DNA of 64,000 nt, taken from the NCBI GenBank assembly GCA_963971285.1, contig OZ020254.1, forward strand, positions 9,052,001 through 9,116,000. Direction: 5' to 3'. The position numbers and the translations under genes are program-made. The notes beneath the pieces are model-generated. The model was not told the DNA's origin, did no database searches, and was given only the letters and a program-made list of their open reading frames with translations. Origin of the DNA: Astropecten irregularis. Its lineage: Eukaryota; Echinodermata; Asteroidea; Paxillosida; Astropectinidae. Position 1 is the first letter of the stretch; each line of letters starts with the position of its first letter. Below are positions 1-64,000 of the stretch, piece after piece.

Positions 1-39
1 GCCTTTACTTCAAAACATTTGGGATTTTTTCTCACTATG

Positions 40-235
40 GGCCTTTAGAAAATGAGGCTGGAGACTAGGATTTGGATTTATTTTGCTACCGCCATTTTGT
101 GTCCTAAATAAATTGAAGGGATTGAGATACATGACGAAGCTGGAGCCTTTCTTCGGCATCGTAATGTGGCCAAATCCTTTGTGGGCCTCAAATGGCGGTA
201 GTGAAATAAGTCCCAAGCCCAGCCTCAAGCCTATA
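40..235. mobile_element. Family J short TIR element, copy 1
   Basis: The ends are imperfect inverted repeats (GGGCCTTTAGAAAATGAGGCTG at the left, trimmed here; GCCTCAAGCCTATAGTTAGG at the right). The interior carries CCGCCATTTTGTGTCCTAAAT and its rough complement, so the unit folds on itself. A second, better copy lies at about 54956-55182. No coding capacity is seen, so it is taken as a non-autonomous DNA element. The 240-1198 stretch after it shows nothing beyond AT-rich intergenic sequence. Confidence 0.5.
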
Positions 236-1198
236 GTTAGGTCCTTTACATAGCATAATTTGTGTGTTCTAATGAGTACATTATGAATTGACCTTCAATG
301 GAATATTAATACATGGAGAAATTATGAATGATTTTATTTCATTAGATGAAAGAGTTTGTAAATATCAGGGGAGTTTTGGGCATTGGGTATTATATAACGT
401 GGGAGTCAACCCAATATACCATGTTTGTGCTTTGAGCAGGATAAGGAAATAGCCATAAAGTATAATGTTGATTACCAGCCAATTTTCCTCGTAATTTATA
501 TTGCTGCCTTATGGTGACTGGTACTTGGCATATTTCTATTTACTGTAGGAAAAGTTTGCTTACCAATATGTTCGCGCTTAGCAGTTTCTGAAATAGGGCC
601 ATGCCTTGTATCAGTCCAAAACAAAAATGCGGGCACATATAGGAATTTAAGGATTTTTATTATCAGAAATTAAAAATGTACCATTTTCGAAAAAAAAAGA
701 ACATTATAAAAAAAAAATTAAAGCATACAGCTGGCTGACCTGACAGTCACAAATAGACGCTTCTGAGTGCTCAAAAATTGTAATTATCCTCATAAAATAT
801 TCACAAACCCCCAAAACGACTCTCTACAATAATTAAAAGGCCACCCATTAACCAAAGCAAAACCTGTTTGCACCCGAAATTATTATAAAAACCTGCTGGC
901 CTCCCATACTATTATACAGACTATCATGAAATATATATAGGCCTACAGATCAGTGATTATGTACATAGATGTAAAAAATTCATGTATAAAAACCATGGAA
1001 ACGTGTGGATAAAAAACTGTCTATTCAAACAATGCCTGCAATTTGTTTGGCCATATGTATGTTTTGGGTTTTTTTTTCAAGAAGGCCATAAATTGATTGG
1101 TCAAATTTTAAATTAATAATTATTGTTGGGGGAGGGGGTATGGGAGATTTGTTCTAGAAGTTTATTTGACCCGAAAGTAGTTTCTTGCTTGGCCTAGT

Positions 1199-1560
1199 TG
1201 TATCATACTTCGGTTTTTGTCAAAGAAATACAGATTCATGGGACAAAAATATCAAGGGAGATACAGTAACAGTCATCTGTGAAAATTTCAGTCACATACG
1301 AAGCCAACTTTTTGAGAAAACGGTGAAAAACGGCCACAGTATTTCTTAAGTCTTTTCTCTTTTAATTTTGATCTTTAAAAGATCAAAAATAATGTTAGTT
1401 ACTAGTTTTTCCCCTTTCTGGATAAATACAGCATTTCAGGCATAAACATGTAAATGGCATGTTTCTACCATCACCATCTTATTGATGTTAACCAAGTTAT
1501 AGGTAAATCTGTGAAGATTTCTGTTTTGGTATGCTACCAAAGTATGACATTACCTTTAAA
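1199..1560 (-). mobile_element. Family A MITE (copy 1, reverse)
   Basis: Family A is about 360 bp with long terminal inverted repeats: left end AAAGGTAGTATCATACTTTG, right end its complement ending TACCTTT, usually in TTAA context. The centre carries GATCTTTTAAAAGATC. This copy is in reverse orientation, has lost a few terminal bases at the left, and ends in ACCTTTAAA. No open frame of any length is conserved among copies. Confidence 0.8.
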
Positions 1561-1684
1561 GTGTACAGTTACAGATCATCAGAATCATTTAGGCACTATA
1601 TACACTTATAGATACAAACAATTTGCTGAATAAAAATATACATGTACAGCTTTCAGTATAACATGGAATCAAATGTACATATCA

Positions 1685-1900
1685 GGGGCCTTTCTTATAG
1701 TTCGGTTCCGGCTCCGGCTCAGGCTCCGGCTCCGGCTCCGGCTCCATTTCGTGGATACCGTGATTCTAAAATTACGGGCTGTCAAAATAGAGGCTTTTGG
1801 CTGTGATTCGGAAGTAGATATCATGGTTTGAAAAGAAAACAGAGCTGCAGCTTCAATGAAATCCCACAACCTATATTTTCAGCATAATTATGGATGCAAA
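1685..1900. mobile_element. Family K element, partial
   Basis: The sequence holds a short (GGCTCC)n hexamer run, then a segment matching 14240-14450, 41948-42184 and 56639-56838 (TCTAAAAT..., TTCGGAAGTAGAT, CAGAGCT.CAGCTTCAATGAAA, ATTTTCAGCATA). The terminal repeats of the full copy at 41948 are missing or decayed here. Confidence 0.6.
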
Positions 1901-2128
1901 AACTTGAGAAAGTCACCTAGTGTCGTGGGTCGTTTAGGCTGGGCAGTAGGCCTATGTTTGACGATGAAATTTGTTACAAGTGCACACGTAGGCCTACCGT
2001 ACCTGCACATTCATTAATGTACATCCCTTGATTAGTAAATGAACATTTTAATATAAGCTGCAAATTTGGATGAAATTGGTCGCCAACAAATTGAAAAATA
2101 ATGCTATACTTCATTAGGAGTCATAGTT

Positions 2129-2906
2129 AAAGGTAGTATCATACTTGGTAAGAAACCAAAACAGAAATGTTCATAGATTTACGTATAACTTCCAGGGTAT
2201 GAAGATGGTGCTGGTAGAAACATACCGTTAAAAATGTGTCCGCATGAAATGGTGTATCTATCCAGAAATAAGTCAAACAACGACCGAAAATCTTTTTAAT
2301 CTTTTAAATGATCAAAAATAAAAGAGAAAAGACTTCAGAAATACTGTGGCCGTTTTCACAATTTTCTCAAAAAGTGGGCACCGTATGGGACTGAAATTTT
2401 CACAGATGACTTTGACTGTATCTTCCTTGATTTTTTTTCACTGGTGTTGATTTCTTTTCATGAGGGGGGGGGGGGGGGGCGTGATTGGTGATTTGGTGTC
2501 CTATGCGAGCCTGAGCGAAGCGACCAAGCGGAGGGAGTATGTGGGAGGTTGGATAACCCCTCCCAAAACCAGGGACTTTTTAATAAGAACAGAGTCGAAA
2601 AGTCGCATTTTAGAGTATTTAAAAACGATATTCAAAATAATTAAACATAGTATTAACTGAAAAGACTAAAAAAACAACAACAACAAGGATCATGTAATAT
2701 TTCTATACAATAAACTTGAATAATATTCAACCTCGAAATATTGGGGGGATGATAATACACGCCATCCTCCCATCTCAAATATTGGGGGGATATATCCCCC
2801 CCCCATCCCCCCCCCCCCCCCCCCCCGGGATCGACACCCATGATTTTTTTGCCCATGAATCTGTATTTCTTTGACAAAAACCAAAGTATGATACTATACC
2901 TTTAAA
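2129..2906 (+). mobile_element. Family A MITE (copy 2), split by a nested insertion
   Basis: The left part (2129-2438) and the right part (2843-2906) are the two pieces of one forward family A copy. They are separated by a 404 bp element at 2439-2842. The break lies between CTTCCTTGATTTTT and TTTTTGCCCATGAATCTG, which are adjacent in intact copies. Confidence 0.75.
2439..2842. mobile_element. hAT-like short element nested in a family A copy
   Basis: The left end reads CACTGGTGTTGAT and the right end ATCGACACCCATG, an imperfect inverted repeat with CA/TG termini. The insert is flanked on both sides by ATTTTTTT, an 8-bp duplication as made by hAT transposases. Long G and C runs lie just inside the two ends (2462-2479 and 2804-2826). 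The minus-strand open frames here are glycine runs from the C tract and are not genes. Confidence 0.55.
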
Positions 2907-3098
2907 GGTAATGAATGTGCAAGTATGCAGACGTACCATTTTGACACCGCCACAAAGCGTGCCTCGACCAGGGGAATCACCTATAGTATACGAATTGCAT
3001 GCAAGCAATATACATGTGATACAACTTCATAGTTAGGCATCCGTTGTTATTATTATTATACGAGTTGCTGAAAACGTTGCTAAGGATGAGCAGTGTCG

Positions 3099-3217
3099 CT
3101 TTGGTTTTTTGTCAAAATAAAATATTTTTTATGCAGAATCATGGGCAAAAATATTAAGAACAATACAACTGTAATCTTGTGAAATATCCAGTCCCATACG
3201 GTGCCCACTTCTCAGTT
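3099..3217 (-). mobile_element. Family A fragment
   Basis: Only the right arm remains: TTTGGTTTTTTGTCAAA, ATGGGCAAAAATATT, then TCCCATACGGTGCCCACTT. It is diverged from the other copies, so it is probably older. Confidence 0.6.
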
Positions 3218-3690
3218 GGAAGTCCCACACATGCCGTAACATTAATGCGGTTTTCGAGCAGAACTTAGCAGGGGTTCTCCCCTTTCATTTTCTTCCCCGT
3301 TTTCGTTTGAATTTCTCCCGTTGACTAATAGGAAACAATTCAACAGGTTGCTGGAGAGGAGACGTTTCAATAATAACATAAATAAACGATCTGGCCGCGA
3401 AATAGGTGCGGCAGTGGTATACGCCCCTGGGTCCGGGGAATGTTTCCGTGTTTAAAAGGATAGACCCTTCTTTTCTTTTTTTTTAGGTATACTGCAAATA
3501 AAAGTTCATTAGTCACAAAATCCGCAGCTTTTGCAGTGTAAGCCTACGGATTGTGTAAAGTCACCTTGTGGGTAATTATATTTTTCATTCCTTTGTTTTC
3601 ATTTGTTTCATCAAGACTGATTTCACAATATTCTATGGAAACAGTGACATTTTAAACATTTTGAATCAAGAATATGTTCGATCTGGTGAC

Positions 3691-3700
3691 TATAAAAAGG
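3691..3700 (+). promoter_or_regulatory. TATA box of the five-exon secreted-protein gene
   Basis: TATAAAAAGG lies 136 bases before the ATG at 3836, which would put the start of transcription near 3720 and leave a 5' UTR of about 115 bases that includes a (GA)n run at 3800-3820. A sharp TATA promoter is common in inducible signalling genes, but no transcript supports it here. A match to the kappa-B consensus (GGGGTTCTCC) at 3271-3280 is noted but is expected by chance about once in 4 kb. Confidence 0.45.
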
Positions 3701-3835
3701 CTCACGGTAGACAGGGATTCATCATGTTAACTCGTTGCGGTACCAAAAGACGGCTGGTAGACCATAGCTTAAGACTGATAATTAGTTTCGGAGGGATCCA
3801 CAGAGAGAGAGAGAGAGAGAAAAATCAACTTCAAA

Positions 3836-6800
3836 ATGAATGGTGCTCGCACAAATGATGCATTTTCGCCTGCTCCGATGAGATTCGTTAGGCGCAACCG
3901 CCAATTCGCGGTATTTCTGCGGGTGATGCTTGCTTGCATGGCCGTGGTTGTAGCGCCAAGCCACGGGACTGCCACTGGTGTTGAACCGCCAAGTACCGCT
4001 ACTTCCACGCTGCCTGACAACCAACAAGTCCGCGGAGGTTGCATCATCTCGGAAGATTTGTATCGGAGAGTAATCGACCTCAGAGACACACTTATCTCTT
4101 TATACAAGGTAAGTCGAAAAGAAACTCCTTAAAGGTATAGTATCATACATCTTCTGTCACAGAAATACAGATTCATGGGCAAAAATATCAAGACAGATAC
4201 AGTAATAGTCATCTTTGAAAATTTCAGTCCCATACGGTGCCCACTTTTTGAGAAAACAGTGAAAAACGGCCACAGTATTTCTAAATTTTTTTCTCTTTAA
4301 TTTTGATCTTTTAAAAGATCAAAAACATTTTCGGTCGTTGTTTTACTAATTTCTGGATAAATACAGCATTTCAGGCGGAAACATTTGAACGGTATGTTTC
4401 TCGGCCACCACCATCTTCATACCCTGTAAGTTATACGTAAATCTGTGAACATTTCTGTTTTGGTGTCTTACCAAAGTATGATACTACCTTTTAACGATTT
4501 TTTTGCCGCCATTTTTTTCCGTTGCCTTTTTTCTAACGTGTGGGTACAGGCTTACATCTTTTCTAAATCACGATCATCAAGTAATCACTACATTAGTTTT
4601 TTCCTATCGTAAAAATTCATTTTAAACAAATTCGACTATTTACTATACTAAAATTGATAAATCGTCAGGAAAATGATGCAATTCGACAGTGTGATAAAAG
4701 TTTTGTCCATAAAGGCTTTTTCTTAAGTTTGGCTTCTAAAAACGGCAAACTTTCCCTCAAACTTTCCCGCGGAACTCTTTTGTGCTATGGTCAATTTCTT
4801 GACACAATGTCGACGTTCTCTAGACGACTCCTAAATATTTACAAAATACTTTCGAACTCAATGGATAGAAATCTCTCTAAAACAATCATGGCATCGTTTT
4901 GGAGAAGTAAGTTGGTTTAGAGAAAAGAAACGTTTAAGAAAACCCTAAAGTGTGCTTTGCCTTTACTGAACTATTTATTGTTTCCACTAAGTAACCGACT
5001 CTATCGAAATGAGTCACAACGGTAATATTTACGGCTTAATGGATAATCATAAGCTAATATTATGTGACCAATTTTATGTTTTAATTTCAAGCACTTTTTG
5101 AGGAACGAGGATGCTGGGAGTCTATCGTCCGTCCAAAGACAAGGACGTCAGATCGATACATCTTGCTTCCAGGTGAGTTGAGTCACGCGCCCTGATCGGT
5201 CTGTTCGTCCGTCGGGGGCTGTTGTTGTTGCTGCTGTTGTTGCTGTTGCTGTCGATGTTGCTGCTGCTATTGCTGCTGCTACTGCTGCTGCTGCCTATTG
5301 CCGCTGCTGATACTTCGCTGCTGCCTGTAATTGGTGCTAATGCCTATTGATGCCGCTGACACTGCTGCCTATTGCTGCTGCTGCCTGTTGTTGCTGCTGA
5401 TACTACTGCTGCCTTTTGCTGCTGCTGCCTATTGCTGCTCCCAGCATCTAGCTAATCTGACCTCCTCTGACCTCCACCATTATACAGCTTTTGGACACTC
5501 TGTGGGAATCGCTTTGTAAAATTGAAGGCTACAGTGACTGGTTGGACAGAACGATGACACAGTGGTCATCAGGTGCAACTGAACTGGCTGTTGTGCTCAG
5601 GGACAGAGCAAATGCAATGGTGGAACTGGTTCGTCATCAGGTGAGATCCATGAGGATAAATATTATCCACAACTCAGAGAACACTGCCGTGCAATTTTTT
5701 GTCAATCTCCGTTGAATTGAATATCAGTTTTCCAGTGTCCACAGAACAGTGATGATGGAGTACTCGTACTCGAACTCGAGCACAACTCGAGTACCAATAA
5801 GTAAGAGGGGGGGGGGGGGGGTGTTGCAACACCCCCCCCCCCCAGGTTTTCACTTTTAATATATATTAAAAAAATGATTTTGTGCAGAAACGTATGTAGA
5901 AGTACGACCCAGCTACAAGATCAACCCCCTCGCCCCAAGGTCTGAGAACGTGTCTACACTGGCCCGTACTCGGTCATAAGTAATCGAGAAAAAACCAAGT
6001 ATCATACTGCCCATCACTACTCGTAATTTCGTACTCGGTCTCGTCACCCAGACTCGACAACTTGTAGGGCCTACAGTTCCCTTTTTACGAATAGGCTATT
6101 ATATACATGTGTATTATTTTTAAATGTTCAGATAAAGCAGTTGGAAACGTGCGAATACTTTCAAAGTTCAACCGCAACCGCCAACACCCAAGACCCTGCA
6201 GAACGCGCGGGCCAATCAGACTGGACGACGACACAAACCCCGTCACGTGGTGAAGACATCAGCCAATCGTGTCCAACACAACCAACTGTAAGTGTTATAA
6301 TGTCGAAGGGAATATTGAAAAACAGTAGCGACGTTCCGAATTATTTTGAATGTATAGGGGGGGGGGGAGGAGGACCGACAATCTTCGGAAACTGTTTTGA
6401 ATAATTGCTGTTCTTGGGGTGATTTGTTTTATTTCTGAAAACGAGGCGGAAAGGTCAAGGAAAAGGTCTAAAGTGTCACCTGCTTGATCATAAAGTATGC
6501 CGTGTCAAAATTCTCTGGCTGCGGCTACAAATTACGCATATCCTATGGCAGCCACTAGCCAGTGACTGCCATGGTTATTGCAGCCATTTCCATAGACTTG
6601 TGTGTTATTTGCAGAGTCAGAGCCAGGACATGGCCCTACTCACCTTCTAAAAAACAAAACGTTCACTTAAAGGTAACATCATACTTTGGCTTTAGTCAAA
6701 GAAATACAGATTCATGGGCACAAATATCAAGAAAGATACAGTAACAGTCATCTGTGAAAATGTAAGTCCCATACGGAGCCCACAGTTTTTGAGAAAACAG

Positions 6801-8422
6801 AGAAAAGATTTACTCTTTTCTTGATAAATACAGCATTTCCATGCAGAAATATTTTAACTGTATGTTTCTATACCATCACCATGTTTATACCCTGTAAGTT
6901 ATGTGTAAAATCTGTGAACATTTCTGCTTTGGTATGCTACCAAAGTATGATACCACCTTTAATCTTGATTACAAAGGGGCAGTTCCGTAGTTGCGGACGT
7001 GCATTTCAGAGAATTTGAGAACCCAGAACTTCAAATTTATTGAGGCTTTTGTATTTTGAGCAGTTGCATTTTAAGTATCTCAGATAGAAGTATAAAACCT
7101 GTGATTGCGCAGCACATCACAAAAACACCCCCGTTGCGGACGTATTCACAGAAAGTGTACTTTTCATGTGCTTGCGTTTTCATCACAATTGCTCTGAAGT
7201 GTCAAGACTTTTGAACGAAACTGATACAGTTTTGTTTGATAGAGGAACCAAAATAAAGAAAACCAGCAGAGAAATTAACCTCAACCTTTACCTTCAGGTT
7301 AGAATTCTCCATGTTCATTGTTGCGGATGTTCGTTGCGGATGTGCACTGTGAAATATTCAATTTGTACGTCCGCAACGATAAAATGACATCATTTCTAAA
7401 TACTGAATAGGGGGTGGAAAGTAAAGACATATCAAACAGAGACACTCAGTTGCCATCCTTTAAAAAAAATGTAAACTTAATTTGTTTGAAAAAAAGAAGA
7501 AGAAGACTCTGAGTAAGGTCATTGAACTTGGATGTTTTGGGAGTGTACATCCGCAACAAAAATCTTATATGTACTTTTTGCAAAAAAAAAAATGGTATTT
7601 TCACTAATTTTGAGTCATTACAGCCTCAAAAATTACAAAACATGAATGTTTGATAAAAACGCAAATAATTATAAAAAAACTAGATGCTTTGACCTTCAAT
7701 ATGATTTAAAATTAAGGAATTTCAACGATTTTTTAATTTTGACCATTTGGTTGACATAATTACGGAACTGCCCAATTAGCTCTCGTAAGGTCCCTGCATG
7801 GACACGACCGTTGATTCAATGAGTATACCGTGCATGCCGTGTTTAAAGGTAGTCATACTTTGGTAAGAAACCAAAACAGAAATGTTCACAGATTTTAATA
7901 CGAGTAACTTTCAGGGTATGAAGATGATGCTGGAAGAAACCTACCGTTAAAATGTGTCCGCCTGAAATGTTGCACTTATCCAGAAATTAATAAACCAACG
8001 ACCGAAAATCTTTTCGATCTTTTAAAAGATCAAAAATAAAAGAGAAAAGACTTAAGATATACTGTCGCCGTTTTTCATGATTTTCTCAAAAAGTGGGCAT
8101 CGTATGAGACTAATTTTCACAGATGACTGTTACTGTATCTTCCTTGATATTTTTGACCATGAATATGTACTTCTTTGACAAAAACCAAAGTATGATACTA
8201 CCTTTATCACTCATTATATATACTTAAGGACCGTGCATTCTATAATGTAGAAGAGATCAAGTCCGGTGATACTTAATGATTACAATGATGTGTACTTTTA
8301 TCTTTCAGGTGGCAGGACTGCTCACTCCAAGGCCTTCCTCTGGGACACCAGAGACCATTCTCGAAGGAATGATGACTTGCATTCGTCAAGTAGACCACGT
8401 CCTTCAATTCTGTTTCATGTAA
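3836..8422 (+). CDS. Secreted four-helix protein, candidate class I helical cytokine (unrecognised gene)
   Basis: Five coding exons join without a stop: 3836-4108, 5092-5172, 5488-5640, 6132-6287 and 8309-8422, giving 258 residues. Each donor is GTAAG or GTGAG-like, each acceptor follows a pyrimidine-rich stretch, and all four introns are phase 0. Residues 16-48 form a signal peptide (basic RRNR, then hydrophobic FAVFLRVMLACMAVVVA); Met15 is an alternative start. Predicted helices are about 72-97 (A), 116-146 (B), 147-181 (C) and 233-257 (D). A short loop follows A and a polar, Thr/Ser/Gln-rich loop of some 50 residues precedes D. Cysteines are at 69, 116, 128, 176, 216, 245 and 256; tryptophans are at 124, 136, 144 and 200. 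One signal peptide, four helices and only phase 0 introns match IL-6/G-CSF type genes. No direct sequence relative was recognised, so the cytokine call is inference; an unrelated secreted helical protein is possible. The exon 4 acceptor could instead be at 6141 (three residues fewer). The 3' UTR runs into a family B element. Confidence 0.6.
4130..4493 (-). mobile_element. Family A MITE (copy 4) in intron 1 of the five-exon gene
   Basis: This is a nearly full reverse copy with both terminal repeats (TTAAAGGTATAGTATCATAC at left, TATGATACTACCTTTTAA at right). It begins 21 bases after the intron 1 donor at 4109. Confidence 0.8.
5215..5447 (+). repeat. Imperfect CTG/TGCTGC trinucleotide repeat in intron 2
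   Basis: The stretch is a (TGT/TGC)n run that turns into variants of a longer unit of the type TGCTGCTGCTGCCTATTGC. It lies between exon 2 and exon 3 of the secreted-protein gene. The leucine/alanine-rich reading frame through it is a by-product of the repeat. Confidence 0.75.
5807..5844. repeat. G-run/C-run perfect palindrome
   Basis: About 14 G, then TGTTGCAACA, then about 13 C: one strand can fold into a nearly all-GC hairpin with no unpaired loop to speak of. It sits in intron 3 of the five-exon gene, next to a short inverted ACTCGAG-rich stretch (5759-5792). Confidence 0.8.
6667..6960 (-). mobile_element. Family A MITE (copy 5), internally deleted
   Basis: The reverse copy has both terminal repeats but lacks about 70 bp around the central GATCTTTTAAAAGATC. 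It lies in intron 4 of the five-exon gene. Confidence 0.75.
6977..7773. mobile_element. Non-autonomous element with TIRs and repeated TTGCGGAYGT motifs
   Basis: The termini are perfect 13-bp inverted repeats, GGGCAGTTCCGTA at 6977-6989 and TACGGAACTGCCC at 7761-7773. Inside, the decamer TTGCGGA(C/T)GT occurs at 6991, 7134, 7321 and 7334, and inverted at 7367 and 7547. Such sub-terminal repeats are typical transposase-binding sites in hAT- and P-like elements. No transposase frame is present. The element fills most of intron 4 between two family A copies. Confidence 0.65.
7844..8205 (+). mobile_element. Family A MITE (copy 6), full length
   Basis: The copy is forward and intact at both ends (TTTAAAGGTAG at left, GATACTACCTTT at right), with the central palindrome present. 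It ends about 100 bases before the acceptor of exon 5 of the five-exon gene. Confidence 0.85.
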
Positions 8423-8449
8423 TGACCGACGCCGACTTTGTGATTTTTT

Positions 8450-8812
8450 AAAGGTATAATACAGAATTGGTGACATGCCCAATGATGTTCACAGATTTAC
8501 GTATAACTTTCAGGATATGAAGTCGTTGCTGCATGGAAGAAACATACTGTTAGAATATTTCCGGCCTGAAATGGTGTATTTTAATTATCCAGAAATTAGT
8601 CAAATAAAGACCGGCAGCAGTTTTGATATTGAGGTTAGATCAAATTCATTCGTTATGTTTTATAAGAAAAACTGAGTCGGAATTTTGCTATTTTCTCGAG
8701 ACTCAGATGTCCGTTTGATCTTGAGCTCACATTTTCATGCACATGTTGGATCAGACAAAGTGTGAATGTTGTTCTGTGACCTTTATACCAATCATGTATT
8801 ATACCTTTAATG
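8450..8812 (+). mobile_element. Family B MITE (copy 1) in the 3' UTR of the five-exon gene
   Basis: Family B starts like family A (AAAGGTA..., GTTCACAGATTTACGTATAA, GATGGT.., TATCCAGAAATTAGT) but its right half is different (GATCAAA.CATTC, TTTTATAAGAAAAACTGAGTC, TGACCTTTACCAATCATGTA, TACCTTTAA). This copy begins 28 bases after the stop codon at 8420-8422. It contains AATAAA at 8603-8608, which could serve as a poly(A) signal. Confidence 0.8.
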
Positions 8813-9235
8813 ATATAGCTCTTTTTATAAATAATTATTAAGTTCGACTACGCGAAACCAGCTTTAATCGGTATTTTCCCATGCGCATGCATTATCATTA
8901 TTTGGACTATTATGCACATCATCCTGAGTGCCATGAAGAAACCGAGACACAACGAAAGTTTTTGGCGGGAAAAAACTTATTCCTTATTGAAAGACTATAA
9001 ATGAGTTATGATCTCATGTTCATTTCCTTGATCTTGCAATCTTTGTTATCAGAAGTATTTAGGATATCAGGTATAATAATGAACACAAAAAGAATAATAC
9101 CGGTTTTTTCTCTCTTTTATATTTTTATATCGAATTTGCTTTATTTCCCAGTTTATTTATAGAAAGAAAAAAAAGTAAATTATATACCATTTGCCCAACA
9201 GCTTTGCTAAGGCTAAAACTCTAAGCGAGACTAAA

Positions 9236-9430
9236 AGCCTTTTCACACGACGCTAAAAAGACTCTCCATCGAGAAATTCTCTCATGGGTCTGGACCTCGG
9301 TCAAAATCTCTCAAGGATTCACCAGGGACGTCGGTCACTCTCAAGCATTGGTGTCCTTTCACAAGATTTATCAACCATGAGAGAATTTCTCAATTGGTGA
9401 GAGTTTTTTTTAGCGTCGTGTGGAAAGGCC
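9236..9430. mobile_element. Family D short TIR element (copy 1)
   Basis: The left end CCTTTTCACACGACGCTAAA mirrors the right end TTTAGCGTCGTGTGGAAAGG. Inner inverted repeats (GAGAAATTCTCTCATGG and its complement) make the whole unit a long hairpin. The second copy is at about 45111-45326. Confidence 0.75.
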
Positions 9431-9816
9431 TTTAAGGGGAACTATTTTACTACATTGTTTTTGTATTTTAAGTGGAATATAATCAGGTAAAATGTAAGGG
9501 AAACTCTTGCTTAGATAAAACATGGTTGTCCGATCACTAATTACCTGATGTGTGCAGTACTTGTGACTGGCGCATTAGGCCTACATAACGCACAGGATGA
9601 ACATGCACTGAACACTGTGTCAAGTAAATTTGCTAATATTTTTAAGTAAGATATTTAAGTGCTTATTAATTAAATTCGTATGCTTATAAAATTTGCTCTG
9701 TGAAATCTGCTTGTAGTTTATTTCTGCCTTCTGCCTTCTACCTCTGAATTTGTTTTTCGATTATGGTCGCTGGTACTAGTGTTCTCCTGATGGCCTGGTT
9801 GCGGGCACCCGTGGGC

Positions 9817-10055
9817 GGCCAATTTCATTAGAGATGCTTAAGCACAAAATTTGCTTAAGCATGAAAAGTCTTCCTTGATCAAACAGGATTGGCAACCATT
9901 GTTAACTGCTTTTGACTTGTATTCGGCCATTGTTTGCTGAGCAATACATTAGCATTTACAATGAGTTTTGGCTTGCAAGGCTGATTTTGCTTACAAGGTT
10001 TTTGGTGCTTAAGCAGATTTTGGTGCTTAAGCAGCTTTATGAAATTGGTTCCGGC
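9817..10055. mobile_element. Family E short TIR element (copy 1)
   Basis: The termini are GGCCAATTTCAT.AGA.GCTTA and their complement, with TGCTTAAGCA repeats inside each end. Other copies are at about 27235-27491 and 51088-51331, with a fragment at 40684-40740. Confidence 0.7.
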
Positions 10056-10325
10056 TTATAGTACAGTGTTCGGCTTTACGCTTTGGATCGTCTCCCACGT
10101 CAAAATGCTAGAAGTTCGAGTAGGCAGGTCTAGGATTTCCTACCCTAAATGTCCTATATTCACTGCGTTATCCCCACAACTAGTGAAAACAAATTCTTGG
10201 CGGAAATCAGTATTATGAGTACCGTCCTAAGAGTACCGTTCGTTTTCCTAGAAGTATTATGCGTCCAATGTGCGTCACTTTGTTTAAGCCAGTTGATGGT
10301 AAAAAAAAATGCGCAGATGGATACT

Positions 10326-10680
10326 TAAAGGTACTATCATACTTTGGTTTTTATCAAAGAAATACAGATTCATGGGCAAAAATATCTCGAAAAATACTGT
10401 AAAAGTCATGTGTGACAATCTCAGTCCCATACGTTGCCCACCGTTTTTGAGAAAACAGTGAAAAACAGCTACAGTATTTCTTAAGTCTTTTCTCTTTTAT
10501 TTTTGATCTTTGTAAAAGATCAAAAAGATTTTCGGTCGTTGTTTTACTAATTTCTGGATAAATACACCATTTCAGGCGGAAATTTTTTACGATTGTTTCT
10601 ACCACCACCATCTTACCATGTAAGATAAATCGGTGAACATTTCTGTTTTGGTTTCTTACCAAAGTATGATACTACCTTTA
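10326..10680 (-). mobile_element. Family A MITE (copy 7)
   Basis: A full-length reverse copy with AAAGGTACTATCATACTTTG at its left end and ACTACCTTTA at its right end. It abuts the next, forward copy with a shared TTTAAA. Confidence 0.85.
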
Positions 10681-10965
10681 AAGGTACTATCATACTTTGG
10701 TATAGTATATACCGAAACAAGATTTACCTGTCATGGTAATGGTAGAAACCTACCGTTAAAATACATAGTTCTGCCTGAAATACTGTTATCCAGGAAAGAG
10801 TAAAAAACAATGGCCAAAAGCAATTTTCATCTTTCAAAAGTGGGCACCGTGATGGGCCTGAAAATTTCACAGATGACTGTTATATTGTATCTTCCTTGAT
10901 ATTTTTTGCCCATGAATCTGCATTTCTATGACAAAAACCCAAATATGATATTATACCTTTAACAC
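10678..10965 (+). mobile_element. Family A MITE (copy 8), degenerate, tail-to-head with copy 7
   Basis: A shorter, more diverged forward copy (AAAGGTACTATCATACTTTG to ATATTATACCTTT) lacking about 70 bp near its centre. The direct junction with copy 7 suggests insertion into the TTAA at that copy's edge. The 10965-11422 stretch holds no gene I can support. Confidence 0.7.
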
Positions 10966-11422
10966 TACACGCAATCTCTTGTATTTTGCGTCACTCACAT
11001 AAAACATAATTATTTCGCGCATTATCGCGCCCTCAAATTAACAACACAATACGTTATCTACATGTAGTTGTTTCAATTTGCATGCATCCTTGTTTCCTTG
11101 TTTTCGACTTTTTAGCCAAGCGTCCAATGCCCCAAAACAAACTACGTTAATCTCTTGCTTGAGTGGGTGATTGGAAAATAAAGGTTTCCATCTCAAAAGG
11201 GAGTTGTCCGCCAAATACAGGTTTTCCCCTCAAAACGGGGGAAACCCACCAGGAACGCTTTTGAAAACAAGCCACTGACTGGTGGCGTGCAACTTTTGTA
11301 AGGGCGGGAAACTTCATTCCATAAGGGAATAAAAGGGAAAGAAACACACTTTTAAAAGAGCCAACCCACTTTGACTGGTTCTCACTCATTTTTAATTATG
11401 CTAGATCACCGTGCAATATCGA

Positions 11423-12032
11423 AGGTAGTATAATCATACTTTGGTAAGAAACCAAAACAAAAATGTTCACAGATTTACCTATAACTTTCAGAATAATGAA
11501 GATGGTGCTGGTATTGGTAGAAACATACCGTTAACATTTTCCGCCTGAAACGGTGTATTTATCCAGAAATTAGTAAAACAGTGACCGAAAATCTTTTTGG
11601 TCTTTTAAAAGATCAAAAATAAATGTACCGTTCCCAGGTTGCAGCATTGTTGCGTGTATCATTGAAACGATCCCTGGGGTGTGACGGTGTGTGCGTGGTT
11701 TCATGGCTTCTGACTGCTAAACGAACAAAGATAGTTGACTATTGGGGTCACCACCAACATAGGGCTGGATGGCTCAGTTGGTAGAGCGCCTGTACGGTAT
11801 TCAGGAGGTCGCCGGTTCGAATCCCGCTCCAGTCAATTTTTCTTTGTTCACTTTTCAAAAAATAAAAGAGAATAGACTTAAGAAATAATGTGGCTGTTCA
11901 AGTTCACTGTTTTCTCAAAACGTGGGAACCGTATGGGACATTCTCACAGATGACTATTGCTGTGCCTGTCTTGGTATTTTTGCCCATGAATCTGTATTTC
12001 TTAAAAACCAAAGTATGATACTTTTGATACCT
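11423..12032 (+). mobile_element. Family A MITE (copy 9), split by a SINE
   Basis: The left part (11423-11623) and right part (11862-12032) belong to one forward copy. The break lies within AAAAATAAAAGAGAAAAGAC of the family consensus. Confidence 0.75.
11624..11861 (+). mobile_element. SINE-like insertion carrying a decayed tRNA(Thr)-like segment
   Basis: The segment at about 11772-11846 has a box A (TGGCTCAGTTGGTAGAGCG) and a box B (GGTTCGAATCC), a 7-bp acceptor stem GGCTGGA/TCCAGTC and an anticodon loop ACGGTAT. The T stem has a mismatch and loop position 33 is C, so it is not a working tRNA. The upstream body (GGTTGCAGCATTG, GGCTTCTGACTGC, GAACAAAGATAGTTGAC) recurs in reverse at 34350-34490. 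AAAAATAAA flanks the insertion on both sides. Confidence 0.7.
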
Positions 12033-12100
12033 AAATGGCATTGCATCATTAATATAATGAAAGAAAACAACTCCATCGGATTCTTAAAAAAACATAGACA

Positions 12101-12461
12101 CTAGTACGTGATTGGTAACACATCCCAAACAGAAATGTTCACGGATTTACGTATAACCTCCAGGGTACAAAGATGGTTATAGAAACATACCGTTGAAATA
12201 TTTCTGCCTGAAATGGTGTATTTATTCAGAAAGCATGACAACAAAGACCGAAAACAGTTTTGATCCCGGAGTAAGATCAAAACCACTCTTAAATGTATGG
12301 TTCATAAGACAAATTGAGTCGGGTTTTCGCTGTTTTCTCGTGACTCAAATGTCAGATTGAGCTCAAATGTTCACATATTAATCATTTCATATACGGTACA
12401 TGCTGGATCAGACAAAGTGCGAGTGCTGTTGTGTGACCTTTACCAATCATGTATTACACCA
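12101..12461 (+). mobile_element. Family B MITE (copy 2)
   Basis: A forward copy with ACGTGATTGGTAACAC at the left and TGACCTTTACCAATCATGTA at the right. The outermost AAAGGTA bases are lost. The following 12470-12940 is AT-rich with nothing recognised. Confidence 0.75.
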
Positions 12462-12942
12462 TAACACATGATGAAGTTCAATCTACTAAAATAATCCCCC
12501 CCCCAAAAAAAAAAATGGTTAAAAGTTCACAAGGAAAGAAACCGCAGTTCCGTTTGCGGATCGGTAATCTGTGCAATCAGCTATATTAGGGCAGAAAATG
12601 AACCAAAGTAAACCAAGCACATGTACTGATTTGGTCTGTGTTTATTTTCCAATTTGTTAATGAGCTCAAGTCACCGAAACCTGTTAAGGATACACTAATG
12701 CATATCTTGGATTAACATTTGATCTGTATTTATGTTCAAGATACTGTATTAAAATTAAGAAAACAATAGTCTTCCAATTCAATATAAAACTAAAGCCCAA
12801 GTCAAATTGATAAAATATTATTTTCTAGGTAACCAACCGACAATTAAAAATGAGGATAGGGTTTCTTATACTGGAAGCAAATATAAAATCTTAATAAGTT
12901 GTACAAAATATACAAGTTGTGCTTTGTTAACCCGTCAGGATG

Positions 12943-13292
12943 AAAGGTACTATCATACTTTGGTAGCATACCGAAACAGAAATCTTCACGGATTTACCAA
13001 TAACTTACAGGGTATAAAGATGGTGATGGTCGAAAACATACGGTTACATTTTGTTTGCCTGAAATACTGTTTTTATCTAGAAACGAGTTTTTTTAACGTT
13101 CTTTTAAAGATAAAAAATAAAAGAGAAAAGACTTAAGAAATACTGTGGTCGTTTTTCACTGTTTTCTCAAAAAGTGGGCAACGTATGGGATTGACATTTT
13201 CATAGATGACTGTTACTGTATCCTCCTAGATATTTTTTCCCATGAATCTGCATTTTCTTTCTTCAAAAACCAAAGTATGATATTACCTTAAA
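12943..13292 (+). mobile_element. Family A MITE (copy 10)
   Basis: A forward copy, AAAGGTACTATCATACTTTG to TATGATATTACCTTA, with the central palindrome reduced to TTCTTTTAAAGATAAAA. The 13300-14240 region after it is AT-rich with no gene signal seen. Confidence 0.8.
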
Positions 13293-14239
13293 GTTTCTTG
13301 TCTACGAACAATTAGTATGCTAGTATACCCTGGTAATTTTTTAGTAACAGTTCACATTCAGCAAAAAACAAAAATTAAACAGCAAACAATTTACACCAAA
13401 TCAAAAACGAACTTTAATGCATTACATAATGGCAGGATTGCAGCGCATTAATGTCAAAACGTTTTTACTGAATAGTTTCATACAAAATTAACGTTTAATC
13501 ACGTATGCATTTCGTTGGAAATACACGACGACTCTTGCTTCATTCCTGCTTTCATTTTTCAACACTCAACAATACATCATCCTTGATAAAGTTACATTTT
13601 TATACATTTAAGGATATGATACTGAACGTGCAGTATAATTTATTTACAAGTTATAAAAAATATATTCCTTCATGTTCGTTTTTGCAATATTAAAGAAATG
13701 CTGTGATGTCTCTTCAACACAAAATGTAAAAAAACAAAAATCGAGACATGTGACAACTTATAAATGTGACCTTCAATTTAAGATGTTACCTTACATTGTT
13801 TACGCAAAGATTTCATTTGAAATTTCACTCGATCATAAATTCTGAGCATTATTTCTCATTTAAGTTTGATAAATCCTTTTTAAAAAATCTTGTATTAATT
13901 CAAAATAATGATAAAAAGGCAAAAACTCGTAAGAACTCTGATCATAAACTACTGCATAGTATTCTTAAAATGAGTTTTATTAAAATATAAAAAAACAAAC
14001 ATGATTTGGCAACCATTTCGGTCATTAGAGTAAAAAAAAAACAATCTGTGATTTCCAAAACAAAACCACTACAAACAATTCAAACGTAAGACACTATAAT
14101 CTAGATGCTCATAAGAAAATTATAAATATTTTCCACCTTTAAGCGCCATCCCACTTTGATTTGTCCTACCTCTTGACCCGTTTTTGTTGCTCAATTACCC
14201 TAGTTACCATTCTCCTGGCATTCCAAGCCATTATGAAAG

Positions 14240-14450
14240 CTCGGGCTCAGGCTTAGGCTTAGGCTCCAGCTCGATTTTGTGAATCCATTCTAAAATAATG
14301 GGTATCAAAATAGAGGTTTTTCGCTGCGGTTCGGAAGTAGATTTTCTGGTTAGAAAAGGAATACTGAACTTCAGTTTTAATGAAAAACCACAACATATAT
14401 TTTCAGCATATGGATGACAGAGTTGGAGCTTGAGCCCGAGCCTCCGTTTC
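14240..14450. mobile_element. Family K element, partial
   Basis: It contains the family K core (GCTTAGGCTCCAGCTC, TCTAAAATAATGGGTA, TTCGGAAGTAGATTTTCTGG, CAGCATATGGATGACAGAG). Its ends are less clear than in the 41948-42184 copy. Confidence 0.6.
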
Positions 14451-14525
14451 GTAAACCTCCTATGTTCTTTTGTCTTTTAATGTTCATGTCCCTCTGACAT
14501 CATTAATAACCTTTGAGAAAGGTCC

Positions 14526-14760
14526 TTGCTAGGATGGGTAGGTCAATGCCCAGTGACATGTGGCCAAGGTTCAATCCTAGCTCAGGTCATATGTGAGTTG
14601 GGTTTTGTGTTGGTTCTCTCCTATGCTACGAGGGTTTTTTCTCCGGGTTCTCCGGTTTTCCTTCCTTCAACAAAAATCAAACACTTTCAATCTCAGGCTG
14701 TGCTCCATGATCATATTTATGGGTTGAAGTGTGCTGGCAACCATCCTTTGCAAGTCAGCA
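14526..14760 (+). mobile_element. Old tRNA-derived SINE-like repeat
   Basis: A decayed T-arm (CAAGGTTCAATCCTAG) is followed by a body with TGTGAGTTGGGTTTTGTGTT, GGTTCTC and TCCGGGTTCTCCGGTTTTCC. The same body layout follows the tRNA-like head at 44166-44300. No open frame is expected. Confidence 0.5.
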
Positions 14761-14805
14761 CCCCAGCTGCCAGTAAGGATGATTAGCCTCCCAAATTATT
14801 ATAGC

Positions 14806-15197
14806 CAAGGGTGGATCCAAGATTTTCCAAAAGGAGGAGGGGGGGGGGGGTTGGAAATAAAATGCACCAATAGCAGCAAATAGTTAAGTCCCAGATGAGG
14901 ATGCAGATATAATCACTTTTAAGAGTGTCATCTGCCCACTTAATTTTGTCTCCCTCCTGTTTTTTTCTTCTCCTGTGGCCACAAAAAAAATCTGAAAACA
15001 CCCAGGAAAAAGCAGAAATTTTAAAGTTCCTGTACTTTTCTACAGAGCAGGTGTACAAAAAAGCTGAAATTCTGAGTTAAAATCTACACCCCGCAAAATC
15101 GGAATTCAGATCTGCTACATGTTGGTTAAGGGTTTTTTTCTGAAACAAAGGAGGCGTATGTCCCCGCCCCCTGCCCTCCCTGGATCCACCCCTGAAA
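14806..15197. mobile_element. hAT-like short element 3' of SLC39A13
   Basis: The ends are CAAGGGTGGATCCA and TGGATCCACCCCTG, an inverted repeat with CA/TG termini. GC-rich polypurine and polypyrimidine tracts lie just inside (14836-14850 and 15160-15180). It begins about 130 bases beyond the SLC39A13 stop codon, so it may be part of that 3' UTR. Confidence 0.55.
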
Positions 15198-15328
15198 TGA
15201 AAATGTGCACAGAGGCTTCTGACCGTATCAACATGGCTGAAATTTCACAATCGACCATGAAATATGCTACAAATAGGTTGGGCTTGCTTTCCTGTTGCAA
15301 TAGCCGACGTGAACCAAAGTATCATAAA

Positions 15329-18300
15329 TCAATCAGCGAACAGATTCACAGCACCCATGACGGCAACTCCACATATGAGACTGATCATTTGCTTCACGCC
15401 CTCCCTGTAATAAAAGAAACAAAGAACGGCAACATTTATTTTATTCTTTAAAGAGTTCAGAGCACTGGAGGTTCATGCTAACAGTTAAACTACTCAAGTA
15501 TTAAAGATACAGTACAGGATTGGTAACAGATTTACGTATAACTTTCGGGGTATGAAGATGGTGCTGGTAGAAACATGCCGTTAAAATATTTTTGCCTGAA
15601 ATGGTGTATTTATCCAGATATTAGTAAAACAAAGACTGAGAAAAGTTTTGATCTCCGGGTATGATCAAAACCATTCTTTATGTTTCATAAGAAAAATCGA
15701 GTCAGGTTTTTTGCTATTTTCTTGTGACTCAGATGTACGATTGAGCTAATATTTTCACAGGCTTATCATTTCATGTACATGTTGAATCAGACCAAGTGTG
15801 AGGGCTGTGACCTTTAGCAATTATGTATTATACCTTTAACCATTGTTAACACTATGAAGGATAACAGCTCTTTATGGGATGTTAGTAATATCTTATTACC
15901 TTGGGCTTGTCTCCTCCAATAAATCAGGCAAAACAGTCACCAGGGCGATGTTGAGGAACCCCCCTGATGTGAATGGTAGAATCCATGCAGAACTGTCACC
16001 TTTGAACAAAAATATCATACATAATGTAGTTTTGGGTGTGACAATGAGCTTGCTCAACACTCACGATAAGAAATGTGCATTTGATACCCAATCCGAATAA
16101 TCCAACCCATTGCACTTGACACACAAGGCAAGAGCTGTTTACAACATGTTACCACGGTCTCCGCAGGAGAACTGGATCATAAACTACGCACTACCAAGAA
16201 AACCACACTGTGGCAAGCCTTGAATTAATAACGGAGGCCACAGAGGCCATGGGCTTCATTGCCCTGGTTCTCGGCTTGGTACCTTCTTGGCCCCTTCAAA
16301 TGTTTCTATAGACATTATGATTTTCCAATTGAAGTGTCCCTTGGAATGGAAAAGTGGCCTTGCCCCTTTCAGAACCAAATTCAAGGCCTGCTGTGGTGTA
16401 CTGTGGTATTCAGGGTACCACACTTACAACAAGAAAAAAAAAGGTAATAAGGATTGCTTGATTATCACTGGGCTACTGTACGCACCTGCTTTTTCGGCTG
16501 ATTCTGACATCAGTGCTAGAAGGGCTCCACATAGGCCCCCAGTGGCTGTGCTGACCTGGGCCTTGGCTGCCTGCCATCTGTTGAATCCAGATCGTAGAAG
16601 GATCGCAAAATCACCAATCTGTGAAGAAATCATGGTCAGTCGGTCAATCGGGCATGAAATGATGGACATTGATGGGAATGGTAAGATGAATGTGAAGTGC
16701 GACAAATGGAAATATGTACATGAACATGTAAAGGAGACAAGCATTAAGGCATGCCATGGGGTAGCAGGCCAACCAGGAAGCCCGTCAACTAGACAGCCAG
16801 CTGACCAAGGCCTGACAACCTGATAATCAGCCAACCAACCAGGGAACCAGCTATAGCCAAGCAACCAGGGAACCTGCCATAGCCAACCAACCAGGGAACC
16901 AGCCATAGCCAACCAACTAAGGAACCAACAAGGGAACCAGCCATGGCCAACCAACCAGGGAACCAGCCAAAGCCAACCAACTAAGGAACTGACCAGGGAA
17001 CCAGCCATGGCCAACCAACCAGGGAAACAGCCATAGCCAACCAACTAAGGAACCAACCAGGGAACCAGCCACAGCCAACCACCCAGTCAACCACTATAAA
17101 GCCAGCCCACCATGAAGCCAGCCAACTTGAAAGCCAGCCGACTGAGGAACCAGCCACCAAGCCAACCACCCGGCCAGACAATCACCAAAGGTTGAGAGAA
17201 ACTGAAGGGTAGAGCAGGGGAAGGGGGTTTGAGCTGCCATCTGGTCAGCTAGACAGACATAAATTCCCACTAGACCAGTGCACATCACCAATCTAATTAA
17301 TAAAATACACCATAGATGGTGCACATCTTACCTCATGCGGAACCTCATGCAGCAGGATGGCAGCTGTAGTAAGTAAGCCAACCTTTGCAATAAACAAAAC
17401 CAAACAAGATTAATGTCAAACGTAAAACTCCAGTATCAACCATAGTTACAAGCTATACACTACAATATAACTGTATGCCTGAACAAGTATGGGGATTCCA
17501 TCTGTCTGTCCTCGAAGTCTCTATGAATTAAACATAATATGCAGTCTCATGTATAAGGCCTCATCCATATCGTAATGAATATGGTACATGTAGTTCCTTA
17601 ATAATACATTAAAGGTACAATACATGATTGGTAAAGGTCACATGACACATGAAATAATAAACCTGTGAAAATTTGAGCTCAATCGGACATCTAAGTCACG
17701 AGAAAATAGCGAAAACCCGACTCAATTTTTCTTATAAAACATGATGTTGTATGTTGTATGCACATAATTTCCTGCTTCTGTAAGCACTGATTCAACGCTT
17801 ACAATAAGCAGAGCCATGACAATTGGACCCTAATGGCATAGGACCTTTGAACTTGCCCCCTTGCCGTACCTTATTGCTGACCAAGAAACTGCCGGCCACG
17901 GCCAGACCATGAGTAAAGTTGTCGATGAAGTTGGCAAGAAGATTCAGATATCCGGTGATCTAAGACAGCAAATGTGAAAAAAAACAGGACATCAAATTAT
18001 GAAGAAATGCAAAAACAGCACATTAATTTAAGCAAATACTACAACATCATTGGTCAATTTCCTTTATGTTTTTCAACAACACAAAATGCTGTGAAAATCA
18101 TTCTGAAAAGTCATATTGACAAAACGAATACTTAATGAACATGAGTAAGGGTCAAACAACTTTTGCCAAAAGTCAAAAATCAAAATCAGTAGACATGTGC
18201 GTGGACAGGTTTTTGTTTGGCACTGCAAAACTGTATTCATATTTCAGTGGCCAGACATTTCAATCCTCGCACAGGTGCCTCCATGATCGATGTGTTTAGG

Positions 18301-21300
18301 CATGTGACTACCCACAGGCCTGCTATTTTTATAATACCATTTTGGTTGCTAAGCAGTCGGTGGCGGGGTAATTTTGAATGCGCATTTCTGCGCTATACTG
18401 TGGGTTGTGTCTGTGCATCACTTGAAGTTGTTCAGTGTGGTGAAGAAACATTTAAAGGTAGTATCATACTTTGGTAAGAAATAAAAACAGAAATGTTCAC
18501 AGATTTACATATAACTTACAGGGTATGATGATGGTGGTGGTAGAAACACACCGTTAAAATGTTTCCGCCTGAAATGGTGTATTTACCTAGAAATTAGTAA
18601 AACGACGACCGAAAATCTTTTTGATCTTTTAAAAGATCAAAAATAAAAGAGAAAAGACTTATTAGAAAAACTGTGGCTGTTTGACACTGTTTTCTCAAAA
18701 AGTGGCCACCGTATGGGACTGAAATTTTCACAGATGACTGTTACTGTATCTTCCTTGATATTTTTGCACATGAATCTGTATTTCTTTGATAAAAACCAAA
18801 GTATAATATTACCTTAAGTGCATTTTGAAGAAAACAAAAACAGAAGCAGAGCAAAAAAAGAGAGAAATGTCACCCCGTGGGATTATGTCTTCTTGAACGC
18901 AGTCATGTGCTCAGTCACGACTTATCTTATCTTGGACGTGACATCAGGCGGTTTGCAGCTCAGCCAAGCAGAGAAAAGGCAATTAGGATTATGCCCTCTG
19001 TCTTTCCCACTGGATGTCACGCATTATTAATATCTTAACGGATGAGATGCCGTATTTTCTATTTTTGGGGGGCATAGCAATTCAAAGGCAGTGCTCATTT
19101 GATTGATTCATTCTCATTTTGTTTTCTTCTCATGACAATCTCGCTAAAGTGCTTCCTTTATTTTTCCTCTATCAATCTTTCTCTTTGGCTTTATATTTAC
19201 CGTAATATATGGTAGAGTTAATAGCAAAAAACTGCTGCATATTTTGTGGAATGCACAAGCTGAATACTGCAACAATTTCAACATATAGCAGTATAGGAAC
19301 AGAGTCTGTAACTTGGCCAGATATTTGTTGAGGGCTTCGAGACTTTGGTAGGAGGTACTGCATAAATATGTTTTATTATCAATATCATTATTATTATTTA
19401 AAAGTAGAAATAGATTAATTTTTCGAATGAATTCAATGTTAGATTTACTGTCAATGTTATGAAATTCAAACCGTGAGATGTCAAACTTCGTATGTGTATA
19501 CATTTTAACTTATTCTACCTTCAAAAAAACATGTCTGAAAACAAATCCTAAATTTGAGACAGATAATGTTAGTCAAATTGTCAGGCCCTGTCAATATCTT
19601 ATTTTATGTCAATAAAGACCCTCTATAATTAAAAGTACAGTACAGGATTGGTACCCAAACAGAAATGTTCACAGATCTACGTATAACTTTCAGGATATGA
19701 AGATGGTGGCTGGTGCTGGTAGAAACATTCTGTTTTTCCCCTGAAATGGTGTACTAATCCAGAAATTAGTCAAACAAAGACCGAGAATAGTTTTGATCTC
19801 GGGGTAAGATCAAAACCATTCTTCATGTTTTATAAGAAAACTGAGTCTGGTTTTCGCTATTTTCTCGTGATTCAGATGTCCGATTGAGCTCAAATTTTCA
19901 CAGGTTTATTATTTAATGTACATGCTGGATCAGACAAAGTGTGAGTGCTGTTCTGTGACCTTTACCAATCATGTATTGTACCTTTAAGAATAAAGTTGAA
20001 GGTCTTTGGATTGCATTTGAAATGCATAGTTTTTCCCCCACAGTTTTCCCTGGGGGATTCCTTGAGGGAAATCATCTTCAACTTGCCGATTAGCAACTGA
20101 CAGAACCACAGGGTTTAACAGTTACACTGTAGACATGAAGATCATGCATACAGTGCTAATCTTACTTGGAGGAGGCAGAAATTGGCAGGAAGCAAACAAG
20201 TAGACAGATCTTATCAAATACATACATGTATCATCTGATATAAGTGAAGTGTTTTCCTGTCATTTCACACTTGACCAAAGCTGCCTGTTTTCAAGAGGCC
20301 GCTATTCAGTAATCCACAGCTTTTGATTGATTTATCTTCACTACCTTTGCATAAAAAGTTAGCACGCCATTGTGTTACATGCATGCACATGTAATGCGGA
20401 CTATAGAGCTTGTACAAAGCCCACAGGTAACTTGTGTCCCTGTACCTTGCATGGGAGGACTGGCATGTGTGTAAAACAGATCTGACACATCCCTCTGATT
20501 AATTGTTTGTAGGGCTTTGCTTCACTTCACCGTCTCCTATCTCTCACAGAGTAAAGATTAATGGCCCCTGACAGTATTGACTAATAATGCACGCAGTCAT
20601 GTGCAGGAATGCGTGCCCGAGTAGGAATAGACAGGGAGGGAATAGTGCTGCGCACTTGCACTAAAAATACCACCGAACCTCAGACAAACATTGCAACTGA
20701 CCATGCAAACGTGTGGTGAGTGGGTGTATGTGCATGCATGGTGTGACGTCTTTAGTGCGGAATGCTATTGAGATTGCTGCAGTGTTTTGGGGGATGTGAA
20801 GCTGACAGCATGATATGCCTGGCTGCACTGGTTTTGGGAAGAGTCCACATGTTCCTCATAGTTGCTGCATGATGCTGCTGCGCAGAATTGTCAGATGGCC
20901 CGGTGTTTGAGATCAAATGAAAACATAATCCCATCACTTGTAAACAATTTGGTCGGTTACTTGTACACAATTTTCTTTTTTACCTTGATGGGTGTCCCGG
21001 CTTCCTTTCCGTCTACTTTCGGGCGTGCCTTTGCCACGCCTTGCCCATTCGGGACCAGCTGGTAATACCCGTTGGGCGTCGCCCCGTTAGCCATGTGTTT
21101 CCCTCCCTCCTTGCTGCTCTGCCCATTCTCCTGTGTCTTGCGCCTCTTCTTAGATTTGGGTTTGCTCCTCGGAGAGGCGTGGCTGTTCATCTCGGGCGAT
21201 GGCAATTTCCTTTCAGAGATTTTGGTGTGTGGGGGCGTGGCTTGGCTCGGCATCGAGGAATGCCCGTTTAAGTGGCAAAGGGGCTTTTTTTCCTGTTGGC

Positions 21301-24300
21301 AAAAAAACAAGATCAAAAATCAGATATTTGGATAGTATGATAAACATCACAGTTTAAAGGCAGCCCTACAGAAAACCTCTTTCAAAACAACTCATCCTAT
21401 ACACATTCTATACACTGTAGCAAATATCAAAATAAGAGGGGAATTTTATGATATTGCTTGACATCTATAATAAAATATCAATCGTAACGTTATCATACTG
21501 CAATGGAAAATGTAAACATGCGTTATTTCCCCTTGTATTTTGCAATGTAATGTGCATAAATATGCATGAAAAAGCACATTTCTAGTTTACAAGTTGAATG
21601 GTGTAATAAACCTCAACATATTCCGGTGACATTTGAGTGCTAGGAAACAGCCTTGGCATGTGATAAAATAGGCTCAGCATTTTTGTTCAAAATGTATCGC
21701 GACAACTAGTAGCCCCAAAGGTTTCTACACTACATGTATAAAGAATTTCACATTTAAACAAACTGTACAAATAAGAAAAACACAATCAAACCCAAGTTTA
21801 ATAAATAAATGGCAACACTGAGATTGTGGCAATAATTTCATCTTTTTCCTGTTTTTTATCTTTCCTTTTTTTTTTTACAAATGTTAGTAACTTACAAGAT
21901 TAGAATGGGAATGGACGTTTGAAAACTGTAAAATTTTAAGTGTTGTAAATTTTGACAAAACTTTATGGTCTCTCACATTTTGCTGTTCCTGTTCGCCGTC
22001 TCCAAACATCTTTTCCAGGACGAGAAACGTGAAGATTCCACAAAGAACCCAGATTCCAATCCTCATCTGTCCACTGTGATCTCCTGCAACACATAAAATA
22101 GGGTAAAACAAATTCCCAAACATGTGAATCCGTGGTCCAAGCAATGCATGCAGTACTGTTTCCTGAGAACATAATATAGGGCATTTATGAAACGGTAGCT
22201 CGGGCTGCCATTTAATGTAATGTGGGAAATTTTGACAAAATGCCAGAGAAAAAGAAAATGCACAAGTTGAAGTACATACTGTGCATTATACAGTGTATAA
22301 CATCCTTAGGTCGATTAAAGTGTAGTTACCTCCAAGGACAAGAAGATCGTTCAATAAGCTTAGACCTTAGAACATGCCTGCACTTGTTAAGCGGGAGGTT
22401 TTGGTTTCAGAATCCTACGCTACGAGTGAACTTGTGAAGTTGTGATTGTTTTTGTTTTTTCAATGGGCACTCGATAAACAGAGCTGAAACATGGTGAGGA
22501 AAGCAGCCTACCCTTATTGAAAATACATGTAGGCCTACTTTACATGTAACTGTCTAGATCTTTTTAGAACTTATTTATAAGCTAACATGCTAGAGAGTTG
22601 GTCTGTGAAATTTGACTTTCATTATAAGCATACTTTGAAGTATTTCAAACATTATATCAAACCACTTCCACAGAAACTGACAAGACTAATTCTGTTTTAC
22701 CCGCTACATTCTTGCAGCAAAAAATATCTTAAGTTCTAACTGGATTTACATTGAGATTTGTAATTAACTTCACTTCAAGAATAACATTGAATATTTGTCC
22801 TGACTTGTACCAAGTTGCACCCACAGAAAGAATCCAATTCAGTGGCCCCACTAGTTTAAGAAAAGGTCTATTGCCCCTGTAAAATAATATGCCTACAGTG
22901 CATGCATGGTTGGGGTACCTTTTATTGGGTCACACAGCAGGTTAAGTGGCTGTGCACTTGAGGTATGTGGAGCAGATGAGTCAAAAGTATGCATAAAAGC
23001 ATCCTACATGTACTAGGATTTACATAGGATTAATAATCATACATACACCTGGGGTCAATTTCACCAAACTCATCGTAACTTAACTATCAATCGTAGGAAT
23101 TATGATGCATTGCAGCCCCACGTAGATTTCGTGGGATACGATGGGTTATCCTTCGTAACTCAAGTTACAATTGATCGTAGGGCTTTGTGAAATCGACCCC
23201 TGATCTCAAAAATTGCAACCTGACAAGAAACTTGTAAACCGGTATTATAAGACACATGTTGATATAAATCAAGGACTTCCCCTTCCTTGCATGTTGCAGG
23301 ATTGATCAACTGGCAGAGCGGAATTCAGTCAAATGAGCATCATGGGTTCATAACCTCGGCCCAATTTCATGGAATCCATTAAGCAAAAGTTCTTTGCTTA
23401 CAAAATTAGCAGACGTTTTTGGCTACGGTTAGCATATTTCACGGGAGAGTTTTCTTTTTTTTTGAGATCGTAACGGTAAGCAAGGTTTTTCTGCACAATG
23501 CATATGCCAGCGCGTTAGCAGAAAATAATCACGGTTACCCTAGAAATTCTTCGCTAACCGAAAATCTTGCTTACGGATTCCATGAAATAGATTTCACGCA
23601 AAGCAGTGCCCGTTAGCACAAAAATACTAGGCCGTAATGGATTCCATGAAATTGAACCCTGTGCTGCTGTACAGGGTCAAGTGTGTTGTTCTCTTAGCTC
23701 AGTTCAAGTCTTCAAGAAGGTGTAGGCACTCAGCACCAACTACATGTAGCAACAAGAAAAATAGGTGCCTACCTGGGGCAACATGAGACCACGCCTCCGG
23801 CAAGAGATGAAGGAAAACATCCCCAAGCAGTCCCCCTACTGCAAAACTAAGGAGACATTTGAATCTTGCCGCTCCGTCTGGGAAAAGAACAAAAAATAAG
23901 GGCAGAGAATTCATTTCTCAACTCATCAACCAACGACTTCACATCCTTGAGGAAAACATGAATTAGAATAGAATATTCAATTGTTCAGCAAAGCTGTCAT
24001 GGCTCACTGCAGCTTTATTAGTAACAGTAAACAAATTGAATCAGATATGCGAATCAAACTCCTTATACATGAATTTGTATAAATCATATTACTGAACCTT
24101 AATCACACAAACTAATTACAAATGACTCAGAGACTGATAAATTATGCAACTTAGGGATTATATTACAATATAATATCATTCCCTTTTCTGCAGCATGAAT
24201 TTTTTTTTCATAACGGAAATCGGTATTAAATAGGCTTGCACTGCTTTGCAGCTTGCCAAAAACATGTTGCTACGTGTACAGTGTACATGTTACAAACAAT

Positions 24301-27300
24301 ACCATGGTTCAATATCCTACATGGACCTTTTTTTACCCCTAGCTAGGTGGGGCTGCACTTTTCAAACAATTTTGCAACTAGAAGAGTTTGTCTTATCATC
24401 ATTATTTCCTTGGCACATAACCCACACAACAAATACTGAACTTTTCTTATCTGCAGTTTACATACTGCGCAGTGAGTACGGTATTTAAAACAATAATGTA
24501 CCATGAACTTATTAGACTGCACATTCAGGAAATGTTGATCAAAGAACTGATGCCTAGAGAATGAAGTTTGATGACCTTCTAAGCATATTCTACAAATACA
24601 TGTACAACATTAGGTGCATACATTACGTACACATGTAGTTGGGGTAACCGGTAGCAAGGCTTTGACAATCCCCACATGTACATGTACATGTATGAATATA
24701 TTTCAACGGCCGTTCAATCATAATCATTGACAGACTGACTGTCATGGACAGTTCATTGGAAACATGAATCCAGCAATCCCAGCATGTCAATGTCCGGCCT
24801 TGCAGGTGTAGGCCTACATTATAATATTATCAACAAGTCTTACCTGATTGAGGAAGATTAAAAGATTAACAAGTCAGCAGACCTGTATCATAATCTTTGA
24901 TCACTAAAATAATGCTGTCCATGAAAAGATTAAGAACAATAGCTGCTTAGCAGGGCAGATCAAATATTTACACTTGGCAGTAACAATGGAACAGATAGTG
25001 AGTGTACTCTGCACACTGTGCAATGCTATCGTGGATGATTTCTGATCACGTTTTTCCAAATAAAAAAATATATATCAGGGGCCTAAAAGATTTAATAGTG
25101 AAATATCATTGAAATCATTAATCATTGATCCGAGAATAATCAGAAATCAGAATGCGTTGCAGTAGGCCTAGATGCACTGCAATACCAATCAAACAGAAAA
25201 AACGCCACAAACTCTGTTGTCCACAATATAGACTTCTTATTCTTAATAACTCAGGGTGCAAATTATGTACAGTGTACATAATAATCTCTACATGTAGGCC
25301 TACATGTATCCATTGTGTAATAGCAACATTTCACTATAATAGGGCTCCGCGCTCGAGCTATTTATAGAATACGCCCTTTATATCGACAGCTATAGTTACC
25401 TGGATGTTCGGACAAATATCACAATGTTTACGAGTAAGTTAATTGGGCCACGTGCGACTTGTTTGTCTGAACTTCTGAATGTGAAGTCACGAGTGCTGAG
25501 CCCTATTGATACCAAACATAAATTGAGAATTGGACTACAAATGAGTAACCAGCCAAACCAACCTATAAAATGAATGAAAAATTGTTGTTCACAGCCTCAT
25601 GCTTTCATCTCTGTAGTCTCTTCGTACTTTGGTAAGAAATTGAAACAGAAATCTTCACAGATTTACTTTTAACTTACAGGGTATGAAGATGATGGTGGTA
25701 GAAATATACCGTTAAAATGTATCTCCCTTGATATTTTTGCCCATGAATCTGTATTTCTTTGACAAAAACCAAAGTATGATACTACCTTTAAAGAGCAACA
25801 CAGACATAGACACTAAAATAATACAACTTGTGTCCACAATGTACACTGTGTACGTACGTGTGCCCTTTGACAGGTGTTCAGTGACCTCATGACAGACTTA
25901 CATGTAGCACACACCCTGATCCCCTCAGGGACTAAAAATAAGACTGAAACTGGAATCTTGCCGAAACTCAATCTGATGAATCAGTCCTCCACAGAATGTG
26001 TGTTTAAAAACTGGTACTGTATTGGTATGGATGCAGTCTAGTGTCCCTTACCCTTGCTGTCTGCATAAGCCTACAGGTTTAATTGTTTGATCACAAACAT
26101 GACCTTGTACTTGTAGGAACTGGTACTGGGAGATTGGTGAATGATCTGCCAGACTTGTACCATAGAGGAAGCAATTTTAGTCACCATGCATGATCATCAC
26201 CACAAAAAAAGCAAAATCTTGATAATGGGCACAAAACCAACCATTTCTGTTATGCGATTTTAGTTGGGCACAACAAGAGTATAAAGAAACTTATTCATTG
26301 CTTTTCAATCATTTGGTATGAATGAATAAAACCTTGTTAACTTCATGTTGGAATGCATGGGTGATAAGAATAGAATGAATAGGCCTACAACTTACTACAA
26401 TGATTCAGACATGGATGGAGAATTTCTACCTCCATGTTCAGACAAATAATGCCGACTGCGTGCACGCCAAACACTTCCTGGCAGTCTGTCTAGCCAGCTA
26501 ACATCATGGTCTGGCTTAGCTTTTACCACGGACCAACTGTCACCAATATGCTGAAAGTGCATTGCAGTTATTTCAAATGTGGACCACTGGATATATGTAC
26601 AGTAATTCAAGCAATTGCTGGTTTGATGAGTGCACTTAGTGCACTGATATCAGGATGGGATCTCTTCATACTACAAATTGACTGAGCAACCAGGACTGAC
26701 ACACTATATTTACTGCCATGCTGGTCTTGCTGATTTGATCAAGTGCATTCAAATGACAGCCAATGGCTTTGAACTTCCTTTTAATATTCGCTGGAGAGTC
26801 GCTGTCCTTTTATTGTTTCATATACCGGGTTATATGTATTTCATTTGGGAGAGGGCATTGCCCTGGATAGGTTTGAGGTCCTGTGACTGGTTTCCATACA
26901 TTGCTGCATTAAAACTTGTAGCTGAGTAAAAGTCATGTACACTTATTACATAGGCGTATACTATACTATACATGTACAACACTGGATGTACATGTAAACT
27001 CACTTTAAGTACACAGATTTGCTCACAAAATGATGGCACGAGCGAGTAGTAGGCGTACATGTAGGGGTCTACATGTAAATTATGAGAAAGAGAACTTGTA
27101 CCTTTTTTAAGTGCATGTACATGTACTTCAAATCAAAATGTGAGCAGATGTTCAGCCTTTGAGCAATAGGATCGAAATGCGTCAGGCCCCCTAACTTCAA
27201 GCAAGTATATTTCAGGTCATTTTGGCTGATGAGCAGTTCGCAGCAATTTAATTCCTTAAAAAAAAAAAAATTTTAAATGCTAAGCATGATATTTCTGTCT

Positions 27301-29767
27301 TAATAAAAACAGGATTAACAACCAAATTTCCGTGTGTCGTGTATCACTTTCAATTGTCCTTTTGCTGTTGTTCGCTGACAATGAAATGAATATCAAATCG
27401 AATTTCCAATGGTGGTTTGTTTTATTGGGTAAGCCATTTTTGTGCTAAGCAATTTTTTAGTGCTGCAAGCATCTCTTATGAAATTGGCCCCGGGCCTACT
27501 ACAAGAAAGGGCCTACGTGACCATCTATAGAATCCTATACATGTACCTACAGGACCAGAGCATACCACAGTGCCCAGTCCAGGTCACAGCTAGAGGTCAA
27601 TCTCCCTGCCAGATGTGATTTATATTTTATATTGCATATGGATCTAGTATAAGTCCAAGGTATAAAATGACCTCCAAACTTCTGAGTTCTGCACAGGCAG
27701 GCATATTTTATGGCCAGCTTGAGCAATACAAAACTAAAAGCCGGATTTTCTTTATACTGACAAACTGATCCAATATTTCTGGTTGAGTGATTGACAAAGG
27801 ACACGAAGATGTGAGCTATAGTAGGCATACAACAGTTGCCCACAGATCTAATGTCTGAAATGTGTGGGAATTATACAAACTCAAAAAAGTACATTACATT
27901 CTGCTCATCAAAAGAGCTAAATCTCTCTTGAGACCATTGAAGTTAGAGTAGGCAGTGGCACAGTAGTCGGTTTTGAACATTTACATGGTTGCAAATAAAA
28001 TGCAAAATATTCAAAATGATTGGATTTTAAGTCTCAATGGCAAACCACAAACCGGAACTGACATCTGGAAATCTCTCATTTCTAGATTTTTCTTGGGGCG
28101 CAGCGTTCAACTTAACATACTGTACGTACAATAAAAAACACGCACAGTGCACACATACTGTGCATGATCCTCAGTGGAATGCATTTTTAGGATGTGGAAG
28201 AAAACGCTGACACAGCCAAACCTCATTGGCAAGGGTGAAAGGTCGGAGTCAAATTTCAACCTTCAATGCAGTTGGCCTCTCATCGTGAGTATCAATTGGT
28301 AAATTGATGGTAGTTGGGACTCACCCATTGGCTAAATTTGTGTGATCCAGTCAATTGAAAACAAATTGCTTTATAAAACCAGAACTTAGTTCATTTTGAT
28401 AAATGAATGAAACCATGGAATGTATTTTAGTACATGTGAATGGTGAACATGTATACATATCATGTACATACAAAAAAACATGTATACATAGATTTACATA
28501 AACTGTAGGTAGACCCAAATATACATCATCTGTACTGTAGCCTTCATAGCACTTGGCAAAAATAAAAATGATGAAAATACAGCTAGATAGATGCATACAT
28601 GTATGTGTACATGTATATTTACACTAATTGTGCATGTCAAGCTTGATGGGCTAATGGCTAACGATGAGGTCACAGAACACAAAACAAATGATGCCAAATA
28701 CAGTACACACAGGGGGAGGGGAAAAGTGAGTACAGGATTGAGGAAATAAACTTTAATGATAATATGCGTTGACACCACTTGCCAATGCTAGATCTAAGAG
28801 ATTATCAGATAAAATGACAACACCAAAAATAATGCAAAACCTATGTCACACAGTGCACATAACCATGATAACAGGTCAAGGAGGTACGCTCTTTGAGTTT
28901 CAACGAGGGAGCCCTTGATCGTTCACATCACTCAGGATTCTTTTTTTAAAAGTACATGCATGTTGACATAAATATTATTACCAGCCTTGAGGTCTCCCTG
29001 AAACGAACTGTTTTTAAAACTTTCAAGTACATGTATGTCAAAATTACAGCTCAAGTTCAACCGTAGTTTCCTAACGCAAACTGCACTGTCTTACAATCAA
29101 TCCATAATGCAATGCTTACGTCAGGTCTGTCCAACAAGCACTACCCAGTGACGAGTTAACAAAACGTTTGTTTTGCAATTGTAGTAGTACTAGGCCCTAG
29201 GCCTACTTAGGGCCTGTTTGTTTAATGCACTGGATCCGATATTTTAGGATCCACCTCCTATGCAGGGTACGCTAAAATGGGATCCGGATCCGGATCCGCA
29301 GGATTCGTCATAAACAAACAGGCCCTTAGTCTTTAGATTCTTGTGTTTTTTATGGGTCGGAAACTCGGAATGCTATCAAGGATGGCCAGTAACAAACAGT
29401 TAAATTTACCTCCACTGTGCACATCAGGTCCAACATCGATGGGCAACAACAAGGGAAATATCCCCGTCAGTCCGACAAGTCCAGTCGCCAGCAAAGCGCA
29501 CGTCCAAGCCTCCAACGTTCTGGTCCCCGGTTGTTCACCCTCAGAGTCCGAGGAAGGCTCAGCGGGCGCCGAGGCTACAGGCTCGCCGTCCGCATCGCCC
29601 TTCTCCCGGTGGGCTCGCGTCGGGTACGGTGCAACCTTCCCCGTGTGCGTTTTGGCACGGTGGATATCGCACGCAGCTAACTGGGACAGCAGGAGAACGG
29701 CACCCAGAACGGGCAGGAAAAACGACGTTTTTCCCCGGTGCAGCCGACGGGCTACAGGAGGGGCCAT
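15329..29767 (-). CDS. SLC39A13: Zinc transporter ZIP13
   Basis: Nine coding exons on the minus strand, in order: 29767-29410, 23877-23773, 22083-21977, 21292-20984, 17959-17870, 17382-17332, 16618-16486, 15999-15900 and 15404-15329 (stop included). They join in frame as 442 codons. ZIP13 carries zinc out of Golgi or vesicle lumen to the cytosol. Residues 17-32 form a signal sequence. The first membrane segment is about 88-110. Exon 2 gives the LLSFAVGGLLGDVFLHLLPEAW segment (slightly shortened in meaning, residues 126-148). DNFTHG (306-311) and HEVPHE (335-340), followed by IGDFAILL, are the metal-binding motifs of membrane segments 4 and 5 in the LIV-1 group. The protein ends in a last membrane helix closing with FAD. 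The loop between segments 3 and 4, mostly exon 4, is long and basic (KPKSKKRRK), so the protein exceeds the roughly 370-residue human form. An in-frame ATG ten codons upstream (29797) is an alternative start. XPO7 starts head-to-head 1.1 kb away. Confidence 0.93.
15503..15838 (+). mobile_element. Family B MITE (copy 3) in SLC39A13 intron 8
   Basis: A full copy, AAAGATACAGTACAGGATTG to ATTATACCTTTAA, fills most of the last intron of SLC39A13 (15405-15899). Confidence 0.8.
16226..16400 (+). repeat. Family C SINE-body repeat (copy 1)
   Basis: It starts TTAATAACGGAGGCCACAGA and runs through CCCTGGTTCTCGGCTTGG, CAAATGTTTCTATAGACATT and CAGAACCAAATTCAAGGCCTG. The same block is at 46640-46800 and, reversed, at 39550-39715, where it is joined to a tRNA-like segment. 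It lies in SLC39A13 intron 7. Confidence 0.65.
16790..17165. repeat. Minisatellite in SLC39A13 intron 6
   Basis: Irregular tandem units of about 25-30 bp, variants of GGAACCAGCCATAGCCAACC. On the minus strand the frame that contains exon 7 stays open back through most of it, coding a Trp/Gly/Pro-rich string. No splice or start signal supports translation. Confidence 0.75.
17610..17745 (-). mobile_element. Family B fragment
   Basis: A reverse right-half fragment: TTAAAGGTACAATACATGAT, GGTAAAGGTCACA, AATTTGAGCTCAATCGGACA, TTTTTCTTATAAAACATGA. It lies in SLC39A13 intron 5. Confidence 0.7.
18453..18817 (+). mobile_element. Family A MITE (copy 11), full length
   Basis: A forward copy in TTAA context with both terminal repeats and the central GATCTTTTAAAAGATC. 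It lies in SLC39A13 intron 4 (17960-20983), which otherwise shows only unremarkable AT-rich sequence. Confidence 0.85.
19630..19988 (+). mobile_element. Family B MITE (copy 5), full length
   Basis: One of the cleanest family B copies, from AAAAGTACAGTACAGGATTG to TCATGTATTGTACCTTTAAG, including the GATCTCGGGGTAAGATC centre. It lies in SLC39A13 intron 4. Confidence 0.85.
23051..23202. mobile_element. Family G palindromic short element
   Basis: The left end GGGGTCAATTTCACCAAACT mirrors the right end CTTTGTGAAATCGACCCCTG, with CGTAACTTAACTATCAATCG and its rough complement inside. About 150 bp, no coding capacity. It lies in SLC39A13 intron 2. Confidence 0.65.
23361..23657. mobile_element. Family F short TIR element (copy 1)
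   Basis: The ends are CCAATTTCATGGAATCCATT and its complement, with inner repeats of CTAACCG/CGGTTAGC type and GAAATTCTTCGCTAACCG. Another copy is at 40086-40370 and a fragment at 48819-48880. Confidence 0.7.
25621..25791 (+). mobile_element. Family A MITE (copy 12), large internal deletion
   Basis: Both ends remain (TCGTACTTTGGTAAGAAA and ATGATACTACCTTTAAAG), but the middle from the AATG of the left half to the CTTCCTTGATATT of the right half is missing. It lies in SLC39A13 intron 1 (23878-29409), whose remaining sequence shows no recognised exon. Confidence 0.75.
27235..27491. mobile_element. Family E short TIR element (copy 2)
   Basis: A reverse copy of the 51088-51331 element (TAAGCATGATATTTCTGTCT, AACAGGATTAACAACCAAAT, TTCCAATGGTGGTTTGTTTT) ending TTATGAAATTGGCCCC. 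The left terminus is obscured by an A run. Confidence 0.65.
29211..29324. mobile_element. Family H 114-bp TIR element with target duplication
   Basis: Perfect 14-bp ends, GGCCTGTTTGTTTA and TAAACAAACAGGCC, are flanked on both sides by CTTAG (29206-29210 and 29325-29329). The interior is built on GGATCC repeats. It sits 85 bases inside SLC39A13 intron 1, next to exon 1. A diverged relative is at 43745-43882. Confidence 0.75.
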
Positions 29768-30892
29768 GACTGCAACCTCTCCCGTGATTTTTTGCAAAAA
29801 TCGTGGGTCAGAAAGTTAGTAAATTTGGTGAGAAATTTGGGCCGTCATGTTGTCAGCGAACAGTCACTGCGGCAGCATCCTGTAGGTCTAGCAGTCTAGT
29901 CTGGCTTCACGCATGAATCGAATACACGTATACATTGTACACATAGACATTTTACGTACATGTTTACTTCCCGTCTCTTCCGGACCAAAACCAAAACACA
30001 ACGTGGCAAGGCATATGGTGGAAACAGAAAACAAATTCCAGTTCCCACGGTAGCAGCGGGACAATGACAATGTGGTATTGTTACAAAATACAATAGGCAT
30101 CTGGCAAGGGGACTGGAAAGGGGATTTGGGGAAAGTTTTCTTTGGGGGGGGGGGGGGGGGGGGGGGCTATATAATTGATTTCTATTAAATTTACAATTTG
30201 ATGGAGATCAACGAGGTGGGGTGTAAGGGGTACCTTTTTTTAGGGGGGGGGGGGAGGGGTGAAAGTATTTAGGGAGCATGGGGTTGGGAAAAGTTTTGGT
30301 CACCTGCGCTTAGGGCCAAGTGCTAGTGATGGGTGTTTCCTACCTCCATGAGTGGAGTAAGGTTCATGATATAATATAAGTAAGTATTACTCCTGCAGTG
30401 CTCGAGTAACTTAAATTAGAGAAATAATTTCAGCAAGTTGTGCTTTTATCTGAGGTTTTTTTTTAAAGAAAGCTTCTGAAAGCCACTTAGTTTATCATTA
30501 TGTAATCTTTTTCTCCTTACTCTTCTAGTTCTACCACATGGTGACGATTTAAGTACGTCAGCTATGTTAGGAATTCTTCATTAAATCATCGTCCATAAAT
30601 ATTTTTCGTGTTAATAAAAGAAAATTCATAAGTTTGGAAATAAGAACATGCGAATCAAGATGTCAATTCATGAGCGCGCAAAGAGCCACATCATTGCGCT
30701 CCCGTCTGGATTGACCGGTTGTGTCTACGGCTATGACTGCACTACGCGGCATAATAATGGAGAAACCACAGGAAGCCATAGCTCTCCAGAGAACTGTCTT
30801 ATTACGCCGACGTTTCCCATCCCGTGGGGGCGCCCTTCGTACATGCAGCATGAAACGCTGCTGCTGCTCAGCTATCAAAACATCGCAAGAAA
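29768..30892. promoter_or_regulatory. Head-to-head intergenic region of SLC39A13 and XPO7
   Basis: Only 1.1 kb separates the two start codons, which point away from each other, so the promoters probably share this segment. It contains 23 consecutive G (30144-30166) and a second run of 12 G (30243-30254). The flanks, around 29440-29780 and 30660-31080, are CpG-rich compared with the introns. No TATA box is obvious for either gene, as usual for housekeeping genes. Confidence 0.5.
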
Positions 30893-33800
30893 ATGGCGGA
30901 CATCGATCAGGTGAGTTTTTCAGCGGAGTTTGCAACTGATCGACCGAGCCAGGCCCTTAAAAAGCCCCGAATATTCCGATCTGTTCAGGAGCAGGGTTTG
31001 GCGGAGGTGTTCCGCAGTGATCGGTCGGTCGTATGCGCTCGTTTGCCGTGTACGTCTGGCAGTTGCTTGCATGTGGTTTGCAGCTGAAATTTACAAATGG
31101 GGGCCCCATCCCAGTCGCACACCACGCGCCATTTCTTGTGTCATCATAAACAACATGTGGAAAAAAAAATGAGCGAGCATCATCATCACGTATTCCTGGC
31201 AATCAGCTTTTTATTTTGTCTACATCACTTAAGTTAAACTGGGACAGATCTGCCTGCCTTATGTAGTAAACACTCCCCGTTTTCATCCCATTTCATCAGA
31301 ACTTCAACATGGTCATGATGAAGTTGGAACAAACTCCAAACTACCAAAGTATCAATCATCATGGAACCTCATTGTCACTATTTACCAATCCATGTTTACT
31401 TCTTTTACTTTCTTAAAAAAAAGGTTGAGTGGCATGCAGTGTATGTAGTCTTCCTCCACTTGTGTACCTTAATCTACGACTTTCTACGTGTACTACTTTA
31501 TTTCCCCTTTGCTAATTCTGTGACTTGTCTAATCATATCACTGCCATTTGTCTGTGTGAATTGTTAAATTCTTTGCTACTTTTGGCACTTGGTCATGGCA
31601 CTTTCTTGCTAATTCCAAGCCTTTGCCTTGGTGTACAGCAGGTCTGTAGGATAAAGAATTAAAAAAAAATATATATATATGACACAGGATTAATGTACAT
31701 GACATGAACATGAATGCATGCTCTATGCATGTTGCAGTACAATTAACAACTGAAGTTGTACACACACCACAATAATCCCATTTCTGTGTAATTCCTACCA
31801 GAATCTTTCCCGAATCTTCTTGAAACATCAATGCTGCAGTTTCCCATTGGCACTGCAATTTTTATCTAGACTTGTCGACCAAATGGAAGACTTTGGAGCT
31901 GAGTGTTAACTTGATAGCGCATGCACACAATAGGGCGAGCATACTTGGAAGTAGCAAAAAAGAGACTTCAGTCTACTGCCGCCAACGTCTCAAAAGTCTC
32001 CCATTGGAACAGCAGTGAACAGTGTTCTGTCCTTCAGTCCTTCAGTCCGCATTACTTGAAATAAATATTTGGTGGAGTACGGATACTTTATGAAGGTCTG
32101 TTAAAATTTTCACCAGGAAAAAAATACTTACAGACCAAATAGCTCAAACTATTGGCCATTGGACTGCTGTATCTCCTACCTGTATATCCAGGGTAATATT
32201 AGGGCACAGCAAAAGATCTCTGCATGAGAATAACATAGCCAGGCTTGCTGATGATGGCAGAGGTCGAAACTAACTTCAGTCTCCTGTTGGCCTATAGGGC
32301 CAGTGGACAGAGCAGTGCACTGGCATTGTTCCACAAATCAGTGGCCCACTGATTGTTTTTGGTGGCCCCAGGACAGCGGACCACTGATAATTTTGACCCC
32401 TGTGATGGGATTGGATGGAAACACGTTGTGGTCACCTGCCTTGTAGCCCATTGATAATGACTGATCATGATGTTGGTGATGAATGGGCCCATAGGTGGCT
32501 CTGCTGAGTGTATCATACAGTGTAATGCCGCTATAACGAATATCGCTATAATACTGAACATTTGGCTATACCAAACATCATCATCAAATGGCTCCCAATT
32601 TTTATTTACAGTGTACTATGCTGGATATTGTTCACTATAACGAACGACCACTATCAGGGCTCGAAATATCCACTAGACCGTGGACCGAGTCTAGTGATTT
32701 TAGTGTTGGTCTAGTAAAGTGTGTACTGCACTAGTCCGGCTGTCTAGTGATTTTGTTTTCCTAAATTGATGATTTTTGACAGAATATTGCATACAATTAT
32801 GGTTTTCCTATGTACACGAATGCCGCAGGTCTAGTGAAAAAAATTCAGGTCTAGTAAAATGCTTCAGTTACTAGACCTGCTGTCCAGTGCTTTTTTTAAC
32901 GAAATTCGAGCCCTGACTATAGAGGTTATTCATTTGACGTCATCAGCTTGGATTGGCCGTCAAGCACAATGCTCATGTGTAAATAATACACTTTAGTACA
33001 CATGTAATGTGCAGTGTCGTACAAGTAACCATGGAGGAATGTAGACAAGCTTGACGGCCAATCACAAGATTTAATGATGTCAGTGAATAACCTCTATAAC
33101 GAACAATTTCTGTGCATCCCAGCGTGTTTGTTATATTGTACATCCATTTCACATGTAAAGCCATAACTGTAATGGTTTCCCTCTTTTCTGCAGATCGCAC
33201 AGCTGGAGGTGCTGTGCAAGCAGCTCTACGAGACCACAGACACAGAGCAACGGTCCCAGGCGGAGAAGGCTCTTGTCAGCTTCACCAACTCACCGGACTG
33301 CCTGAGCAAGTGCCAACTGTTACTGGAGAGAAGCAGTGTAAGAGTGAACAAGAACTTTATGAAGCATTAGTGAATAGTTAAGAATGATAACAATAATTAT
33401 GTAGATTTATTATATGGTTAACTTATCCGGAATCCCAACCAAGGTGCCTACATTATTATTATCCCTGGTCATTGGGCTACATAAAGATTCCTGAAACCAT
33501 CTCAACTCCTTGAGGAGTATTCAGCCCCGGCTGCTGTAAGCACACAAAGGCTTATCAAGAACAAAGCCATCTCTACCGTCATAGCTACCCATTTACACCT
33601 GGGTGAAGAGGAGCAATATGTGGCAAAGCGTCTTGCCCAGGGATCCAAGCACCACGACCCATGACTCGACTCGATCCCACAGTCTGTAGATTGACCATGA
33701 GACATTGAATACGACATACAACAGATCACTAGGTCACAGCGCCCAACAAGTTAATGCAGTTACTGTTTTATTAGCTAGAGGAATGTACCTAGACTCTCTG

Positions 33801-36800
33801 TTATCTGTGTTGGAAACCACTAAAAGCACTAAAAGCATGTAAGACAAGCCTATCTTTCATAGAGAGGTTTAAGCGCATGGTTTTGTGTTTACAAGATTTA
33901 AAAGGAGGTAAAACTTGAAGAAACAGTAATTAGAGATTTCCTCTTTTCTCCTTCCTTTGTTGCAGTCAGCTTACGCCCAGCTCCTTGCAGCCACCACACT
34001 CACCAAGCTCATTTGCCGACCTTCGACAGTGCTCCCACTCGAGCAGAGAATAGACATCAGTGAGTAAACCTATTGACTTGATTCTAACCTGAGTCATTTA
34101 AAAGTGAACACAGAATAATTTACTTGGATGGGATTTGAACTAATGACCCCGGAATGCCATACCAATTTGGCAGTCTCAACTGTCTCACAGTCTCAGCTGT
34201 CCCCTTATCAAATATGGTCGAAATACTTCATGACATCCTTGCGCACAATAACGGAAAAGTTGTTCATTTTAGTGGTGTGCTATGTAAGTCACATTAGGGG
34301 GGACAGTTGAGACCGGAAGACAGCTGAGATTACAGGACCGGCACTCTATCAACTGTCCCTAATAGTCAATTATCTTTGTTCGTTTGGCAGTCAGAAGCCA
34401 TGAAATCACTCGCATACCACTATATCCCAAGGATCATTTAAGATATGCTCAGCATAATCAATGCTGCAACCTGAGAAATGGCATTCTAACTGGAATACAA
34501 AAATACAAGTAGCACTATATTGACTAACTAGAGTTTAAAAAGAGCATGAGCTTTTGTAGCAACAACTACTTCATCAGATGCAAGCTCGTGCTCTTTTTAA
34601 ACTCTAGTTAGTCAATATAGTGCTACTTGTATTTTTGTATTTTATATGTTATCTGACTGACACGGCTACCCACCAATATATTCTAACGGAGTACATGTAA
34701 AAAGAAGGAAGGAAAAGTTGAAAATGGTATGTACCTGCGTAGGCTGCCTACTGTAACATATAAATGCTGTAAGTGGATGACACATACTAGTATAGCTTCA
34801 GTAGTGTTTGTGGAATCTTGTTGAAATGAAATTTTGAAGGTTGGAGATGACAATACGGAGAGGGTTTGTTATGGAATTAGGCTGTTCTTTGGGCCGAAAT
34901 GACTAGCAAGAACCCTAAGTTTCAGAGCCCCACTAATTGCCTAAAGAAATGATTTATTTCACACGGTGCCACTTCTGGCCATCTCCTAAATGTGCTTCCT
35001 TCTTCAAGCAATTCTGTGACATTTATAAACATTTTTGGGGTTGTAATATTTTCACTTTAATTAGCAACATTTCAGGTGTTACAGAGTGTGGTCTTTTCCT
35101 AATCTTTCCTTACTTCCCATTCTTCTCACTAACGCATAAAACTGCATTCAGTTGTGTGTGACAATAAATTGGATACATCGTCACCGCACCTATGTTTAAT
35201 AATGTGCACATTTAATCAACCGTGACCACAGTGGTGAGCAAAGCATATCCCCATTGTAATTGTGTGTCATAGTTTTTCACGGGTTCGTCACTCAACACTG
35301 TGTCCTTGTGCAGTTTAATTTCCGTTTGGCACATGATTGTGTGTATTTCTCGGTTGAATTGGGTTTTTTTTTTAGGGGGGGAGAGACTTCTGTCCTTGAT
35401 ATTGGACATGAACAATACCGCGGGTAGATTTCACAAAACAATGGGATCAATCTTAATTTTAAAGGTAGTATCATACTTTGGTAGCATACCGAAACAGAAA
35501 TCTTCACAGATTTACGTATAACTTACAGGGTGTGAAGATGGTGGTGGTAGAAACATACAGTTAAAATTCTTGTGCCTGAAATGGTGTATTTATCCAGAAA
35601 TTAGTAAAAACAAAGACCGAAAATCTTTTTGATCTTTTAAAAAAGATCAAAAATAAAAGAGAAAAGACTTAAGAAATACCGGTACTGTGGCTGTTTTTCA
35701 TTGTTTCCTCAAAAAGTTGGCATCGTGTGGGACTGAGATTTTCACAGATGACTGTTACTGTATCTGTCTTGATATTTTTGCCCATGAATCTGTATTTCTT
35801 TGATAAAAACCAAAGTATGATATTAACCTTTAAAACAAATATCAGTATCACCATAAAATTACATAGTTTGAACATTGAAAAAAAATCTTCATTAGCCTGG
35901 TCAAACTGTTGTGATAGGTTTGTATCGTTGATAAGACCATTGCCCAGTTCCATGATTAAGGCTGCATAGCATTACAGAAAATCATAAAACTTAATAGCAA
36001 ATGATAATGACCAAAAACATAAATCAAGCAATATGCTAATAAAATGGGTTGTATTGTGTTTTGGTCGGTAACCTGTAACTGCTAATTAAGCAGAAGGTAA
36101 TAATAGAAACTGGTTCCCATGGCTTACTCACTCCTCCGACCAGCATATGTTTATGTTTAGTTATTCATTTGCAATTTGTTGTGTTACGGTATTCATTTGT
36201 GATGTACGACCAACTGCCCTGTTGACCTGCATTGTGGGATATGTCATTGAGATACCACACTAGGCATAAAGGCATATTATATAGATTGATTGGCTTAACT
36301 ATGATACCATTCTATCTAAATACCTGCAACTTTTTCTTTCTCCTCAGTCATGTCAGTTCATGCATATGGGTAAACATACATAAAATGCTTTTACATACAT
36401 ATACACAACTTAGATCAAGTCAATCATTTTGTGAAAACATATTACACTTTATAGCAAGGCCATATCACTTAACATTTAATTTCTTTGTATAAAGATTACA
36501 TACATGTATTTATGTGGACATAAAAAATGTCTGCTTCGTGTTAAAAGATTAACAGGTTGTCATTATATGCTAGTTAAAGGCAGACAGTTTGTGAAAATAT
36601 AGCTCTGTGTAGTGTGGGCAGTATTGGGCACTTTTCCTGAAAAGAACACAAATTAAAAAAAAAAATGAGTTTAATTGAAAAGCGCAAGAAACTCAAGATA
36701 CTATATCAAAAAATTGCAAATAATGCTGTTATTCATCATGATATCTTCATGTATCCACGTCCTCCTTATGTTGTATTTGAAAGGAAATATGAAAGTTTTA

Positions 36801-39800
36801 ATCATTTTTTCTGCATTTAATTTTTGAAAATATTCTCAATTATGAATTACTGGGCATCTAATTTGTACCGGACTAAGATTTCCAAACATATAAAAGTTCT
36901 ATACTTAATTCTCCAGAGTTTTAATTAAGATAGACAAGTTAGCCTTTTCATTAAAGGGTTCCTGCTTTTTTCAGTCAGGTTATTTTTGTTTGCTATCATG
37001 TTTGTAACTGCACGTAACGCTGCAGCGAGCCATGACAGCTTCGCTGTTCTAGTTAACCCTGAATCAGTGTGAGGAAGTGGGTAAAATCACAGTCCCCATG
37101 TACAGTTTCTTTTATTGGCACATGTTCAAGCCATAATATTCTCATTGCAGAGACCCTTTAATTTAACCCTAACCCCCTGAATCCTCCAAAGTGCTTGGGC
37201 TCTTGGCCCAATTTGGGAATGAAGTTGGGTTGAAATTGGGAAATGGAAATTGGGGTTTGGTCTCGGAGATAGGGATTGTAATTTTTTGTAGCCATCTGTT
37301 GATTGTAAGGCTGAGTCATCTCGGGATCTTTACTCCTCATTTGCTCTCCTCATTATTTCTGCATTGTATCATTTACCACCAATATATATGTATATGAGAT
37401 TTGTTTTTGTTTTGTTTGTTTGTTTGTTTTTTTTGTTTTTTTTTGGGGGGGGCTTGACTACATCCTGATAGTAAACTCCTTTACCCACCTTAAAGGTACA
37501 ATACATGATTGGTAAAGGTCACAGAACTGCACTCGTACTTTGTCTGATCAAACATGTACATGAAATAATAAACCTGTGAAAATGTGAGCTCAATCGGACA
37601 TCTGAGTCACAAGAAACTAGCGAAAACCCGACTCGATTTTTCTTGTAAAACATGAAGAATTGTTTACTATATGTTTGTTCCAAAAATCGTTCGGACGAAC
37701 GATCTTTGGAAAATACACTAAATCTTGATTTGCTTGAAAAACCCGGCATCTGATGAACTAAGATTTTCCATGGTGACTGTTTGCACTGTTTACGAACTGT
37801 CTCAAACTCAAAAATTTTTTTTTGGAGGCCTTGCAAATCCTATATGCTCCCTTTAATTTCAACTCTGGTATATTTTTGTTTTCAGAAAACTATGTGCTGA
37901 ATTACCTTGCAAGCCGACCTAAGCTTCCGAGCTTTGTCACACAAGCGCTCATCCATGTAAGTATCAGTTACTGTGTTAATATTAAAGCTGTATGACTCGA
38001 TACCCTAAAAGTCTTCAACAACATGACTTCCGCCAAAGGAATGCAGTTTTCATTCATCCCTGTTTGTAGTCCAGCAGAAAAGTGAACTTGTGTTAACTAG
38101 TTTCTGTTTGTCACTTTTGGAAGTAGCATATGCAGTGTTTATGCACAAAGAAAAGCAAAAAAGACATGGTAATACTTGGGTAAAATTGACATATTTTGGG
38201 TACGTCTCCAGATATGGTAGAGATTTTCTGAGGGAAATAATTCATATGGATCCCAAGAAATTCTCACGCTCGTAGTCCTTGCGTCATTGAAGATGCTCTT
38301 GGAAGTATCTTTTCCTCAACAAAATTTTCTGATCCGTTGACGTTGGTTGTAAAGATATTGGCACCAGTCTATTTTCAGCGTGAGCCTCGCTTTGAACATT
38401 ATTGACTTCTGTTGACAACATCAAAATGGCCATTGAATAACACCTGGTCTGGTACCCTTGTTCTCTGCAGTTGCAGGCCCGTATCACAAAGCTGGGATGG
38501 TTTGACAGCGAGAAGGACAACTGGGTGTTCCGTGATGTCATCGATGATGTCACTAAATTCTTACAGGTATTTGCAACTCATTGTAATGACAACTTTTTTC
38601 CATTTTTCGCTTGACTTAAAGCTATGAAGAGCACAGAAATGGATTTTACACACAAAAATTAATGAATTTCAGGTCAATTTGCGTGACTTACTGTTTTTAA
38701 AAGATGATATTACTATCAATCTTCTTGTAACATCTTTTTCTCTAATATTTCGGCAACTTTGAGTAAATTAAAATGTGTGTGAATACCTCAAACACAATCA
38801 GCTGATTTCCATAGCAGCAGTTAAAACGAAACATGCGCAAATTCTCTTTAAAACAAACAAATAAATGAACAGAAACTTTACTCCTTGTTTAAAAATTGTC
38901 CCAGGTTATGTGTATTTTATAACCTACATGGTTGGAAACGACTCTCGCTTCCAAAAAACATGCCACTCAATTTCATAAACCGTGCCTTAGAAAATAGCAA
39001 ATGGTTTTTTGTAGGTTTATGGAATTCCCTACCCTCATCCTGTTTTTCCTGCATGATATAATCTCTCTCAATTCAAACGTAATGTTAATAGTTTTCTTGC
39101 AAACAGATCTTCCTAATTGCTCTGTTTTTCTCTCTCCTTTCCTTTAACCCTCACCTTTGAGTGGCCCTCTAGGGCCTTGTGTTGGGCAATATTTGTAAAA
39201 AAAGAAAAGATTATTACAACTGAAATCCATGCAAGATAATAGCTTCAATCTTTTGTCACTAATTTGACTCATTTTTGTAGGGTTCCGTGGACCATTTTGT
39301 GATTGGTGTACAGCTGATGTCACAGCTAGTCAGTGAAATGAACCAGGTGAGTAATTTGAATTCAATTTGGATACAAAAAAAAAAGAAAACAAAAACGATT
39401 TTAATATGATTTAATTACAGTTTCAATTTGAGACCAGTATTTTTAGATTTTCTAGTTTTACGTCACTGAAATGTGAACAAAGACAAATTAACTGGAGCAG
39501 GATTTGAACTACGACCCTCAGAATACCGTATTGGCGCTCTACCAAATGAGCTATCCAGCAGGTCTTGAATTTGGTTTCGAAACAGACAAGGCAACTTTTC
39601 CATTGCAAGGGGCACTTCCATTGGAAATCATAATGTCTATGGAAACATTTGAAGGGGGCACCAAGGCCAAGAACCAGGTCAATGAAGGACATGGCCTCCG
39701 TGGCCTCTGTTAAATTCAAAGCTTGATCCGGGCACATGTTGGCAGTATCTTAAGCTGTCAATCATCTTTGTTTGCTTGTATTTTGTAGATGTAAATATTT

Positions 39801-42800
39801 CTAGTTTTGGGCTTGTAGCATTTGTAATGGTATTTTGTGATTTTGATGTTTGGATGTTTTTTGTTATTGTAGCCGGATACTGTGAGACCTCTCACCAAAC
39901 ACAGAAAGATCGCATCCTCATTCCGGGACTCGGTTCTCTTTGAGATATTCAACTTGGCCTGCAATCTCCTGAAACAGGTGAGAACGAGGAAATTGAGGTT
40001 GGATTTGGGTTCGGTTTGGTTGGTATGTTGATGCAAGACCACAAGTGGCTAGATTTAGGAAAATTTGTCAAGAGCAGGACCAGGTCCCAATTTCATGGAA
40101 TCCGTTACGACCTATTTTTGGCCGGCACTGCTACGCATAAAATCTATTTCATGGAATCCGTATTCAAGACTCTCGGTTAGCGAAGAATTTCTAGGGTAAC
40201 CGTGATCATTTTCTGCTAACGGGCTGTCGTATGCATTCTGCACAAATTCCTTGCTTACGGTTACCAACAAGGAAACTCTTCCGTGAAATACGCTAACCGT
40301 AAGCAAACAAAATCTGCTACAGTAAGCGAAGAATTTTTGCTAACGGTAACGGATTCCATGAAATTGAGCCCAGGCTAAACAATTTGAAATAAATAGAAAA
40401 ATACTGCACCATAAATATCTGTAGATCATCATAAAGACAGAGTTACTTATATTAAAACAAGATTTGAATTATGTAATAAGTGTCTTCTGTTATGTGTCAC
40501 AATCCAGGCTTCCAAAGAAGGGGTTGACTTCAACGATGAAAATAAACATTCACTCATGACGCAGCTGCTAAGATTAACCCACAACTGCCTGACCTTTGAC
40601 TTCATTGGTACCTCCACCGATGAGTCAACAGATGACAATTGTACTGTACAAATACCCACAGGCTGGAGATCAGGTAAGTAACCAGGGGCCAATTTCATAA
40701 AGCTGCTTAAGCACCAAAATTTGCTTAAGCACCAAAAACCTTTTAAACCTTAATATTGACAGAAGTGGTTGTATATGATTTCATCATTCCATTCGTTCCT
40801 ACCACAGCGTTCCTGGACTTCAGCACGGTGGACCTGTTCTTTGAGTTGTACAAGACCCTTCCACCTGTCTTAGCCCCACTGGTAAGTGATTATACATAGG
40901 TAGTCTCACACTGAGAAATCCCAGGTTCCTCTGTCGTGCATTCTGAGCCTTGTAACTTTCTGAGCTAGGCTCAGGAGAGTCCCGAGGACGAACAGAGCAC
41001 ACTGTTCGGAACGTCGATAATACCAATGGTTCTTCTCAGAACCACACACTCTCACAGAAGAGATAACATGGTGTCACCGCAAACCTACCTTATTTCTTTT
41101 GTTTGTTGTTTGTTTGTTTGTCCAGGCGCTAACATGTTTAGTTCAGATAGCATCAGTCCGGCGATCGTTATTCAACAATGCAGAGAGAGCCAAGTTTTTA
41201 TCTCATCTCGTCAACGGTGTTAGAGGTATCCTGGAAAGCCCACAGGTACGTTTCTTAAGCAGTTGTGTTTTCTTTCCCTTCAATTTCCAATTCTGTATTC
41301 ATTGGTTTTTAGTCATAACTTGTCTCAGGTACCCCAACCGTCTGCACTTACCACACAAGACAAGAGCCGTTGACCACACATTCCCATAGTCTCTACAGGG
41401 AAACTGGATCATAAACCAAGAATTACCATACAAACCACACTGGTGTATTGTGGTATTCAGGATAACACACTTAACACTAGAAAATGTGTGATAAATTGTG
41501 GTATGCAAGTGGGTTAGGGCTGACGGTACAGTTTCCTTACTTGGGCCCATTCCCCCAATAAGAAACGTGGACCATGGATGACAGGTCTCCAACTTCATTT
41601 TGCTTTCGGCTGTCACTTTAGCTCAGACTTTTCCCTTGGGAAAGGTCTTTTGCTGTCAGGTCAGTGTCCTTCAACGTAGAGTCTTGACCATTTTTCTTCC
41701 CCGTTTTCTCTCACTTTTTTTGCTAACAGAGCCTGTCTGATGCGGGCAACTACCACGAGTTCTGTCGGCTGCTGGCAAGACTCAAGTCCAACTACCAACT
41801 CGGTGAGCTTGTCAAAGTGGAGAATTACGCGGAGGTCATCGCCCTTATTGCAAAGTTTACGGTCACAAGTCTTCAGGTCGGTAGCACTCATTGACAGAAA
41901 TATGTATTCTCTGAGCTCTTGACTCCTTCTTTTGCCTAATCATTGGCCTTTTCCAAACCCCAACTCAGACTCTGGCTCCGGCTCCGGCTCCGGCTCTATT
42001 CCGTGATTCCATTCTGAAATAACAGGTCCTAAAATAGAGCTTTTGTCTGCGGTTCTGAAGTAGATTCTCTGGTTTGAAAAAAAAAACAGAGCTTCAGCTT
42101 CAATGAAAAACCCCAACCTACATTTTCAGCATATGGATGACAGAGACGAAGCCAGTGAGCCGGAGTTGGGGTTTGGAAAAGGCCCCATGTCTGTTGGTTA
42201 GAAATGATGTACCTGTAATAGGCTGTTAGTTTTGCAGTTTGGATACTTGACTGTCCAGGATTTTCGCCTGGCTGGACCAGCAAGCTTGTTTTTTAACAAG
42301 TCCAACACCATTTTCATATCCAGTATTTGTGCTTTTCTCCATTAGTGCCTGAATTGAATGTCTCTTTTTAAAGGTCCCCAGGCTTGTTTTCCACTAGATT
42401 CTGCCCACAGTTCAACCAGAGTGATTTGAGCAGACCAGCTTGGACCTTTTGGAGAGTGTTTTGAGTAGTCCCCTGGCCAGCCGTCTTGATTTGTAACTGG
42501 CTGGCAGGTTGAGCGTTAATAGCTTATCACTCACAAATGTGGATCTTGTGTGTTGGGTCTACAGGTCTGGCAGTTTGCACCCAACAGTATTCACTACCTT
42601 CTGACCCTTTGGCAACGCATGGTGGCCTCGGTGCCCTATGTCAAGGCCACAGAACCCCACCTACTGGAAGTCTACACTCCCGAGGTGACCAAGGCCTACA
42701 TAACGTCCCGGCTGGAGGCGGTCAGTGCCATCCTGAGGGACGGGATGGAAGATCCCTTGGACGATTCAGGGATGGTGCAGCAGCAGCTGGATCAGGTGAG

Positions 42801-45800
42801 GGATTGGGTTCGAATCACACCTCGGCCGGAGGGTTCCTGTAGACATGCTGCAGTGACCGGATCACAGTGGCCATATAACTACGTCCAGAGCCTAGACCCG
42901 GTCATCTTGAGAAATGCAAGGCCCTTGATGTGACTCCATGTTTAGCATAGTCAAGCATGGGCTCATACCAAATCAGACTAGCATAAATTGTATCACAGTA
43001 GCCCATGAAACCATATCAAATCTTTAAGATATTGCCATGCTTGCAAGGTGTATGCTGTACCTTTGAGCAAAACCTCCCTTTAACTTAAATATTGTGTACA
43101 TGTTCCTCATTTGCCATTATATTTATATGTTACTGTCATTTTCAAGAATGTATAGAAACACAATTGTAAGGGGTTTCCTGGTCTACAAGCTTTGCTTCTT
43201 GGGAAGATCCCCCATTTGTCAATTGCTCCATTGAAAATTCTAAAAAAAAAATTATGTATGCACGATTTTGAGTACAAATAAAATGGACTGAACTGAACTA
43301 AAGAAGACCATCAAGCTTGCGGTTTTTTATTTACTAAATTCAAACAAATGTTGGCATAGCAAGATATGTAATTGTAGAAATACAATTGGAAAAGTGTTTT
43401 GAAAGTGTAGGAATAATTTGTTGGAGAAGCGTTGGGAGAAAACAATGAACAAGTCTGATCTACGTTTTTTCTTCAGTTGTCGACCATTGGGCGATGCGAG
43501 TACGAGAAGACTTGCACGTTGCTGTTCCAGCTGTTCGACACGTCGGCCCAGAAATACCAGGAGCTGATACGAGCTACGGCTACGGGTTTCGAACTAGCCA
43601 CACAGCAAGGTAAGGCCTAAAAAAAATGTTATGTTGGCGTATTACGGGCCTAAAAAAAAAGGTTAAATAGGTAGGGATTCTTTTTTTTCCCCCTTTTTTT
43701 TACTGTTCATATTATATAGGGCTTGCGCAATCCACTGCATGTTCGATCGCTGTGACTCAACAGTTCCATGGTGGCCTCATGCACAAGATCAGTGATCCTG
43801 CTGATCTGGATCCCATTTTAGCCTACTCTGCATGGGACGTGAATCTGCTAGATCACTGATCTCGTGCCGAAACAAACAGGCCCCAAGACACAGTTAGCCC
43901 CATCCACATTACCCCCATTAATGTCTGGTTGGATTCCTGTACACAGTATATTGAATGTACTTGGTCCATGGGTCCATTGGTCCAAATTAACCCGTGGTGA
44001 CAGATGAGCTTGTAACTTTGAATCATTCTTGTGTCCTATGTACCAGGTCGCCTGACGTGGTTGGTGTACATTATCGGTGCCCAGATTGGTGGCAGGGTGT
44101 CATTCACAAGCGCCGAGGAGCATGATGCACTGGACGGACAGCTCGTCTGCAGGTAAGTCAGGTTGCAGGGAGTCAGGTTGGCGTAGCGGTTCTTTCCTCG
44201 CCTTTCACCTCTGGCGGCCCGGGTTCGAGTCCGGGCTCACAAGTGGATTGGGTTTTCAGTCTCTACCTGATTCTTTGGGTTTTATGCAGAATATTACTCT
44301 GGGGTTTTCCTCCCACCTCTAAAACTGTATCTTCTTCTCATCATCTTTCCATAACAGGTTTCATCAGGCTTTCGAGCTACAGTGCCTATAGAGCGCTTTT
44401 GAGGAATCCTTGGTTTTATTACCATGAATAAATAATAATGATAATAATAATCAATCTTATCAGATTCGATTGATTGATCAATATTATTGATTGGTTATTG
44501 ACAGGGTGCTGCAGCTGATGAATCTGACGGATGCCAAGCTTTCCCAGGGAGGATGCGAGAAGTTGGACCTGGCCATGCTGAGCTTCTTCGAGCAGTTCAC
44601 CAAAATTTACCTCGGCAATCAAGTGCAGAAATCATCAAAGGTAAACATCAAAATCCCTTCTTTTTTATAAGTTTTGATCATTGTTAACCCCTTCCGGACG
44701 GGAAGCATCTATAGCAGTTTGCCTCACGGCGTGAGAATAGTTAAGATTTCTTTGTTATTTCCATTAAAAGGCATTGAATGAGGTACTGTTTGGAACAAGA
44801 GGTTCAATGAATCTTTGTTGTCTCCAAAAAATCGCTCATTGAATAGATTGGTATTTTTGAGCAGACCGCAATCTTTGAGCTCCAAAGACAGATGCAGTGA
44901 CACCGATTAAATCTGACATTTTCTTTTGCTATTTGTGTTTCCAAGGGTTTTGTGGATCGTGAAAGAATTAGACACAGATATGAATTTGCATTTGTCATTG
45001 AACTTAAGTTTCAAATTTCTTTTCAAAAAGTTCAAGATGGTTGATATTGATTTTATGCTATTGCAGTGAATGATTTATTTGGTTTGGGGTTCATTTCACG
45101 AGTGAGTGTTAAGACATTTTTACACAACGCAAAAAAAACTCTCAACCATTGAGAAATTCTCTCATGGTTGCCAAATCTTACAAAAATGTCATCGTGTGAA
45201 AGGACACCAATGCTTGAGGGTGACCGACGTCCCTGGTGAATCCTTGAGAGATTTTGACCGAGGTTCAGACCCAGGAGAGAATTTCTCAATGATTGAGAGT
45301 TTTTTAGCTTCATGTGAAAAGGCCTAAAGACTGATTATCCCAACATTGAATCTTTCATGAGCATGCACACATTTTAGAAACTCTTTGACTTCTCTTTTAT
45401 GTTGTTTTCATTTGTTTATTCCTATGGCTTCCCCCCATGTTCAGTTGTACAGAACATTATCACAGGTGTTGGGACTGCAAGACGAGTCTACTGTGCTCAG
45501 CGTATTCATTGGAAAAATGTAGGTCCTGGCTAACATTCACTAAGTCTCTCACTAAATTCACTTGCATGTGGGGTTGTTTTTGCAACTTTCCATGTATTAG
45601 ACTTAAGAGTTTTTCTGGATTTTTATTGAAATTGCTTTCTTTGCTTTTATGTGAATGGGTGTTGTTTTCTTTCTGTATTTTTTGCTGTTTTTAACAAAGT
45701 AGGGGTTCATTTATGAATTTTGGAAAATGTTTGACTCATACAAAGGGGATTTGATCCTGTGACCACTTTGGAATACCGTACTGGCGCTCTACCAACTACC

Positions 45801-48800
45801 GGTATATTGGCAGTGTCCCAAATTGTTATATTTGTTTGTTTGGAAAATGTATGCTTGGAGTTTGTTTCGAAGGCCTAACATTTCGATCTTTGTTAAATGT
45901 TTTAGCCTTTGAGAAAGATACTTCCAGAATTGAAACATCAAGCCCTCCTAATTCCAAGCATTTCCTATCTCAGGTCATTTTTTGGCTTGATAGCAGATTG
46001 CTGCAGTTTATTTATTACTTATATGGAAAATGTATGCTCAATAGGTTTGTAGGCCTGTGATCAGTCTTTTCTTTTCGTTAAAGATGACGCTTTTTTGGAA
46101 CAATCATGTCTTTTTCCACTCATCTCTGTGAAATTGTTAACATGGGATCCCCACAATTTCTCGTTTTCTTTTCGCAGCATAACAAACCTGAAATATTGGG
46201 GCCAGAGTGAGCCCATCATTGCCAAGACCCTACAACTCCTGAGCGATCTGTCCATCGGCTACAGCAGCGTGCGCAAACTGGTCAAGCTGGACGCCGTTCA
46301 ATTCATGCTCAGTAACCACACGGTAAGGTTAGGAATTGTCCAGAAAACGGAAGATGCCTTTTAGGTCGAGGGAAAAGATGTTTGTTGACCCTCATGAAAG
46401 TGTCCAGTCAGAGCCCAGATTGGAATATGGAGTGCCTCATCGTTTTAACCTAATTTTTAATCCTAATTTGGTCATTTATTGAGGATTGACAGCAGGAAAT
46501 GCTTGTCAACAATCACAGAGGTGCCCAGGTCGAGATGAGATTGTGAAACGTAATTTTCCATCTTTTTAATCTTATTGGAAAGCATTGAAAATAGAGGAGG
46601 TTTGTTTATGGAGGTTTGACAGCGGTCTGCAAGCCTTTAATTTAACGGAGGCCACAGAGGCCATGGCATTCGTTGCCCTGGTTCTTGGCCTTCGTGCCCT
46701 TTCAAATGTTTCCATAGACATTATGATTTTCCAATGGAATTGCACCCTTGCAATGGAAAAGTGGCTTTGCCCCTTTCAGAACCAAATTCAAGGCCTGGGT
46801 CTGAGGTTATAAATGAGACAATGCTTTTCTTCTTTCAATATTAAAGAAAAAAGAATCCATCCATTGCTGCTTACAGAATGTTAAAAACCCCTTTTTTAGA
46901 CATATCTGTCATTTCCTCTGATTCACGAATATTCATATCACCATTCTGATAAAATTTTAAAAATTTAATTTTCCTTCTCTCCAACAAATGTTTTCCTTCT
47001 TCAGAGCGATCACTTTCCCTTCCTGGGCATCAACGGCACATTCTCCGTCTCGGACATGAGGTGTCGGACCACGTTCTACACCGCCCTCGGGCGGTTGCTC
47101 ATGGTGGATCTTGGGGAGGACGAGGACCGGTTTGAATCCTTCATGATGCCCATCACGTCGGCGTTTGAATTCGTGGGCAGCCAGCTGGGTAACGCCACCA
47201 AGGGGGCCGTTTGGAACGAAGGAGAGACAAAGGTACTCCATTTTTATCCTTTTTTTTTTCTCAAAATAATGGAAGAAACAAAAACAAAATAATCAGGGAC
47301 ATACCTGATATTAATGGGCACAGACCAGCAAAAGATCATGCAATAAAACAATATCAGTAAATTTACATGGTATATACTGCTCCACATCAAATCATAACCA
47401 TTTGTTTGGTTAATTGTAAATGTAGGTTTTAGCTCTGTGTGTTTTTCCCTCATTTTCCCCTCGGAACTACATACCATAGTCAGTTTAGTTTAAAGCTAAT
47501 TGTCTTTTCATTGTTTAACTTGTTCATGGGTTTTAAGTCTCATTGTAGCCATTAGTGTTGCTTTTTAAATTCTCGGCCTTCAGAATTTACAATTCATATC
47601 CATGTTCATCTTTTCGAAACTGGCAAAAGTTTCAAGATAGATGAGCGACATTTTCCCTGTTACTGTTGAAAATCCTCACGTTCTCATTTTTTAACTCCGT
47701 CTCCCAATTCTACAGCGGACACTCATTGGTCTGGCCAGGGACCTGCGAGGCATTGCGTTTGCCTTCAACACCAAGGCTAGTTATATGATGCTCTTTGACT
47801 GGATGTATCCTTTATCAGAGACAAACCCTAGCCACTTACCGGCACCGGAACAAATTTAAATCCTGCTCCATAAAAGCAAGTTGTTGCAAAATTACATCTT
47901 GAAAAGATTGGTTTGGTTTCTGTACAAGTTTAATTGAGTTGAAAATAAAATTGCAGATTTACGGTACCTAATGGACATTTGAATTTCTTAATCATGGTGT
48001 TTGGATGTATTGCTCTTGGATGCATGACAATAACAGAGGGGGTTGTGAGTGGCCATGTAGCCACTTTCACAATAATTTGGCTGTATTTCTGGTACCCCAT
48101 TGTGGACACCCATTCATAATCAGAACTGCATGTGCAATGGGGGAACTAAACCAAAATGGCAGCAGATTGGTAAGACTAAAGCTTTCACCATTTGAAATAG
48201 CTATGTAATGGCATAAAATTGTGCATTGGTCTATGGAAAATGCTACAACTGTTGCCCTAGACATGCATTTATGTTCAAGCCGTAGCCGAAAAATATGTTA
48301 TAATACAAATAGAATGTTATCCTTAGCCCCAATCCTTCTGGTCAGATACCCTGCCTACACCCCTATCCTTCAGCGAGCCATTGAGCTGTGGTACCACGAG
48401 CCCATGGTGACGACCCCCATCCTCAAGCTGATGGGAGAGCTGGTCCAGAATCGGTCGCAGCGGCTGCAGTTCGACGTCTCCTCGCCGAACGGCATCCTCC
48501 TCTTTCGGGAGACAAGCAAGATGCTCGTGGCTTATGGTGAGTGCGGAGTCTATCGTCTGATTTCTTTTCTGATGACTAAGTGCATCTGTAAATTGTTTCA
48601 GCAAAAGTGTTATATTCCTTGGTGCATGTAATGAGATCTGACTTGCTTGACATCAGAATCTTCAGTGAACCATAGATAAACTACTAACGATGGTTCCTAT
48701 TTATTATAATTTTCAGGATCGAGGATACTAACGCTGAGTTCTGAAATTCCGAAGGATCAGGTCTACCCCATGAAATATCCTTTATAATTCTTCCCTCGAA

Positions 48801-51800
48801 ACCTGTAACCAAAAAAAGTTTGCTAACGTAAGCGAAGAATTTTTGCTAAAAGTAACGGATTCCATGAAATTGGGCCCAGATTGAGTTATGCCAGAAGCGT
48901 GTTCTTCCTTGACCTTTGAGCTTCCACGCTGAAGGGCGTGTCCATCTGCTTTGGGATGCTGAAGGCGGTGTTGTCGGGGAGCTATGTCAACTTTGGTGTG
49001 TTTCAACTGTACGGAGACAGTTCGCTTGAAGAGGTGCTTCAGATGTTCGTCAAGCTTCTGCTGTCGATACCCCTCACGGATTTACTGGTAAGTCCCAGTC
49101 TTTTTGAACAGTGTTCCTTAAAGGTAGTATCATACTTTGGTTTTTATGAAAGAAATACAGATTCATGGGCAAAAATATCAAGACAGATACAGTAACAGTC
49201 ATCTGTGAAAATTTCACTCCCATACGGTGCCCACTTTTTGAGAAAACAGTGAAAAACAGCTGCAGTATTTCTTAAGTCTTTCCTCTTTTATTTTTGATCT
49301 TTTAAAAGATGAAAAAGATTTTCGGTCGTTGTTTTACTAATTTTTGGACAAATACACCATTTCAGGCGGAAAAATTTTAACGGTAGGTTTCTACCACCAC
49401 CATCTTCATACCCTGAAAGTTATATGTAAATCTGTGAATATTTCTGTTTTGGTCTCTTACTAAAATACCTTTAATACGGAAGCAAAAGTACATTGGCTTT
49501 TTATAGTTTCTTCCAAGGCAGTTACTATGAAATTGGAAAGTCTCTTTAATCCCGAGAGTTGCCTAATTAATCTTTCCCTTTCTCTCAGGATTATCCCAAG
49601 CTCAGCCTGAATTACTACAGCTTACTGGAATGTCTGGCGCAGGATCACATGGGCTTTCTCAGTGGCCTAGAACCTCAAGTATTCCTTCATATTCTCTCAT
49701 CGATATCAGAGGGTCTCACGGCATTAGGTAAGTAGACGGGGCCAGAATGTCTTGTGGTATTTTATAAGTTGACGGGGATCGGCAAGTCATCCCCAAGAAA
49801 GGCTGTTTTAATTACTCAAAACAAAAACTTTGCTGGAATTTTGTGAGTGACGGACTTTGTCCTCCCTCAGATACCATGGTCTGCACCGGCTGCTGTGCCA
49901 CGTTGGACTCCATCGTCACGTACCTCTTCAAGAGGATATCAAAGTCCACCAGCAAGAAGGTGAAGAAAGAGAATGACAACTTCCCCCGAATCATGGAGGT
50001 ACCACCGGCGATACTTCAGCAGGTAGGTGGAGAGACAGGTTGGACGGGATACAAGTTAATGACGAGCCATGTTATTTCCTGGCATGGTATGGTTCTGTTT
50101 TTGTGTGACAATTGTCTTAAGACCTCAGAACAGATTGTGGATATTTTTTAGTTTGAACTCTATTTTCTTGTTTGAAATGGGTATTTACCTTGAAATCATA
50201 GGCAAAATCTTGCATTTTGATGCCTGTTACTTAAACAGAGGTAAAGTTGTGGCTGGCGTCTAAGTCAAGGATTGGGAAAGGTACCTTAGGGCAGCTTGAA
50301 AGCTGTTGGGCTGAGCCGTTGGGCCCAAGGTTCTAGGACATAGTTGGATGAGAGTCAGGGATGTTTGTTCCAGTGGGCTAGCTCGGGTCCAAGTAGGATT
50401 TTCTGAGGATAGCCTTGACTGGCTTGGGTTGGGCTTGGGTCATGACTCCTGGGTCCGATGGAATGGTTGCTGGAGTGGGCTAGCCAGGTCTATATGGGAG
50501 ACCTACCTTGAGGGTGAGCTGAGCTTGGGTTGGGTTGGGATAGGGTCAAGGTTGGATGGATGGTTGATGAAAGGGGAAAGGGATGTTTAAGTGAGCTGTG
50601 CTGGTTCCCTGTCTAAACTTCTCTGTCTCAACGCAGGCTCTGGGGTTGCCAAGGTGGTGGAGGATTTGTTCCATTAGACTAGCTTTGGTCCAAGTTGGAC
50701 TCTTCCTAGGTCAACCCTGACTGGCATGGGTTGTAGGTCAGAGCTGTCTTGACTCACTCACTGGTTGTCTTTCGTTCTAGATGCTGTCCTCAGTGCTGAA
50801 TATCATCATGTTTGAGGATTGTCGCAACCAGTGGTCGATGTCCAGACCACTACTGGGTCTGGTTCTGCTTAACGAAGATGTGAGTAATCATCCCTAAAAA
50901 CAATAATCATCCGAATTCATTCATCTTTTTTTAATTTTACCACTCCATTCTTTCAATTTTGTTATGGTGAAAAAACCAGTGAGAATTTTGCCAGTGGTCC
51001 AATTTCGAAGAAAACTGCTACTGTGCTGGTAATGGAAATCCTTCTTAAAACTATTGTCTATACCCTTTGCAAAACATCAGCCATAGCCAGGGGCCAATTT
51101 CATAGAGATGCTTAGCACAAAAAATTGCTTAGCATAAAAATGGCTTGCCCAATAAAACAAACCACCATTGGAAATTTGATTTGATATTCATGGTCAGCGG
51201 ACAACAGCCAAAGAACAATTGCAAGTGATACACAACACATTAAAATTTGGTTGTTAATCCTGTTTTTATTAAGACAGAAATGTCATGTTTAGCGATTTTT
51301 GTGCTAAGCAGCTCTATGAAATTTGCCCCAGGTCATTAGGATGTAGCCTTAGTTAAGGTAGAAAACAATTTATAAGCAACTAATGGGGACCCTTGAATTT
51401 CAGTTCATATGACCAAGTTCCGCTCTTTGGATTTTTTAAGGAATAGATTCAAGTTGGAACTGTTTTACTGAAAAATAAATAAATAAATTGTCTGTTATTT
51501 TGATTTTCAGTACTTCACCGAGCTGAGGGAGAGCATCATTAGCGCCCAGCCTGTTGAGAAGCAGGAAGACATGAGGATGTGCTTCAAGAACCTGATGGAT
51601 GGCATCGAAGCTAACCTCCGAACCAAGAACAGAGACAGGTATGTCAAAATCACCCTCTACAAGGTCCATCAGCTTTAGCTCTGTGGTTTCTTTATTCACC
51701 TTTCACCTCTAGGGTCCTTGGTTCGAATCCCACAGAGGACATTGTGTAAATCACTTGCGAAAAAATCCATCAGGTTTAGCTCTGTGGTTTCTTTCCTCAC

Positions 51801-52231
51801 CTTTCACCTCTAGTGTACTTGGTTCGAATCCCTCAGAGGACATCATGTAAGTCACTAGCGACAAGGTCCATCAGGTTTAGCTCTGTGGTTTCTTTACTCA
51901 CCTTTCACCTCTAGGGTCCTTGTTTCTAATCCCACAGAGGACATTATGTAAACCACTTGTGACAAGGTCCATCAGATTTAGCTCTGTGGTTTCTGTCCTT
52001 CTCCTCTCATCTCTATTGTCCTTGGTTCGAATCCAACAAAGGGTATTAGGTAAATCACTCTTGACAAGGTCCATCAGCTCTAGCTCTTTGTTTTTTTTGT
52101 TGCCCGCCTTCCTTTCCAGATTCACCCAGAACCTGTCGGTATTCCGCCGCGACGTCAACGATTCCCTCAAGACCACCAACTCCTCGTCCTCCATTGTAGC
52201 CTCGCTGAGCAGCACCGACATGATGAGCTAA
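30893..52231 (+). CDS. XPO7: Exportin-7 (importin-beta family nuclear export receptor)
   Basis: Twenty-seven coding exons join in frame to 1093 residues, close to the 1087 of the human protein: 30893-30910, 33194-33337, 33966-34059, 37886-37956, 38471-38566, 39281-39346, 39873-39977, 40508-40673, 40808-40881, 41126-41245, 41730-41876, 42565-42795, 43477-43609, 44047-44152, 44505-44640, 45445-45518, 46178-46322, 47005-47232, 47716-47804, 48346-48536, 48717-48774, 48928-49087, 49589-49727, 49871-50022, 50781-50879, 51511-51638, 52120-52231. The start MADIDQ and the end STDMMS match the family's termini. Exon 2 holds the importin-beta N-terminal domain ([19 protein letters not shown]); the rest is a HEAT-repeat solenoid. 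Near-identical stretches include [20 protein letters not shown] (exon 10), [20 protein letters not shown] (exon 18) and [20 protein letters not shown] (exon 20). The protein exports folded cargoes with Ran-GTP. Introns 19 and 21 are U12-type. No frameshift or premature stop was found. Confidence 0.97.
32655..32915. mobile_element. CAGGGCTCGAA short TIR element with 5-bp target duplication
   Basis: The ends CAGGGCTCGAAAT and ATTCGAGCCCTG are flanked by ACTAT on both sides (32650-32654 and 32916-32920). The interior repeats the word TCTAGTGA/GGTCTAGT many times. No coding capacity. It lies in XPO7 intron 1. Confidence 0.7.
32918..33098. mobile_element. Family T short TIR element (copy 1), TA target
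   Basis: The left end TATAGAGGTTATTCA and right end TGAATAACCTCTATA are perfect inverted repeats. Inner arms CTTGGATTGGCCGTCAAGC and GCTTGACGGCCAATCA extend the fold. It is inserted at the right edge of the 32655-32915 element. The second copy is 53057-53233. Confidence 0.75.
33490..33700 (+). repeat. Dispersed repeat of the CCCATTTACACCTGGGTGAA type
   Basis: The stretch TACCCATTTACACCTGGGTG, GAGGAGCAATATGTGGCAAA and GCGTCTTGCCCAGGGATCC resembles a repeat I have seen in many aquatic animal genomes; this is recognition from memory and is not checked. It follows exon 2 of XPO7 in intron 2. Confidence 0.4.
34128..34490 (-). mobile_element. tRNA-headed SINE-like repeat, reverse
   Basis: Reversed, it carries a decayed T-arm (GGTCATTAGTTCAAATCCC), a degraded middle, and a body matching 11624-11770 (CAAACGAACAAAGATAATTG, CATGGCTTCTGACTGCC, CTCAGGTTGCAGCATTG). 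It lies in XPO7 intron 3. Confidence 0.6.
34493..34641. mobile_element. Near-perfect long hairpin element
   Basis: Arms of about 58 bases (left 34495-34552, right 34582-34641) are almost exact complements, for example AAGTAGCACTATATTGACTA against TAGTCAATATAGTGCTACTT. They are separated by a loop of about 30 bases (TAGCAACAACTACTTCATC). Such close identity suggests a recent foldback element. It lies in XPO7 intron 3. Confidence 0.75.
35461..35834 (+). mobile_element. Family A MITE (copy 13), full length
   Basis: A forward copy in TTTTAAAGG context, ending TATTAACCTTTAAAA, with the centre GATCTTTTAAAAAAGATC. It lies in XPO7 intron 3; the remaining 35835-37490 shows nothing recognised. Confidence 0.85.
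37491..37655 (-). mobile_element. Family B fragment
   Basis: The right half of family B in reverse, TTAAAGGTACAATACATGAT through GCTCAATCGGACATCTGAGT to TTTTTCTTGTAAAACATGAA. The left half is replaced by unrelated sequence from about 37660. Confidence 0.7.
39420..39775 (-). mobile_element. Composite SINE: tRNA-like segment plus family C body, reverse
   Basis: Reversed, a tRNA-like segment (box A TAGCTCATTTGGTAGAGCG, box B AGTTCAAATCC, at 39497-39563) is preceded by the family C body (39550-39715) and by CAAACAAAGATGATTGACAG. This shows that the 16226 and 46640 repeats and the 11624 SINE are parts of one larger family. It lies in XPO7 intron 6. Confidence 0.65.
40086..40370. mobile_element. 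Family F short TIR element (copy 2)
   Basis: The ends are CCCAATTTCATGGAATCCGT and CGGATTCCATGAAATTGAGC, with inner copies of AGCGAAGAATTT and TAACCGTAAGCAA. It lies in XPO7 intron 7. Confidence 0.75.
40684..40740 (+). mobile_element. Family E fragment
   Basis: One terminus only: GGGGCCAATTTCATAAAGCT and two GCTTAAGCACCAAAA words. It lies in XPO7 intron 8. Confidence 0.6.
41948..42184. mobile_element. Family K TIR element, full copy
   Basis: The left end GGCCTTTTCCAAACCCCAAC mirrors the right end GTTGGGGTTTGGAAAAGGCC. Inside are (GGCTCC)n hexamers and the core shared with the copies at 1685, 14240 and 56639. It lies in XPO7 intron 11. Confidence 0.75.
43745..43882. mobile_element. Family H relative, diverged
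   Basis: The right end AAACAAACAGGCCC and the interior (CTGGATCCCATTTTAGC, GATCACTGATC words) resemble 29211-29324, but the left end has decayed. It lies in XPO7 intron 13. Confidence 0.5.
44166..44300 (+). mobile_element. tRNA-derived SINE-like unit in XPO7 intron 14
   Basis: The T-arm GCCCGGGTTCGAGTCCGGGC folds perfectly and is preceded by a D-arm-like GTTGGCGTAGCGGTT. The body then runs through TGGATTGGGTTTTCAGTCTC and GGGGTTTTCCTCC. The inner words CCTTTCACCTCT and GGTTCGAGTCC are those repeated in tandem at 51640-52080. Confidence 0.65.
45111..45326. mobile_element. Family D short TIR element (copy 2)
   Basis: It matches 9236-9430 in reverse orientation, including GACCGACGTCCCTGGTGAAT and GGTGTCCTTTCACA read on the opposite strand. 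The left terminus (TTTTTACACAACGCAAAAA) is more worn than the right. It lies in XPO7 intron 15. Confidence 0.7.
46640..46800 (+). repeat. Family C SINE-body repeat (copy 3)
   Basis: AACGGAGGCCACAGAGGCCA through TTCCATAGACATTATGATTT to CAGAACCAAATTCAAGGCCT, close to 16226-16400. No tRNA-like part is attached here. It lies in XPO7 intron 17. Confidence 0.65.
47805..48345 (+). other. XPO7: U12-type GT-AG intron of XPO7 (intron 19)
   Basis: The donor GTATCCTTTA at 47805-47814 matches the minor-spliceosome consensus (A/G)TATCCTTT. Near the acceptor, ATCCTTAGC at 48319-48327 resembles the U12 branch consensus TTCCTTRAY, about 20 bases from the AG. Phase 2: the codon AT|A is rebuilt across the junction, giving DWIYPAYTP, which agrees with the family. 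The branch match has one weak base. Confidence 0.8.
48775..48927 (+). other. XPO7: U12-type AT-AC intron of XPO7 (intron 21)
   Basis: The intron starts ATATCCTTTATAA, the textbook AT-AC minor donor, and ends CTTCCAC with AC as its last two bases. The branch motif TTCCTTGAC is at 48905-48913, branch A 15 bases from the end. Splicing here gives ATG AA|G CTG AAG, restoring YPMKLKGVSI as in the family; no GT-AG alternative keeps the frame. Length is 153 bases, of which 48819-48880 is a family F fragment. Confidence 0.9.
48819..48880 (+). mobile_element. Family F fragment inside the AT-AC intron
   Basis: TTTGCTAACGTAAGCGAAGA, then GTAACGGATTCCATGAAATT and GGGCCCA match the right end of the 40086-40370 copy. 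Only one terminus is present. Confidence 0.7.
49120..49473 (-). mobile_element. Family A MITE (copy 14), full length
   Basis: A reverse copy starting TTAAAGGTAGTATCATAC 33 bases after the exon 22 donor of XPO7 and ending AAAATACCTTTAATAC; the right TIR is worn. Confidence 0.85.
51088..51331. mobile_element. Family E short TIR element, full copy
   Basis: GGGGCCAATTTCATAGAGAT at left and CTCTATGAAATTTGCCCCAG at right. The interior matches 27235-27491 in reverse. It lies in XPO7 intron 25. Confidence 0.75.
51640..52080 (+). repeat. Tandem array of a tRNA-like 101-bp unit filling XPO7 intron 26
   Basis: About four units, spaced 101-103 bases (AGGTCCATCAG at about 51661, 51763 as a variant, 51866, 51965 and 52068). 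Each has a TTAGCTCTGTGGTTTCTTT segment, CTCACCTTTCACCTCTAG, then GGTTCGAATCC (box B), except that one unit reads GTTTCTAATCC. The unit matches part of the SINE at 44166. Intron 26 is 51639-52119, so the array is nearly the whole intron. Confidence 0.8.
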
Positions 52232-52615
52232 CCGGAACTGACGTCAGGGGGGGGCGAAAGGCGATCTGTAAATACAAAAAAAAGAAAAACAATATTAAGG
52301 CAAGTCGGTTGCTTTTGGTGGGAAGTTGGGAAGAAGGCAGGGTGGGTTTGGGGCTTAACTACAAGGCTGAACAGGGTGTACTGGTAACCAAATTGGTGTA
52401 TTTTAGGGGGTCGAAAGAACAATTCCAGATTTAAATGATCATCTCGATTGCTTTTTTGAAACTGTCTGTCTGTTTGCCAGTCCTCCCCGAAGGAACCAGA
52501 ATGATCATATTCACAGATAGAAGCAGAGGAAAAGATTGCATAACTCTGAACTAAATGGTTCATATGTCCTGTTTAAAGTTCAACAGAATGCACAGTTTTT
52601 TTACACACTGTGTTT

Positions 52616-52775
52616 AAAGGTAGTATCATACTTTGGCTTTTGTTCAGTTTTCTCACAAAAGTGGGCACCGTATGGGACTGAAATTTTCACAGATGACTGT
52701 TACTGTATCTGTCTTGGTGTTTTTGCCCATGAACCTGTATTTCTTTGATAAAAACCAAAGTATGATATTACCTTC
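52616..52775 (+). mobile_element. Family A MITE (copy 15), central deletion
   Basis: Starts TTTAAAGGTAGTATCATACT, jumps to TTTTCTCACAAAAGTGGGCA and ends GTATGATATTACCTTCAA; the left-centre part is absent. It lies about 385 bases after the XPO7 stop. Confidence 0.8.
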
Positions 52776-53056
52776 AACAGTTCAACAGAATGCACAGTTG
52801 TTAGCACACTGTGTTTAAACCAAATGGCAATTTGTATACTCTTTCCCTCCCACCCCTTTGACAAGTAGTTGAGGCACCATGTCAAGAAGATTTGTATCGG
52901 TGTGTCACAATTTTGTGGCGCTCTTTTTGAGTCATTTTTACAACCTGAGATTGAAGTCTGTCATTTGGAATAGATTTTTAATTTCATATTTGCTTTTTTT
53001 CAGAGAACTCCCCTTTTTCGAAGGGATGCTGCATTTTTTGTTTTTGTAGGTCTACT

Positions 53057-53233
53057 TATAGAGGTTATTCATGTGACATCATCAGCTTGGATTGGCTGTC
53101 AAGCACATGGATGTTAACAATACGCCTCAGTGCACATGCAACTTACAGTATCGTACGGGTAACCATGGAGGAACATGGACAAGCTTGACGGACAATCACG
53201 TGATTTTTATGATGTCAGTGAATAACCTCTATA
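53057..53233. mobile_element. Family T short TIR element (copy 2)
   Basis: TATAGAGGTTATTCATGTGA to GTCAGTGAATAACCTCTATA, matching 32918-33098 along its whole length in the same orientation. Confidence 0.75.
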
Positions 53234-54218
53234 GGAAATGATATTAAAAAGGCATTCTGGACCTTGTCAGTGTTTTTTCTTTTTTTTCAGAGATGGCAAA
53301 ATTCCTTGAAATTGTTGTTTCCCATAAGAAAACATGCGATTGAAGTGTCACATCAATATGAAATCGGACTCCAGAGAAACTTGGTGCGTTTTTTGTTGGT
53401 GGGGAAGAGACAAGGGCATCGCATGAAGAGACTGACAATAATGTTTTTTACCAGTTTTTTCTTGTATTCAACTATGAATCAGAAAATGAGCTTGTAACTT
53501 TTGAAATCCGCTTTCCAGTCAATTATTTTATTTTGGGGTACATTTCCACCCAAAATTTAATAGAAGTAGCTAAAATATAGTACATGTGGGCTCACATGAA
53601 CGTCGCAACACATCTAGGGATGATTTTGGGGGTATTTTTTGTTGTTTTTGTTGGTTTTTGGTTTTGTGTGGTAGGTGTTTCTGTTTGCCAAACGTTTGAC
53701 CTGAATAATTTCAGCCGTACAACATCATGTATCAAAAACATCTTCATGTCTTTTACGTGTATTTTGTGCAGGTCATCATCGGTTGTTGTGTCTATTCCAC
53801 TTATGAAGTACCGAGGATACTCGTTAAAAAAAAGAATATGAAAAAAACACCTTTATTATAATTATTAAAAACAAAGGGCACGAATTCTCCTTTTTTTTTA
53901 TACAACTCGAGAATGACAATGTTGTTACTTAACATTACATAGATAATCAACATGAATTTTGATCATGATGTTGAATTTTATTACACACTGACTTGTTCCA
54001 TATCATTTTTTGTTTGGAAAGTCACATGTTGCAGAATTTATTCATCTTTATTTTTGTTTTCGGGGGTTGGGGAGTTTTGGGGGTATTGACAAGCCATTGG
54101 TTGAGGATATTTTCAGCTTCAGTGGTTCTTCTGAAGGTGTGTAAACTTAAGTACAAGAAAATGTTGTTCAAATCATTCATTTGATTTTTGTGGTTTTTTA
54201 TCAAGTATGAAGCAATAA

Positions 54219-54348
54219 TGGGAGACTTAGGAGAATCGGTCTTCAGGTCAACGGCGCACGCGCACTCAATTGTGAGCATGTGCTTGTTGTTTTGCGCGTG
54301 CGTGTGCGTGCGCTGTTGACTACAAGACCGGTTCTCCAAAGTCTCCCA
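54219..54348. mobile_element. Foldback element with GC-rich arms
   Basis: TGGGAGACTTAGGAGAATCG at left against CGGTTCTCCAAAGTCTCCCA at right, continuing inward through GGTCTTCAGGTCAACGGCGC and its near complement to a CGCACGCGCAC/GTGCGTGTGCG core. A 45-base arm hairpin of about 130 bp. Confidence 0.65.
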
Positions 54349-54955
54349 TTAGGCATTCTGTGCTGGTGTCAAAGACTCAATTTCTAGCATGTTGCCATGG
54401 AAACGGACGTAGTAAAGCTTAAACCAATTTTGGGTTTTGACTTAACATGTAGAATATTTGTATTATTTGTAAACCCCCATTCGAAGGACTTATTGAAAAT
54501 TTAAGGGAAAAAACTTGTCATGAGTACAGGTTGTAGTTTGAACTTATGCGGACCTACATACAGATTATCAATTATTGATCCAAGGGTAAAATGTGTGTGT
54601 GAATTTTTTTTTCAGATTTTTTTTTTTTATGCAGATTGTTAAATCAAGATTTGTTTTCCCTTTTAATGACCAAAAAATGTAAAGTGTGCTATGGATGGGC
54701 AATCCTGCAGCAGTGCCGGGGGGAAAAATGTCTCATAATGAAAAGTTTACATTTTTGTTGCAAAAGATTGTCTAATTACACCATTGCTTAGAGGTTGTGG
54801 TATGTTTCTGTTCAGAAGTATTTTTTCAAATGAAAGGTGCACTGTGCATATCTTTTATGGTGTTGACTCAAACTGCAAGCAGTGGTTTTCTTGACAACCA
54901 ACCCAACACTGCATATAGGGCCAAAAGGTTTGTGGGCGGTTGGTGCAAAGCTGTT

Positions 54956-55182
54956 TCATAGAGCCTTTACGAAACTAGGGTTGAGGCTAGGCTTGGGACT
55001 TATTTCACTACCGCCATTTGAAGCCCTCAAAATGAAACAAAGGTATTGGGCCACATGATGAAGATGGGGAATGACTCCAGCTTCGCATTGTATCTCAAGT
55101 CTTTCATTTCATTTAGGACACAAAATGGCAGTAGAAAAACAAACGGCAAGCCTGGCCTCAAGCCCTATTTTGGAAAGGCCCA
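54956..55182. mobile_element. Family J short TIR element, copy 2
   Basis: Left GCCTTTACGAAACTAGGGTT and right AGCCCTATTTTGGAAAGGCC, with TTCACTACCGCCATTTGAAG and ACACAAAATGGCAGTAG inside the two arms. It matches 40-235. Confidence 0.6.
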
Positions 55183-55829
55183 TTGACTGGTTCCTGTCCA
55201 AATAAATAAAATATTCGAGCGACGTAGACGTCAGGAGACAACGATAGGGAGGGGGAACCAGTCTAATTGTTTCAATGTCAGTTTCAAGATGGCAGCGTAA
55301 AATGCCACTCCGAAACACATTCACAACGCGCAGATTTCTGGTATAGAAAGTGTCAGGGGGAAACAGGAATATTATAATTTCCATTCAAAACGAACAATTT
55401 TGTATTCTCTTCATTAATAGCATTAAATTGGCCCAAATTGAAGGGTCGATTTGCTTTGAGCTTTCTAAAAAAGACAGGCATCCCGCGAATTTTAAAACAA
55501 CAAACAAACCAAAAAACAAAGCACCATTTTGGGGAAGGGTGAATGTACTTTGTTGAAGTACATGTATGCTTAACGATTAAAAAAAATGTGTAAACAATTT
55601 TGAATGCATGACTGTGTAAATATTGTAAAGAATTAATTGTACAAAATGTACAAGGGTATAGCTGATTTTTGTTTTTGTTGTTGTTTTTTTGCTTTTTCTA
55701 AATCGCAGATTTCAACCCCAAAGATTATGTTGTTTTGTTTTTCAGGTTTCGTTGAGGTTCGGATGAATTTATCCAGAATGTTTTGGGATTTGGGGGGATT
55801 ATGTTTTCAGTTCGGAGTCCATGCGTGGT

Positions 55830-56188
55830 TAAAGGTAGTATCATACTTTGGTAAGAAACCAAAACAGAAATGTTCACAGATTTACGTATAACTTTAATAC
55901 AGGATATGAATATGGTGGTGGAAAAAACATACCGTTAACATTTTTCCGCCTGAAATGCTGTATTTATCCAGAAAAGAGTAAAACAACGACCGAAAATCTT
56001 TTTGATCTAAGATCAAAAACAAAAGAGAAAAATACTTAAGAAATACTGTGGCCTTTTTTTCACTGTTTTCTCAAAAGGTGGGCACCGTATGGGACCGAAA
56101 TTTTCACAGATGACTGTTATTGTATCTGTTTTGATATTTTTGCGAATCTTCATTTCTTTGACAAAAACCAAAGTATGATATTACCTTT
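55830..56188 (+). mobile_element. Family A MITE (copy 16)
   Basis: A forward copy with both terminal repeats; the central palindrome is shortened to GATCTAAGATC. It is followed by a G-rich tract at 56268-56284. Confidence 0.85.
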
Positions 56189-56638
56189 GATACCAGAATG
56201 CTCGGTACTTTGGCATTATTGGTTGGTATGGGTTGTTTTTGTTTTGTTCATGCTTTTGTATTTTTTTTGGGGGGAGGGGGGGGGGTGCGAAGAGGGGCTG
56301 GAATTGAAAATGCATCTTATGTTGGATCAAAGTTTGTACTTTTGAGGGGGACAACTGGAAAATGTGGATATTTCAGGATGTTGCCATGGTGATAAATATT
56401 CTATTTCACAGAGAAAATCTTGAGAATAAGCATGTGGCTGAATTTATTATTACATTTTTTTGTGGGAGTTGGAAGAGTTTTCAAGTAGTGAAATTTACAT
56501 CATGCCACTATTGAAGAGAAATTTTTTGGTAATAAATTATGTAATATAAACTTTGTATTCTTGTTTCTGTTCTTTTCTGTTTATCATCCGGTTTGTAGTT
56601 ATGCAGCCATTTGGCTTGCCCTTCACTGACGTATATCA

Positions 56639-56838
56639 GCCTTTCTCAAACATAGCCTCGGCGCCGGCTTCGTCTCTGTCTTCATACGCTGAAAATATAG
56701 GTTGTCGTTTGTTGTCCTTTTCAAACCAGAGAATCTACTTCCGAACTGCAGCCACAAGCCTCTTTTTTGATACCTGTAATTTTGAAATGGATTCACGAAT
56801 TGGAGGCGGAGCCAGAGCCGAACTTTGAAAAAGGCCCC
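56639..56838. mobile_element. Family K element (copy 4)
   Basis: GCCTTTCTCAAACATAGCCT to AACTTTGAAAAAGGCCCC, with the family core (CAGAGAATCTACTTCCGAAC, GCTGAAAATATAGGTTGT) in reverse. The hexamer run has decayed to GGAGGCGGAGCC. Confidence 0.65.
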
Positions 56839-56879
56839 AGCACTGCCACCTTGGTTCTTTTGTGTGCATATGAAAACAA

Positions 56880-56965
56880 AATCTTGCTCTGGCTCTGGTG
56901 GGATTCCAACCCACGAAGGCTTACTTTCATGTGGCTCATAGCCATAGGCCACTCTCGCTTCCTAG
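56880..56965 (-). mobile_element. tRNA-like SINE remnant, reverse
   Basis: Reversed, GGCCTATGGCTATGAGCC resembles a D-arm and GTGGGTTGGAATCCCACCAG a T-arm (box B-like), 75 bases in all. No full cloverleaf can be drawn. Confidence 0.45.
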
Positions 56966-56999
56966 CCCTGAATCTGCCAGCGAATCTCTCTCCTGAAAT

Positions 57000-59520
57000 G
57001 ACCTTTGACATGAAACTTGGAAGTGTTGACTTATTATGTGAAGAAGAGAGACACAACGATGATAATTTATAACTCCAATCATTTTCAAGGAGTTAATGTT
57101 TTTCAGATTCTGATAGTTAAAAATTTGTGGGCAACTATTTGGGTAGTAAATCTTTAAGCTCATGAATTCAAAATACTACTCTAACTGTAAATAAGTATGC
57201 CACATACTCAAGTTTTTCTAATATGAAAAAAGCGCCAAGTCGTACACACGATGGGAAATGTCGCAGCCGCGGTACCATAGATAGGGGCCTACCTGTGTTA
57301 ATCCAAGCCGCAGCCAATAAATTAAGCATAGCCACTTTATTAAGGCCCCTTCGCCGTGTATCTTTCAAATTCCTTTTTGGACCAATGACAACCGCTCATT
57401 CTTTTTTGAGCCTGATAAATCCTTTCTGTCGGCATAGAAAATAGAGCTTTCCACTGATCTACATAAACATGAGGAAATCATTGTTTCAAGCCAAATTGTG
57501 TTTCATAGGTGGTGGATGAAAATATTTTTTGTCAAAAAAGTATTTACAAAAGGTAAAATATTATGTTTAAAAGTTGAGCTTATAGCTTCAAACCACCGAG
57601 CGGAGTAATATTGAACTACATGTATCATGTGCTCTCTACCCTACAGAAATGCGCATCCGCCCAATGTCGTCTGATTTTGGCATTATGTGACATTAGCCAA
57701 ATGTTATGTTGCCGCCTTTATTTAGCATTCGCCATTATGCAATGGAAGTTTGTTCGAAGCAGACGCCTTGAGCGGTGCGCGATGCGACGGATTCCTCCAA
57801 TTAATTTGCAACAGCAAATTCATTCTTTTTCGCGACCGGAAAAAACTGAGCCACACCGGCAGGAAGACTTCTTGTTCATTCTAGGTGAGAATGTCAACTT
57901 TGCTGGAGGATTCTTTAGTCTGTGGGACCGTGTAATCTACCAATTTCTTGGACCGGTGCTGGCCCGGGCCGAGAGAAAATTCTCGGCCTCGTGGTCGGCC
58001 TTTCACTCGCATGCATGGGCGGCAGACTCTCTTTAACCGTCAGAGTTGTCTGGTGGGATTCTAACACAATGTGGACTGTTTGCGTGTATTCTAAATGGAC
58101 TAAATTTGTTCGAAATGAACCTAGACAATAATATAGAACTGTTCAGGACTATAGGAACATCTTTTAAAAACATCTTTTAAAATATCGCCGAACTGGAGCT
58201 GGACTTGATTTGAAGCTGCTGACTTAATTTGAATTTGTGTAAACTGTAGGTTTTGACCGAAACAAGATTGAACCCTGCAATCCTGCATGGTCCAATTTTT
58301 CGAAGGATTTCCGTAAAAAAGTGCTTGGGAACCCGTCTTCAAATTTCAAGTTTCTTCTCCGAGGAATTCCAGCCCTTCAAAGCCCGAGAAACATTTCATG
58401 AACCGAGGAGGAAACTCGCAAAACCAATTGAACTGTATTGAACTGAACTTTTGTGAACTTATTCGCATGATTCGGAATGGCGATACCAGGATACGGGATT
58501 TGTGTGATGTGTGTGTGTTTTTGTCGAATGATCTGATTGACGATGAGGATTCAAGATTCAAGGAAGATTCAAACTTTGAAAGAAATGACTGTAGTTTCTC
58601 CAAAATTCATTAAACGGAATTGAACTGGACTGTGTGAAATGAACTTAAATGAACATTTGTCGCATGATCTGATTGACGGTAAGGATTCAAGCAAGATTCG
58701 GTAAGTCATAAAAACCCTGCTCGCACGAGCGGATTCGTGCCCGAGGTAAGCGATTCATTTTAGGGGTTTTAAAGAAAAGAAATATCAAGAAACTTGGCGC
58801 TAATCTTCAGAATATTTTGAGAAGCCATATTATATACAATTCCCCGTGAAACATGTTACTTGTGAAAGAAATCTGTGAAAGAAATTGTCAAAATAATTTA
58901 AGCTGGCTAAAATTGTCCCTAACTTTTTCATACATTAACCAATGGCATGCACTAAACTATGTGACACGCATTGCATCCCTCGATATCGATTTTTCTTTTG
59001 ACACCTCAATCCTTGAAGTAAACACATTCCATAACGTCCCGCCCATGCACCTGGCGTGGTGCAGGCAGGCTTTGTGATTGGCTAAGAGTATAGGGTTATG
59101 CATATTCATGAGGCTGGCACGGGCATTTCGCATGCCAGTCACGCGCCTCGGCCCAACACATTTTTTTAATGGCTGTTGAATAGCCCCATCATGTCTTGAC
59201 CTCTTTCGGGTTCAACCCTATTGTCAGATTTTATGTGGCAACAAATGAATATGACACTTAATACACTAACGAATTGGGTCCTACCATGCTTTGTGTTCAG
59301 ATGGCTTTTTTCTTAATTCCACCGAGATTTCCTTTTTGTTCCTTGACTGACTAGTGGTGTGCCTCTTTTAAGAAGCAACAATGCAATTGCCTTTCACGTT
59401 CAATATACGATTCTCAAAATAGCTTTAAACAAGCCTGGTGTGGGGGAACTGGTATCTGTCATTACGAATAATCATGTGTATACTTTATAATTTGTGAATA
59501 AATTATTGCTATGTCTGCCT
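57000..59520. other. Region without a supportable gene
   Basis: Several medium open frames exist (longest 57611-58036 +), but none shows a recognised domain, consistent splice signals or codon bias. A GTAAGT donor-like site at 58700 follows a stretch of short repeats of the type ATTGAACTG (58430-58660). The sequence at 59090-59150 (TATGCATATTCATGAG, then CG-rich) might be regulatory. A non-coding first exon of a gene beyond the window cannot be excluded. Confidence 0.3.
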
Positions 59521-59527
59521 GAATATT

Positions 59528-59886
59528 AAAGGTAGTATCATACTTTGGTAGGAAACCAAAAACAGAAATGTTCTCAGATTTACATATAACTTACAGGGTA
59601 TGAAGATGGTGGTGGTAGAAAAATACCTTAAAATTCCACCTGAATGCTGTATTTATTCAGAAATTAGTAAACCAACGACCGAAAATCTTTTTGATCTTTT
59701 AAAAGATCAAAAATAACAGAGAAAAGACTTAAGAATTTACTGTGGCCGTTTCCCACTGTTTTCTCAAAAAAGTGGGCACCGTATGGGACTGAAATTTTCA
59801 CAGAAGACTGTTATTGTATCTGTCTTGGTATTTTTGCCCATGAATTTGTATTTCTTTGATATAAACCAAAGTATGATATTACCTTA
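59528..59886 (+). mobile_element. Family A MITE (copy 17), full length
   Basis: A forward copy in TATTAAAGG context with GATCTTTTAAAAGATC at its centre and ATATTACCTTAAAAA at its right end. Confidence 0.85.
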
Positions 59887-59899
59887 AAAAGACACCATT

Positions 59900-60275
59900 A
59901 CACTACAAACATGACAAGACTGTAAGACACGAACCAGCTTCAACAGACTGATGCTTGTTTGAATTAGGTCTAGAAGGTCTAAGAACCTCCCTTAGAAAAT
60001 CAAACCAAAAACCTTGCAACCTTTCCTGTAAAGGAAACCATGAATTTTTACGGATTTGTGGAAAGCATGATGCGACAACAAGGAAGACTAAAGCAAGAAA
60101 ATGGAGAAAATGGTACTCTATTCTTCACTCGTCTAGAATAGACAACTCAAGACCAAGTCTGTGACACTGAGGCAATGAAGGTGCATGTTCTTCGTCATAT
60201 CTCAAGGATAATGACATTTATATTAAGATTTAAGTATGTTCCATTGTAATAAAAGAAGAAGAAGAAGAAGGCATC
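59900..60275 (+). repeat. Possible retroposon 3' end with (GAA)n tail
   Basis: A 70-codon frame (59955-60164) of no recognised family is followed by TTCCATTGTAATAAAAG and five GAA repeats at 60248-60269. A microsatellite directly after a poly(A)-signal-like AATAAA is how several non-LTR elements end. No second copy is in the window, so this is tentative. Confidence 0.25.
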
Positions 60276-60479
60276 ACATTTTAACCGGTGTTAGAAAGTA
60301 ATCATTAAATGACATATCGGAGTGACCGAGTGAGTGTAATTTTACAGGCAATAAAAAGAGAGAATCGCTGGTATACAGAAGGACACAAGGTTTGAAAAGT
60401 AATTTTAAGTTTTAAAAAATATGGAAAGACATAATTTATAATGCTTTTCTAATTCTGCCTCTAGGGGAGAACATTTTAT

Positions 60480-61000
60480 TGGGTATAGACCTCATATATG
60501 TGGGAGGAGGGGATCTCAGCCTTGCCAGAAAACAGCGCATCAAGCGTGCTCAGGCTGACCTGCGCCTCTAAGCGACGCTAAGCAGCGGGGCTGGGTTTGA
60601 CGGGGTGGGGTTAGTATTAAAGCTAGGTAGGGCCTACTGAATGACATGATCGTCGGTCACCTGCCGTCGTGTCATCCAGTATTCCGATTATCAATCCGTC
60701 CGGTAATCGGTATATCGAGTTGATTCGTCGGTTATTCGGTTCGTCGGTATACGGTATCGCGATACTTTCAAGCAAAATTCCACACAAACTTTCTTCAGAT
60801 GGATAACCGTGACAACAACACCGGTTATGTTGTAGTTATTCGAAGAAAGCGTGAGGAATTGAAAGTAATTAGCAGTAGGCTCTAGGTAAGGGAAGGGGGT
60901 GACGGAGGAGCAGTGCGCGCGCAGCTGGCAGTCAAGCTAGGCCGCATCATCGAAAGCAGATTCGGCAAGGCTGAGGTGGGGAATATTAAACACGGGCCAC
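60480..61000. other. GC-richer unassigned stretch
   Basis: Unlike its AT-rich surroundings it is rich in CG (for example CGTCGGTCACCTGCCGTCGT and the TCGG/TCGGT words at 60690-60770). I see no reading frame, tRNA or known motif. It could be a promoter-type island next to the satellite array. Confidence 0.2.
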
Positions 61001-61202
61001 TTTACCTAGGCTTTTTTTGTGGTTTGGGAGAGTTCAGAAAGGAAAAGCATTTGATTTTTATTTGGTAGCGATGAAATTTTTCAGTTATTCTGAAGAGCAG
61101 TCATTTCGTATACCAGCGATACATCTCTGTGATATTTTTGATGTTTATCTTAACAGAATGGTGCGAAACTGCAAATAAAAAATGCAAAAATCATTTTATA
61201 CT

Positions 61203-63787
61203 GTTTGATGAGGGCAGAGTGATACCCACAACTAGGGCCGTCTGCCATGGAAACAAAACTGATGTATAATTAAAAATCAAACATTTGTGTACAATTTATA
61301 AAGGCGACTGTTTCATGAGCAGATTGATACCCACTATTCAGGCCGTTTGCCATGGAAACAAAAATTATGTCTTGTTTAAAATCAAACATTTCTGTACAAT
61401 TTATAAAGGTGACTGTTTCATGAGCAGATTGATACCCACTATTCGGGCCGTCTGCCATGGAAACAAAACTGATGTATAATTAAAAATCAAACATTTCTGT
61501 ACACTTTATAAAGGCGACTGTTTCATGAGCAGATTGATACCCACTATTCGGGCCTTCTGCCATGGAAACAAAACTGATATATAGTTTAAATCAAACATTT
61601 CTGTACAATTTATAAAGGCGACTGTTTCATGAGCAGATTGATACCCACTATTCGGGCCGTCTGCCATGGAAACAAAACTGATGTATAGTTAAAAATAAAA
61701 CATTTCTGTACAATTTATGAAAATGACTGTTTCATGAGCAGATTGATACCCACTATTCGGGCCGTCTGCCATGGAAACAGAATTGATGTATAGTTTAAAA
61801 TCAAACATTTCTGTACAATTTATGAATGCGACTGTTTCATGAGCAGAGCGATACCCACGATTCGGGCCGTCTGCCATGAAAGCAAAACTGATGTATAGTT
61901 TAAAATCAAACATTTCTGTACAATTTATGAAGGTGACTGTTTCATGGGCAAAGCGATACCCACGATTCGGGCCGTCTGCCATGAAAACAAAAACTATGTA
62001 TAGTTTAAAATCAAACATTTCTGTACAATTTATAAAAGCTACTGTTTCATGAGCAGATTGATACCCACTATTCGGGCCTTCTGCCATGGAAACAAAACTG
62101 ATGTATAGTTTAAAATCAAACATTCCTGTACAATTTATGAAGGCGACTGTTTCATGAGCAGGTTGATACCCACTTTTCGGGCCGTCTGCCATGGAAACAA
62201 AACTGATGTATAGTTTAAAATCAAACATTTCTGTACAATTTATGAAGGCGACTGTTTCATGAGCAGATAGATACCCACGATTCGGGCCTTCTGACATGGA
62301 AACAAAAATGATGTATAGTTTAAAATCAAACATTTCTGTACAATTTATGAAGGCGACTGTTTCATGAGCAGATTGATACCCACTATTCGGGCCGTCTGCC
62401 ATGGAAACAAAACTGATGTATAGTTTAAAATCAAACATTTCTGTACAATTTATGAAGGTGACTGTTTCATGAGCAGATTGAAACCCACGATTCGGGCCGT
62501 CTGCCATGGAAACAAAACTGATGTACAGTTAAAAATCATACATTTCTGTACAATTTATGAAGGCGACTGTTTCATGCGCAGATTGATACCCACGATTTGG
62601 GCCTTCTGCCATGGAAACAAAACTGATGAATATATAGTTTAAAATCAAACATTTCTGTACAATTTATGAAGGCGACTGTTTCATGAGCAGATAGATACCC
62701 ACTTTTCGGGCCTTCTGACATGGAAACAAAAATGATGTATAGTTTAAAATCAAACATTTCTGTACAATTTATGAAGGCGACTGTTTCATGAGCAGATTGA
62801 TACCCGACGATTCGGGCCGTCTGCCATGGAAACAGAATTGATGTATAGTTTAAAATCAAACATTTCTGTACAATTTATGAAGGCGACTGTTTCATGAGCA
62901 GATTGATACCCACTATTCGGGCCGTCTGCCATGGAAACAAAACTGATGTATAGTTTAAAATCAAACATTTCTGTACAATTTATGAAGGTGACTGTTTCAT
63001 GAGCAGATTGAAACCCACGATTCGGGCCGTTTGCCATGGAAACAAAAATGATGTATAGTTTAAAATCAAACATTTCTGTATAATTTATGAAGGCGACTGT
63101 TTCATGAGCAGATTGATACCCACTATTCGGGCCGTCTGCCATGGAAACAAAACTGATGTACAGTTAAAAATCATACATTTCTGTACAATTTATGAAGGCG
63201 ACTGTTTCATGCGCAGATTGATACCCACGATTTGGGCCTTCTGCCATGGAAACAAAACTGATGAATATATAGTTAAAAATAAAACATTTTTGTACAATTT
63301 ATGAAGGCGACTGTTTCATGAGCAGGTTGATACCCACTTTTCGGGCCGTCTGCCTTGGAAACAAAACTGATGTATAGTTTAAAATCAAACATTTCTGTAC
63401 AATTTATGAAGACGACTGTTTCATGAGCAGAGTTACCCACTATTCGGGCCGTTTGCCATGGAAACAAAAATGATGTATAGTTAAAATTAAAACATTTCTG
63501 TACAATTTATAAAGGCGACTGTTTCATGAGCAGATTGATACCCACTATTCGGGCCTTCTGCCATGGAAACAAAACTGATGTATAGCTTAAAATCAAACAT
63601 TTCTGTACAATTTATAAAGACGACTGTTTCATGAGCAGATTGATACCCACGATTCGGGCCGTCTGCCATGGAAACAAAACTGATGTACAGTTAAAAATCA
63701 TACATTTCTGTACAATTTATAAAGGCGACTGTTTCATGAGCAGATTGATACCCACGATTCGGGCCGTCTGCCTTGGAAACAAAATTG
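61203..63787. repeat. Tandem array of a 105-bp unit, about 25 copies
   Basis: Each unit carries GCGACTGTTTCATGAGCAGA, TTGATACCCAC(T/G)ATTCGG, GCCGTCTGCCATGGAAACA, AAACTGATGTATAGTTTAAA and ACATTTCTGTACAATTTATG. The spacing is 105 bases (for example TGTACAATTT at 61288 and 61393). Because 105 is a multiple of three, one minus-strand frame stays open over many units (272 codons, 61689-62507) with a 35-residue period. Indels of 1-5 bases in some units break that frame, and most differences between units change the residue, so it is treated as non-coding satellite. Confidence 0.9.
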
Positions 63788-64000
63788 ATGATTGTGTGAT
63801 GCTTAACCACTCATCAGAGACAATAACATAACGTGTGGCTTTTCAATTCACAAGAGATATCACTGGTGTGCAAGGAGACCCATTGTTAAATGAAAATAAA
63901 TCATAAAACAAATTGTCACTAACTCCTTTTGACAAAAAAAAATCCCAAATGCTGCACTTCTTTGACCCGTTGGGAACATTCTTTGGGTTTATAAATGTAC

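Follow-up and report, generated by a model that had tools for sequence, protein, structure and literature searches.

The plus-strand locus at 3836–8422 of the window, the 64,000-nt stretch of DNA analyzed here, is probably a real protein-coding gene, as judged from its sequence anatomy and from the rarity of such a structure by chance, and its product is probably a secreted helical protein; that the gene is expressed we infer. The leading reading, offered as a plausible guess, is that the product may be a helical cytokine. The evidence permits assignment to neither class I nor class II, and class-specific interpretations were therefore treated as sub-cases of the cytokine reading. If this reading is right, the secreted protein would, by analogy, fold as a compact helical bundle, the bundle released from cells would bridge receptor chains, and this bridging would activate JAK-STAT signaling. 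Searches of an open-access library turned up no prior report of the gene.

Gene model and coding potential

An initial annotation of this DNA had described five exons that join without stops and four introns that are all phase 0, and both descriptions were borne out. The model encodes 258 residues plus a stop codon on the + strand, and the lengths of exons 1 to 5 (273, 81, 153, 156, and 114 nt) are all divisible by 3.

3836..4108, + strand: exon 1, 91 aa; signal-peptide-like start, polar stretch, Cys69, and most of helix A (71–96)
5092..5172, + strand: exon 2, 27 aa; last part of helix A, the connection from A to B, and Cys116
5488..5640, + strand: exon 3, 51 aa; the bulk of helical stretches B and C, plus Cys128
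6132..6287, + strand: exon 4, 52 aa; closing part of helix C, including Cys176, followed by the Ser/Thr-rich linker, which holds Cys216
8309..8422, + strand: exon 5, 37 aa plus stop; last amphipathic helix D (234–257), Cys245, and Cys256

The splice sites of the model were mostly strong: donors 1 to 4 matched MAG/GTRAGT at 9, 9, 8, and 7 of 9 positions, and acceptors 1 to 4 carried 13, 11, 11, and 13 pyrimidines in 17 positions. Exon 2 has a weak point in the AAG at its acceptor end (its donor matched at 9/9), and the exon 1 stretch is also open on the − strand, over 112 codons. No exon base fell within stretches repeated elsewhere in the 64-kb window, and at least one window repeat was present in each of the four introns. 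The idea that the exons were built from window-repeated elements was thus unsupported, with 0 exon bases in repeats. No second copy (paralogue) of the gene was found within the 64-kb window, where the best other match had an E value of 1.8.

With thresholds that were chosen after the model had been seen, a four-intron phase-0 chain arose in 0 of 1000 Markov-2 simulated sequences of 5050 nt, and a chain that also passed a signal-peptide hydropathy filter arose in 0 of 200 simulated sequences and in none of 40 further real segments of that length. This rarity speaks for the cytokine reading. Codon usage was not supportive and counts against it: the model scored −0.10 bits/codon in a leave-one-out control, compared with +0.34 for left-out XPO7 pieces and −0.225 for random open stretches (95th percentile, 0.312). 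An earlier, poorly smoothed codon test, in which 165 and 457 of 1000 random sets were equally high, also left coding unsupported. The XPO7 gene pieces themselves had no match in PDB at E ≤ 0.001.

The gene could be real and its 3′ part wrong, with exon 4 ending at 6404 or other exons following, so that helix D would be excluded from the product. Donor 4 (ACT/GTAAGT) is the weakest of the four, and intron 4 extends over 2021 nt and holds repeats. Because the region permits other phase-0 chains (the best one scanned was 996 nt, compared with 777 nt for the model) and because exon 4 is open to an alternative stop at 6404 (90 residues), the model is least secure at exon 5, from which the fourth helix comes. 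However, the acceptor of exon 5 is good, the exon encodes the most significant amphipathic helix, and the read-through alternative crosses a poly-glycine stretch; we regard a wrong 3′ part as improbable.

Comparison of the exon plan with cytokine genes

In IL-6 and G-CSF, the first intron is in phase 1, which differs from the phase-0 first intron found here. In IL-10 family, IFN-lambda, and fish type I interferon genes, helix A lies in exon 1, exon 2 is short, two helices lie in exon 3, and the last helix lies in exon 5; exon 3 of human IL-10 has 51 codons, and exon 3 here also has 51. The places of the introns relative to the helices, as located in low-confidence models, may agree with those of IL-10. 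The putative gene plan (signal peptide with helix A, short A-B exon, two-helix exon of 51 residues, linker exon, and last-helix exon) resembles those of IL-10/IFN-type and IL-3/IL-21-type genes.

According to the gene structures described in PMC2654155, the six genes of the IL-10 family and those of IL-3, IL-21, and IFNL1 each have five coding exons and no codon split by an intron; fish type I interferons are described as having four phase-0 introns (PMC4929537). The gene shares with the IL-10 family, IFN-lambda, and fish type I interferon genes the five coding exons and four introns between codons, a feature that is not diagnostic for class II because it is common to IL-3 and IL-21. Unlike those IL-10/IFN-type genes, it has a product without significant sequence similarity to theirs, an exon 4 that would encode a Ser/Thr-rich linker instead of helix E, and a longer N-terminus. 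The initial annotation had taken the five-exon, phase-0 plan as a sign of IL-6 and G-CSF. This argument did not hold, because the plan is published for the IL-10 family, IL-3, IL-21, IFNL1, and fish interferons and does not single out IL-6/G-CSF; a class II or short-chain class I cytokine is indicated no less strongly.

The main rival explanation, in our judgment a serious possibility though short of an even chance, is that the product is secreted and helical but lineage-specific and no relative of the cytokines (a protein of body fluid, mucus, or the gamete surface, for instance), in which case phase-0 introns and helices would be coincidental. The exon number and phases argue against it, since they fit the helical-cytokine plan as published in PMC2654155. 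A narrower form of the cytokine reading, which we consider somewhat unlikely, is that the gene encodes a true invertebrate deuterostome helical cytokine near the class I/II root, with an ancestral five-exon, phase-0 plan shared by IL-10, IL-21/IL-3, and interferon genes.

Secretion, helices, and cysteines of the predicted product

The product starts at Met1 or Met15, followed by FAVFLRVMLACMAVVVA; this start passes a simple hydropathy filter and, on inspection, looks like a signal peptide. Removal of this predicted signal peptide would leave a mature protein of ~214 residues. The predicted product probably has four main helices, with the Ser/Thr-rich linker before the last one. The initial annotation had described all four helices as amphipathic, which was confirmed for helices A, B, and D, whose hydrophobic moments were equaled or exceeded in 56, 66, and 5 of 2000 shuffles, but not for helix C (233 of 2000 shuffles as high; best angle, 166 degrees). 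The amphipathic helices A, B, and D favor the cytokine reading, whereas helix C favors the unrelated secreted protein, as does the linker, with its Ser/Thr fraction of 0.32 over 50 residues. Also counting against a cytokine are the short A-B connection of ~16 residues and the seven cysteines of the mature chain, which would leave one unpaired.

The helical stretches are 24–33 residues long, and short-chain cytokines usually have shorter helices. The product shares with IL-6, G-CSF, LIF, CNTF, and CLCF1 four helical stretches that are long and a final helix preceded by a long connection, features that would suit the IL-6/CNTF-type class I cytokine that the initial annotation had proposed; the short A-B connection does not.

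Sequence comparison with known families

The search of Pfam at E ≤ 10 returned no cytokine family and a single weak unrelated match, and the search of PDB sequences at E ≤ 10 returned no match, both negatives being limited by the HMMER filters, which discard most weak matches. In pairwise comparisons with 17 human cytokines, none was clear of shuffles, and in these pairwise and profile tests cytokines of different families mostly miss each other too. The lack of a family match and the near-chance pairwise and profile scores count against the cytokine reading, and the lack of similarity to any cytokine tried is what an unrelated protein would give.

The initial annotation had also held that the pattern of helices A and B recalls CNTF/CLCF1. 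This likeness was rejected: the pairwise z scores for CNTF were −0.73 and −0.91, below the shuffle mean, and the CNTF/CLCF1 profile gave −1.9 bits, a score that 205 of the 300 pattern-preserving shuffles equaled or bettered. A long-chain class I profile gave 1.7 bits, matched by 28 of the 300 pattern-preserving shuffles and by 6 of the 300 plain ones, which is in favor of an IL-6/CNTF-type cytokine; however, the reversed query scored higher on the same profile (1.9 bits), and no IL-6 family profile, CNTF/CLCF1 included, recognized the product. The published plan without split codons, for which PMC2654155 names IL-10-type genes, IL-3, and IL-21, also counts against this type, and we consider an IL-6/CNTF-type cytokine unlikely. 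Of the class I claim as first made, it remains reasonable to read the product as secreted and helical and its exon plan as cytokine-like; the arguments from the IL-6/G-CSF plan and from CNTF/CLCF1 fell away.

A distant class II member of the IL-10/IL-20/interferon type would have the identical published five-exon plan (as given in PMC2654155), and among the 17 cytokines the top two z scores against pattern-preserving shuffles belonged to IL-24 (1.05) and IL-19 (0.51). On visual comparison, GGCIISEDL is similar to the N-termini of IL-19/IL-20 and RQVDHVLQF to their C-terminal helix. However, neither z score was significant, IL-20 scored below average, a linker appears to lie where helix E is expected, and our own five-member class II profile gave 0.9 bits, a score reached by 19 of the 300 pattern-preserving shuffles and by 20 of the 300 plain ones, so that the product was not distinguished by the IL-10 family/class II profile. 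We hold a class II member to be rather improbable.

IL-21, which with IL-3 shares the published five-exon plan, aligned locally from helix A through SCFQ, but its pairwise score was at chance (z 0.10). A four-member profile of IL-2, IL-15, IL-21, and IL-4 gave 0.5 bits, which 90 of the 300 pattern-preserving shuffles equaled or bettered, and did not set the product apart as an IL-21/gamma-c short-chain cytokine. Motif matches made by eye, to IL-19/IL-20 and then to IL-2/IL-15/IL-21, were striking at first sight, but they were rejected as proof since none stood out when scored; such motifs are a warning in themselves, because they could be found for two unrelated families.

Predicted structure and fold searches

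AlphaFold without an alignment produced two low-confidence helical models (pLDDT 46.1 and 47.5), and these scores weigh against the cytokine reading. In both models, helices lay at the expected places, at very low confidence, which is in its favor, and the linker was without a helix (no helix E). Foldseek found nothing at E ≤ 0.001 with either model. With the first model, natural cytokines were absent from the best 50 of 110 rows, in which the matches were generic bundles, the FAT domain and designed proteins among them, as an unrelated helical protein would give. With the second model, helical cytokines, identified through title and chain length, made up 14 of the 45 rows at E ≤ 10, all of these 14 below significance (E 4.1–9.5; TM ≤ 0.31). 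These rows represent seven proteins (IL-11, IL-27, prolactin, LIF, CNTF, IL-6, and IFN-lambda3); they lean, without significance, toward the cytokine reading and against an unrelated protein, and the IL-11, LIF, CNTF, and prolactin rows lean toward the IL-6/CNTF type. No cytokine appeared by name among the best 50 of 90 rows from a viral fold library, many of which are unnamed, and a viral-contig search gave 4 pattern matches, none of them confirmed.

Cytokine signaling in invertebrates

An IL-6-like molecule with cytokine-like activity was reportedly found in the echinoderm Asterias forbesi in 1996; the passages that mention it name no gene, and it has no link to the locus described here. Fast-evolving cytokine ligands are poorly found by sequence search, and the exon plan together with the predicted fold might be a better guide. 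Echinoderms and hemichordates reportedly have IL-6R/gp130-like receptors, and JAK and STAT date back to sponges; a 2026 survey found IL-6 family ligands in vertebrates only (PMC13203501). In diseased sea stars, contigs annotated as IL-6 receptor are described as rising (PMC4503460), which would favor the cytokine reading provided that the gene comes from an echinoderm. The amphioxus GH-like protein, from an invertebrate chordate, is a comparable case: its low sequence identity did not prevent the claim that it is a type I helical cytokine. Unlike the present gene, it is described as cloned and tested (PMC9010856). If confirmed, the product would be a candidate ligand and a search template for others, and could help date the origin of interleukin-type signaling; if not, it would show how readily amphipathic helices invite a cytokine reading.

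Flanking signals

The TATA box that had been noted upstream of the gene was present. It is weak on its own, because the whole window has 22 TATAWAWR sites on its + strand.

3691..3698, + strand: TATA box TATAAAAA, 145 nt 5′ of the first ATG; sole + strand TATAWAW match in 3000–3836
8603..8608, + strand: possible polyadenylation signal, inside the repeat-covered stretch 8485–8816

Downstream of the gene, AATAAA/ATTAAA signals occur at 8603 and 9669.

A four-intron gene model that exceeds chance

The candidate gene, a possible helical cytokine, comprises five exons:
3836-4108, + strand, exon 1 (273 nt)
5092-5172, + strand, exon 2 (81 nt)
5488-5640, + strand, exon 3 (153 nt)
6132-6287, + strand, exon 4 (156 nt)
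8309-8422, + strand, exon 5 (114 nt)

When the spliced product was rebuilt from these coordinates, the exons joined without a stop into 258 residues and every intron fell between codons, confirming the initial annotation on this point. The introns measured 983, 315, 491 and 2021 nt, with G+C contents of 0.335, 0.54, 0.438 and 0.36; the exon values (0.48-0.53) therefore exceed those of every intron except intron 2. Of equal-length stretches from 9-33 kb of the window, 4-13% reach G+C values as high as those of the exons. Each intron contained at least one stretch repeated in the window, and sequence repeated elsewhere in the window covered 0 exon bases.

For the chain scan, the ATG exon had to reach 150 nt, donor sites had to score 7/9 or better, acceptor sites needed 9 or more pyrimidines in 17, and all introns had to be in phase 0. 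Among 1000 Markov-2 sequences of 5050 nt each, chance chains numbered 187 with one intron, 67 with two, 12 with three and 0 with four, and the observed region has a four-intron chain. With a hydropathy filter added, none of 200 simulated sequences and none of 40 further real segments from the window yielded a four-intron phase-0 chain. The chain in the candidate region thus exceeds chance, and this evidence is strong but not blind, because the thresholds were fixed after the model had been seen. Against the model, the longest chain from the scan was 996 nt, so that further exon combinations are possible; the exon 4 reading frame stays open to 6404; the exon 1 stretch is also open on the minus strand; and codon usage is unlike that of exportin-7 (XPO7), the sole clear conserved gene found in the window.

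Comparison with known cytokine gene plans

The candidate exons encode 91, 27, 51, 52 and 37 residues, compared with 55, 20, 51, 22 and 30 residues in human IL-10. The initial annotation had read the exon structure as the plan of IL-6 and G-CSF. A helical-cytokine plan remains a reasonable reading, but the literature consulted places five exons without a split codon elsewhere: passages of PMC2654155 describe this identical structure in all six genes of the IL-10 family and in IL-3, IL-21 and IFNL1. For fish type I interferons, parts of PMC5127012 describe five exons and parts of PMC4929537 four phase-0 introns in the reading frame. The exon plan is class-neutral among helical cytokines and gives no means of telling class I from class II. 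We consider it the strongest point in favour of a helical cytokine, a reading that is plausible but unproven; most of the original observation held up, and the way its interpretation has been corrected is important.

Predicted protein layout and similarity searches

The candidate protein starts with a signal-like N-terminus with two possible methionines, followed by a polar stretch. Helices were predicted at residues 71-96 (A), 113-141 (B), 147-179 (C) and 234-257 (D), with an A-B connection of ~16 residues and a polar linker of ~54 residues before helix D. The hydrophobic moments of helices D, A and B were above nearly all shuffles, whereas that of helix C was not. After the putative signal peptide come seven cysteines (69, 116, 128, 176, 216, 245 and 256), and the protein contains no N-glycosylation sequon.

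At E<=10, Pfam returned no cytokine family for the protein (sole match, a DUF at E 0.045, under its cut-off), and phmmer found no match among 177635 PDB sequences. Pairwise z scores against 17 human cytokines, from shuffles keeping the hydrophobic pattern, ranged from -1.11 (IL-15) to 1.05 (IL-24). CNTF scored second lowest of the 17, and the proposed CNTF likeness was rejected. Scores against five cytokine family profiles lay between -1.9 and 1.7 bits; these profiles mostly miss cytokines of other families too (exceptions include IL-3, 8.2 bits with the long-chain profile), so that poor scores exclude close family membership only. The best, the long-chain profile, was equalled by 6/300 plain and 28/300 pattern-preserving shuffles, and the reversed query outscored the candidate protein itself.

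Alignment-free AlphaFold put helices at the predicted places in two models, with pLDDT values of 46.1 (214 residues) and 47.5 (192 residues) that make helix topology unreadable from either; their A-B connections differ (4 vs 15 residues). The first model gave 110 matches to PDB structures at E<=10 and 0 at E<=0.001, and the best 50 of the 110 included two designed cytokine-mimicking proteins and no natural cytokine. The second gave 45 matches, again 0 at E<=0.001. Helical cytokines, assigned by title and chain length, made up 14 of the 45 (five IL-11, two each of IL-27, prolactin and CNTF, and one each of LIF, IL-6 and IFN-lambda3), with E values of 4.1-9.5 and TM <=0.31; one more IL-27 complex match was left out because its chain length did not fit. 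In a viral structure library, the best 50 of 90 matches, many without names, included no cytokine by name. These model-based fold matches may be taken as a hint, not a result.

Proposed action and invertebrate background

If it is a cytokine, the candidate would be secreted, fold into a compact helical bundle and join receptor chains, upon which JAK kinases and STAT would act. Passages of PMC13203501 report IL-6R-type receptors in one echinoderm and one hemichordate and place IL-6 family ligands in vertebrates only; the portion of PMC8226699 consulted likewise states that no invertebrate member of the IL-6 superfamily has been found. IL-6R-annotated contigs go up in diseased sea stars, according to part of PMC4503460. 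In sections of PMC9010856, a type I helical cytokine is claimed for amphioxus, along with the remark that searches of acorn worms and sea squirts revealed none. A 1996 report of an IL-6-like molecule from Asterias is cited in passages of later papers, including PMC8226699 and PMC4503460.

Other features of the window

33173-51675, + strand, XPO7 exon pieces chosen by eye; eight joined pieces match Pfam TPR_XPO7 (E 2e-61)
41023-41067, + strand, histone 3' UTR stem-loop match inside the XPO7 gene (Rfam RF00032, 35.2 bits, gathering 34)
29333-29797, - strand, open frame recalling, by eye, part of a zinc transporter (ZIP)
Whole window, e.g. 4125-4498 and 7830-8211, MITE-like element with end motif AAAGGTAGTATCATACTTTGGT
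11763-11835, + strand, tRNA-Thr(GGT)-like sequence (52.8 bits)
51659-52098, tandem array of a 101-bp unit, 4.3 copies; the unit contains GGTTCGAATCC, tRNA T-arm-like
61200-63790, tandem array of a 105-bp unit, 24.6 copies

Pfam did not confirm ZIP in the 29333-29797 frame, returning only a sub-threshold DUF6264. The MITE-like end motif, with <=3 mismatches, had 23 matches in 64 kb vs 0 in 100 shuffles. By eye, the tRNA-Thr(GGT)-like sequence seems to lie within a copy of this element. Read on the minus strand, the 105-bp array has open frames of 272 and 118 codons that correspond to a repeated peptide.
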